Source of the DNA: Deltaproteobacteria bacterium
GTDB taxonomy: Bacteria; Desulfobacterota; Desulfobulbia; Desulfobulbales; SURF-16
Reading direction: 5' to 3'
DNA: 43,111 bases
NCBI GenBank assembly: GCA_029933005.1
Contig: JAOZOY010000018.1
Location: forward strand, 1-43,111
The notes under the pieces are model-generated. The model ran no database searches, was not told where the DNA came from, and saw only the letters and a program-made list of their open reading frames with translations. A program made the translations under genes and the position numbers. This document shows positions 1 through 43,111 of this stretch, piece by piece; the first letter of the stretch is position 1; every line of letters begins with the position of its first letter.

Positions 1-115
1 GCCTTGTCGCATAGAGGGGCTATAGCGCCAAAGCTCAAACGAACAAATCTGTGGCACTGGTAAACGATTACAGATCGTGGTTTTCGTAATCTTGTAGACC
101 CCGGTGAACGGTTAC
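1..115 (+). mobile_element. Truncated miniature element, subfamily B (IS66-like MITE), cut by window edge
   Basis: The first 115 bases match, base by base with few changes, the reverse complement of 8311-8433. Shared landmarks in order are a GGGGCTATAGCGCC block, AAACGAACAAATCTG, GGCACTG, an internal GTAAACGATTAC, TTTTCGTAA, and the terminal CCGGTGAACGGTTAC. The left end lies outside the window. It ends in GTTAC (reverse complement GTAAC), the terminal form of this family. No coding content. A further GTAAACGGTTAC follows at 123-134 and may be another end fragment. Confidence 0.75.
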
Positions 116-150
116 GGTACTGGTAAACGGTTACTGATACTCAATCCTCA

Positions 151-279
151 TTAGTGACTTACACCTGAAACCCTTTAATAAAAAAACAAGAAATAAAAAA
201 ATTACACCCACTGTTAATGCACTTATACCCGTCAAGCGAGTACTGAAAAAAATCTTAAAAAATTTGATGTTTTCTTCCG
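151..279 (+). repeat. Dispersed direct repeat R2, copy 1
   Basis: About 130 bp are repeated in the same orientation at 12073-12220. The best-conserved part is the 3' half (CTTATACCCGTCAAGCGAGT and the following TACTGAAAAA ... GATGTTTTCTTCCG). The 5' part shares TTACACCTGAAA and an A-rich run, with a roughly 20-base length difference between copies. Both copies lie just upstream of a plus-strand gene (a PilZ gene here, feoB there). It could be a promoter-linked regulatory element, a small RNA, or a decayed mobile element. I recognise no family. Confidence 0.7.
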
Positions 280-307
280 TGGACATCAATACCCGTAAGA
301 GGCATAA

Positions 308-700
308 ATGGCTGGAAGACGTTGGAAAGGCAAGAGGTATTCAATACGGTTGCCGATCAGTCTCTTTCTTCGTGATGAAGAAAGCAGGCGAATACTGTCC
401 GAACCCCAGAGCGGCACGTTGGTGGATATTTCCCAGGGGGGCGCCTGTCTCAGGCTGCCCGGGGTTTTTTCTAACGGACGCCATCTTTTCTATGGCCCCC
501 TTGATTTACCCAGTCAAAGTTTATGTCTGGAATTCCCGTCTTTAAGCAATGAATCAGACAAGGTTTTTGTCCTCCATGTTTGGCCCGTGTGGCTGGATCG
601 GGATTTTTCCGACAAGTCAATGCCTTTTCGGATGGGGGTTTCGTTTTTAGAAGAGCTTTCAAAAAAAATGTTGAAGGTGGTTGTCGCGGCAGACGGATAG
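308..700 (+). CDS. PilZ domain protein
   Basis: Small soluble 130-residue protein made of one PilZ domain, the c-di-GMP-binding fold. The two binding motifs are visible: R10-Y-S-I-R14 (RxxxR) in the N-terminal arm, and D40-I-S42-Q-G-G45 (D/N-x-S-x-x-G) on the first strand of the barrel. No signal peptide or membrane segment is seen. The start at 308 follows GTAAGAGG at a sensible distance. An overlapping frame starting at 264 is a shadow. The gene stands alone, 29 bp after repeat R2, and ends before a bidirectional hairpin terminator. Likely role: diguanylate signal output (motility, secretion or surface change). The partner cannot be read from the sequence. Confidence 0.85.
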   Translation: MAGRRWKGKRYSIRLPISLFLRDEESRRILSEPQSGTLVDISQGGACLRLPGVFSNGRHLFYGPLDLPSQSLCLEFPSLSNESDKVFVLHVWPVWLDRDFSDKSMPFRMGVSFLEELSKKMLKVVVAADG

Positions 701-724
701 TTGCACTTTGATTCAGGTTTCATT

Positions 725-766
725 AAAAAAGGAGAACACACCAGTAGGTATGTTCTCCTTTTATTT
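725..766. terminator. Bidirectional intrinsic terminator
   Basis: AAAAGGAGAACA and TGTTCTCCTTTT form a 12-bp stem around a 12-base loop. The A-run on one side and T-run on the other let it end both the plus-strand PilZ gene and the converging minus-strand gene at 791-997. Confidence 0.8.
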
Positions 767-790
767 GTTGAACAAGAATATTAACAGCCT

Positions 791-997
791 TCAACAGCCT
801 TCAACAGCTTGTTTTTTTACTGTTTTGACCTTGAGGGTGTCTCCCACCTTCAGTTTTTTTGCCTTGTTGCCGCAATCCATGGTGACACTATTTTCGTCAA
901 TGGCTGTAACAGTACACTTGGCGCTGGTGGCAAGGCCCATTCCCGCGGTGCTCAACAGAAAAGTGATTGCCAGTAATGTGGTGGTCAGTTTCTTCAT
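791..997 (-). CDS. Small exported cysteine-containing protein, unknown function
   Basis: 68 residues. Residues 1-22 form a clear Sec signal peptide (KK, hydrophobic run, ending GLA), so the mature protein is about 45 residues and periplasmic. The mature part has C28 and C42 in a small all-beta-looking sequence (TAIDENSVTMDCG, then LKVGDTLKV) and ends on C68. The start at 997 is set by GGAGG eight bases upstream; a longer frame to 1039 has no ribosome site. The last codons lie in a 10-bp tandem duplication (GAAGGCTGTT twice) which leaves the same final residues. It lies downstream of the triheme cytochrome on the same strand, so a shared periplasmic redox or metal context is possible. I do not recognise the family. 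Confidence 0.75.
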   Translation of the reverse strand: MKKLTTTLLAITFLLSTAGMGLATSAKCTVTAIDENSVTMDCGNKAKKLKVGDTLKVKTVKKQAVEGC

Positions 998-1103
998 TGT
1001 TTTTTCCTCCTGTCTTGTTTTTTCTTGAAAATGCCACAAGTAACTTCATGTCACTGAATGGCCTGATTACTTTTTTGTATACTGCCGGGTTAAAGGGTAT
1101 TTT

Positions 1104-1604
1104 TTACTCCTTTTTTTTATGGCATTCCTTGCAACTTGTCGGACCGCCCGTCTTTTCGGCAGTTTTCATGTTCTTGTGGCAGGTGAGACAGATGTTATGC
1201 ATGTATTTTTTGTAGTTTTTTCCTCCACCACCTGTTTCAATGGCCTTGGACAGGCGATCGCATACTTCTTCTTCGGTTATTCCTTTTGCATCGGCGATTC
1301 CGAAATGACAAGCAGCGCAGGTGAATTCATCTTTATACGGGTGAGCGGCAAATTCATTATTGCCCGGTAGATATTTCTCCGCGTGGGCACGATGACTAAA
1401 ACCCGTCATATTTTTTTTGTCCAGGGGCAGATCCTTTATATCCGGGCATCTTGTTTGGATATTGATGTCAATCGTGTCAGGAATTTCCTGGGAATCCGAG
1501 GCGAAAACAAGAGGGGACTGTGATAACAGGATGAGCGCTCCGCCTAAGGCCATGGGTTTTACAAATTTTGCCAGACTGTTTTTTTTGTTTTTTGTTTTGT
1601 TCAT
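1104..1604 (-). CDS. Triheme c-type cytochrome (cytochrome c3/c7-like)
   Basis: 166-residue periplasmic multiheme cytochrome. Signal sequence about residues 1-35 (lysine-rich start, hydrophobic LGGALILLSQSPLVF, then ASDS). Three CxxCH haem attachment sites: C96-AAC-H100, C139-LTC-H143, C158-KEC-H162. H71, H74, H88 and H136 are candidate distal ligands; the FSHRAH pattern before the first haem is typical of the class III/c7 group. It has one haem fewer than classical tetraheme c3. It would shuttle electrons in the periplasm of a sulfate or metal reducer. The start follows AAGGAGA. The gene is upstream of the small Cys protein at 791-997 and could be co-transcribed with it (about 100 bp apart). 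Confidence 0.88.
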   Translation of the reverse strand: MNKTKNKKNSLAKFVKPMALGGALILLSQSPLVFASDSQEIPDTIDINIQTRCPDIKDLPLDKKNMTGFSHRAHAEKYLPGNNEFAAHPYKDEFTCAACHFGIADAKGITEEEVCDRLSKAIETGGGGKNYKKYMHNICLTCHKNMKTAEKTGGPTSCKECHKKKE

Positions 1605-1702
1605 CTTGGTCTCCTTGGTTCGGGTTTCATGTGTGGAGGCTTGTGCTCCATTTACCTTCCTTTTGCCAATACCTTACGGCAAAAAATCAATAACAAATAG
1701 AG

Positions 1703-1740
1703 GACATCGGGTCATACGCGGCCTGATATGACCCGATGTC
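1703..1740. repeat. Perfect 14-bp inverted repeat in divergent promoter region
   Basis: GACATCGGGTCATA and TATGACCCGATGTC are exact inverted copies around a 10-base centre. There is no T-run on either side, so it is not a typical terminator. It lies between the divergent cytochrome (start 1604) and XRE-protein (start 1925) genes. An operator or processed mRNA leader are possibilities. Confidence 0.65.
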
Positions 1741-1924
1741 GGGGCGTCATCTAATGATTTCAATAGGTTATTTTGACCGATACGGGGTTCTTTTGCTGGC
1801 AGATGTAATTTTTTTGGGTTAAGAAATGGATAAAACTTTTGCTGAAACGGCCAGAGTTGGTATGATGCTTAAGATAAAGTTGAGCTGAATTAATGCACGG
1901 CAAAGGGATGAAACAAAAAAACAA

Positions 1925-2872
1925 ATGGGTAACAATTCTTTTATCTCAGGCACCCCCATGGTCAAAATTGATGGGGGAAAAGTTCGGCAGCTTCGCGAAG
2001 AGAAGGGGCTGACCCAGCTTTTTCTTGCCACCAGTGTCGAGGTGACCACGGACACGATTTCTCGTTGGGAAAACAAGCGTTATCCCACGATAAAAAAAGA
2101 AAATGGAATCAAACTCGCCGCCGCCCTGGAGGTTGATTTTGAAGAGATTCTGGAAAAAGAGGAACAAGAACAGGAAATTCAACCGGAGCCGGAAAAAATA
2201 CAGCCACAGGCTCAACCGTCGACGTCTGAACCTGTATCGGCAATGCCACGTTTTTTTTATTTTTCTCTTTTCTTGTTTGTTCTTGTCCTGGCCGGACTTG
2301 TTGCCTGGTGGATGAGGCCCGCCCCGAAAACAGTTCATGTCTGCGCCCATCGTATTCTCCCTGCCCATTCTCCTCGCGATCTACCTTTTCCCGTGGTTAT
2401 TCATGTGGACAGCGGTGACTCGGATGTTGCGCTTTCCCTGATTTTGAAGGAGACGGTTCCCCGGGGAGTGATGGTATTGGCATCAATCCCTTCATTTTCT
2501 GACCAGGACGTGGAATCCGGTGAATTGAAATGGATTCAGAAGATCAACAGAAAAAAGGTGTTTGCCTACATGGCCCGTTTTACTGCTGAAATCCATCAGG
2601 AGATGGTTCGTTTTACAGGATCAATTACCCTGCGGCGCAAGGGACAGCAGACAAAGTCGGTTCATGGTAATGAAAAATTGAAAATTGCTCCGTTTCACTG
2701 GGCTGACAGCGATGCTGACGGCCGCATAAGTGATGAGGAAATTTTGACGGTATATGATGAGTTCAGTGATATTGCCGGCCTGGGGTTGGATATTGACCAG
2801 GTGGAAGAAATGTGGCTGGGGTCGGGATACCGATATGACAGTGAAAGCGGCAGTTTTATCATTTTGCCGTGA
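1925..2872 (+). CDS. Membrane-anchored XRE-type HTH protein with periplasmic EF-hand
   Basis: 315 residues in three parts. Residues about 12-68 are an XRE/Cro-type helix-turn-helix (GKVRQLREEKGLTQ ... TISRWENKR ... KLAAALEVD). A charged Glu/Gln-rich linker precedes one membrane segment at about 108-130. About 185 residues then face the periplasm, ending with a canonical EF-hand loop, D261-S-D263-A-D265-G266-R-I268-...-E272. The layout (cytoplasmic HTH, one membrane span, periplasmic domain) resembles RodZ or ToxR-like one-component regulators, but the calcium-binding-type loop is unusual. The start at 1925 follows AAGGGATG at long spacing; M12 (1958) is an alternative. It is followed 10 bp later by a secreted protein and then a PilZ gene. 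Confidence 0.8.
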   Translation: MGNNSFISGTPMVKIDGGKVRQLREEKGLTQLFLATSVEVTTDTISRWENKRYPTIKKENGIKLAAALEVDFEEILEKEEQEQEIQPEPEKIQPQAQPSTSEPVSAMPRFFYFSLFLFVLVLAGLVAWWMRPAPKTVHVCAHRILPAHSPRDLPFPVVIHVDSGDSDVALSLILKETVPRGVMVLASIPSFSDQDVESGELKWIQKINRKKVFAYMARFTAEIHQEMVRFTGSITLRRKGQQTKSVHGNEKLKIAPFHWADSDADGRISDEEILTVYDEFSDIAGLGLDIDQVEEMWLGSGYRYDSESGSFIILP

Positions 2873-2882
2873 TGAAGGAGAG

Positions 2883-3272
2883 ATGATGAAAAGATTGATT
2901 TTATTGAGTCTGATTGCATTGGTCTGGCTGCCGGTTACCGTGGCTGCCGAGGGACTGATTTCCTGCAAATATCTTAAGGGAAGCGGCAGTCAAATTGAAT
3001 TGCAGCTTGACATTTCTTCTCCGCCACCTCCGACAATCATTATTCTGCAATATCTTCCTGCCGGTGTTGAAATCCTGAAGTCCCGGCCGAAGATGAAAAA
3101 ATATAATAAGAAGCGCGGCCAGGCCAGGTGGCTTCTTAAAGACGTGCGTCCCGGAAGCATGACGGTGAGGATGGAGTTGAATAAAGCGGTTGACAAGGGA
3201 GCCATCAAGGGAGAACTCCGTTACCGGAATCCGGGAAGCGGCAGCATGGAAACCATGGAGATTCATTCATAA
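2883..3272 (+). CDS. Small secreted protein of unknown function
   Basis: About 129 residues with a Sec signal peptide (MMKRLILLSLIALVWLPVTVAA). The mature domain is beta-rich and resembles DUF11/CARDB-like immunoglobulin-type modules (LPAGVEILKSRP, then VRPGSMTVRMEL, RYRNPGSG), but I cannot assign a family. The start is fixed by AAGGAG; two adjacent ATG codons (2883, 2886) both fit, and the second has the better spacing. It begins 10 bp after the XRE/EF-hand gene and ends 12 bp before the PilZ gene at 3285, so the three probably form an operon. It could be the periplasmic partner of the membrane regulator. Confidence 0.75.
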   Translation: MMKRLILLSLIALVWLPVTVAAEGLISCKYLKGSGSQIELQLDISSPPPPTIIILQYLPAGVEILKSRPKMKKYNKKRGQARWLLKDVRPGSMTVRMELNKAVDKGAIKGELRYRNPGSGSMETMEIHS

Positions 3273-3284
3273 CAGGGAGAAGCC

Positions 3285-3605
3285 GTGGTTAGTGACAGAA
3301 GGGCATTGCGCAGATTGTCCATGAATTTGACCTGCCGGGTTACGGTGGCGGATCAGGATGGCAATGCTAATATTTTTGAGTTTGAAGCCGCAAATATTAG
3401 CGGTAGAGGTGTTTTCTGCAAAACAGACCGGCCGTTTCCAGTGAATACTCCGGTGGTGATCAACATGGTTTTTCCTCTTGACGCTTTAGAGAATATGGAG
3501 GGAAAAAGGGCGGAGTTTAATGTTTCCGGGCGGGTGTTACGCGTCAGCGATGAAGGAATGGCCATTAGTTTTGATAACGAGTTCGAGTTTTTTCCTGCCC
3601 CTTAG
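3285..3605 (+). CDS. PilZ domain protein
   Basis: 106-residue single PilZ domain. N-terminal basic motif (RRALRRLSMN) and N-I-S-G-R-G near residue 37-42 match the RxxxR and N-x-S-x-x-G c-di-GMP-binding motifs. It starts at GTG 3285 with GGGAGA upstream. It is third in the putative operon with the XRE/EF-hand protein and the small secreted protein. The stop codon overlaps the stop of the convergent gene at 3602-3790 by four bases. Likely a c-di-GMP effector; target unknown. Confidence 0.8.
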   Translation: MVSDRRALRRLSMNLTCRVTVADQDGNANIFEFEAANISGRGVFCKTDRPFPVNTPVVINMVFPLDALENMEGKRAEFNVSGRVLRVSDEGMAISFDNEFEFFPAP

Positions 3606-3790
3606 GAATGCTTTTTTTTGGGACTGAAAAGTTGGCATTTCAGCCCGGAATGACTGAATACCACAAGAGCCGGAGATTGCCTGCTTTTGAAGTTCATGGC
3701 CCGGCAGCCATTGGGATGGGTCGGCTCATGGGTGATATAGAAATACTCACAATGATGGCAGTTTGGTTTATTTTCCTGCTGTTTTTTCAC
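3602..3790 (-). CDS. Small conserved Cys/His protein (often mislabelled uracil-DNA glycosylase)
   Basis: 62 residues, soluble, with C11, C14, C29 and C52 and the pattern CHHCEYFYITHEPTHPNGC ... FKSRQSP ... SGLKCQLF. From memory this pattern marks a small conserved family in anaerobes, sometimes named uracil-DNA glycosylase without evidence. The four cysteines suggest a zinc or Fe-S site. The start is GTG at 3790 with a weak ribosome site (TTAGAGAAC). It lies directly downstream (21 bp) of the BadF-like ATPase gene on the same strand and is probably in the same transcript. Confidence 0.7.
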   Translation of the reverse strand: MKKQQENKPNCHHCEYFYITHEPTHPNGCRAMNFKSRQSPALVVFSHSGLKCQLFSPKKKHS

Positions 3791-3811
3791 TTTGTTCTCT
3801 AACCTTCCGCC

Positions 3812-4474
3812 TTAACCCCTGATTCCTTTTTGTCTTGCAGTTTCTAAAAGTCCCTTCAACAAGACAAAGCGGCCCAGCGTGATCACCTTACAGGGAAAAC
3901 TCCGAATAAAGAGATTGTTCGCACATAACCCTCCTGACAGATAGATGGTCTCTGGTGATCCGGCGAAACGATAGGCATTCAGGGCAATTCCCTTGACAAA
4001 GCTTGCCACCGCCTCACTCTCGGACACTCCGGTCGTGATCGAATCAAAGATATGGCTCATGCCCAGCACGCCGCAGGTGATGGAAAAGGTCCGATTCGGA
4101 ACCTCCATCCTGTTGTAATCCAAGTCATAGTAACGTTCAAGTAATTCAATGGTAAATCCCATTGAGGCACCGCACTCAGCGTTCCAGCCCATGTCTTTGA
4201 GTTTTCTTTTTTCAAACTGGATAAATTTAATATCACGGCTGCCACAGTCGAGCAGGACATAGCTCTCTTTTCCGATTAACGATTCGCCACCTCTGGCCAG
4301 CGCTGTCAGTTCATTGACGTAATGATCCGTGAAACGCCTGCCGTTATGTCCGGTGGCAAGAGTGACTCTCATTTTGCGGTCAATCTTGTTGGTAGGAATA
4401 ATGCGAGGCTCTTTATCAGGCTTCCCGAGATCCTGAAGTTTGCAATAGGATGTGCCGAAATCAGCCAGGATCAT
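3812..4474 (-). CDS. BadF/HgdC-type ATPase (acyl-CoA dehydratase activase-like), divergent
   Basis: 220-residue ASKHA-fold protein. Visible elements: phosphate-1 loop D5-F-G-T-S9, second phosphate loop D76-C-G-S-R-D81, and adenosine motif S180-G-G. Two cysteines (C101 in AECGAS, C134 in ITCGV) occupy the places where HgdC-type activases bind a [4Fe-4S] cluster at their dimer interface. The usual CAAGTGRFLE is replaced by CGASMGFTIELLE, so it is a divergent member. Family role: ATP-driven one-electron reduction of a partner enzyme. It overlaps the upstream gene by four bases (ATGA), which implies translational coupling to that partner. Its substrate cannot be told from sequence. Confidence 0.75.
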   Translation of the reverse strand: MILADFGTSYCKLQDLGKPDKEPRIIPTNKIDRKMRVTLATGHNGRRFTDHYVNELTALARGGESLIGKESYVLLDCGSRDIKFIQFEKRKLKDMGWNAECGASMGFTIELLERYYDLDYNRMEVPNRTFSITCGVLGMSHIFDSITTGVSESEAVASFVKGIALNAYRFAGSPETIYLSGGLCANNLFIRSFPCKVITLGRFVLLKGLLETARQKGIRG

Positions 4475-5268
4475 ATCGAAATTCCGGAAAGTTCCAGAAA
4501 TGCCTGGATTTTTGCTTTGGCGCTACTGCCGGCAGTCACATCGGCATCGACGAAAAGTCCGTGGGCATGCTTGTCGGCCAGCAGTTTGGCCAAGGCTGTT
4601 TTTGCACAGAAGGACTGAGCAAAAAAGACGGTTGGAATATCGGGATGATAATGGGATTCAAGCTTAATATCAGCCGGTGTCTTGTTCTCCATGCAGCGGG
4701 TCCAGCCATAGATATGAGTGGTTTTCGGAAAAACCGTAAGCAGCGAGAAATCCCTCGGCGGCACGCCCCAGAAGCCGGCAGTGGGAATGCAGGCAGGCAG
4801 GGTGCTGTCTGACGGTTTTGTTTGAGTAACTCCTTCCGTGATCAGTTTCATTTTTTTCAGCAGATCCATTTTACTGCGACAGATGACCGTGCCAAAGGGA
4901 TGGGTGTCGCTGTTTCTTGTTTCAATCACAGGGATATCAAGATAATGGCGCAAAACCGTGGCCACATGGAGGGCGCAGTCGCATTTTCCGGCTCCCACAT
5001 CAATATAGATGAGATCAAGATCAAGATTCATAGCATTGAGAACAACGGTACGCAACACAGCACAGTAAACTCTTGGCAGAAAGGGCAGGGCATCCTCCAT
5101 GTTTTTTTTGACAATAGGTTCATCAAGATCAAAGATTGTGACCCGTTCTTCATTGAGTTTACGGATCACGGCCAGAGGCGGCATGCCGACAATACCGGCT
5201 TTAATCCCTGATCCCTGATTCATTATTCGTAACTGTTCTTTAAAAGTATAAATTTTAGATAAACTCAT
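4471..5268 (-). CDS. Partner protein of the BadF-like ATPase, HgdB/methanogenesis-marker-like
   Basis: 265 residues, cytoplasmic, Cys-rich (about eight Cys). Notable segments are GAGKCDC (near 108-114), CIPTAGFWGVPP, and HIYGWTRCMENKTPADIKLE. The last two recall, from memory, proteins that pair with BadF-like ATPases in anaerobes and some methanogenesis-marker proteins; I cannot confirm which. The stop overlaps the start of the ATPase gene (ATGA). ATG 5268 has no ribosome site and abuts the GTAAACGTTTAC solo end; ATG 5223 (M16) is an equally likely start. The pair probably forms an ATP-dependent reductive activation system. Confidence 0.6.
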   Translation of the reverse strand: MSLSKIYTFKEQLRIMNQGSGIKAGIVGMPPLAVIRKLNEERVTIFDLDEPIVKKNMEDALPFLPRVYCAVLRTVVLNAMNLDLDLIYIDVGAGKCDCALHVATVLRHYLDIPVIETRNSDTHPFGTVICRSKMDLLKKMKLITEGVTQTKPSDSTLPACIPTAGFWGVPPRDFSLLTVFPKTTHIYGWTRCMENKTPADIKLESHYHPDIPTVFFAQSFCAKTALAKLLADKHAHGLFVDADVTAGSSAKAKIQAFLELSGISI

Positions 5269-5278
5269 GTCTGTAAAT

Positions 5279-5495
5279 GTAAACGTTTACAAGGACTGTG
5301 GTTCCCATAAATTAGTGGTAAATATTCGACTTGTGTGAAAAAGTTTCAAAAAACTCGGCCTGTAAATGTTTGGATAGTGCCCAAGTTCGTTCAAGTCGCC
5401 TTGCGAGCTATATTAGTCATATGTGAGTAAGGCGAATCGGACGAAATTTGGGTGCTAGCCGAATATTTACAATTAGTGATCCGGTGAACGGTTAC
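5279..5495 (+). repeat. Older solo element end, split by a later insertion
   Basis: If the insert 5318-5470 and one copy of its 8-bp duplication are removed, the two flanks join into a sequence running from TGTAAACGTTTACA to GGTGAACGGTTAC. This matches the right-hand third of subfamily B (for example 59-115 and 38878-38929), including the spacing. The locus was therefore a solo end before the newer element landed in it. Confidence 0.7.
5318..5470 (-). mobile_element. Miniature element, subfamily A, copy 1 (IS66-like MITE, 153 bp)
   Basis: Its outer ends are GTAAATATTCGAC and the inverted AGCCGAATATTTAC. It is flanked by perfect 8-bp direct repeats AATTAGTG (5310-5317 and 5471-5478). The centre forms a long imperfect stem (arms of about 36 bases, apex around CTATATTAGTCATATG). 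It is nearly identical, inverted, to 33402-33555. There is no open frame of note. GTAA termini and 8-bp target duplication fit the IS66 family, whose transposase is not in this window. Confidence 0.9.
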
Positions 5496-5503
5496 CATTG
5501 TTC

Positions 5504-6583
5504 TTAGCGGTTCTGCAGTTTGATCAGGAAAATGCCGATGGAGGAAACAATAAAATGGATGAGCCAGGAGGCCAGCACCGGGTTAAGATAAGCGGCATTG
5601 GTCATAGCTTGGTTGGCGCTCCATATTCCCCAGGCCACAAAGGCAAGGCCGCAGCTGATCGGAACGGCCATTGTCAGATCACGCCCCCAGTTCTGATTGA
5701 CCAGGAGGACAACGGGAATGCCGATCAGTAACAGGGGAATCCCGAGAAAGATATAAGACAGCCTGCGGTTCAGATCCACCCAGTTTTCCCGTTTGTTCTC
5801 CTGCCAGTCATGGATAGAGTTGGTCAGCAGCTGCCAGAGAGAGAGTTCTTCGATCTGATAAGTCGGCACAAAGAAATTTTCCGGAGAATCCGGTAATTTT
5901 ATAATTTTTGATTGAAAAAGTTCAACAGCATCATTATTTGAGTTATTTTTTCTTTTGAGCTGACCATTTGTAAGAAGCCAGTTGCCGTTTTCCCACTTTG
6001 CTGTTTCCGCCGCAATGAGGAGAAGCGGATTATAGTCGTCATCCCAGGAAACATACCTGAAAGATTTGAATTGGTATGTCGTCGGATCCGGCCTGGTAAA
6101 AGAATAAATTCCCTCAAATCCTTTGTGATAAACAATACCGTTTCTGACAATGCCGGAGCTGATCTTCCCCTTGACCTCCTCATACCATATTCGGTTTGTT
6201 TCAGCGTTGGTCGATGGTAGCAGCCATTGGGCCGCTCCAATGGAAATTAAAGTAAAGAACACGGCAATCCCCAACAGGGGCTTAACAATTCTTGTGAGGG
6301 GAATGCCGCCTGCTTTAAGGGCTTGAAGTTCTTTGTTGTGATTCATCAGTCCCAGGGTGAGGATACCGGCCAGCATGATACAGACTGGAATGAGTTGATC
6401 ATAGATAAGCGGAATTTTAAAAATGAAATACCGGATGGCCAAACCAATGGGCTTGTGGGCCTCGGTAAAATTATCAATTTTTTCAAAAAAATCAACCAGG
6501 AGATAAATAGAGACCAGTGAGCTGAAAACCAGGAGGAAGTTTTTTGTAAATTGTTTGATAGTGTAACGATCAAGAAGTTTCAT
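5504..6583 (-). CDS. lptG: LPS export ABC transporter permease LptG
   Basis: 359-residue YjgP/YjgQ-family inner-membrane protein. Three hydrophobic segments lie in the N-terminal third (KNFLLVFSSLVSIYLLVDFF; IPVCIMLAGILTLGLM; GIAVFFTLISIGAAQWLL), then a periplasmic beta-jellyroll of about 130 residues, then three C-terminal segments (IFLGIPLLLIGIPVVLL; SCGLAFVAWGIW; LASWLIHFIVSSIGIFL). With LptF and LptB2 it extracts lipopolysaccharide from the inner membrane and passes it to LptC/A. Its start overlaps the end of lptF by four bases and has GGAGGAGG upstream. Being second of the pair and having an N-terminal LDRYTIKQF suits LptG better than LptF. Confidence 0.9.
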   Translation of the reverse strand: MKLLDRYTIKQFTKNFLLVFSSLVSIYLLVDFFEKIDNFTEAHKPIGLAIRYFIFKIPLIYDQLIPVCIMLAGILTLGLMNHNKELQALKAGGIPLTRIVKPLLGIAVFFTLISIGAAQWLLPSTNAETNRIWYEEVKGKISSGIVRNGIVYHKGFEGIYSFTRPDPTTYQFKSFRYVSWDDDYNPLLLIAAETAKWENGNWLLTNGQLKRKNNSNNDAVELFQSKIIKLPDSPENFFVPTYQIEELSLWQLLTNSIHDWQENKRENWVDLNRRLSYIFLGIPLLLIGIPVVLLVNQNWGRDLTMAVPISCGLAFVAWGIWSANQAMTNAAYLNPVLASWLIHFIVSSIGIFLIKLQNR

Positions 6584-7770
6584 GAGCGTCTGCCTCCTCC
6601 TAAAAAAGGCAGGTGGCTGACAAGCCAGTGGAGAGTTTTCAAGAACCAGTCAATCAGACCCAGGTTTTTTTCTTTGTCGGCAGACCAGAGAATGTAGAAA
6701 GTCAGCATGCCAAGGAGAAGGTTCGGTGTCCACATAACAAGTCCCACCGGCAGAATATTGCCCTCGCAAAATGATTGTGCCGCAGTGAGGAGAATATAAA
6801 AACAGATAAACAGGAAAAGCCCCAGGGGCAGGCCGATAGGTCGTTGGCCAGGCCGGGAGCGCAGTGCCAGGGGCAGGCCGAGGATGGTGAGAATAAAGGA
6901 TCCGGCCGGCAGCACAAGCCTTTTGTGGAATTCAATAAGATAACCGATTCCTTTTTCCGAATCAGCGCCAACCTTGTCGACCCGGGCGAGCAGTTCCTTC
7001 TGTCCCAATGTTTTTTTACCTCTTGAGGCAAGAGAGTGGCCGGAGGCGGATTTGGGGTTTTCCAAGGGGAGACCCAGGGAATATTCCCGGAAATGAATGG
7101 AAAGCGTTGTCTCATTCTTGGAACGGTGAATGTTCCCGTTTTTCAAGGTCAGAATAATCATCATCTCCTCAAGAATGGCCTGCAGATTGCCTTTTTTTGC
7201 AATGATTGTCAGTGGGTTTTCCCCATCCCTGGTGTCGGAAACATAAACACCATTCCATTCTTTTGTGTCCGGATCAATTTGATTAATATAGACGACAACG
7301 TCCTTAATGCCTTCGCTGAATTTTTTTCCCTGCAGGCCACGGTCAATTTTTTCCTTGGCGAGCTGGAGAAAAAGTTTTTTCATGGCAATCGTGCCGGTCG
7401 GAATCAGCTGGGTGGAAGCATAGCCGGTCAGCAATGATGTGCAGACGGCAACAATTATCACCGGCGGAAGCATCTTGTTCAGGCCAATGCCGCCGGCCTT
7501 CAGGGCTAACGCCTCGTTGTCGTTGACAAGTCTGGAAAAACAGAGGATAACCCCAAGCATGCTGGCCATGGGAATAGAAAAGAGGAAAAGATTCGGAGCG
7601 ATATAGACGGATAGCCGGATAAAGTCCGCAAAGCCAATGCCCAGCGAGAAAATAACGTTGAGAATAGGTATGAGTCTTCCTAGAAACAGGATGCCGGTCA
7701 TGATGAGAAGACTGGCAAGAAAAGGTGCTAAAGTTTCTGTAATCAGGTATCTGTAAAGCAGAAAGGGCAT
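6580..7770 (-). CDS. lptF: LPS export ABC transporter permease LptF
   Basis: 396-residue YjgP/YjgQ-family permease with the LptF start (LYRYLITETLAPFLAS) and the same 3 + 3 membrane layout around a periplasmic domain. The segment ALKAGGIGLNKML is the conserved cytoplasmic coupling region also seen in lptG (ALKAGGIPLTRIV). It has a 20-30 residue C-terminal tail ending in HLPFLGGGRRS. It works as a heterodimer with LptG, encoded just downstream with a four-base overlap. No clear ribosome site precedes ATG 7770; the leader consists of GAAGTCAGGAGTCAGAAGAC-type low-complexity repeats common in intergenic DNA of this group. Confidence 0.9.
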   Translation of the reverse strand: MPFLLYRYLITETLAPFLASLLIMTGILFLGRLIPILNVIFSLGIGFADFIRLSVYIAPNLFLFSIPMASMLGVILCFSRLVNDNEALALKAGGIGLNKMLPPVIIVAVCTSLLTGYASTQLIPTGTIAMKKLFLQLAKEKIDRGLQGKKFSEGIKDVVVYINQIDPDTKEWNGVYVSDTRDGENPLTIIAKKGNLQAILEEMMIILTLKNGNIHRSKNETTLSIHFREYSLGLPLENPKSASGHSLASRGKKTLGQKELLARVDKVGADSEKGIGYLIEFHKRLVLPAGSFILTILGLPLALRSRPGQRPIGLPLGLFLFICFYILLTAAQSFCEGNILPVGLVMWTPNLLLGMLTFYILWSADKEKNLGLIDWFLKTLHWLVSHLPFLGGGRRS

Positions 7771-7878
7771 GGGGGGATCAGAAGTCAGGAGTCAGAAGAC
7801 AGAAGTTAGAATGCGCTCATTTTAACTTCGATATTCATTTTTCCCGGTTCGACATTCCTCTGTTTTGGTTGTTATGGG

Positions 7879-8268
7879 TTATTCGCCGGGTAGGCCCAGC
7901 ATGCGTCGGGCCAGAAAAAATCCGGCAAAAACCAGTAAAATACCAATCAGGTTGCTGGCAATAACATAAATTATCGCCGGTTTCCACTGACCGATTTTAA
8001 ACATTTGCATTGCTTCCCTGGCAAAGGTGGAAAAGGTGGTGAATCCGCCGAGAAAACCGGTGAAGATAAAGAGCCGCCATTCCAGTGTAATGCGGCTGGA
8101 CTCAAGGAGACTCCAGAGAAAGCCGATCAAGAAAGACCCAAGGAGATTGACGGCCAGGGTGCCATAGGGAAAGACCGGGCCGGAAAACCGTTGGACAAGA
8201 AGAAAGAGTCCATGTCGGAAGGCCGCGCCAAGACCACCGCCGGCCATTATTGCCATTATTTTTATCAT
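7879..8268 (-). CDS. crcB: Fluoride channel CrcB/Fluc
   Basis: 129 residues with four membrane segments and the family hallmarks GGGLGAAFRHG, the asparagine-bearing YGTLAVNLLGSFLIGFL, and GFLGGFTTFSTFAREA, which holds the central Na+-binding and phenylalanine-box region. It works as a dual-topology dimer that lets fluoride leave the cell. No ribosome site stands out before ATG 8268, but the N-terminus fits family members. I looked for a crcB-motif fluoride riboswitch upstream and saw none; the upstream DNA is instead occupied by a miniature element (8311-8464). Confidence 0.93.
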   Translation of the reverse strand: MIKIMAIMAGGGLGAAFRHGLFLLVQRFSGPVFPYGTLAVNLLGSFLIGFLWSLLESSRITLEWRLFIFTGFLGGFTTFSTFAREAMQMFKIGQWKPAIIYVIASNLIGILLVFAGFFLARRMLGLPGE

Positions 8269-8310
8269 AATTAAATCACTTTAAACCGTAAAAGCTTATA
8301 TCTGTCAACC

Positions 8311-8464
8311 GTAACCGTTCACCGGGAACTAGTAATTTTACGAAAATCTCTATCCTGTAAGCGTTCATCAGTGCCTCAGATTTGTTCGTTTGAGTCTTGG
8401 CGCTATAGCCCCTCTAAGCGACAATGCTTAAACGGGTGAAGATGAGGTGTTGGTAAACGCTTAC
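8311..8464 (-). mobile_element. Miniature element, subfamily B, complete copy (IS66-like MITE, 154 bp)
   Basis: It starts GTAACCGTTCACCGG and ends GGTAAACGCTTAC (imperfect 13-bp inverted ends beginning GTAA). Flanks are TGTCAACC (8303-8310) and TGTCAAAC (8465-8472): an 8-bp duplication with one mismatch, so an older insertion. The central stem pairs a CCTCA ... CGTTT arm with its partner around a CTATAG apex. Its sequence differs from subfamily A, but landmarks (CACC before the stem, GGCACT after it, TTTTCG, end motif) are in the same places. It separates crcB from the divergent ASKHA gene. Confidence 0.82.
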
Positions 8465-8479
8465 TGTCAAACGATAACC

Positions 8480-10021
8480 ATGCAGACACTTGTTCAATTT
8501 ATTTCCGTTGAAGCGGTTCTCCCAAGTTTGGGGGATAATACCGGCGACCTTGACCGGCTTAAAAAAGCATTACAGGCGAATTTTGCCGGAAGGGAACTTG
8601 TTGTTCCTTATGCGAGAATGGCCAAGGTCGCCGGCAGATTCCGGCAGGCGGGTTTTTCGGGATGCGCTGTTATTTGTGATATGCCGGGCCGGTTTGAAAT
8701 TGTTGATTTTTTGGCGCAGACACCGGCAGTGCTGCCGGCCATGGCCCTTGATCTGGGCACAACCCATCTTGAGGCAAGCCTCATCAATCTTTTTGACGGC
8801 TCTATCCTCGTCAGGGAAAATCGTGAAAACGCCCAGATCAATTTCGGCGCTGATATTTTGAGCCGCATCCATTTTGCTGCCGGCCACGAAGGCCTTGATA
8901 AGCTGCACAGGGAAATCATCAACTGTATTAATAAACTCGCAGCTCAACTTGCCTCTAAAGCCGGATTGGCAACGGAGGAGATCAGGGCGCTCAGTGTTGC
9001 CGGCAACACCACCATGATTCATTTTTTTCTGCGCCTTGATCCCTATTATCTCTGCCGTGAACCGTATATTCCTCTTGTCAATGATCCGGATCCCTGCCGG
9101 GCCGGTGATCTGGGCCTGAATTTGCACGAGGAGGGAGTGGTCTGGGTTCTACCCAGTGTGGGGAGTTATTTTGGCGGAGATCTGATTTCCGGTATTTTGG
9201 CCAGCGGTCTTGATCAAAGTGAGGACACCTGTATGCTCATTGATGTGGGAACCAATGCCGAGGTTGTTCTTGGCAACAGGGAATGGCTTATCGCCTGTGC
9301 CGGAGCTGCCGGGCCGGCTCTTGAGGGCGGGGTTGCCCGGATGGGCATGCGGGCTGGTCCCGGCGCCATCGAGCATGTTCGAATTGATCCGGACAGCGGT
9401 AAAATTGATTTTCAAACCATTGGCAACAGTCCTCCAAGAGGAATCTGCGGTTCCGGCATTATTGACTTGGTGGCGGCCTTTTATCTGGCCCGGATTATCG
9501 ATATTCGTGGTAAATTCAGGCGGGTCGGCTATCAGGATCGTTTCATCGAAACCAACGAGGGGTTGGCCTTTATCGTGGCCCATGGGGATGAGTCGGCAAA
9601 TGGCGAACCCGTGGTCATTGGTCAGGTAGATCTTGACGCCATGATACGTTCCAAGGCTGCCATGTATTCCATTCTGACCACCATTATCAGTCAGGTCGGA
9701 TTGGAGTTTGCCGATTTGAAGCGAATTTATGTGGCCGGAGCCTTTGGCCGCCATATTGATCCCAGACAAGCTATCACCCTTGGCATGCTGCCCGATTTGC
9801 CTCTGGAGACCTTTGAACCTATTGGCAACAGCTCCCTTGCCGGAGCCGAACTGGTGCTGCTGGAACGGGACAACAGGGAACGCTGCCGGCAAATGATTCG
9901 CAGGATCACCTATCTTGAGCTGAACGTGAACCAGGAATTCATGCTCCGTTTTTCCGGCTCCCGTTTCATCCCCCATACAGATCACACTCTGTTTTCCTCT
10001 GTGCCTGTTTTTAATGATTAA
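8480..10021 (+). CDS. RACo-like ASKHA protein (DUF4445), ferredoxin domain absent
   Basis: About 513 residues. The family activates corrinoid/iron-sulfur proteins by ATP-dependent reduction of cob(II)alamin; full-length members start with a plant-type [2Fe-2S] domain. Here that domain is missing: the protein opens directly with the linker (VQFISVEAVLPSLGDNTGDLDRLKKAL). It keeps the ASKHA core: D91-L-G-T-T95, CAGAAGPALEGG, IDVGTNAEVVLG, GICGSGIIDL and AGAFGRHID. A GTG at 8447 would add 11 residues but lies inside the miniature element, so ATG 8480 is preferred despite a poor ribosome site. The electron donor must come from another protein. No corrinoid methyltransferase gene is nearby. Confidence 0.82.
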   Translation: MQTLVQFISVEAVLPSLGDNTGDLDRLKKALQANFAGRELVVPYARMAKVAGRFRQAGFSGCAVICDMPGRFEIVDFLAQTPAVLPAMALDLGTTHLEASLINLFDGSILVRENRENAQINFGADILSRIHFAAGHEGLDKLHREIINCINKLAAQLASKAGLATEEIRALSVAGNTTMIHFFLRLDPYYLCREPYIPLVNDPDPCRAGDLGLNLHEEGVVWVLPSVGSYFGGDLISGILASGLDQSEDTCMLIDVGTNAEVVLGNREWLIACAGAAGPALEGGVARMGMRAGPGAIEHVRIDPDSGKIDFQTIGNSPPRGICGSGIIDLVAAFYLARIIDIRGKFRRVGYQDRFIETNEGLAFIVAHGDESANGEPVVIGQVDLDAMIRSKAAMYSILTTIISQVGLEFADLKRIYVAGAFGRHIDPRQAITLGMLPDLPLETFEPIGNSSLAGAELVLLERDNRERCRQMIRRITYLELNVNQEFMLRFSGSRFIPHTDHTLFSSVPVFND

Positions 10022-10036
10022 CAGGTGACAAAGGTA

Positions 10037-10555
10037 TCAGTGAAGTGCGGCTTTGGCTGCATCCAGGGCTGCCGCGTAGTCAGGTTCTTCGGTGATTTCC
10101 TTGACATACTCAGTATACTTGATCGTCCCGTTACGATCGATAACAAACACGGCGCGGGTGAGTAGTCGAAGTTCTTTGATCAACGCCCCATATCCTTTGC
10201 CAAGTGACGCATCCCTGTGATCCGACAGGGTCTGCACAGCCTCAACTCCTGCGGCTCCACACCAGCGGGCCTGGGCGAAAGGAAGATCCATACTGACTGT
10301 GAGAATCCTGATGTCATCGCCGAGAGCGGCGGCCTCGCTGTTAAAACGGCGGACTTCAATGTCGCAGACGGGGGTATCCAGAGATGGCACCAGGGCGAGG
10401 ATCAATACTTTACCGGCATAGTCGGAAAGCGTGGCTGGAGCGAGGTCGTTTTGTATGAGGGTAAAATCCGGGGCTTTATCTCCTACTTTGATTTCATCCC
10501 CCACCAGTGTCAAAGGATTACCCTGGAAGGTGGCGGCTTCATTTCTTTCAATCAT
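10037..10555 (-). CDS. tpx: Thiol peroxidase, atypical 2-Cys peroxiredoxin
   Basis: 172 residues, full length for Tpx. Peroxidatic cysteine C64 lies in PSLDTPVCDIEVRRF and the resolving cysteine C99 in ARWCGAAGVE, the spacing that defines Tpx. The N-terminus TFQGNPLTLVG is also typical. It reduces lipid and alkyl hydroperoxides using thioredoxin; members lacking an obvious export signal, as here, are cytoplasmic. The start has GGAG at good spacing. It converges on the ASKHA gene with 15 bp between stops. Oxygen-defence role in an anaerobe. Confidence 0.94.
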   Translation of the reverse strand: MIERNEAATFQGNPLTLVGDEIKVGDKAPDFTLIQNDLAPATLSDYAGKVLILALVPSLDTPVCDIEVRRFNSEAAALGDDIRILTVSMDLPFAQARWCGAAGVEAVQTLSDHRDASLGKGYGALIKELRLLTRAVFVIDRNGTIKYTEYVKEITEEPDYAAALDAAKAALH

Positions 10556-10705
10556 AATTATCTCCTTTTTGTTGACCGGACATTACTCAATATTTTCAAG
10601 ACATAAAAGATACCATGAGAACAAGGGGGGGCAAAGGTTTTTATGTTCTTATTGAGAAATCAATCGGCAATTTGATTATGCGCATAGGCCTGTCTTTCCG
10701 GATCT

Positions 10706-11899
10706 TCAGACGTTGGTATATTTGACAAGCAAAGCCCCACTAATCATCAGTAGTCCAGAAGCCGCAATTCCTTCCCCGAACCAGCCGAAATCAGCGGCAA
10801 AACCGACAGCGGCCGGCAGAGCCCCGCCGCCGATGAAAAAGGCCAGCGGGACGGTAAGGGAAATCACCACGTTTCTTGATTCCGGAGGACCAATGGAGGC
10901 CAGGGTGGCAAAGGCGGCCGGGAAAAAACAGACCGCCAGCAGTGGCTGTAGAACGACCCAGAGAGAGATCCATTGCTGGGAAAATCCCAGCAGAATAGTC
11001 ACCATTCCGGAAAAAAAGAGCATTCCCTTCATGGTGACTCTGGAGCCGAAACGATCCGATAGGTAGCCGCCCATCAAGGCGGTGACAAGAGTCGGGATTC
11101 TGGAGAACCCTACCAGGGAATTGGCCGCCTGTTCCGTCCTTCCGTGTTCACTGACCAGAAAAAGGGGGAGAAGGTTATAAATGCCCAGGGTACTCATGAT
11201 GCCGACGCTGAAGATGAGGATCATCATCCAGAAAGCAGGCAATCGGAAAAGAGGTTTGCAGTGAGAAAGGGTTGGCGGTGTTCCGTAGGATCGCTCTTTT
11301 CGGCTGCACAGGGTGTAAGTCAGAGAAACAAGCAGTGACAGGATGCCAAGGACGAAAAAAATTGTTTGCCAGGACGAGGAGGCAAGCAGGCTGGAAACAA
11401 TGAAGGGGGCAGTCAGAAAGGCCAGGTTCGGCGCCAGTTCATGCACGGACAGAGCCCTGCCCCAATGTCTGTTCGCAAAGGAGGTGGTGATGGTGGCGAT
11501 GGCTGAAGGGAGATAGATTCCGGCGGCAAGACCCAGGAAAAAATGACCTGTCCGGAGCTGGCCAAGATTTACGGCCATACTCATCAAAAGCAGAGTGATG
11601 GCGATGCCAAGAGAAGAGAGGGTGATGGTCCGCTGGTGACAGATGACGGACGAGATGAAGCCTGATCCGGGCAGGGAAATAAAGTAGCCCGCACTGAGAC
11701 AGAGGAAAAGCGAGCCGGCCTGGCCATGACTGATATTCAGGGTCTGCTCCAAATGTGGCAGCAGGGGGGAGATAATAATTCTGGATAGAAAATTAAGGAA
11801 AAAGAGAGAGGTCAGGAGGAGAAGCGTCAGCTGCATTCCTGGAAATTGTGATTTTTTCAGAGATTGGGAATCGCTATGTGACGGATTATGTTGTTTCAA
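10706..11899 (-). CDS. MFS transporter
   Basis: 397 residues with about 12 hydrophobic segments and a soluble centre (CSRKERSYGTPPTLSHCK). The loop between helices 8 and 9 has the MFS signature GGYLSDRFGSRVT. A short, polar Ser/Gln-rich N-terminus precedes helix 1. It is a single-component secondary transporter of the inner membrane, of drug/metabolite-exporter type. The substrate is not predictable: no neighbour points to one and the gene stands alone between tpx and feoB. Confidence 0.85.
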   Translation of the reverse strand: MKQHNPSHSDSQSLKKSQFPGMQLTLLLLTSLFFLNFLSRIIISPLLPHLEQTLNISHGQAGSLFLCLSAGYFISLPGSGFISSVICHQRTITLSSLGIAITLLLMSMAVNLGQLRTGHFFLGLAAGIYLPSAIATITTSFANRHWGRALSVHELAPNLAFLTAPFIVSSLLASSSWQTIFFVLGILSLLVSLTYTLCSRKERSYGTPPTLSHCKPLFRLPAFWMMILIFSVGIMSTLGIYNLLPLFLVSEHGRTEQAANSLVGFSRIPTLVTALMGGYLSDRFGSRVTMKGMLFFSGMVTILLGFSQQWISLWVVLQPLLAVCFFPAAFATLASIGPPESRNVVISLTVPLAFFIGGGALPAAVGFAADFGWFGEGIAASGLLMISGALLVKYTNV

Positions 11900-12017
11900 G
11901 GGGAAAAGGTGTTTGTTGTAAAAAAAAGTGAATTTTGGGGTTAAGATTAAACACGCTTGAAAATAGCATGCTTTATGGAAAAGATAAAAAAAATGTTTTA
12001 GAGCGGTGTTAATTTTG

Positions 12018-12047
12018 TTGACTTTTATCTTGTTTGGGATATATAAC
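12018..12047 (+). promoter_or_regulatory. Candidate sigma-70 promoter ahead of feoB
   Basis: TTGACT (12018-12023), 18-base spacer, TATAAC (12042-12047). It lies 280 bp upstream of feoB, just before repeat R2 copy 2, so R2 would be in the transcript leader. The DNA around it is AT-rich, which makes chance matches likely. Confidence 0.4.
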
Positions 12048-12072
12048 TTTTCATTCTTTAGTATAATATTAT

Positions 12073-12220
12073 TTAGTGCCTTACACCTGAAATACTGTAA
12101 TGAAAAAATAAGAAATAAAAAATTGTTTTTAAACTAAAATAGTTACATCTACTGTTAAGGAACTTATACCCGTCAAGCGAGTACTGAAAAAATTCTTAAG
12201 AAATCTGATGTTTTCTTCCG
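12073..12220 (+). repeat. Dispersed direct repeat R2, copy 2
   Basis: Same-orientation copy of 151-279. The strongest match starts at CTTATACCCGTCAAGCGAGT. It sits about 110 bp upstream of feoB and carries an extra A/T-rich stretch of about 20 bases in the middle. Differences in the conserved half are single substitutions. The rest of 11900-12329 holds no gene I can support. Confidence 0.7.
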
Positions 12221-12329
12221 CTTTAGTGGGTTAGTTCTGTTTTTTTGTCGTTATCGTTGAGAGTCAAGCCTTCTGGGATCTGTAATCTCTGATTTATGGA
12301 TTTCAGTTTTTTTGTGTCCGGAGCCGGGC

Positions 12330-14348
12330 ATGGTGATTGATATGGAATGTTTACAGCGCAGCTGTGGTAAAAAATGTATTGAATGCGATAAAGAGGATGT
12401 TGTCTGCCCGCATCATAAGCTGGCCATTGTCGGCAATCTCAATGTGGGGAAGTCCTCCCTTTTTGCGCAGTTATGCGGCAGTGAAACCACTTCTTTTAAT
12501 GTGCCGGGTTCAACGGTTTCCATTTCCAGGGGAAAACTGAAAGGGTCGGATACGGATTTTTACGACACTCCCGGCATTTACTCACTTTTTTCGCCAAACG
12601 AGGACGCGCGGGTATCCAGGGATCTTCTTCTCTGCCGTGACTGCGGTCATGCCATTGACGGCATTTTGATGGTTGCCGATGCGAAAAATCTGAAACGTTC
12701 CATTGCCATTACCCTGCAATATGCCGAGTATGGTCTGCCCATGCTCCTTGATGTCAATATGATCGATGAGATCCAGTCCAGGGGCATTGAAATTGATTAC
12801 GATAAACTTTCTGAAATACTCGGCCTTGAGGTCTGCACAACTGTGGCCAATGAAGGCATTGGGGTGCGTAAAGTTTTTTCCCGGCTTGGCAGGATGCGGA
12901 AACCCGGTGTTCTGGTCGAGTATCCGCCCCGCATTGAGCGCTATCTCAAGATTGTCGATCAGCTTCTGCCCGACGGCCAGGTTTCATCACGGGCCATCGG
13001 CCTTCTGCTGCTTGTAGATGATGCCAATGCCGAAAAATATGTTGAGATGAATTTCGGTGTTGCCATGGCGCGTCAACTGAAATCCCTGGTTCGGGATTAC
13101 CAGCGGCGGGAAACAGGGGATTACCACATTGTTCTGGGGCAGACTTATAACAGGATCGCCGAAGAGATTGTTGCAAAAATTCAGCGGGTTGAGCCTCCTT
13201 CCCAGCTTTCTTTGCTGCTTCGGTTCGGAGATCTCTGCACCAGGTTTTCCACCGGTATTCCCATTGCCGTGGTTGTTTTGACCCTGATGTATCTTTTTGT
13301 CGGCTCCTTTGGCGCCACTTTCCTGGTGGACTCAATCAACGGAATTCTTTTCGAAGGCTATCTGATTCCCTGGGTGGAAAAGTTGGTGGCGCCGATTCCC
13401 AGCGTTTTTATCCGTGACATGATCGTTGATCCGGATTTCGGCATCTTTCCCACCGGCATTGCCTTGGCCCTGGGGCTGGTGCTGCCGGTGTTGTTCTGTT
13501 TTTATATTGCTTTTGGTTTTCTGGAGGATTCCGGTTACCTGGCCCGGATTTCTGTTCTTCTTGACAAGGTTTTTCAGCTTATGGGACTGAACGGCAAGGG
13601 TGTCATTCCGCTTGTTATGGGCTTTTCCTGCGTGACCATGGCCATCTTTACAACCCGGATGCTTGACACGAAAAAGGAGAAAATTATTGCTACTTTTCTT
13701 CTTCTTCTCGGCATGCCCTGTGCTCCGCTGCTGGCTGTCATGTTCATTATTTTAAACAAGATGGCCATTTCAGCGACCATCACGGTTTTTGGCCTTATTT
13801 TTCTGCAGATCATTGTTGCCGGCTATCTGGCCAACAAGATTCTGCCGGGCGAACGTACGCCTCTGCTCATGGAAATTCCCGCCATGCGCATGCCGAAAAT
13901 CGGTAAGGTTGTGAAGATGTCGGCCATGAAAACTTATTTTTTCATAAAGGAGGCGGTGCCGGTTTTTATCGCTGCGTCTCTGTGCGTTTTTCTTTTTGAG
14001 CGTGTTGGTGGTCTGGACGCCCTGGAAAGAGCGTCCGAACCGATTGTCCAGGGCTTGATGGGATTGCCGGAAAAAAGTGTCCAGGTTTTTATTAAAACCA
14101 TCATCAGGCGGGAAAGCGGCGCCACCGAGATTGAACATTTAAGCGCAATTTACGACAATGTTCAGCTGGTGGTGAATCTGTTGGTCATGACCTTTTTATC
14201 ACCCTGCCTCAATGCCATTATAGTTCTTTACAAGGAACGGGGTTCCAGGGTGGCCACCGGGATTCTGGCGGCTGTCATGGTTTATGCCATTGCTGTGGGT
14301 ACGGTGGTGAATCATGCCTGCCGTATTTTAGGAATTACGTTTACTTGA
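12330..14348 (+). CDS. feoB: Ferrous iron transporter FeoB with N-terminal Cys cluster
   Basis: 672 residues. Residues 1-30 are unusual: C7, C12, C16, C19, C26 and H28-H29 precede the G domain, a possible metal or Fe-S site. The G domain follows: G1 GNLNVGKS (35-42), a switch threonine in FNVPGSTVS, G3 DTPG, G4-like NMID. The C-terminal half has about ten membrane segments with two Gate-type motifs, GFSCVTMAIFTTRML and GMPCAPLLAVMF, each with the expected cysteine. It imports Fe2+ across the inner membrane. The start is ATG 12330 with GGAG upstream; an in-frame TTG at 12312 has none. No separate feoA is seen; the regulator at 14580 follows on the same strand. Confidence 0.9.
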   Translation: MVIDMECLQRSCGKKCIECDKEDVVCPHHKLAIVGNLNVGKSSLFAQLCGSETTSFNVPGSTVSISRGKLKGSDTDFYDTPGIYSLFSPNEDARVSRDLLLCRDCGHAIDGILMVADAKNLKRSIAITLQYAEYGLPMLLDVNMIDEIQSRGIEIDYDKLSEILGLEVCTTVANEGIGVRKVFSRLGRMRKPGVLVEYPPRIERYLKIVDQLLPDGQVSSRAIGLLLLVDDANAEKYVEMNFGVAMARQLKSLVRDYQRRETGDYHIVLGQTYNRIAEEIVAKIQRVEPPSQLSLLLRFGDLCTRFSTGIPIAVVVLTLMYLFVGSFGATFLVDSINGILFEGYLIPWVEKLVAPIPSVFIRDMIVDPDFGIFPTGIALALGLVLPVLFCFYIAFGFLEDSGYLARISVLLDKVFQLMGLNGKGVIPLVMGFSCVTMAIFTTRMLDTKKEKIIATFLLLLGMPCAPLLAVMFIILNKMAISATITVFGLIFLQIIVAGYLANKILPGERTPLLMEIPAMRMPKIGKVVKMSAMKTYFFIKEAVPVFIAASLCVFLFERVGGLDALERASEPIVQGLMGLPEKSVQVFIKTIIRRESGATEIEHLSAIYDNVQLVVNLLVMTFLSPCLNAIIVLYKERGSRVATGILAAVMVYAIAVGTVVNHACRILGITFT

Positions 14349-14579
14349 TTTTTTAGAAAAAAGGGGCAGATGGTAATTCGATGGTATAGCGTAGATGGCT
14401 GATTTTGTTTTACTTGTTTTGTCGTCGGGGATGCTCAGAAAGAAATATTCCTGTAATAAAGATTGGCAAGTTTAGTGGCCAAAGTGGTTTTACCTCTGCC
14501 CCTGTCCGACAACATATTAAAAATAAAGCTATTTGCAAATCTAAGAAAAAAACTCCTGGGCTGAAGAGGATAAAACCCA
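14349..14579. other. Gap between feoB and dtxR-type gene
   Basis: 231 bp without a supportable gene. A 61-codon frame (14405-14590) lacks a ribosome site and overlaps the next gene, so I do not call it. No clear terminator follows feoB, so read-through into the regulator is possible. Confidence 0.5.
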
Positions 14580-15242
14580 ATGTTGACTGAAAAGCAGGAA
14601 GAGATACTGGAGGCGATCTGGGCGGCCGGTGAGAATGAACGGCATACTCTGGACGCTATCAAAAGAAGATGCGTTGTGGAGATTTATGATGATGACCTGG
14701 CCGGGCTGGAAGCCGAGAATCTGATTGTTCGCGATGATGACAGGATTTTGTTGACCGCAACCGGCAGCCCGGTTGCCGAGGGAGTGATCCGGCGTCATCG
14801 ACTGGCCGAGGTCATGGTGTCCACTCTTTTACGTTTGAAAGACGAAAATATGAAGGAGATGGCCTGTAAGATCGAACACGCCCTTCTGCCCGAGGTCGAG
14901 GAATCCATCTGTACCCTGCTTGGTCATCCCGAGATCTGTCCGGACGGCAAACCCATTCCCAGAGGAAAATGCTGTTCCAGGGAGCAGCGGATAGTCGATA
15001 ATGTAGTCGTCAGCCTGAGTGAACTGCAGCCAAGCGAGAGCGGCAGGATTACTTATATCAAGCCGGGAAGTCATTCCGAACTGCACCAGCTCATTGCTTT
15101 GGGGCTGAATCCGGGCGTTCATGTCACGGTGCATCGCACTTCGCCGGCCTTTATCATCAAATTTGAAAATACCGAACTGGCCATGGACGAAGAAGTGGCC
15201 CGGAATATTTACGTCTGGAAAACGAACGGTTCTTCCGATTGA
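14580..15242 (+). CDS. DtxR/MntR-family metal-dependent regulator with FeoA-like C-terminus
   Basis: 220 residues. Residues about 1-65 are a winged helix-turn-helix. Residues 70-125 are the metal-binding dimerisation domain, with the family motif RRHRLAEVMVSTLL, then ACKIEHALLPEVEESICTLLGHPEICPDGKPIP; the H, E and C residues there are typical metal ligands. A CC pair (residues 137-138) follows. The last about 75 residues fit the SH3-like FeoA domain. In this family, Fe2+ or Mn2+ binding makes the protein bind DNA and repress uptake genes. Its place after feoB suggests it controls feoB, and its FeoA-like end may supply the missing FeoA fold. The start has GAGG upstream. Confidence 0.88.
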   Translation: MLTEKQEEILEAIWAAGENERHTLDAIKRRCVVEIYDDDLAGLEAENLIVRDDDRILLTATGSPVAEGVIRRHRLAEVMVSTLLRLKDENMKEMACKIEHALLPEVEESICTLLGHPEICPDGKPIPRGKCCSREQRIVDNVVVSLSELQPSESGRITYIKPGSHSELHQLIALGLNPGVHVTVHRTSPAFIIKFENTELAMDEEVARNIYVWKTNGSSD

Positions 15243-15269
15243 AGGAGTTGCTGTTGTGTTTCCTTGATT

Positions 15270-15671
15270 TTATAAGGGAGATGGTAGGTTGAGAAACAGA
15301 TTCAGGGCTTCAAAAATTTGAGGGATGGAAAATGGCTTTTTGATGTAATGATCAAAGCCTGCTGTTTTCATTGAGCCTTTTTTGGGGACAACAGAGGTGA
15401 CAGCGATAACAGGCGTGTAGGGGCGGTTTGTTTCTTTTTCTTTCTTGCGGATATGTTTTACGGCCTCAAAACCATCCATCACCGGCATATTGATATCCAT
15501 TAAGATTGCCTGATATCGAATGGATTTCCATTTTTTTAAGGCAGAATATCCGTTTTCGGCAAAGTCGGACTTGATTTGATAACGCTCCAGTATCATGCCG
15601 AGAAGATGGCGAATCATTAGTTCATCATCGACAACCAGGACACGGATATTATTTGTTGCTGTTTTTCCCAT
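15270..15671 (-). CDS. Single-domain response regulator (CheY-like receiver)
   Basis: 133 residues, receiver domain only. Acidic pair in VVDDE (15-16), phospho-acceptor D59 in ILMDINMPVMDG, conserved T/S in AVTSV, and lysine in YIKKPFS. There is no output domain, so it signals by protein-protein contact or as a phosphorelay intermediate. The start at 15671 has AGGAGAGAG directly upstream; a longer frame to 15704 is unsupported. It lies next to other two-component genes (16279-17721, 21331-24404) and could be a shuttle between the kinases and the sigma-54 regulator. Confidence 0.88.
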   Translation of the reverse strand: MGKTATNNIRVLVVDDELMIRHLLGMILERYQIKSDFAENGYSALKKWKSIRYQAILMDINMPVMDGFEAVKHIRKKEKETNRPYTPVIAVTSVVPKKGSMKTAGFDHYIKKPFSIPQIFEALNLFLNLPSPL

Positions 15672-15796
15672 CTCTCTCCTGAAAGTTTGCCTTCCCACCA
15701 TCAAATTTCTATTTAGCTTGGAAGAAACATGCCGACTGCGTGGCTTTCTGGAAAAATATTTTATGATTTTTCAGGGACAAAGGGAAACAGCTCAAT

Positions 15797-15817
15797 TCCT
15801 AATTGTGAATTAGGAAT
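15797..15817. repeat. Short perfect hairpin
   Basis: TTCCTAATT GTG AATTAGGAA: nine-base arms with a three-base loop, 24 bp before miniature element copy 2. No T-run, so it is not a clear terminator. Confidence 0.5.
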
Positions 15818-15840
15818 GAGGAATTTAAAGGAAGTTGTTT

Positions 15841-15996
15841 GTAAATATTCGGCTAGCACCCCATCTTTGAACGATCAGGCCTACTCGCATATGAATCAAT
15901 ATAGCTCACAGACCTGATCGTCCAAATATGGGCCACTATCCAAAATTTACATTTCGGTGGTTTTTGTAATAATTTATTATCAAGCCGAATGTTTAC
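15841..15996 (+). mobile_element. Miniature element, subfamily A, copy 2 (IS66-like MITE, 156 bp)
   Basis: The ends are GTAAATATTCGGCT and AGCCGAATGTTTAC (one change). Flanking 8-bp direct repeats AGTTGTTT lie at 15833-15840 and 15997-16004. The stem sequence differs from copies 1 and 3 (GAACGATCAGG arm against CCTGATCGTCC), yet pairing is retained. Landmarks CACCCC, GGGCCACTATCCAAA and the right end are shared with them. Confidence 0.9.
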
Positions 15997-16278
15997 AGTT
16001 GTTTCGTATCTCCATACGTTGTGGCAATTTTTTCATAACAGATCCAGCTTACGAAATTACCAAACAAGGACCACCACTTATTGAGAGATGAGAAAATACC
16101 GTAATAGCTAATTTTTAATTTTGCGAAGAAAGATAAAACAAGGAGTAGGCATGCAGGAAAAGTTGACAAAATTCTAATAATCAGGTCAAGATATATAAAA
16201 AAGACAGCTAAAACAACAATCTTTTGTCAAAGCAGGATTTGTTGACGCCGCAACTTATCCTGCGGGGGGTGGAATGCT
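15997..16278. other. Intergenic, AT-rich, no gene seen
   Basis: About 280 bp after the element. A small hairpin (CCGCA ... TGCGG) ends near 16261, close to the stop of the sigma-54 regulator gene and followed by a six-G run; it could act as a weak end signal for that gene. Nothing else is supportable. Confidence 0.4.
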
Positions 16279-17721
16279 TCAACTTTCCGCTTTTTCAGTG
16301 GACCCGGGAAGGGAGATATCGTGCCTGGTGATAAATTGGCTGAGGGACTGGCGGCTGAGACCAATGAGCCTTGCCGCCAAGCTGATATTGCCGTCGGTTC
16401 GGTTGAGGGCCTCGGCTGCCAGACGGAGCCGGACCTCTTTCACTGACGGCAGCCGGGGGCCAAAGGTGACCTTTGCTTTGGTTACGGATTCATCCGGAAT
16501 CCCGCTGTTCCCGCTGTCGTTCATTATCTCCATGAACACCTTGACGCCCAGTACCCGGCCGGGCTGTCTGCTCACGGCGTCAAACACCATAGCTTTCAAT
16601 TCCCTGATATTGCCGGGAAAGGCATAATTCTCCAAGAGGGGATAGATCTCCTGGCGAAGGGATAATTTTTTTTTACCAAACTCCTTTGACGCCTGATTGG
16701 CAAAATATTCAACCAGCAGGGGCATGTCTGTCAGTCGGTCCCGCAGTGGCGGCAGATGGACGAGGTGGGCGTAAAGCCTGAAGTAAAGATCTTTTCTGAA
16801 AGTTCCCCTGGCCACCATCTCCGCCAGATTATGGTTGCTGGCCGCAATAATGCGGGCATCGGTCATTTGCGGCGTGTCACTGCCCAGGGGGAGATACTCC
16901 TTTTCCTGAAGAAGACGCAGGAGCTTGACCTGGGATTTCAGGCTTAAATCACCGATTTCGTCAAGGAAAAGGGTCCCGGCTGCGGCTTTTTTTATCTGCC
17001 CGGCCCGTGAACTGTTGGCGCCGGTAAAGGCGCCTTTTGTATGACCGAAAAGGGTATCGCTGAAGACCTCATCGTCAAGTCCGGCCACATTCACCGCCAC
17101 AAAGACTCCTTTTCTGTTGCTGGCCCCATGAACGGCCCGGGCCGCCAGCTCCTTGCCCACTCCTGTTTCACCGCTGACCAGGACCGGCTGGCTGCTGGGA
17201 CCGATTGTTTCGATATAATTGAAAATCTTCATCATCTGCCAGTCAGCGGTGATCATTTCGGCAAAGAGTTCCGGGCGTTTGGGTGGCCGGCCAATCTCCT
17301 GCTGCCGCAGGGCCTCGTTTTCCCTACGCAGTTCTCTCATTTCCAGGGCGCAACGGGTCGCGGTGAGCAGCCGGCCGGTACTGAAGGGTTTGGTGATATA
17401 ATCAAAAGCCCCTTTTTTTATGCAGTCCACAACCGTGTCAATTTCATCCGTGGCCGTGGCCATGATCACCGGCAGGCTGGGAAAAGAACTGACGATTTTT
17501 TCCAGGAGTTGATCTCCACGCAGATGGGGCATGGTGAGATCCAGCAATATCAGGGCAACCTCTTGCCGGTTCAGCAGGGGCAGAACTTCACGGCTGTCAG
17601 CGAGGGTGAGCAGATTGTTAAAGCCGTTCAGGCCCAGGGTCCGGGCTACGGCCCGGCCCACATCTTCGTCATCATCCACCAGTAAAATCGGCAGGTCTGG
17701 ATTTTGGGCAGTTTTTTTCAT
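16279..17721 (-). CDS. Sigma-54-dependent response regulator (NtrC family)
   Basis: 480 residues in three domains. Receiver 1-125 with D61 in LLDLTMP and K in ITKPFS. AAA+ sigma-54 activator about 155-390: Walker A GETGVGKE, the sigma-54 contact loop GAFTGAN, Walker B TLFLDEIGDL and arginine-finger segment FRKDLYFRL. Fis-type helix-turn-helix at the C-terminus (GNISLAARLIGLSRQSLSQFI). It activates sigma-54 promoters after phosphorylation. No kinase is adjacent on the same transcript; candidate partners are the kinases at 21331-24404. It is divergent from the TonB-dependent receptor with 245 bp between, so it may control that gene, though I found no convincing -24/-12 site there. Confidence 0.93.
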   Translation of the reverse strand: MKKTAQNPDLPILLVDDDEDVGRAVARTLGLNGFNNLLTLADSREVLPLLNRQEVALILLDLTMPHLRGDQLLEKIVSSFPSLPVIMATATDEIDTVVDCIKKGAFDYITKPFSTGRLLTATRCALEMRELRRENEALRQQEIGRPPKRPELFAEMITADWQMMKIFNYIETIGPSSQPVLVSGETGVGKELAARAVHGASNRKGVFVAVNVAGLDDEVFSDTLFGHTKGAFTGANSSRAGQIKKAAAGTLFLDEIGDLSLKSQVKLLRLLQEKEYLPLGSDTPQMTDARIIAASNHNLAEMVARGTFRKDLYFRLYAHLVHLPPLRDRLTDMPLLVEYFANQASKEFGKKKLSLRQEIYPLLENYAFPGNIRELKAMVFDAVSRQPGRVLGVKVFMEIMNDSGNSGIPDESVTKAKVTFGPRLPSVKEVRLRLAAEALNRTDGNISLAARLIGLSRQSLSQFITRHDISLPGSTEKAES

Positions 17722-17781
17722 TTGTTGAGAAGGCTCAAGGTTGAAGGGAGAAGGCTGTAGATTGAAATTTTACTCTCCCAT

Positions 17782-17809
17782 TTGATTCACGCAAATGATT
17801 TTTTATAAT
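17782..17809 (+). promoter_or_regulatory. Candidate sigma-70 promoter of the TonB-dependent receptor
   Basis: TTGATT (17782-17787), 16-base spacer, TATAAT (17804-17809), about 160 bp ahead of the receptor start. A perfect -10 with a four-of-six -35. Confidence 0.4.
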
Positions 17810-17922
17810 CTGCTTCCCTAAAACAGCATTTTTAATGCCGAAGTTCTTGCCTGGAAATACATAATATCGTATGTTACACACCTTTAATCGTCCGCAAAGC
17901 CTTGCCCAGCAACATTTCCTGC

Positions 17923-17933
17923 GGGGGGGGGGG
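17923..17933 (+). repeat. Homopolymer of 11 G ahead of the receptor gene
   Basis: Eleven consecutive G bases followed by TAATTTATTTTTTTAC, ending 16 bp before ATG 17950 and 34 bp before ATG 17968. G-runs of this length slip readily in replication and in other bacteria tune surface-protein expression. Confidence 0.75.
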
Positions 17934-17967
17934 TAATTTATTTTTTTACATGAAAAGGATTCCCTTC

Positions 17968-19794
17968 ATGAAACAGCTGCTTTCCCTTGCCATCCCCTTT
18001 TCCCTGTTCACTGTTTTAATCGCGCTAGCCATTCCGGCAGCTGGTCAGAATCACGAAAACGAACTTCTTTCCATGTACTTTGCCGAAGACGAACTGGTGG
18101 AGAGCGCTACCCGCGCCCCAAAACCCATGAGTCAGGTGGCGGAAAACGTTACCATCATCACGGCCGAGGAAATTCAACGTATGAACGCCCACAGCGTGGC
18201 CGAGGTTTTGAACCGGGTGTCCGGCGTCTTTGTCGGCTTTAACGGGAGAGATTTTAATTCATCGACAGCTCTGCATATCGAGGAATCGGATTTTACGCAC
18301 GTTTTGGTCCTGATTGATGGCCTGCGCTGGAACTTTGCCGCCGGAGGCATGGCTGTGACAGATTCCATCCCGGTGGAGATCATCAGCCGCATTGAGGTCA
18401 TCAAGGGGCCAGGCTCTTCCACTTGGGGCTCCTCCCTGGGCGGGGTGGTGAATATTATTACCAAGAAGACCGGTTCCAGCACACGCCCAACCGGCGTTAT
18501 AACAGGTTCCTATGGCGAGGCCAACTCCCAGCAGTACAGCGGTACTGTTGCCGGCAAGGTTGGCAAGGCCGGCTATTTCATGGCTGTGGGCAGCCAGAAT
18601 TCGGACGGGCTCATGGGCGGCCGTTACTACGACCGGGAAAATATCTACGCCAAGGTGAGCCTGGATCTGCCCCACGCCACCACCCTGACTTTAACCACTG
18701 GCTACAGCGAGCCGGAGCTGCGTTTTTTTGACGCCTATGAGTATAACTGGCGAGTAGAGGGCAAAGATCGTAACTTCTGGACCACCACCTCACTGGACAG
18801 CAGTCTCTCGGAAGATATCAGTTTGAATGTCAGCGTTTTCCGTAAGGAACAGAAATACATCCGCCACAATTATACATTGCCGGACAAGACCTTCTGGTTT
18901 GAATCCTATGAAGACAACTGGACCAATGGGATTTTCAGCAGTGTGAACGGACATTTCGGTTCCCATTTGCTAGTACTGGGTGGAGAGTTTGAGCGTTCTG
19001 AAAGTAAGGATGAAACCGGGGAACGGCAATATGATGAAGCTTGGGGTATTTTCATCAATGACACCATAAAAATGGGTAATTTCAGTCTCATTCCGGGCCT
19101 TCGTTATGACCACCTTTCACTTACTGATGACATGACCAGTCCCAGCCTTGGTCTTACCTGGCAGATGACGGAAAACAGTCTGTTGCGGGCCCTGGTCTCC
19201 AGCGGATTCAGACGGCCATATATCACTGATGCTACTCCGGGTCTTGATCCCGAGGAGGTTATTTCTTACCAGATAGGATTTGAGACCTCGGTCCTGTCCT
19301 TCTGCATGTTAAAGACCACCCTCTTTGAGCACAAGCTCAAGGATACCTGGGTCTGGGACTGGACAGCATCGCAAAATTCCAATGGTCCTGATGCCAAACG
19401 CTACGGCTATGAGGTGGAGATTGCCACCACTTCTTTCCATGATTTTTCGGCTCAGAGCAGTTTTTCCTATGTCTATACCGATTATTACGGGGAAATGGAG
19501 AATGACGACCAATACAGCGCCAAGTTTACCCTCCTTTATGACAATCCTGAACTCTTCAGCGCTGAACTTTTTGGCAATTATACCTGGTGGAACACCAATA
19601 ATATCAGTTCCAGCGGAGATAACGGCAGCATGATCTGCGATCTGAACCTGAGCAGGCAATTCTGGCTCACTGAGCAGACAGCCCTGGATCTTTTTGCCAC
19701 TTGCCACAACCTTTTTGACGGTAGACATTACTGGCATTCATTGTATGAGAATCCGCACCGCTGGGTCGAAGCGGGGCTGCGTTTTTATTTTTAA
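17968..19794 (+). CDS. TonB-dependent outer-membrane receptor
   Basis: About 608 residues. A signal peptide (MKQLLSLAIPFSLFTVLIALAIPAAGQ) is followed by a plug domain (NVTIITAEEIQRMNAHSVAEVLNRVSGVFV ... VLVLIDGLRWN ... IEVIKGPGSSTWGSSLGGVVNIITKK) and a 22-strand-type barrel ending in the aromatic terminus GLRFYF needed for BAM insertion. The plug resembles BtuB/colicin-I-receptor types. It would take up a scarce ligand (metal chelate, cobalamin or siderophore) using TonB energy. ATG 17968 has AAGGA eight bases upstream; ATG 17950 is the alternative. An 11-G tract lies just upstream. The Cys-Cys peptide gene follows 71 bp after its stop, which hints the receptor may handle that peptide or its metal complex. 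Confidence 0.9.
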   Translation: MKQLLSLAIPFSLFTVLIALAIPAAGQNHENELLSMYFAEDELVESATRAPKPMSQVAENVTIITAEEIQRMNAHSVAEVLNRVSGVFVGFNGRDFNSSTALHIEESDFTHVLVLIDGLRWNFAAGGMAVTDSIPVEIISRIEVIKGPGSSTWGSSLGGVVNIITKKTGSSTRPTGVITGSYGEANSQQYSGTVAGKVGKAGYFMAVGSQNSDGLMGGRYYDRENIYAKVSLDLPHATTLTLTTGYSEPELRFFDAYEYNWRVEGKDRNFWTTTSLDSSLSEDISLNVSVFRKEQKYIRHNYTLPDKTFWFESYEDNWTNGIFSSVNGHFGSHLLVLGGEFERSESKDETGERQYDEAWGIFINDTIKMGNFSLIPGLRYDHLSLTDDMTSPSLGLTWQMTENSLLRALVSSGFRRPYITDATPGLDPEEVISYQIGFETSVLSFCMLKTTLFEHKLKDTWVWDWTASQNSNGPDAKRYGYEVEIATTSFHDFSAQSSFSYVYTDYYGEMENDDQYSAKFTLLYDNPELFSAELFGNYTWWNTNNISSSGDNGSMICDLNLSRQFWLTEQTALDLFATCHNLFDGRHYWHSLYENPHRWVEAGLRFYF

Positions 19795-19796
19795 TG

Positions 19797-19825
19797 TTGA
19801 TTCTGATTTTCTTTTTTCGTATACT
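19797..19825 (+). promoter_or_regulatory. Sigma-70 promoter of the peptide gene
   Basis: TTGATT (19797-19802), 17-base spacer, TATACT (19820-19825), starting two bases after the receptor stop codon. Optimal spacing and a five-of-six -10. A small TTGAAT/ATTCAA hairpin (19830-19847) then lies in the leader, directly ahead of the GGAGGAG ribosome site at 19851-19857. It would make the peptide gene a separate transcription unit. Confidence 0.55.
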
Positions 19826-19865
19826 TTTTTTGAATCTTTTTATTCAATCTGGAGGAGTGGTCTTA

Positions 19866-19982
19866 ATGAAAGCGAAAAAAATTATTGTCCTGGTTCGACC
19901 GAAAATTTTGAAGAAGGTGGCAAACACAATGAACTGCTGCAGGGCAACGTCGCCTGCCCCGGTCGGCCCGGAAGAAGAGTAG
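19866..19982 (+). CDS. Putative modified-peptide (RiPP) precursor, geopeptide-like
   Basis: 38 residues: a basic, partly amphipathic leader (MKAKKIIVLVRPKILKKVAN), then the core-like TMNCCRATSPAPVGPEEE with a Cys24-Cys25 pair, a Pro/Ala stretch and an acidic tail. Very strong ribosome site (GGAGGAG, eight bases before ATG). It is followed one base later by a possible start of a radical SAM/SPASM enzyme, the usual layout of a precursor and its maturase. It resembles, from memory, precursors called geopeptides in Geobacter; I have not verified that. Its own promoter and terminator imply far more peptide than enzyme. Alternative: a small membrane-associated regulatory peptide. The modification type and final function are unknown. 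Confidence 0.75.
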   Translation: MKAKKIIVLVRPKILKKVANTMNCCRATSPAPVGPEEE

Positions 19983-19983
19983 G

Positions 19984-21318
19984 ATGGGGGAGCTGCGGCT
20001 CCCTTTTTTCCGCCTTTTAGTTATGATCCTGTCCCATTACGTCAAGATTTTTTCCTGGCCTGCCGATTCTGAAAATCGCCTTCTTTACTCCACCCGCACC
20101 GGGGCTGTGGCCCTTGCCCCGGCACAAATCATTGCCGATCTTGAGAATGGCAATGCCCTTGATGCCGAATCTGAATCTACCTTAAGCGAGATTGGTCTAC
20201 TGGTAGACGATCGTGACCAGGAAAAGCGAGAGACCAGTGCCATGGTGCGGCAGATTAATAGTCTGCGCACGGCAATGAACGTCTCGGTCATTGTCAACCT
20301 GCACTGCAATTTCCGCTGCCGCTACTGCTATGAGGGAAATCAGAAAGGCAGCAGTTTTATGAGCGAAGAGACGGCTGACCAGCTTATCGCCTTTGTTAAA
20401 AAAGGGTTCCAGCCGGATATGACCAGGCTGACCCTGGATTTTTACAGTGGTGAGTCCCTTCTTTCCGTAGACCTGATTCGCCACATCGCCGGTTCCCTTA
20501 AACTGTTTGTTGAGAGCCAGGGGGCCGTTTTTGAGATGACCCTGGTAACGAATGGTTCTCTGTTAACTCCAAAAGTTGTTGGGCGCTTGCTGCCCCTGGG
20601 CCTGAAACGGGCCAAGATCACCATAGACGGTCCGCCTGAAATCCATAATTATTTCCGGCCCTATCGCTCCGGGCGCGCCTCGTTTGACACCATCATTCAT
20701 AATGTCAAACAATGCGCCAACCTGATCAAAATCGGACTGAACGGTAATTTCACCAGGAAAAATTACCGGCAGTTTCCCTCTCTTTTTGATCATCTCGAAG
20801 CGCATCATCTCACCCCGGAGAAGATATATCGCCTCTCTTTCTCTCCTGTCCTCCAGGTTAACGATGAGTTTTCCGCCGGATTCTGCGGCGGCTGCGCTTC
20901 CTGCAATGAAACGTGGCTCGCAGAGGCCGTCCCCTTTCTTCGTCAAGAAATCTTGAACAGGGGTTATCGCACCGATAAAATTTCACCATCGTTGTGCATG
21001 GTGGATGTTGACAACAGTTTTGTCGTCCATTATGACGGCAGTCTTTATCAATGCGTGGCCCTGATTGGCCATGAAGCGTATGCCAGCGGTGATGTTTGGT
21101 CAGGGATGAAGGATTACAGCCGTCAGTATCATCTGGACCATTGGCGGCACAATAAAGAGTGTCTGGAGTGCTCGTATCTGCCCCACTGCTTTGGCGGCTG
21201 CCGTTACATGGCCCTGCAGAGGGAGGGCCACATGGGTGAGGTGGATTGCCAAAAGGATTTTTTTGACGCTGCTCTAGAGACGTTTATCAGGCAGGAGGTG
21301 AGCTTGCAAGGGGTTTAA
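19984..21318 (+). CDS. Radical SAM/SPASM peptide maturase (geopeptide-type)
   Basis: 444 residues from ATG 19984. Radical SAM core: C108-NFR-C112-RY-C115 binds the SAM [4Fe-4S] cluster; YSGES and TNGS are downstream SAM-site motifs. C-terminal SPASM domain with C357, C393-x2-C396-x5-C402-x3-C406 and C422, for auxiliary clusters. An additional C301-GG-C304-AS-C307 group is present. Such enzymes crosslink or modify Cys or other side chains of a neighbouring small peptide. The start is ambiguous: ATG 19984 has GGAAGAAGAG upstream, but the first codons form an intrinsic terminator; ATG 20023 (MILSHYVKIF) lies after it and fits my recollection of homologues, yet lacks a ribosome site. No separate RRE/PqqD gene; residues 30-85 may serve as the recognition domain. 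Confidence 0.88.
   Translation: MGELRLPFFRLLVMILSHYVKIFSWPADSENRLLYSTRTGAVALAPAQIIADLENGNALDAESESTLSEIGLLVDDRDQEKRETSAMVRQINSLRTAMNVSVIVNLHCNFRCRYCYEGNQKGSSFMSEETADQLIAFVKKGFQPDMTRLTLDFYSGESLLSVDLIRHIAGSLKLFVESQGAVFEMTLVTNGSLLTPKVVGRLLPLGLKRAKITIDGPPEIHNYFRPYRSGRASFDTIIHNVKQCANLIKIGLNGNFTRKNYRQFPSLFDHLEAHHLTPEKIYRLSFSPVLQVNDEFSAGFCGGCASCNETWLAEAVPFLRQEILNRGYRTDKISPSLCMVDVDNSFVVHYDGSLYQCVALIGHEAYASGDVWSGMKDYSRQYHLDHWRHNKECLECSYLPHCFGGCRYMALQREGHMGEVDCQKDFFDAALETFIRQEVSLQGV
19988..20009 (+). terminator. Intrinsic terminator between peptide and maturase genes
   Basis: GGGAGC TGCG GCTCCC followed by TTTTTT: a perfect six-base GC-rich stem, four-base loop and six-T run, six bases after the peptide stop codon. 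It would end most peptide transcripts and let only a fraction continue into the radical SAM gene. Confidence 0.82.
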
Positions 21319-21330
21319 CGGTGCCCCCCT

Positions 21331-22578
21331 TTAGCATCCATTCAGGGGGATAAGCAGCCGGAACAGGCTGCCCCGGCCCAGCGTGCTTTCAATTTCAAGT
21401 TTCATTCTCAATTCCCTGGCAATGCCATGGGCAATGGACAGGCCGAGACCGGTCCCTTCTCCCACCTCCTTTGTCGTGTAAAAAGGCTCAAGGCAACGCT
21501 TTCTGATTTGTTTTATCATGCCGATGCCATTGTCTTCGACCTCGAAGATCAACCTTTGATGATCGTTTGTCAGGCCGGATTTCGGCTTCTGAAAAAGGCG
21601 GACTGTGACGAGCTTGGGATAATCATCGGATTCTTCTTTTGCCTGCTCCATGACCGCATAACCGGCATTGCTGAGAAAGTTAACCACAACTTGTTCCAAT
21701 TTTTGGGGATCGGTTTTGATTTTCGGCACATTTTTTATTTCTTCTTTGAGCGCAATGTTTTTGGCTCGGAACTGTTGCCGGAAAAAAGAGAGTGCATTGT
21801 CCACCGGTACAAATGGATCAATACATTGCATGCCGCCGAAGTCGCTGCGTGAGAAGGCGCGGACATGGTTGATAATTTTTCCGGCCCGTTTGACCTGGGC
21901 CAGAATATCTTGCACGGATTCCGCCTCCAGGGATTTCTGCTTCCGGCGTGAAAAGTAGAACTGCAGGTTTTCGGCGTCAAGCTGGATGACGGTAAGGGGC
22001 TGATGGATTTCATGGGCCATGCCCGAGGCCATCTCGCCCAGGGCGGCAAGTCTTCCGGCATGGGCAAGTTCCACCTGTTTGGCAAAAAGGGCCTTTTCCG
22101 TCTCTATGCGTTTTTTCATGTCCGCCAGCAGACGTTCGTTTGTTTCCTTTAACTCCTGGTTTTTCTGTTGCAGTTCCGCGAGTAGTCTCCTGTTTGCCTC
22201 GGCAAGCAGAAAAAGTTCTTCTGCCTTTTTCAGGGTCAGCAGCAGGTTTTCCTCTTTCCATGGCTTGAGGATGTATTCGTAGATGCGGCCTTGGTTAATG
22301 GCATTAATAATATCGTGGGTATCGCTGTAGGCGGTGAGGATGATGCGGATTGGTTCAGGGTCTAAATGGTGGAGAATAGTGAGGAACCGGATCCCGGTCA
22401 TGCCTGTCATTTTCTGGTCGGCGATAATGATGGCAATGTCGGTATTCTCGCGGAACAGTTCCAGCGCAACCGGGCCGGAAAGAGCAGTCAAAATCTCAAA
22501 ATGATCTTGAAATGCCATTTTGAAATTAATGAGATTTGTTTCTTCATCATCAACATAGAGAATTTTTGATCGAGACAT
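21331..22578 (-). CDS. Receiver-histidine kinase protein
   Basis: 415 residues, cytoplasmic. Receiver 1-120 with D54 in IIADQKMTGMTG and K in ILKPWKEENL; the DQKM pattern is common in receivers of RpfG/HD-GYP-like type. A coiled coil about 120-180 (AELQQKNQELKETNERLL). HisKA with the phospho-histidine in GMAHEIHQPL, then HATPase: N box NFLSNAGYAV, G1 DNGIGM, G2 GEGTGLGLS. No sensor or membrane domain, so it probably takes input through its receiver, perhaps from the membrane kinase encoded upstream (22704-24404). It converges on the maturase gene with 12 bp between stops. Confidence 0.9.
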   Translation of the reverse strand: MSRSKILYVDDEETNLINFKMAFQDHFEILTALSGPVALELFRENTDIAIIIADQKMTGMTGIRFLTILHHLDPEPIRIILTAYSDTHDIINAINQGRIYEYILKPWKEENLLLTLKKAEELFLLAEANRRLLAELQQKNQELKETNERLLADMKKRIETEKALFAKQVELAHAGRLAALGEMASGMAHEIHQPLTVIQLDAENLQFYFSRRKQKSLEAESVQDILAQVKRAGKIINHVRAFSRSDFGGMQCIDPFVPVDNALSFFRQQFRAKNIALKEEIKNVPKIKTDPQKLEQVVVNFLSNAGYAVMEQAKEESDDYPKLVTVRLFQKPKSGLTNDHQRLIFEVEDNGIGMIKQIRKRCLEPFYTTKEVGEGTGLGLSIAHGIARELRMKLEIESTLGRGSLFRLLIPLNGC

Positions 22579-22703
22579 GGGTTTTTTTGTGATTTCCTCG
22601 GTTAGCTGGTTAGTGAATAAATGGAAAATTTGTTTAATAGAAACAATTGCACTTCGACATTCACAATTTTTTGTTTAATGTTCGATATTCAAAGAGGTGT
22701 GCG

Positions 22704-24404
22704 TCATTCGTTTACCGGTAAAATGATCTCAAATTCCGTGCCATTACCCTCTTCACTCCTGACCAGAATCTCACCGTGATGCTCTTTGATTATGGTGTAT
22801 GAAATGGACAAGCCCAGGCCGGTGCCGACGCCTGGCTCTTTGGTCGTGAAAAAAGGATCAAAGATCCTGTCCAGGTTTTCCGGCGCAATGCCGCTGCCGC
22901 TGTCTTTGATAGTGATATGAACCTTGCCATAATCCTGCCTGGTCCGGATCATTACAGTTCCTTTGCCGGGAATGGCCTGCATGGAGTTGGTGAGCAGATT
23001 CATGAAGACCTGGTTGATTTTTCCCGGCATGCAGTTGACCGGTGCAAGGGTTTTGTCGTAATTCCTGATGATTTCGATGCGGTTTCGGTATTCCGGATAA
23101 ATAAAGGTCAATGTGCTTTCCAGGCCGGCATGGATATCCATTCTTTTTTTTCTTTCTTCATCAAGACGGGAAAAATGTCTCAACTCTCGGACAATGCTGC
23201 CGGTTCGCCTGGCACCCTTGCTGATGTTGTCCAGGAGAATATCCACATCGGCCAGCATTTTTTTGTAATTGTGGCCGTCCTTCCCTGCGTTGCCCTTGAT
23301 GCTTTTTCCGTGTTTGGCCGCAAGATCCTCATAGTCGGAAAGAATCATTTTCAGGCCGGCCATGAGCCGTTTGAGAGAGGGGAGGGCTCCGGTGATAAAG
23401 TTTGTGGTGTTGTTGATTTCGTGGGCCACGCCCGCCACCAGCTGGCCCAGGGAAGCCATTTTTTCAGATTGGACAAGCTGGGACTGGGTTTCTTTAAGCT
23501 CTGTCAGGGTTTTTGTCAGTTTCTGGTTTGTTTCCACAAGTTCCATGTGGCGTTGGGAGAGTTGCGTGGTCCTCTGAGCTACCTTTTTCTCAAGATTGAG
23601 TTTCAGTTCCGTGATTGTCCGGAAAGAGTCATTGAGTTCTTCAATCAGGGAGGTAAAGGTCTTGTTGAGCAAATCAAAATCCGTGCTTTGTTCGTTTATA
23701 CCGGCCTTTTTTTTCACGCGTAGCAGCAGTTTTTCCATGGGGCTGGTTGCCTGCTTGACAACAATAAAGGTGGTTAAGGCGGCCAGCGCCAGAAAGATGG
23801 CCGCTAAAATAAAATTTCGGATGAGAATCGTTTTGATCCCCCTTGTCAGCCTGTCTTTAGCGATAACAATTTGTACGGAACCGATGACCTCTTCCGGCCA
23901 GGTTATATCTTCAGGCTCGAAAAATAGTTCTTCCATGGACTGAGAGGTATTTATAGTGGTTACCGGCGCCTGAAAACAGAAGCTGTTTTGATGGATTTTC
24001 ACCCGTGCAGTATTGAGATTCCACTGAAGTGGGATTGGACATATGTCCGGGATCGACGATGGATTTGTCAAGTCTTTTTCCTGTTGCTCCAAGATAAAGA
24101 TTATTTGACCTTCTTTATTGAAAATGGCGACCCGTAGAATATCTTTCCTGGTCAAAATAGCCTCGGCTGGCAGACTCAACTGTTCTTTGTTCTCGGTAAA
24201 GACACCGAGCCTGACAGTATAGGCCAGCAATTCAGCCTGACTTATACCCTCGCTGATGGTCTGCTCGGTCAGCAGTTGTTTTTGCAGGTCGATAAAGAGC
24301 ATATTAAAAAGCAATGCCAGGGTCAGCATGGCCAGAAAAAGAGAGATAAAGATTCGGCCGCTGAAGCTTGCCGGCCATTGTCTGATGATCCGGAGTATTT
24401 TCAT
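22704..24404 (-). CDS. Membrane sensor histidine kinase
   Basis: 566 residues. A membrane segment at about 18-38, a periplasmic sensor of about 150 residues, a second segment near 192-215, HAMP-like linker, a long coiled coil (LKLNLEKKVAQRTTQLSQRHMELVE), HisKA with GVAHEINNTTNFI, and HATPase with NLLTNSMQAI, DSGSGIAPENL and GVGTGLGLSIS. It is translationally coupled (four-base ATGA overlap) to the upstream binding-protein gene, so the binding protein probably presents its ligand to this kinase rather than to an ABC transporter. Its phosphoryl acceptor may be the receiver-kinase at 21331-22578 or the sigma-54 regulator at 16279-17721. Confidence 0.92.
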   Translation of the reverse strand: MKILRIIRQWPASFSGRIFISLFLAMLTLALLFNMLFIDLQKQLLTEQTISEGISQAELLAYTVRLGVFTENKEQLSLPAEAILTRKDILRVAIFNKEGQIIFILEQQEKDLTNPSSIPDICPIPLQWNLNTARVKIHQNSFCFQAPVTTINTSQSMEELFFEPEDITWPEEVIGSVQIVIAKDRLTRGIKTILIRNFILAAIFLALAALTTFIVVKQATSPMEKLLLRVKKKAGINEQSTDFDLLNKTFTSLIEELNDSFRTITELKLNLEKKVAQRTTQLSQRHMELVETNQKLTKTLTELKETQSQLVQSEKMASLGQLVAGVAHEINNTTNFITGALPSLKRLMAGLKMILSDYEDLAAKHGKSIKGNAGKDGHNYKKMLADVDILLDNISKGARRTGSIVRELRHFSRLDEERKKRMDIHAGLESTLTFIYPEYRNRIEIIRNYDKTLAPVNCMPGKINQVFMNLLTNSMQAIPGKGTVMIRTRQDYGKVHITIKDSGSGIAPENLDRIFDPFFTTKEPGVGTGLGLSISYTIIKEHHGEILVRSEEGNGTEFEIILPVNE

Positions 24405-25330
24405 GGCATCACCTCCGGATTGATCTTGATTTTGAGCTGGGCGGCGATTTTCTCATTGATCATGACTTTGACTTTTTCGCATATTACAGGTTGAATTTTT
24501 TCTACCCTGATACCTGAGAGGATTTTTTTGGCCAGAATACCGGCTGCATCTCCCATGGCCCGAATGTCAAAGGACACGGCCAGCAGCGCGCCGGATTTAA
24601 GATATTTATCCGCGAAGGTCAGGACCGGGATGCGTCTTTCCATGGCAAAGAGAAAGAGGGCCTCCACTCCCTGTGGAGTGGCAACTGTCAGATCGGGCAC
24701 CATCCAGAGCAGATCGATTTCAGAGCCAAGATCATTCAGCCCCGCCAGGATATTTTTTGACGACTTGATCCGGCGACTGATGAGTGTGAGGTCCAGTTGC
24801 GCCGCGGCAGTCTCCGCCTCTCTGATAAAGTCAGCGCTGTATCGGGGATCATAGAGGATGCCGATTTGTTTGACATGGGGCAGTCTTTTCCGCACTTCCT
24901 CAAGCTGGGCTGCGGCGGGCAGCTTCATTTCCACCCCGGTGATATTTCTCTGCCTGGACAGGGCTTGCGGCACCGATGGAGTCAGCAGATAAATAATGGG
25001 GATATCCTGGAAATTTTTGACTGCCGCCAGGGCCTTTCCGCCCAGGGCAAGAATCAGGTCGGGCTTGCGGCGCAGTATTTCCCTGACAAGGGAGTTGCCG
25101 TCGCGCATGTCAGGCAGATATATTTTGCTGAGCTGAACAGGTTGGATGGTTTTTACACATCTGCCGGGCATCGTAGCGACAGCGGTGTGAAAGGAATGCA
25201 GAGCAGTTTGGTAGGGCCTGATCCTGGCGCTTTGCACCACGACAATATCTGCGGAACGGGCCGTGGACGTAATGCCCGGCAGAATCAGGAAAAGGATGAA
25301 AATGATGATCTGGTAACAATGGATTTTCAT
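24401..25330 (-). CDS. TrpX-like ABC-type substrate-binding protein
   Basis: 309 residues with a signal sequence (MKIHCYQIIIFILFLILPGITSTARSA). The mature protein shows the COG2984/TrpX pattern: DIVVVQSARIRPYQTALHSF, ILRRKPDLILALGGKALAAVK, DIPIIYLLTPS and KQIGILYDPRYSADF, typical of type-1 periplasmic binding folds. No permease or ATPase gene is near. It is coupled to the kinase gene by a four-base overlap, which indicates a sensory role. The start at 25330 is chosen because the signal peptide begins there; a longer frame to 25411 also lacks a ribosome site. The ligand is unknown: the broader family binds aromatic amino acids and other small molecules. Confidence 0.82.
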   Translation of the reverse strand: MKIHCYQIIIFILFLILPGITSTARSADIVVVQSARIRPYQTALHSFHTAVATMPGRCVKTIQPVQLSKIYLPDMRDGNSLVREILRRKPDLILALGGKALAAVKNFQDIPIIYLLTPSVPQALSRQRNITGVEMKLPAAAQLEEVRKRLPHVKQIGILYDPRYSADFIREAETAAAQLDLTLISRRIKSSKNILAGLNDLGSEIDLLWMVPDLTVATPQGVEALFLFAMERRIPVLTFADKYLKSGALLAVSFDIRAMGDAAGILAKKILSGIRVEKIQPVICEKVKVMINEKIAAQLKIKINPEVMP

Positions 25331-25504
25331 CAACAGGTCTGCAGCACTACTTCTGTAATGAGTGAAAAGGAATGTTGTGAGAATAAAGACTGCACGGAGC
25401 AGGTTATACATGTGGAATATTATACAAATTTTATGCCGGAGAGGAAGTGACGGGAAAACAGAATGGGAACACAGACGCAGATATGGAGGAGCGGGCCTTG
25501 AAGT

Positions 25505-25894
25505 TTAATGGATTGTGGCGTTTGTTTCTTCTCCCGTGGTATTGTTCTTCAGTAAATAATCAAGCTGAGTCTGCTGTTCGATCGTCAGATTCGTGAAGCA
25601 AACGCCTGTTCTCCTGATAATGGTTGAGCTGGAAGGATGGACGGGGGATGAGTCGGTTACCGTGACCGTACGACAATGGATATTGTCCAGTATAAAGCCG
25701 TTTCTGCCATTGATCAGACCTATCTCGAATGAGGTGAGGGCCGGATCGTTTTTATCGGCAAGATAGCGGAAGGCTAAACCGCCCTTACAGATATTGATAA
25801 TTTGACCGAATGTCGTTGCGTTGAAAACCAGGACGTTTTCATCGACATTGAAGCGTTTATGCTTTCTTCGTTCCATGGAGTTGTTCCGGCTCAT
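25505..25894 (-). CDS. PilZ-like domain protein
   Basis: 129 residues. N-terminal ERRKHKRFNVDENVLV holds a basic RxxxR-like cluster. The second motif reads GQIINICKGGLAFRY, so the usual D/N-x-S-x-x-G serine is replaced by cysteine (N-I-C-K-G-G). It may bind c-di-GMP weakly or act as a degenerate PilZ. The start at 25894 has GGAGG five bases upstream. Single gene; downstream of it and in the same direction lies the binding-protein/kinase operon, about 175 bp away. Confidence 0.75.
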   Translation of the reverse strand: MSRNNSMERRKHKRFNVDENVLVFNATTFGQIINICKGGLAFRYLADKNDPALTSFEIGLINGRNGFILDNIHCRTVTVTDSSPVHPSSSTIIRRTGVCFTNLTIEQQTQLDYLLKNNTTGEETNATIH

Positions 25895-25940
25895 GAAATC
25901 CTCCACTCAAAAAAACATGTGGTAAAAGAGTTTTTGTAAT

Positions 25941-25979
25941 TATTCAGCAAGACAACCGGGGTGAAGATTCCGGCATTTA
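25941..25979 (+). repeat. Dispersed repeat R3, copy 1
   Basis: TATTCAGCAAGACAACCGGG and the following GTGAAGATTCCGGCAT recur at 26437-26472 with one change. This is the CCGGCAT/CCGGGATGACG type of intergenic repeat. A further ACCGGGATGACGTGAG lies at 26157-26172 and a CCCGC-AA-GCGGG palindrome at 26026-26037. Confidence 0.65.
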
Positions 25980-26436
25980 TTTTACAAGTAAAAAAAATAT
26001 ATCGTTATTCAGGCTAACCCCCATCCCCGCAAGCGGGAACAACGAAGCATGAAAGTTTAATTTTAAAATAAAAATATGGCTAAAAAACTATGTCGTATAA
26101 TATTTTTGGCATTAATAATTTCAGGTAGTTAGAGAGACTTTCATATAAAGAACATACCGGGATGACGTGAGTGGGTAATTTTAGCTTATCGTGCTGTTTT
26201 GTCCCTGCTCATGGATGTCAGAGGTCTGTCTTTTCCCTGTTAGCACTGACGTTTTTTTATTCTATTCGATTGCAAGTCTCCAGGTCAACCTGAATAATGA
26301 AACTTTAGTTTAAAAAAGTAATCTGCTCAATACCGAACTTTATCTTCCTGGATCTGAGTTGTTTAGAAAAAAAACGGGGTTTTGAAGAGGAAAATGATAA
26401 AAATATATGAAAGAATGCGAAATTATCATTATATTC
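25980..26436. other. AT-rich intergenic DNA between R3 copies, no gene seen
   Basis: About 450 bp of low-GC sequence with stop codons in all frames. It holds only the small palindrome and the repeat fragment described for R3. No promoter, RNA or protein gene is supportable. Confidence 0.5.
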
Positions 26437-26560
26437 TATTCAGCAAGACAACCGGGGTGAATATTCCGGCATGTTTTTAGCCGGAGATAAGCGTAGACTT
26501 CGATCCAGAAACCAGCCACACACTCAATCCTGGATCCCGGCTAAAAACATGCCGGGATGA
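26437..26560. repeat. Dispersed repeat R3, copy 2, with 19-bp perfect inverted arms
   Basis: It begins as in copy 1, then CCGGCATGTTTTTAGCCGG (26466-26484) is matched exactly, inverted, at 26537-26555 across 52 bases. It ends GGGATGACG. It could fold into a long stem. The sequence is of a dispersed-repeat kind rather than a terminator. Confidence 0.7.
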
Positions 26561-26706
26561 CGTGTGCGAAGTTTTGTGTTTATCTTGTTGTTATTACGAT
26601 ATTTATACAAAATGTTCAAAATCTTGTTGCTTAGAAGGGTGTCCTTATTAAAACGGAAATTCGCAAGATTGATTGAAAATGGATTGCAGACAGCAGGAGG
26701 ATCATC

Positions 26707-27660
26707 ATGAAAATTGTTATCGTCGGAGCTGGGGCCATTGGTAGACTGTTCGGAGCCCTGCTGAGCCGTGGAGGCCATAAAGCCACTCTGGTTGAGCCAA
26801 ATCAGGAGATTGTCGAATCCATTAACCGGCAGGGCATTGGCATTATGGATATCGGCCAGCAGGATCCTGACGCAGCATCCTTTGTCCCAGCCCAGGCTGT
26901 TTCCGATCCCTCCACCTTGTCGGAATGTGATCTTGTTCTTCTGGCGGTGAAATCTTTTGATACTCTGACGGCTGTCAAGAGTGTGGTCCATCTCATCGAT
27001 AAAGATTCTCCAGTTATCAGTATTCAGACCGGTCTTGGTAATCTGGAAGTTATGGAAAAAGTCGTGCCGCGCCAGGCTATTATCGGTGGCTTTACCTTTA
27101 TGGCCGCGACCTCTCTGGGCGCCGCCAAAATTCGCCATGGCGGTATTGGCAAGACATATCTGGGGGAACTGGACGGCATCATTACCCCCCGTTTGACGGA
27201 AATCAGCAACCAACTGAATCAATGCGGAATTCAGACAAGCCCTGTACAGCGTATCATAGGCCGGTTGTGGTGCAAGATTATCGTCTATTCGGCAATTAAT
27301 CCTGTCTCGGCAATTCTCCGGGTCAACAACGGTTCTCTTCTCGACAGGATGGAATCGATCACCCTGATGAAACGTCTTGTCGATGAAGGAAAAGAGGTGG
27401 CCAAGGCGTATTCCATTGATCTGGTTTATCCTGATCTGTACGAGCTTCTTTTTGATGCCTGCCGGAAAACTTCTGACAATCTTTCTTCCATGCTGCAGGA
27501 TATGCTTAATGAAAAAAGAACGGAACTCGATGCGCAAAACGGCGCTCTTTGCTGTTATGGAGAGAAGAAAAACATTTTTCTTCCAACGCATCGGACCATT
27601 GTCGAGCTTGTAAAGCTGATGGGAAAATACAGAGAGCCGGCAGGCACATCAATTGTCTGA
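26707..27660 (+). CDS. panE: 2-dehydropantoate 2-reductase family protein
   Basis: 317 residues, full length. NADPH-binding Rossmann motif GAGAIGRLFGALL at residues 7-19. The catalytic-lysine region is GRLWCKIIVYSAINPVSAI. The substrate-site segment is DNLSSMLQDMLNEKRTELDAQNG, where S, D and E are typical of KPR/PanE proteins. It reduces 2-dehydropantoate to pantoate on the route to coenzyme A; paralogues of the family act on other 2-keto acids, and no other pan gene is near. The start has AGGAGGATC upstream. Confidence 0.85.
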   Translation: MKIVIVGAGAIGRLFGALLSRGGHKATLVEPNQEIVESINRQGIGIMDIGQQDPDAASFVPAQAVSDPSTLSECDLVLLAVKSFDTLTAVKSVVHLIDKDSPVISIQTGLGNLEVMEKVVPRQAIIGGFTFMAATSLGAAKIRHGGIGKTYLGELDGIITPRLTEISNQLNQCGIQTSPVQRIIGRLWCKIIVYSAINPVSAILRVNNGSLLDRMESITLMKRLVDEGKEVAKAYSIDLVYPDLYELLFDACRKTSDNLSSMLQDMLNEKRTELDAQNGALCCYGEKKNIFLPTHRTIVELVKLMGKYREPAGTSIV

Positions 27661-27819
27661 AGTTAATCGGCACGGTTTAATTAGAAATCAGGAATGGAGA
27701 ATAGCGAATTGAAGAAAATTCTCTCATAAGAAAATATCGTAAGTCGTAATTTCTGATTCCGCAACCGGCGGCTTAGGAAATTTGGTAAGCCACGATCTGA
27801 ATTCATTAAAAGGTATTTG

Positions 27820-28275
27820 ATGATGAAATGGGAAAAAATATTGATAGCAGTTGAAAATTTTGAGGCGACTAAGCGGGCCCTGAAGTATGTCGGCATCATG
27901 GTCGGGGAGCAGAAGGAAATTCAGATTACCCTGTTGCACGTCTATCCGGAGCCGCCGCCGAATTTTTATCAGACCGGCGGCGTTCTGCAGGAGTACAAAA
28001 AAAATAAAGAAGAGAATGCCCGGCAGTTACTGGAAGATGCCCGGAGCAAACTTTTGAGAAATGGTGTCACGACTGAACAGATCGTCTTTCGGAATTGCAT
28101 GGCCGAGGGTAAAACAATCAGTAAGGCCATCCTGGATATTTTGCAGGAAGGAGAGTATGGAACGGTTGTTGTCGGCAAACGGGGCGTTTCCAAGGCCGAG
28201 GAGTTTCTTTTCGGCAGTATTTCAAACGCCTTGGTACATAGCAGCGGCGATTTCACGGTTTGGGTTGTCGGATAG
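27820..28275 (+). CDS. Universal stress protein (UspA family)
   Basis: About 151 residues, a single Usp domain. Start segment KILIAVENFEATKRAL, middle ITLLHVYPEPPPNF, and the ATP-binding signature VVVGKRGVSKAEEFLFGSISNALVHSS (G-2x-G-9x-G-S). It is therefore probably an ATP-binding rather than UspA-type member. ATG 27820 with AAAAGG upstream is chosen; the TTG three bases earlier and the next ATG are alternatives. The next gene (kinase-like) starts 11 bp after its stop, so they are likely co-transcribed. Confidence 0.9.
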   Translation: MMKWEKILIAVENFEATKRALKYVGIMVGEQKEIQITLLHVYPEPPPNFYQTGGVLQEYKKNKEENARQLLEDARSKLLRNGVTTEQIVFRNCMAEGKTISKAILDILQEGEYGTVVVGKRGVSKAEEFLFGSISNALVHSSGDFTVWVVG

Positions 28276-28286
28276 GGAACAAGCCA

Positions 28287-29276
28287 ATGAATGAGATAAC
28301 AGTTCAGGATCTTCCAGCCGAAATTGCCAAGAGGCTCCAGGAACATCCGGCCGGCCATAACAAGCGGGTACACACGAAGATTTTTACCGATACATCTGAT
28401 TTTACCGCCATTGATTACGGTGATATTATTTTTGTTGATGACCGCTATTTTCTCGTGGTTGCTTTCACGAAAGAGGGTCGTTTCGGCATTGACGAGCAAC
28501 ATAAGCCATGGGTTCCCAAAGTCATGGATCTGGCAAGCGGCACAAAATACATTATTAAACTTGTTTTCCATGAAACCTATGAGGTTTCCATTGGCGAGTT
28601 GAAAGTGACCTGTTTTCGTAATCCGGAAAAAGAAGCCCGTGTCCTGGAACTCGTTCAGAATCATCCTCATTTCATGCATGGGAAAAATGTAGAAGACGAG
28701 GCCGGCAACCTGGTTCGGATTCTTGATATTATTGACGGAAACAGGCTGGATAAATTTGTCTATAGAAAAAGCGAGAATCATCGGGATTATTTTGAAATTG
28801 ATTTTCCTGAAATTTTGAAAAAATTTCTGACATCGGTTAAAGCTATTTCTTTTCTGCATGAGAACGGTCTCAATCATGGAGATATCCGCCGTGATCATAT
28901 TTTTGTCGATCGCGAGGACGGTCTGTTTAGATGGATTGATTTTGATTATGATTTTTATATTCCGGAGCGACCGTTTGCCCTTGATCTCTTCGGACTTGGC
29001 AGTGTTCTGCTTTTTCTTATGGGCCGTAAAACATTTCGTCCCAGGGATGTTTTGAATCATCCTGAAATGGGGGAAAAGGTGCTGGCAACTCTCGGCGAGG
29101 AGGATCTCGCCCTCCTGGCCCAGGATCGTATTTTTAACCTCGGCAAGCTTTTTTCATATATTCCAGTTGACTTAAACAACATTTTGCTTCATTTTTCCGT
29201 GGGTACTCCTGTTTTTTATGATAGCGTTAATGAGTTTTATGATGATTTAGCCAAGGCCGCTGAGGCACTTTTATGA
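28287..29276 (+). CDS. Protein kinase-like protein
   Basis: 329 residues. The second half carries a kinase-type catalytic loop, H-G-D-I-R-R-D-H-I (near 200), then RWIDFDYDF, where DFD stands in place of DFG. This is the arrangement of small-molecule or LPS-type kinases (Kdo/RIO/ABC1-like) rather than classical Ser/Thr kinases. The N-terminal part has FAVV-like strands and IKLVFHE as a candidate lysine strand. There is no membrane segment. The stop overlaps the next gene by four bases (ATGA). It stands between a universal stress protein and a YkgJ-type protein, so it probably acts with them. The substrate is unknown. Confidence 0.65.
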   Translation: MNEITVQDLPAEIAKRLQEHPAGHNKRVHTKIFTDTSDFTAIDYGDIIFVDDRYFLVVAFTKEGRFGIDEQHKPWVPKVMDLASGTKYIIKLVFHETYEVSIGELKVTCFRNPEKEARVLELVQNHPHFMHGKNVEDEAGNLVRILDIIDGNRLDKFVYRKSENHRDYFEIDFPEILKKFLTSVKAISFLHENGLNHGDIRRDHIFVDREDGLFRWIDFDYDFYIPERPFALDLFGLGSVLLFLMGRKTFRPRDVLNHPEMGEKVLATLGEEDLALLAQDRIFNLGKLFSYIPVDLNNILLHFSVGTPVFYDSVNEFYDDLAKAAEALL

Positions 29277-30037
29277 ACGAACAAGAAAAAAAATTTCCTG
29301 AAGGCATGACGCCGCTGGGTAAAGCCAAATTCAAATTTTCCTGCCATCCCGGCGTGTCCTGTTACATGGTTTGCTGCCGTAATGTGGATATGTTCCTTTA
29401 TCCCTATGATATTTTGCGTTTAAAAAACAGGCTGGGAATCAGGTCGGATGAGTTTCTGGACAAGTATCTCCGGATCGTTGAGGGAAGTAATCCCTATTTC
29501 CCATCCCTGGCTATGCAATTGACACCGGGCAATAATTGTCCGTTTCTTGGAAAGGAGGGCTGCGCCGTCTATGAAGATCGTCCGTCCGCCTGCCGAACTT
29601 ATCCCTTGGAGCGGGCAGTCGACCGGACAACGTCCAAGGGCAGGGCCGAGGAGTTTTATTTCCTGACCGACCATGACTACTGCAAAGGGCATGAGGAGGA
29701 CAGGGAATGGACGGTCAAGGAATGGCTGCGGGATCAGAATCTTCTTTATTACAATGCCATGGCGGATCAGTGGGCCGAGATGGACACCCTGTTCGCCGGA
29801 AATCCATGGGCCGGTGAAGGCGCGGCCGGGCCGAAACAGCGCATGGCTTTCATGGTCTGCTATAATGTCGACGGTTTCCGGGATTTTGTCAACGAGCACA
29901 ATCTTCTGGCCGATTTTAAATTATCCGGGTCCAGGAAAAAGATCATTGAAAAGGATGATGAAGCCCTGCTGTCTTTTGGTTTTGACTGGCTGAAGTTTGT
30001 CCTGGCCAATGAAACGACCCTGCGGCCCAGAAGATGA
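29273..30037 (+). CDS. YkgJ-family cysteine cluster protein
   Basis: 254 residues. The N-terminal cluster (SCHPGVSCYMVCCRNVDMFLYPYDILRLK, residues about 23-51) is the CxxxxxCxxxCC form of the YkgJ zinc/iron-chelating domain. Further cysteines follow in NNCPFLGKEGCAVYEDRPSACRTYP, completing the site. The C-terminal about 130 residues have no motif I know. It is coupled by a four-base overlap to the kinase-like gene. The biochemical role of the family is not established; Fe-S or metal binding is likely. Confidence 0.85.
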   Translation: MNEQEKKFPEGMTPLGKAKFKFSCHPGVSCYMVCCRNVDMFLYPYDILRLKNRLGIRSDEFLDKYLRIVEGSNPYFPSLAMQLTPGNNCPFLGKEGCAVYEDRPSACRTYPLERAVDRTTSKGRAEEFYFLTDHDYCKGHEEDREWTVKEWLRDQNLLYYNAMADQWAEMDTLFAGNPWAGEGAAGPKQRMAFMVCYNVDGFRDFVNEHNLLADFKLSGSRKKIIEKDDEALLSFGFDWLKFVLANETTLRPRR

Positions 30038-30159
30038 TCTTTTGTTGATATTCTTGCGGTAAAAGAGAACGTGAGAGGATTTTTAAGTCATGATTAAATT
30101 TCCATAAATCATAATTCTTTTATCTTCTTTTGTTTCTTTGATCGGACTTTGGTGGAAAA

Positions 30160-30423
30160 ATGCTGGAAAAATATGATAAAAAAGAATGTTATTGCCGTAT
30201 GCTCGGCCATTTTTTACCCTTCCACTACTGTCGTACCATGCAGAACGGACTGGCCTGCGGAAAAATTCTCGATTGTTGGTTCAGGATTTTTCCGATCCAG
30301 AAATTCATCGAAGAAAATTATTCACAGGAAGAACGAGAGATGATTTTTGAACCGCCTAAGCCGAAAATGGTATCTCTGGCCGAAATGATCGAAAGGGTGA
30401 AACAACAGCCGGAGAAAAAGTAA
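30160..30423 (+). CDS. Small conserved Cys/His protein
   Basis: 87 residues. Its first half is rich in metal-type ligands: C10, C12, H17, H22, C24, C33 and C39 (KECYCRMLGHFLPFHYCR ... GLACGKILDCWF). Its second half is a short charged helix. I recall similar small proteins in related anaerobes but no function. The start has GGTGG seven bases upstream. It follows the YkgJ-family gene on the same strand by 120 bp; both may bind metal. Confidence 0.7.
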   Translation: MLEKYDKKECYCRMLGHFLPFHYCRTMQNGLACGKILDCWFRIFPIQKFIEENYSQEEREMIFEPPKPKMVSLAEMIERVKQQPEKK

Positions 30424-30706
30424 TTTTTTCTAATTTCCCTTCATCCAGCTCAGTCATCATTCTCTTTCCGCGGCAAAAACTTCACCCTTCTCCGTTTGCT
30501 CCGGGAAAGAATTTCCCATCACGTTTGATTTCTTCGTCTTTTTCTTTTTCCCACCGCATCTTTTTTTCTTTTTTATAGCTTACTCAATCCCTGTTATTTC
30601 AAGTTGTTATATTTCTTGTCCTTCGGCGTGTTGAGAAATGACACCCGTTTTTCAGTTGATGGCATTGCCTTTGCTGATATGGATGAGCAAGTATTTCATA
30701 CGCTTA
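30424..30706. other. Intergenic, pyrimidine-rich, no gene seen
   Basis: About 280 bp with long CT-rich runs on the plus strand (30440-30580) and no supported frame, RNA or terminator. It leads into a miniature element at 30707. Confidence 0.4.
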
Positions 30707-30885
30707 GGGTTCGCTCAGAAATAAGTTGGCATTTTGAGGCGGGCAATGTGACGTAGATTACAGCAGGCTTGGGCTGGTAAAACCGTAGGCGTAGCTGGCT
30801 ACGTGAGGATTTTGACAGAATAAGACCGCTGTATGATGTGTTACAGTGTCACCTCTAAAATGTGAATTTATTTCTAAGCGAACCC
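30707..30885. mobile_element. Second type of miniature element (179 bp, about 33-bp inverted ends)
   Basis: The ends start GGGTTCGCTCAGAAATAA and, inverted, GGGTTCGCTTAGAAATAA; similarity continues to CATTTT(A)GAGG, about 33 bases per side with few changes. TTA lies on both sides (30704-30706 and 30886-30888), a possible 3-bp target duplication. The interior has a CGTAG/CTACG hairpin and no frame. It is unlike the GTAA elements. The fliK gene starts 47 bp later. Confidence 0.72.
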
Positions 30886-30931
30886 TTAAATCAGTGCGTA
30901 AACTGAAGACTGAAAGAAAAGGAGGTTGTCC

Positions 30932-32641
30932 GTGACAATGTTGATGACTCCGATGATGTCGATGCCGGACCCTGAATTGAAAATAGCTCCACGAAATCTG
31001 GAAAAAGCGGAATCAGGTTCGTTTGCCAGGTATATGGAAAAAAAGCTCAATGAAGCCTATCACGAGAAGAAGGATATGCTTGGGATAGGGGACCGTCATT
31101 CGGTGAAACAGCGGAACCAGTCGTCTTCGGATAAGTTTGAGCGCGAAACGGTTGAAACCCGCCGGGAAAGTCTGGCAGGGCTGCTTGCTGAATTCATGGA
31201 GGATTTGAAGAAAATTGCCGCAGAAAAGGATTTTGATCCTGGTGAATGGAATGTTGCCCTGGATTCTTCTCAGCTTTCTGAAATTTGTGCGGCAGCCGGT
31301 TTTGATCCCGCTGAATTGTCAATGTTCATGGAACAGGCAGGAGGGCAGGGCGTTAAGCTGGAAATGGGAGATCTGTTTGAGTTGTTGTCCGCTCATTTTG
31401 AAAATATGGGTGAGGAGAAGAAAATAACCGTGGCGGAAACGGATTTGCCATTGTTCGATGTTTTCCTGACCCAGTTCGGTCTTGACCGGGAGCAGATTCA
31501 GGAGATTAGCGAAGCTGCGGTGCGGGGTGACGGTACTTTTGATCTGGATCTTTTCCTTCAGGGGCTGCATAAGGCAGAAGCAGGCGGAATCGGCCAGGAG
31601 CAGACAGTGACCCTTACGGATTGGGAAGCTGAACAGCTCGAAGATATTTTGACAAAAGCAGGTGTCACCAAGGGCGCCCAGCTTGACCTGTTACCGGAAA
31701 GGATTTTTCAGGAACAGCCGGTAAAATTAAGTCTGAGCCGTCTGCAAAATATTCTGGAAGGAGGAATTCAGGATATCAGAGATCAGGAAGCCGGGATCAG
31801 GTTGCCGGAGTTTTTAGAGAGCCTCGGACAGATGCTGTCTGAGGCTGGATTTGAATCAAAAAGTGTCGGCTGGAGTCCGGTGGTGCAGGAATCAGCAAAT
31901 GCTCTTTTCCGGAAACTCCAGGAAATTGTAGATTTATCCCAGGTCCGTTTGCAAGAGGATTTTAATTTTGAGGCCGAAAATTTTGAACAGGCCATGGGGA
32001 GGTTTGAATGGCTCAGCCACATTGTACAGGAACAGGAAGCCGGATCTGAATTGAATATGACGGATTTAAGGCTGAGTCAATCTTCGGTCATCCGGAAAGG
32101 TGCCGGGCCGGAAATCATTTCCATGGAAATGCCCCTTGTTTCCGCCTCTCCTACGGCTGATTCAGTCCTGAATCCGGCTGCGGAAATTCGCGAAAATTCA
32201 ATGCCTCGGCACGTTCAGCAGCAGATGCCGCTTATCAGTCAACTCTCAAACTCTATTGTCAACGGACTCAAAAACCAGGATCATTATTTGCTGATCAAAT
32301 TGTATCCTGCTGATCTTGGAGAGGTGAAGGTGAATCTTCATGTGCGGGATGAACAGGTGGCGGTTTCTTTTAACATGGATAACACCAGGGTTAAGGAACT
32401 GCTTGAGAGTCATATGCAGGAGTTTCGCGACAACATGGAACAGCAAGGATTCACCTTGGGTGAATGTTCGGTCTCTGTGGGACAGCATGATGATGAAGGT
32501 GCGGCATGGCAGCGTTTTGAGCAGGCCTGGACATCGGGATCGGATATGGATGAACAGTTGGAGATTTTGGAAGAGATTGATTTTTACCGGACAAGGAATA
32601 AATTGACTGACCATGAAAACAGCATCAGTCTGATGGTTTAA
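30932..32641 (+). CDS. fliK: Flagellar hook-length control protein FliK
   Basis: 569 residues. The long acidic, Gln/Glu-rich N-terminal part is of low conservation, as expected for the molecular ruler. The C-terminal hook-switch domain is clear: residues about 450-530 contain DHYLLIKLYPADLGEVKVNLHVRDEQVAVSF, then HMQEFRDNMEQQGFTLGECSVSVG. It is exported by the flagellar type III apparatus and switches export from hook to filament protein. The start is GTG 30932, six bases after GGAGG; the TTG two codons before is less likely. It is followed 16 bp later by flgD. Confidence 0.9.
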   Translation: MTMLMTPMMSMPDPELKIAPRNLEKAESGSFARYMEKKLNEAYHEKKDMLGIGDRHSVKQRNQSSSDKFERETVETRRESLAGLLAEFMEDLKKIAAEKDFDPGEWNVALDSSQLSEICAAAGFDPAELSMFMEQAGGQGVKLEMGDLFELLSAHFENMGEEKKITVAETDLPLFDVFLTQFGLDREQIQEISEAAVRGDGTFDLDLFLQGLHKAEAGGIGQEQTVTLTDWEAEQLEDILTKAGVTKGAQLDLLPERIFQEQPVKLSLSRLQNILEGGIQDIRDQEAGIRLPEFLESLGQMLSEAGFESKSVGWSPVVQESANALFRKLQEIVDLSQVRLQEDFNFEAENFEQAMGRFEWLSHIVQEQEAGSELNMTDLRLSQSSVIRKGAGPEIISMEMPLVSASPTADSVLNPAAEIRENSMPRHVQQQMPLISQLSNSIVNGLKNQDHYLLIKLYPADLGEVKVNLHVRDEQVAVSFNMDNTRVKELLESHMQEFRDNMEQQGFTLGECSVSVGQHDDEGAAWQRFEQAWTSGSDMDEQLEILEEIDFYRTRNKLTDHENSISLMV

Positions 32642-32657
32642 GTTTAGGAGAAACAAG

Positions 32658-33338
32658 ATGAGCGTAGCGGCCCTGTCAACAAATATTCCCATGGCTGAAG
32701 AGAAAAATCTGTTTGAGCCGGTGGGGAAAAAAGAACTGGATAGAAGTGATTTCATGGAACTCTTCATCACTCAGCTCCAGTATCAGGATCCCATGAAGCC
32801 CATGGACAGCTATGAAATGGCCTCCCAGCTTGCCCAGTTCAGCAACATGGAAGCGACCATGAAGATGGCGGAAAATATGGAGAGTCTGCTGGAGTATCAG
32901 ACTTCCCAGAATAACTTGCAGCTTTTGACCCTGCTTAATACCGAAGTCCAGACCGGAGGCAATATCATTGGAGTAACCGAAGAAAGCTGCGGCAAGGGAG
33001 AGTTTACTTTCCTGGAAGCGCCGAATGTCTGCCAGGTGGAAATTTATGACGCCGCAGATCATCTTGTCCGGGTTATTGATGTCGGTTCCGTGCCAGCCGG
33101 AACGTATGAGTTGGATTGGGATCTCAATGACATGAGTGATGAGCAGGTGGATCCTGGTGCCTACTCTTATGTAGTGAAGGCTTTTGATCCTGCCGGCCAG
33201 AAAGTTGAGGTCGATTACAGGTCGACTGGGCTGGTCACTGGCATTGAGTTTGACAGTGGCCGTGCCTTACTGACCTTGAACGGCTTTGTCCCTGCCTCGG
33301 TGAGTGATGTCAGCAGCGTAGTGCAGCATGCGAATTGA
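32658..33338 (+). CDS. flgD: Flagellar hook capping protein FlgD
   Basis: 226 residues. The N-terminal conserved region ELDRSDFMELFITQLQYQDPMKPMDSYEMASQLAQFSNMEAT is diagnostic for FlgD. Two beta modules follow (FlgD Ig-like, GTYELDWDLNDMSDEQVDPGAYSYVVKA, and the Tudor-like domain). It caps the growing hook and directs FlgE assembly. AGGAGAAACAAG precedes the start. It probably shares a transcript with fliK; the route to flgE is interrupted by 387 bp holding a miniature element. Confidence 0.94.
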   Translation: MSVAALSTNIPMAEEKNLFEPVGKKELDRSDFMELFITQLQYQDPMKPMDSYEMASQLAQFSNMEATMKMAENMESLLEYQTSQNNLQLLTLLNTEVQTGGNIIGVTEESCGKGEFTFLEAPNVCQVEIYDAADHLVRVIDVGSVPAGTYELDWDLNDMSDEQVDPGAYSYVVKAFDPAGQKVEVDYRSTGLVTGIEFDSGRALLTLNGFVPASVSDVSSVVQHAN

Positions 33339-33401
33339 TAGTTGAATGACAAAGGGCAAAGGGTAACTGTTCAGTCTGATAGGCTATAGGCATTTAGACT
33401 G

Positions 33402-33555
33402 GTAAATATTCGGCTAGCACCCCAATTTCGTCCGATTCGTCTTACTCACATATGACTAATATAGCTCGCAAGGCGACTTGAACGAACTTGGGGCACTATC
33501 CAAACATTTACAGACCGAGTTTTTCGAAACTTTTTCACACAAGCCGAATATTTAC
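33402..33555 (+). mobile_element. Miniature element, subfamily A, copy 3 (IS66-like MITE, 154 bp)
   Basis: Perfect 14-bp ends GTAAATATTCGGCT / AGCCGAATATTTAC. Perfect flanking duplications TTAGACTG at 33394-33401 and 33556-33563. The internal stem (CACCCCAATTTCG arm with CGAACTTGGGGCAC) and apex CATATGACTAATATAG are as in copy 1. It sits between flgD and flgE and may act on read-through. Confidence 0.92.
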
Positions 33556-33725
33556 TTAGACTGTAGGAGATATGAGTTTCGAAAACTAATAGCCTTTAGC
33601 CTACAATCTAAATAACCTCGATAGTTATCAGAGGGATTCACCCATTTCTAAATTATTTATAAATACAAGAGATAGTCTTCTACTTAAACAGGTAGAAATT
33701 TAAAAGAATCAACAGGAGACCGAAA

Positions 33726-36119
33726 ATGGCGATATCAAGTTCTCTTTATTCAAGTATCAGCGGTTTAAATACCATGGGCGAAGCCATGTCCGTACTCGGC
33801 GATAACGTCGCAAATGTCAACACCCTGGCATTCAAATCAAGCCGGACGACCTTTCAGGATGTTCTGGCCCAGTCCGTTTCCACGGCCTCGGGTGCGTCCC
33901 AGGTCGGCCGCGGCGTGACATTGTCCACGGTTGATGGTCTTTTTGCCCAGGGTTCCTTTGAGAGCTCATCCACCCCAACCGACATGGCCATCGGCGGTCA
34001 GGGTTTTTTTATGCTCAGGGCGCCGGAAAATGCCGAGGCGGATATGTATTCCCGGGCCGGTGAATTTCGTTTTGATCAGGAAGGCTATCTGATCAATCCC
34101 ATGGGTTATTTTGCCCAGGGCTGGACCATTGACAAGACCACCGGCGAGCGGGCCGGCACCATTGGAGACATGCGTATTGACAAAACCACGCCCCCGGTAG
34201 AGACTCTGGATGTGGAGGTGATCGCTAATCTTGACTCCCGCGAGGAGAACGAAGCCAACGAGATTCGTTTGTTCGAGTCATGGAACGGCACTAATGCCGC
34301 CGCCGTTAATCCCACGGCTCCCATAGACTCGAATCTCTATGAATACACCAGTTCCATCAAAATTTATGATTCCAAGGGCGCCAGTCATGATATTGCCGTC
34401 TATTTTGATCGGACAACCGAGGACAACCAGTGGGAATTTCTCGTCACCTGTGATCCGTCAGAAGATTTACGAACATTAACGGCCACGGAGCAGCTCATCT
34501 ATGCCCCGGATACAACTTTTAATTATGAAGAGCATAAGGGGGCCGGCGCTCTGCTTTATGGGGTGATCCAGTTTGACACTTCGGGAAACATCAATGAGAT
34601 GGCCGCTTATGAAGTGCCGCCTGACGGTGAGGTGGATCCTGCCCTGGACGATAACCGGATTATTCTGGAAAATACGGATTCCTATTACAGTTTTAACTGT
34701 AATTTCACCGGCGCAGACACGAACCAAAGCGTCCATCTGAATCTCGGCGCTCAGTATACCGGCCAGACCTCAACAACCAGGCAGACTCTGGTCAGTGAAC
34801 TTGGCGCTTTGGACAGTAATCTCACCGGAGCCGACTACATTACCGGCGAGACTTATTGGCGGAATGTTTATGATCAAAACGGTCTGCAACTTGATGATGG
34901 AGATACAATCACCATTACCGGTTTTCAACATGAAGGCAGCCGGGCAAATTATACTTATACGGTCGATCAAAATGAAAAGGTTCAATCTTTTTTAGATGGT
35001 CTTGGCTCGGCCTTTGAGTGTTCAGCCTCCATTGATGCTACCGGCAGGCTGAAGTTAACCGATCTCACCGGCGGCAACAGCGGGATGAGTATTGTCAGTG
35101 TCATGGTGGACGGTACGGTGGCAGGTTCTTCTACGGACGATGATGCTAATCCGTTTGGAGAAACAGGGGTTAACGGTGATACGGTTATGAATATTACCAC
35201 CTCAAAACGTAAGGTTATCTCCCAGGGTCAGGGACTTTCTACTGGTGGAACTGTGCCTGTAATTACGGCCAATACCTTGTGGCCCAGTATCTTTGATGAT
35301 GGCGGTGCGGCGGTTGCTGATGGTGATATCTTTACTTTCGCAGGGACTAAGGGAGATGGAACGCCTGTGGCCGCGACTAATTTTACGGTAGACACGACCG
35401 TGACCGCGACCAACAATGGCACGGTCCAGGAATTACTGGACTGGCTGGAGACGACTTTTGACTGTGATGCCGAGATCGATTTTGCCGGCCGGCTTGTACT
35501 CAGCGACCGGGTAGCGGATGAGGCGGCGGCAACCGGCTACCAGAGTCAGCTTGCCATCTCTTCCGTAAGCGCGTCCGGCGCGAATCCCTGGGATGTTGCC
35601 GCTGGTTCTGCATTTAACACCATTGAAGCCGATGTCAGTGGTGAGGATGGTAGCCTGCAGGGGAATGAGGTCAGCTCTGATTTTTCTCCCGAGGCATTGT
35701 CTTCCACTCAGTATGCCAACAGCTCCACTACGATCTTTCAGGACCAGAACGGTTATGCTTCAGGTTTTATGCAGTCGGTTTCAGTGGATACGGATGGGGT
35801 GATTACGGGTCATTATTCCAATGGTCAGGTATTAAAAAAGGCCCAGATGGCTTTGGCCAATTTTGCCAGCCTGGAAGGCATGTTCAAGAAGGGCGGAAAT
35901 ATTTTCACCGAGACAACTGATTCCGGCGCTCCGGTCACCGGTACTCCCGGCACTAATGGTCTTGGTTCCATTGCCCCCAATGCCCTTGAAATGTCCAATG
36001 TTGATCTTGGTACGGAGTTTGTTAAATTAATTACAACCCAGCGCGGTTTCCAGGCCAACTCCAAGATTATTACGACCACGGACGAGATGCTGAATGATCT
36101 GATTAATATGAAGAGGTAA
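33726..36119 (+). CDS. flgE: Flagellar hook protein FlgE, enlarged
   Basis: 797 residues, about twice the enteric length. The N-terminal rod/hook motif (SLYSSISGLNTMGEAMSVLGDNVANVNTLAFKSSRTTFQDVL) and the C-terminal heptad region (NALEMSNVDLGTEFVKLITTQRGFQANSKIITTTDEML) are classical, as is ASGFMQSVSVDTDGVITGHYSNGQ. The extra length is in the surface-exposed middle. There two related modules stand in tandem (about 375-470 and 510-625), each with a W-x-x-(I/V)-(Y/F)-D start, DGDxxTxxG, a segment of VQxxLDxL, then a C-x-A-x-ID-x-x-GRLxLxD end. AGGAGACCG precedes ATG 33726. Confidence 0.93.
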   Translation: MAISSSLYSSISGLNTMGEAMSVLGDNVANVNTLAFKSSRTTFQDVLAQSVSTASGASQVGRGVTLSTVDGLFAQGSFESSSTPTDMAIGGQGFFMLRAPENAEADMYSRAGEFRFDQEGYLINPMGYFAQGWTIDKTTGERAGTIGDMRIDKTTPPVETLDVEVIANLDSREENEANEIRLFESWNGTNAAAVNPTAPIDSNLYEYTSSIKIYDSKGASHDIAVYFDRTTEDNQWEFLVTCDPSEDLRTLTATEQLIYAPDTTFNYEEHKGAGALLYGVIQFDTSGNINEMAAYEVPPDGEVDPALDDNRIILENTDSYYSFNCNFTGADTNQSVHLNLGAQYTGQTSTTRQTLVSELGALDSNLTGADYITGETYWRNVYDQNGLQLDDGDTITITGFQHEGSRANYTYTVDQNEKVQSFLDGLGSAFECSASIDATGRLKLTDLTGGNSGMSIVSVMVDGTVAGSSTDDDANPFGETGVNGDTVMNITTSKRKVISQGQGLSTGGTVPVITANTLWPSIFDDGGAAVADGDIFTFAGTKGDGTPVAATNFTVDTTVTATNNGTVQELLDWLETTFDCDAEIDFAGRLVLSDRVADEAAATGYQSQLAISSVSASGANPWDVAAGSAFNTIEADVSGEDGSLQGNEVSSDFSPEALSSTQYANSSTTIFQDQNGYASGFMQSVSVDTDGVITGHYSNGQVLKKAQMALANFASLEGMFKKGGNIFTETTDSGAPVTGTPGTNGLGSIAPNALEMSNVDLGTEFVKLITTQRGFQANSKIITTTDEMLNDLINMKR

Positions 36120-36193
36120 TGTCAGAAGACAGAAGTAAAGAAGTATAGAAGTACGTGGAAGGGGAGTGGAAAGAAGATTTCACTCCTCTAATC

Positions 36194-36214
36194 TCCCCCT
36201 TTGCCAAAGGGGGA
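36194..36214. repeat. Hairpin repeat CCCCCTTTG / CAAAGGGGG type
   Basis: TCCCCCTTT and AAAGGGGGA pair around GCC, followed by ATTGAGGGGGATTTG. It is a common intergenic repeat type and lies between the converging flgE and radical SAM genes, where it might also help end transcription. The preceding bases 36120-36150 are low-complexity GAAGTA-like repeats. Confidence 0.6.
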
Positions 36215-36274
36215 TTGAGGGGGATTTGTTTACAGGTTGCCACCATTAATTGAAAAAATATTTTTTTGCCGGGA

Positions 36275-38845
36275 TCAATTCCCTGTATCCTTTTGCCCTA
36301 TTTCCCGGAACCACATCTTTTTGATCCTGGTTCGGTTCACCTCTTCGGGACTCAAGTTGAAGACCGCGTTGATGAGTTCCATGGGCTTGACCCCGGCCTT
36401 GCCGATTTCACTGGACAACGTCAGCCTGAGCATGGTGTCTTTGAGTCGTGACAGCTCCGAGACCTGGGGACGGCAATCAAGGTGGCGTGTTTTTTTCTTG
36501 CGGACGACAGAGACGAAAAATTCCTTGGCCATCAAAAAAATTTCCAGAGAATCCCGGCTGACCTCCACCGGCAGTTTTATCTCATAACAGGTTTCAATTT
36601 TTTCAGGAATCGCCTTGGAGGAAATTTTTTCAATGGAAAGAATGGCCAGTCCGTCAGGCAGGAGTTGAGTTAAGTCGACCTGCAATTTTTCCATGTCCGT
36701 GACCGGGTTTTTCAAATCCACCACAAGGTATTCCGCTAGACTCTCCGTCCCCTGGGGCAGGGCCGGACTGAAGGATACCTTGGGGGAAGGATTAAAGCCC
36801 TGGGAAAAATTCAGCTTCAGATGACTGCGCCGGAAAGTTCGGAAAAAAATCAGGAGCATCTCAAGATGGCTCAAAAACCTGGCTCGGTCCAGGCGCGAGT
36901 AATGCAATCTATAGAAATAGTGTGAAACTCCCTGGCCTGTTGTTTCCCTGCTCTTTTCTCCCTTGATACGGGCAGGCCGTGATTCATTCTCCTCTTGATT
37001 CTTTTTATTTGAGAAAACCACGGGTTTGATTGTCTTGAGGTCGCATACACCGCATTTCTGACAGCCATGCACCCGGCAATCCGGTGTATACTCCTGCAAA
37101 AGTCCTTTTTCATATTCTTTCTTGAGAAAATCAGGATCAACCCCGATATCAAGATGCTGCCAGGGAAGAATGTCGGCAAAATCCCGTCGGTCAAGATATT
37201 TATCCAGATCAATTTCGCAAATTTCAGCCGCATGTTGCCAAATGTCAAGGCGGAAGTGTTCCGACCAGGCATCAAGCCGGGCACCCTCAAGCCAGGCTTC
37301 TTCAATAAGGGCTGCCAAACGCCTGTCCCCTCGGCTCATGACGCCTTCCAGATAACTTTGGCGGGGATCAGACCATTTCAACTTCAAACCTTTATTGCGC
37401 AGCTTTTTTTTGAAAAAATCGATTTTGGCAAAACCCTCCTCAACTCCGAGCTGTGGCTCCCACTGAAAAGGCGTATGGGGTTTAGGTACAAATGTGCCGA
37501 CACTTATCGTGATCTTCCGCATTTTACCGTTTTTATTTTTACCGGTCTGCAGAGCTTTATGGACAAGCTTAACAATTCCATCTAGATCAGCGCGGTTTTC
37601 AGTGGGAAGGCCGAACATAAAATAGAATTTGATCAGCTTCCAGCCCAGTGTAAAGGCGGCCTCACAGGTGGCCAGCAGATCCTCCTCGGTGATCCCCTTG
37701 TTAATGACCTGTCTCAGTCGTTCGGTTCCAGCCTCCGGGGCCACGGTAAAACCGGTTTTTCGTACCCGTTTGATTTGATTCATGATATCAGGCGTTAAGG
37801 TGCCGACCCGCATGGAAGGCATGGAGACAGAGACTTGGCGGTGGGCAAAATAATCCATCAGTCGGACCATCAGATCGGACAAACAGGAATAGTCACCGGT
37901 GGAAAGAGACAGCAGTGCCAATTCATCAAAGCCGCTTTGCTCGATGCCGCTTCGGGCCCGTTCAAAAATCCAGTCGGGAGAGCGTTCCCGCACCGGGCGG
38001 TAAATCATGCCGGCTTGACAGAAACGGCATCCCCGGGTGCAGCCTCTGGCAATCTCAATACCAAGTCGGTCATGGATGATCTTGTGCAGCGGCACCAGCG
38101 GCGGATTCAGTTCAGAGAACGTATTCAGATCCGGCAGAATGCGGCGGCTCACCTTGCTGTATCCGGGTCTCAGATGCTTCATGCCGGAAAAAAAGCCGTC
38201 ACTTTTATAACGGGGCTGAAACAGGGAGGGGACATAGATCCCTTCCAGCTCACTCAAAGCCATAAGCTTTTCTTGCCTGGATAGGCCTGCTTGCCGGGCC
38301 TGCAAGACACAATCGGCAATCTCCAGGATCGCTTCCTCGCCGTCTCCCAGGAGAATGGCGTCAAAAAAATCCGCAATCGGTTCCGGATGAAAGGCACAGG
38401 GGCCGCCGCCGATGACAAGGGGATCATCCTCCCGTCTCCCATTGGTGCGAAAGCCTAATCCGGCAAGATCAAAAATGGTCAGAATGTTTGTGTAACAGAG
38501 TTCATAGGGCAGGGTAATGCCCAGTATGTCAAAATCTTTGACATCATGACGAGATTCCAGGGAAAAGAGAGAACAGCCACTCTCCCGGAGCAGGGTTTCG
38601 AAATCAATGTCCGGAACATAAACCCGTTCAGCCAGCAGGTCGGCGCGATTGTTGACAATATGGTAAAGGATTTGTAATCCCTGATGGGACATGCCGATCT
38701 CGTACAGGTCAGGAAAGGCCAAGAGCATGCGGAGACGGGCTTTGGACCAGTCCTTATGAATTACATTGAATTCATTACCGGTGTAACGGCTCGGTTTCCT
38801 GACCTGTTCCAGAAACTCTTCAACATCATCATTTTGATTCTTCAC
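36275..38845 (-). CDS. Radical SAM protein fused to DUF2344 domain
   Basis: 856 residues. Residues about 1-190 are a B12-binding-like region (LLAFPDLYEIGMSHQGLQILYHIVN ... DILGITLPYELCYTNI ... IGGGPCAFHPEPIADFFDAILLGDGEEAI). Radical SAM core with C-TRG-C-RF-C (near 280-287) and PSMRVGTL, TVAPEAGTERLR. A zinc-ribbon-like CRVHGCQKCGVC lies near 620. The last about 230 residues (YRLHYSRLDRARFLSHLEMLLIFFRTFRRSHLKLNFSQGFNPSPKVSFSPALPQG) are DUF2344. This two-part protein is widespread in bacteria, encoded either split or fused. Its reaction is not established as far as I know; a link to RNA or ribosome modification has been suggested by context elsewhere. Confidence 0.88.
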   Translation of the reverse strand: MKNQNDDVEEFLEQVRKPSRYTGNEFNVIHKDWSKARLRMLLAFPDLYEIGMSHQGLQILYHIVNNRADLLAERVYVPDIDFETLLRESGCSLFSLESRHDVKDFDILGITLPYELCYTNILTIFDLAGLGFRTNGRREDDPLVIGGGPCAFHPEPIADFFDAILLGDGEEAILEIADCVLQARQAGLSRQEKLMALSELEGIYVPSLFQPRYKSDGFFSGMKHLRPGYSKVSRRILPDLNTFSELNPPLVPLHKIIHDRLGIEIARGCTRGCRFCQAGMIYRPVRERSPDWIFERARSGIEQSGFDELALLSLSTGDYSCLSDLMVRLMDYFAHRQVSVSMPSMRVGTLTPDIMNQIKRVRKTGFTVAPEAGTERLRQVINKGITEEDLLATCEAAFTLGWKLIKFYFMFGLPTENRADLDGIVKLVHKALQTGKNKNGKMRKITISVGTFVPKPHTPFQWEPQLGVEEGFAKIDFFKKKLRNKGLKLKWSDPRQSYLEGVMSRGDRRLAALIEEAWLEGARLDAWSEHFRLDIWQHAAEICEIDLDKYLDRRDFADILPWQHLDIGVDPDFLKKEYEKGLLQEYTPDCRVHGCQKCGVCDLKTIKPVVFSNKKNQEENESRPARIKGEKSRETTGQGVSHYFYRLHYSRLDRARFLSHLEMLLIFFRTFRRSHLKLNFSQGFNPSPKVSFSPALPQGTESLAEYLVVDLKNPVTDMEKLQVDLTQLLPDGLAILSIEKISSKAIPEKIETCYEIKLPVEVSRDSLEIFLMAKEFFVSVVRKKKTRHLDCRPQVSELSRLKDTMLRLTLSSEIGKAGVKPMELINAVFNLSPEEVNRTRIKKMWFREIGQKDTGN

Positions 38846-38877
38846 AACACTCCTGTTTTTGGAAATTTGGGCAGAGA

Positions 38878-38929
38878 AACGTTTACAAGACAGTGTTTTC
38901 TGTATATCAGTACCCCAGTGAACGGTTAC
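38878..38929 (+). repeat. Solo end of subfamily B element
   Basis: It runs from AAACGTTTACA through GTGTTTTC to CCCCAGTGAACGGTTAC, matching the right-hand third of the subfamily B elements (59-115) in order and spacing. The rest of the element is absent. It lies between the start of the radical SAM gene and the end of the hybrid kinase gene. Confidence 0.65.
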
Positions 38930-38940
38930 CTGGAGAGGTA

Positions 38941-41262
38941 TTATTTTTTTAACTCGTTTTGGACGGCGATCCCCAGTTGTTTCAGGGAATAGGGTTTTTT
39001 GATGAATTCACCGGCCCCGAGCTCCAGGGCCTTTTTAACTTCGATATCCTCTGAAAAGCCGCTGGCAATGACTGCTTTCTGGGTCGGATAAATTTTTTTT
39101 ATTTTTTCGTAGACCTGACGGCCGTTCATGTCGGGTTCAATAATCATGTCAAGGAGCAGCAAGTCAGCTGGATGTTCCTTAATCGCCTCGACTGCCTCCC
39201 CGCCATTGGCCGCGCATGCCACCTTATAGTCCAGCAGGGTCAGCATTTTGCCGGCAATCTCCCGCTGTTGTTTTTCGTCGTCAATCACCAAAATTAATTC
39301 CCCGTGGCCCTTGATATGATCAAGATCCACGGTTTCCTGCGCCAGGGAACGATCGTCCCTGGTGATCGGGAAATAAAGCGTGAAAGTTGTTCCATTTTTA
39401 TTACTGTCTACAGTAATGGAACCGTCATGATCCTGGATCGTATTCCAGACCACCGACAAGCCCAGGCCCGTACCGCTACGCCCCATTACTTTTTTTGTAT
39501 AAAACGGTTCGAAAATGTGCTCCAGATCCATGGTCGTAATTCCAGGGCCGTTATCCTGAACCTTCAGAACTGCATATTCCCCTTCCGCAACAGGCTGTGA
39601 GCCTTCAGCGGTTCTCTCGATGTATTGATTAAAGGTTGTAATTCTGATTTTTCCTTCATCGTCAATGGCCTCAACCGCGTTGGTGACCAGATTCATGAGC
39701 ACTTTTTGGATATGGATAGCAGAGCAGCGGATATTCATAAGGTCAGGAGAAAGTTTGCTCGCCACCTGGACGTGGGGATAACGAGAGGCGAGTTGATTAA
39801 ACTCGGGGGAATTTAGATAGTCGCTGACAAAATTATTAAGGTTGGCTGTTTTCTTGGCACTGGCTACTCCACGCGCCACGGTGAGCAAATCGTCCACCAC
39901 CGCGGCGGCCCTCTCGCCTGAAGCCTTGATGGTCTCAAGGGGCATTCGCATCTCGCTTTTTTTCGGAATCTCCATGAGCAGCAGTTCCGGATAACTGATA
40001 ATTCCGGAAAGGATATTATTCAGATCGTGGGCTACACCCCCGGCCATCATGCCGATGGCCTCCATTTTCTCGGAGCGTGTCAGACGCTTCTTGATCTCCT
40101 TTTGTCTTATTTCCGCCTGTTTACGATCCGTAATATCAAAAATAAGGACATGGAGTGCCTTTCTGTCTTCCTCCCAATCAATCAGCTGTCCGTGAATTTC
40201 ATATACTTTGCCGTTTTCTTCCCTTTCCCAGATGATGCGCTCTTTTTCCTTACCCTTGTCGAGCAATGTGGCTCTATCGATACAGCAAGGGCAGATTTCT
40301 GGTTGTTCTTTTTCGGTAAAGACCTGAAAACATTTACGTCCCACCACGTCACCGAATTTTTCTCTTGTGAAGCGGTTGACAAAGAGAATCTCCATGCTTT
40401 CCAGATCGACAACGTAAATAATGTTATCCATGCCGTCCAATACCATGGAAAAAAGTTGAAATGAATCTGCCAGAGTCTGGTGTGATCGTTCTAATTCCAG
40501 CATTTTTGAATGTCTTTGATATGTTAATTGAAGGAGAAAGGTTACAGCCAGTACAATAGATAAGGCAAGGCCGGCCTCTAAAAGGCGATATTGTTTCAGT
40601 TCAGCGGCTACGGACTGCTCGATGCGGGCCAGATGTTGCCGGCTTTTGAAAAAAAGAAGATTCGTGTTTTCATTCATGCGAACAAAAAGAGGGGAACACT
40701 CTTTTAAAAATGTTTTTATTTTTTGGATCAGTGGGAAAAGGTTTTGTGAATTCTGATTTTTTAAGTACCGGTCTCGAAGTTTGACCATAGCCATCAGACT
40801 CTCGAGCCTTTCCTCCACCTCGAGCAGTGCGGGACGTAATTCGATGATTTCCAGAATATAACGTTCCTGGTTGACGGGCTGGTAAGTTAACGTCGTGACC
40901 ATTTCATTTTGTTCCGGTAGATTCAGCGGAATGACATAATCGATGGAGCCACCCTTTTCGATCACGGAAAGAGCCTGTTTGATTTTGTTTGTTTTTTCAA
41001 AAATGATATCACGGTACAGTTGATGTATATTGGACTCACTTGAGGTGGGAAGTTTGAAAAAATAGGCCTCGATGTTGTTGAGATTATTAGAGATCATCTT
41101 GCCCAGCATAATTCTGTCGTGTTGATTTTCAGTCTGCAGTTCGAGCTTTTTTGTTTGTTGCAGAAAAAGATAGTGTTGCACCAGTAAAAGACCGAATCCG
41201 GCCAGGAAGATGACCAGGAAAATAGAGCTGTTACGGTTGATGGATTTAGATGTCTGTTTCAT
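38941..41262 (-). CDS. Hybrid sensor histidine kinase (PAS, kinase, receiver)
   Basis: 773 residues. A membrane segment at about 13-33, a periplasmic helical sensor of about 190 residues, a second segment near 230-248, then a PAS domain (DGMDNIIYVVDLESMEILFVNRFTREKFG) with a Cys-rich tail (RKCFQVFTEKEQPEICPCCIDRA). HisKA with GGVAHDLNNILSGI, HATPase with NLVTNAVEAI, DNGPGI and SGTGLGLSV. C-terminal receiver with D in LLLLDMIIEPDMNG. It overlaps the preceding binding-protein gene by 17 bases, so that lipoprotein is the likely input. No output regulator is adjacent. Confidence 0.92.
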   Translation of the reverse strand: MKQTSKSINRNSSIFLVIFLAGFGLLLVQHYLFLQQTKKLELQTENQHDRIMLGKMISNNLNNIEAYFFKLPTSSESNIHQLYRDIIFEKTNKIKQALSVIEKGGSIDYVIPLNLPEQNEMVTTLTYQPVNQERYILEIIELRPALLEVEERLESLMAMVKLRDRYLKNQNSQNLFPLIQKIKTFLKECSPLFVRMNENTNLLFFKSRQHLARIEQSVAAELKQYRLLEAGLALSIVLAVTFLLQLTYQRHSKMLELERSHQTLADSFQLFSMVLDGMDNIIYVVDLESMEILFVNRFTREKFGDVVGRKCFQVFTEKEQPEICPCCIDRATLLDKGKEKERIIWEREENGKVYEIHGQLIDWEEDRKALHVLIFDITDRKQAEIRQKEIKKRLTRSEKMEAIGMMAGGVAHDLNNILSGIISYPELLLMEIPKKSEMRMPLETIKASGERAAAVVDDLLTVARGVASAKKTANLNNFVSDYLNSPEFNQLASRYPHVQVASKLSPDLMNIRCSAIHIQKVLMNLVTNAVEAIDDEGKIRITTFNQYIERTAEGSQPVAEGEYAVLKVQDNGPGITTMDLEHIFEPFYTKKVMGRSGTGLGLSVVWNTIQDHDGSITVDSNKNGTTFTLYFPITRDDRSLAQETVDLDHIKGHGELILVIDDEKQQREIAGKMLTLLDYKVACAANGGEAVEAIKEHPADLLLLDMIIEPDMNGRQVYEKIKKIYPTQKAVIASGFSEDIEVKKALELGAGEFIKKPYSLKQLGIAVQNELKK

Positions 41263-42046
41263 GTATGTTCATTTGTAAATGAAAACCGTAACGGCCAAAA
41301 ATTGTTTTTCCCTGGGGCGAGGAGGCCAGTTCCATAAAACGGGTGGCAATATCGGGATAAACGGAAAAGCGTAGCAGACCAAGAATCAGTGTGTTGCAGG
41401 AGGCGTCTTTTCCTTGCAGGAGCAGCGCATCCATGAATTCACGATTTTCATCCCATTGCGCCACAGCATACCAGTTTAAGGCCACATCCGCCTTTTTGTT
41501 TCGAATTGACAGCATTAAATCCTTGGAGTCGGTGGTCAGGTAGAGGGCATTATTCAATACCTTTTGGTAAAGTGAATGGCTGCGAAGGATGTTTTCGCTT
41601 ACCTTGCCGACACTGGAGCTTTTTGATGAGGCGATCATCACCCTGTATTTCTTGTCGGCAAGGTTTTCAAGGTCGGCAGAGATGGAAAGGGGATTGTTTT
41701 TCTGGACAATCAGAGCCAGGTGATTAAAGCCCACGGTCACGATTTTTGTCACAAGTCCTTCCTTAAGGCTTTGCTGAATGAAGGTCTCGTCACCGGCCAG
41801 ATAGAGATCGCCCAAGCCATTGACCTTGATGCTGCGCAGAAGGTTACCCGACCCACCCTGAATAATTTTTATGACGCAATTTCGCTCCGCTTCGATCAGG
41901 GAAGCAATTTCCTGTATGGGCCTGGTCATGGTGATGCCACAGAAAATGAGCAGTTCTTTTTTTGGATTTTCTTGCGGCTTGCCGTTACATCCGGCAAGAG
42001 AAAGTAAAAGGAGCACAAAAAATGAAATTTTGAAATAAGGCAACAT
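41246..42046 (-). CDS. ModA/PBP2-like binding lipoprotein coupled to a kinase
   Basis: 266 residues. The start at 42046 gives a lipoprotein signal ending in the lipobox L-A-G-C (LLLLSLAGCNG), with GGAT upstream; GTG 42067 would add seven residues. The mature part fits type-2 periplasmic binding proteins of the molybdate/tungstate kind: LLIFCGITMTRPIQEIASLIE, IIQGGSGNLLRSIKVNGLGDLYLAGDETFI, LALIVQKNNPLSI, NKKADVALNWYAV. No transporter genes follow; instead the gene overlaps a hybrid kinase. Inference: it senses an oxyanion or small ligand and passes the signal to the kinase. Confidence 0.82.
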   Translation of the reverse strand: MLPYFKISFFVLLLLSLAGCNGKPQENPKKELLIFCGITMTRPIQEIASLIEAERNCVIKIIQGGSGNLLRSIKVNGLGDLYLAGDETFIQQSLKEGLVTKIVTVGFNHLALIVQKNNPLSISADLENLADKKYRVMIASSKSSSVGKVSENILRSHSLYQKVLNNALYLTTDSKDLMLSIRNKKADVALNWYAVAQWDENREFMDALLLQGKDASCNTLILGLLRFSVYPDIATRFMELASSPQGKTIFGRYGFHLQMNIHETDI

Positions 42047-42291
42047 TTCTATCCAATCCTTAATCACTTTGTGAAACGTGATGTAACCGACTCAATGCCG
42101 GCAACAAATAAAGGTTCCGGAACTTCGGTTTGGTAGAGGCATATTTCCACACCTGAAGATAAAATCAAGGAAAAAGAAAAGAGCAGGAAGTGGAGGAAAT
42201 GAAAAATGGGGCAAAAGAGGATTGCGTTATTAAAGCTGGCAATCTGACTTTTAGAAAGAGCACTCAGATTCAACACGGCTTAGTTATAACA

Positions 42292-42765
42292 TCAGAATAA
42301 CTTTAAATGTTGCTGCAAAATGGCCAGTTCATATGAAACAAGAAGTGAGTAAATAAACAAGAAGGCGAATAGAATATGGTATCCGTAGAGAAATTTGAAT
42401 ATGCGGAAACGGTTATGGGCAATTACAATCAAAAGACCTATGGCTGTAAGCACATATTTGATGAAAAAGAAGATTTTGTAATCTTTTTCAATGAACATGT
42501 TCATGAAGGGATTGAGCTCTATGCCGCCATTGTTTACAATTATCATTGTAAAAAAGGTATCTGCCACGCATAAAAGAAGAATACCGAGTGATATGGCCAC
42601 AACAAAGGGTTCGTGACAGTCAACATAGTATCCTGCCTCTTGATCTTCATTTCTCCGTGCTGCCACCCGGCGTTTTCGGTAAGACGACAACATAAATGTC
42701 TTTAATGTGTATTGCCGGCGATCCACCTCTGATTGCCTGAGGTTATTTGGTTTATTTCTCTGCAT
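42292..42765 (-). CDS. DUF5658-like membrane protein
   Basis: 157 residues. A basic cytoplasmic N-terminus (about 35 residues, RKRRVAARRN), then three hydrophobic segments: FVVAISLGILLLCVADTFFTMIIV, FFFIKYVLTAIGLLIVIAHN, and YHILFAFLFIYSLLVSYELAI. The stretch ADTFFTMIIVNNGGIELNPFMN resembles, from memory, the DUF5658 family, whose function is unknown. No cofactor or catalytic motif is visible. It is separated by 245 bp from the ModA-like gene downstream. Confidence 0.7.
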   Translation of the reverse strand: MQRNKPNNLRQSEVDRRQYTLKTFMLSSYRKRRVAARRNEDQEAGYYVDCHEPFVVAISLGILLLCVADTFFTMIIVNNGGIELNPFMNMFIEKDYKIFFFIKYVLTAIGLLIVIAHNRFRIFKFLYGYHILFAFLFIYSLLVSYELAILQQHLKLF

Positions 42766-43040
42766 TGAATCGTCTGATACTCGTATTTTTTTCAGAAAAG
42801 TGAAAAGAAACGCATGTAATTTCGGTATAATGGAATTTGTTTGAAGCTGTTTGTGGGGGATATTTCTGTTAACCTCCTATATTTTAAGCAAAAATGAAGT
42901 CATTCGTAATAATGCCGGTTAGCATACCACATAACACTTAGCAAATTTTATGCCGGATTTAAGCCAAGCCTGCGTTGGCACAACATAACGTAACAGGCCC
43001 CTGTAATAATAGGGGCGTTCTTCAAATTATAAGTTTCCGT
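42766..43040. other. Intergenic, palindrome-rich, no gene seen
   Basis: About 275 bp. It has GCCCCT/AGGGGC with an eight-base loop (42998-43017), and repeats of a CATAACA-like motif and ATGCCGG (42912-42985). There is no T-run. I cannot assign a family. Confidence 0.4.
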
Positions 43041-43111
43041 GTAACCAATCACGGGCTAAAATCACCAAGCTTTCAGGTAACTCCTTATTCTATAAGCGTT
43101 TACAGGTGCCG
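43041..43111 (-). mobile_element. Truncated miniature element, subfamily B, cut by window edge
   Basis: It starts GTAACCAATCACGGG, then at about 50 bases TATAAGCGTTTACAGGTGCC. This matches the first part of 8311-8380 (GTAACCGTTCACCGGG, then GTAAGCGTTCATCAGTGCC) in order and approximate spacing. The rest lies outside the window. Confidence 0.6.

Follow-up and report, generated by a model that had tools for sequence, protein, structure and literature searches.

Does the short Cys-Cys peptide gene that lies beside a radical SAM/SPASM enzyme in this DNA, a stretch of 43,111 nucleotides referred to here as the window, encode the precursor of a ribosomally synthesized and post-translationally modified peptide (RiPP), and if so, where would the finished peptide go? 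The gene runs on the forward strand from ATG 19866 to a stop codon ending at 19982 and encodes MKAKKIIVLVRPKILKKVANTMNCCRATSPAPVGPEEE (38 aa). It is preceded by the ribosome binding site GGAGGAG (19851-19857, forward strand), where the preliminary description of this locus had put it, and is separated from the downstream enzyme gene by a hairpin followed by a T-run (19986-20009, hairpin 19986-20003, forward strand), which may serve as a terminator or an attenuator. The earlier assignment of this element as an intrinsic terminator is borne out by comparison with other loci, where a terminator-like hairpin stands just 3' of 26 of the 52 related peptide genes described below, against 2.1 expected; if the peptide has to be made in excess of the enzyme, a hairpin after half of the peptide genes is what one would expect. 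The sigma-70-type promoter proposed at the same time fares less well. The site is present on the forward strand (TTGATT-17-TATACT, 19797-19825) and matches the consensus at 9 of 12 positions, but sites of this type occur 7 times in 3 kb against 2.8 in shuffled sequence, so that it is weak evidence for a start of transcription. Of the gaps in 30 loci whose receptor gene precedes on the same strand, 12 contain such a site against 6.3 expected, a weak enrichment. Good sigma-54 matches are scattered upstream of the peptide, receptor and binding protein genes, with no clear excess overall; L061, L063, L064, L067 and L100 have sites of the TGGYAT...TGCA type at positions -67 to -92 relative to the peptide start (L and G numbers denote the loci and genomes of this comparison).

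The enzyme gene (forward strand, 20023-21318, alternative start 19984) identifies the system. Its product scores 522 bits on the NCBIfam model TIGR04280, geopeptide radical SAM maturase (cut-off 400), and covers profile positions 1-427 of 428, which confirms a resemblance to the geopeptides of Geobacter that had been put forward earlier. ATG 20023 is probably the start used, as judged from the sequence, because ATG 19984 sits at the hairpin and the TIGR04280 alignment begins at residue 14. The radical SAM motif CxxxCxxC (20305-20328; Cys 108, 112 and 115 of 444) is invariant in 45 homologues, and so are all seven cysteines of the SPASM domain (20995-21249; Cys 338, 357, 393, 396, 402, 406 and 422), that is, the auxiliary-cluster cysteines by which sactipeptide and ranthipeptide maturases are recognized; the complete cysteine set described earlier is thus real. 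The extra group CGGCASC (20884-20904) is so only in part, its middle Cys (304 of 444) being the one conserved position, in 43 of 45 homologues, while the rest is mostly lineage-specific. The N-terminal region (20023-20232) is predicted to form an RRE-like domain of three strands plus helices (AlphaFold2 model, pLDDT 91.8), and the closest solved fold to the modelled maturase is that of CteB, a thioether-forming SCIFF maturase (TM 0.71). The nearest named relative, from a Desulfobulbaceae metagenome-assembled genome (L003), is 88% identical. A search of a genome-contig collection for related loci gave a single relative, and a plasmid collection held only distant maturases of 25-29% identity. 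We also noticed that the maturases at L074:3628-5793, L076:5019-7100 and L077:9120-11300 are fused to a C-terminal domain of ~270-300 aa with a conserved IRYxDDFID...LWP motif; this domain has no match in Pfam or NCBIfam, and none of the other loci was seen to encode it on its own.

Three sets of genomes supplied loci with TIGR04280 maturases: 22 from the same family, of which 16 were positive, 395 from the phylum (31 above cut-off) and 141 from another order (101 above cut-off). The DNA around these maturases yielded 52 distinct peptides. The preliminary description had suggested looking for Cys-Cys peptides beside maturase homologues, and they are present in nearly all TIGR04280 loci, which together with the membership of the enzyme in that family supports the RiPP layout. 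Common to the 52 peptides is a leader motif [VIL]x[VIL]L-x-x-G, represented in the window peptide by IIVL (residues 6-9, 19881-19892, forward strand) and usually placed exactly 19 residues ahead of an invariant Cys. The core has the form CCx7[R/K] and often ends there. Of the adjacent cysteines (Cys24-Cys25 in the window peptide, 19935-19940), the second is found in all 52 and the first in 49, the other forms being two peptides with a single Cys (L058 and L059) and one with C-I-C (L100). The Cys-Cys tail noted earlier is therefore the usual form without being strictly required, and invariance is limited to the second Cys. The C-I-C gene lies at L100:10429-10545, in a stretch that holds a receptor, a binding protein and a kinase and, as far as it was read, no maturase; outside the set of 52, a C-T-C geopeptide occurs at L123:9304-9435. 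As many cores end in P-x-R, the sulfatase-type formylglycine motif C-x-P-x-R was considered and ruled out, the spacing between Cys and Pro being 6 rather than 2.

A short open reading frame with a terminator-like hairpin downstream might also be spurious, the intergenic stretch being merely a leader or attenuator of the maturase gene. We regard this as extremely improbable, given 52 distinct sequences that keep leader, Cys and spacing. The peptide pattern is moreover strongly enriched upstream of maturases, with 29 matches in 33 kb against 5 in 1.39 Mb elsewhere (three of these five being displaced geopeptides) and 0.8 in shuffled DNA. Peptide genes also occur in tandem copies in L101 and L118, and some of the peptides match the curated precursor model TIGR04229. 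L118, from a complete genome, has four geopeptide genes with two maturases, one receptor and one binding protein (5677-9081 and 10923-11021).

The family search proposed for both products gave a split answer: the maturase passes its model, but the window peptide is unmatched by TIGR04229 (cut-off 30 bits) even at an E-value of 10. Relatives in L118 and L122 reach a score of 40, above that cut-off, and 12 of the 52 peptides are matched at an E-value of 0.5. The window peptide is thus best described as a divergent geopeptide rather than a TIGR04229 match, because the relation rests on the shared motif and the partner enzyme. On these sequence grounds we are nearly certain that peptide and maturase belong to the geopeptide family.

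How the two may meet is suggested by L053, in which the enzyme shares the reading frame of the peptide and only one TAA codon separates them; with this stop read through, the two were modelled as one chain. In this model the leader contains a strand (residues 6-9) and a short helix, with pLDDT 87-89 across residues 1-20, and the core and linker are disordered (residues 24-51 below 50 pLDDT), the core docking nowhere confidently. A β-strand requires a partner strand, and docking of the leader on the RRE-like domain of the maturase is therefore the natural reading of the model.

The surroundings of the pair were analysed by clustering all open reading frames from 43 loci. Three kinds of neighbour stand out: a TonB-dependent receptor (41 of 43), a binding protein of the PF04392 (ABC_sub_bind) family (38 of 43) and sensor kinases (34 of 43). 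In the window these are, by domain matches and neighbourhood, the receptor with plug and barrel on the forward strand (17902-19794) and, on the reverse strand, the binding protein (24401-25411), a sensor histidine kinase with an sCache_4-like sensor region (22704-24404) and a receiver-histidine kinase hybrid (21331-22578). A sigma-54-dependent response regulator of NtrC type (16279-17721, reverse strand) recurs in 9 of 43 loci and a single-domain receiver protein (15270-15704, reverse strand) in 4. The peptide gene, which had been called self-contained, is in fact part of a module with receptor, PF04392 protein and kinases. Among the 43 loci conservation does not extend to an ABC permease or ATPase. 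In 32 of 42 cases a kinase gene comes directly after the binding protein gene, at a distance of 100 nt or less and commonly with the 4-nt overlap seen in the window; lack of an ABC transporter together with this coupling favours sensing over bulk uptake, although receptor and binding protein could serve the uptake of a nutrient or metal instead of signalling. An STN signalling domain, expected of a FecIRA-type transducer, was not found on the window receptor, only plug and barrel. Nor is a dedicated exporter or protease conserved among the 43 loci, an MFS gene adjoining in only 3. This MFS protein, a candidate exporter with weak likeness to EntS, lies next to the maturase at L083:10413-11996 and also in L080 and L039. 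At L049:2033-8471, pairs of binding protein and receptor stand in tandem upstream of one maturase cassette.

Receptor and maturase also go together across genomes. In the family sample, the genomes without maturase G007, G011, G012 and G016 also lack receptor and binding protein; in G013 the receptor ends 179 bases short of the contig end, where the maturase is expected, and G004 has receptor, binding protein, kinase and peptide with the maturase absent. In the phylum sample of 395 genomes the receptor is present in 31 of 31 genomes with a maturase and in 3 of the 364 others, only the second count being informative because the receptor profile was built from neighbours of the maturase. For the same reason another order served as an independent test: of 141 genomes, 97 have both, 6 the maturase only, 11 the receptor only and 27 neither (p = 1e-14, or 5e-14 when genomes used to build the profile are left out; both values are optimistic because related genomes are counted as independent). 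Some genomes with a single component are explained by contig breaks (e.g., G528:C23, G541 and G545), and others contain genuine orphan receptor modules. Distances between maturases and between receptors correlate with r = 0.78, uncorrected for the species tree, and where one genome has several cassettes, each usually has its own receptor.

Loci with a rearranged gene order keep the peptide next to the receptor. The MFS gene in L083 splits the peptide from the maturase and not from the receptor; in L080 the peptide gene is transcribed divergently from that of the maturase and lies directly against the receptor gene, on the strand of the latter; and L100 and L088 show receptor and peptide with no maturase in the stretch read. 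Orphan modules of TonB receptor and binding protein, some with a kinase, in which no geopeptide was detected in the stretch read, are seen in L108-L112, L115-L117, L120 and L124-L126, and their ligands are possibly geopeptides acting in trans.

From its gene content, with receptor, binding protein and kinase conserved, the module suggests that the peptide, once finished, is secreted as a signal or metal carrier and then recaptured and sensed. Our main reading, with a probability of about 0.6, is that of a geopeptide RiPP cassette equipped with its own recapture-and-sensing module. The leader motif IIVL would dock as a β-strand on the RRE-like domain, as the model of the L053 homologue suggests, and the radical SAM/SPASM enzyme would act on the CCx7[R/K] core, with the invariant second Cys as target or mediator of a change that is most likely an intramolecular Cys thioether. 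Once freed of its leader and exported, the mature peptide would come back, possibly loaded with a metal, through the adjacent TonB-dependent receptor. In the periplasm the PF04392 protein would bind it and the histidine kinase, translationally coupled to that protein, would sense it, signalling to the hybrid kinase and, in a part of the lineages to which that of the window belongs, onward to the sigma-54 response regulator. The steps from re-entry onward are read from the conserved gene partnership, which makes the peptide the probable ligand of the module. For the thioether chemistry itself we see the chances as even. Several observations weigh against the reading as a whole: an exporter or protease of its own is not conserved, the core finds no confident docking place in the model, and no acceptor residue for a thioether is conserved in the 52 peptides, neither Asp nor Asn nor Thr.

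The window maturase shares with the ranthipeptide/SCIFF and sactipeptide maturases CteB and PapB an RRE-like N-terminus, a radical SAM core, a 7-Cys SPASM domain and a Cys-containing substrate. It is only ~20% identical to CteB, however, and geopeptides have one or two Cys rather than six, show no conserved Asp, Asn or Thr acceptor, and come with a Gram-negative outer-membrane receptor attached. SCIFF ranthipeptides have been listed as quorum-sensing peptides (PMC8326336). Methanobactin operons also combine a small Cys peptide with a TonB-dependent receptor, and some have a gene for a periplasmic binding protein 3' of the receptor gene (PMC3621798); the window locus shares this set of components. 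They differ in that the geopeptide maturase is a radical SAM enzyme, sensor kinases replace FecIR-type regulation and the receptor has no STN domain; the window proteins that were compared with Pfam include none of the MbnB (DUF692) or MbnC type.

Methanobactin being the closest functional analogue in this respect, the peptide may instead be a metallophore built by a radical SAM enzyme, secreted to bind metal and retaken loaded through receptor and binding protein, with the kinases reporting metal supply. Besides the shared gene set around methanobactins (PMC3621798), the BtuB-like character of the module receptor and the weak EntS likeness of the MFS protein in three loci fit this view, as does the presence of FeoB and a DtxR-type regulator with a FeoA domain (window 12312-15242) a few kilobases upstream. 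FeoB and DtxR are not conserved with the module in the 43 loci, however, and neither is an inner-membrane permease or ATPase. Peptides with a single Cys (L058 and L059) or a spaced C-x-C would be odd for a fixed metal site, and a Cys consumed in a thioether, if one forms, would no longer offer a thiolate ligand. We hold the metallophore to be unlikely, though it is the more serious of the two functional alternatives. The other, in which the geopeptide works within the producing cell or is an antimicrobial while its neighbours sense something else, would account for a short core without signal peptide and for the missing conserved export gene. Receptor-binding protein-kinase paralogues without geopeptides do exist, so that the ligand of such a module can be a different one or can reach it in trans. 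Against this alternative stand the tight linkage of receptor and maturase in two samples and the position of the peptide beside the receptor even where the maturase has moved or is absent, and we consider it improbable.

If the recapture-and-sensing reading is correct, it would mean a peptide signalling or metal-sensing route across a large group of anaerobic Gram-negative bacteria, in which, to our knowledge, little RiPP signalling has been described. We tentatively go further and propose, at somewhat less than even odds, that geopeptides form a widespread class of RiPP pheromones, or else of metal reporters, in Gram-negative bacteria, and that a relay across the envelope not described before reads them: TonB receptor, free-standing PF04392 protein without ABC transporter, sensor kinase and, in part of the group, a sigma-54 activator. 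Sequence models have already named the family of the enzyme and, in part, that of the peptide: the window maturase lies above the TIGR04280 cut-off, the precursors have the layout of leader and Cys-Cys in common, and some relatives pass TIGR04229. The window peptide and most of the 52 miss TIGR04229, however, and neither model includes the partnership with receptor, binding protein and kinase. A search for geopeptide, TIGR04280 and TIGR04229 in the searchable literature, which leaves aside subscription papers and preprints, returned nothing relevant, the matches appearing to be 'gageopeptide' lipopeptides. The receptor-binding protein-kinase set and the refined peptide signature appear to be undescribed within that literature, and we make no claim of priority. 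No function proposed for geopeptides was found, and the conserved partners offer a direct hypothesis for the destination of the peptide.

Two further genes in the window were noted in passing, a RACo-type corrinoid protein activator with RACo_C_ter and middle domains (8447-10021) and a second radical SAM protein, unrelated to the maturase, with Radical_SAM_N2 and DUF2344 domains (36275-38845).
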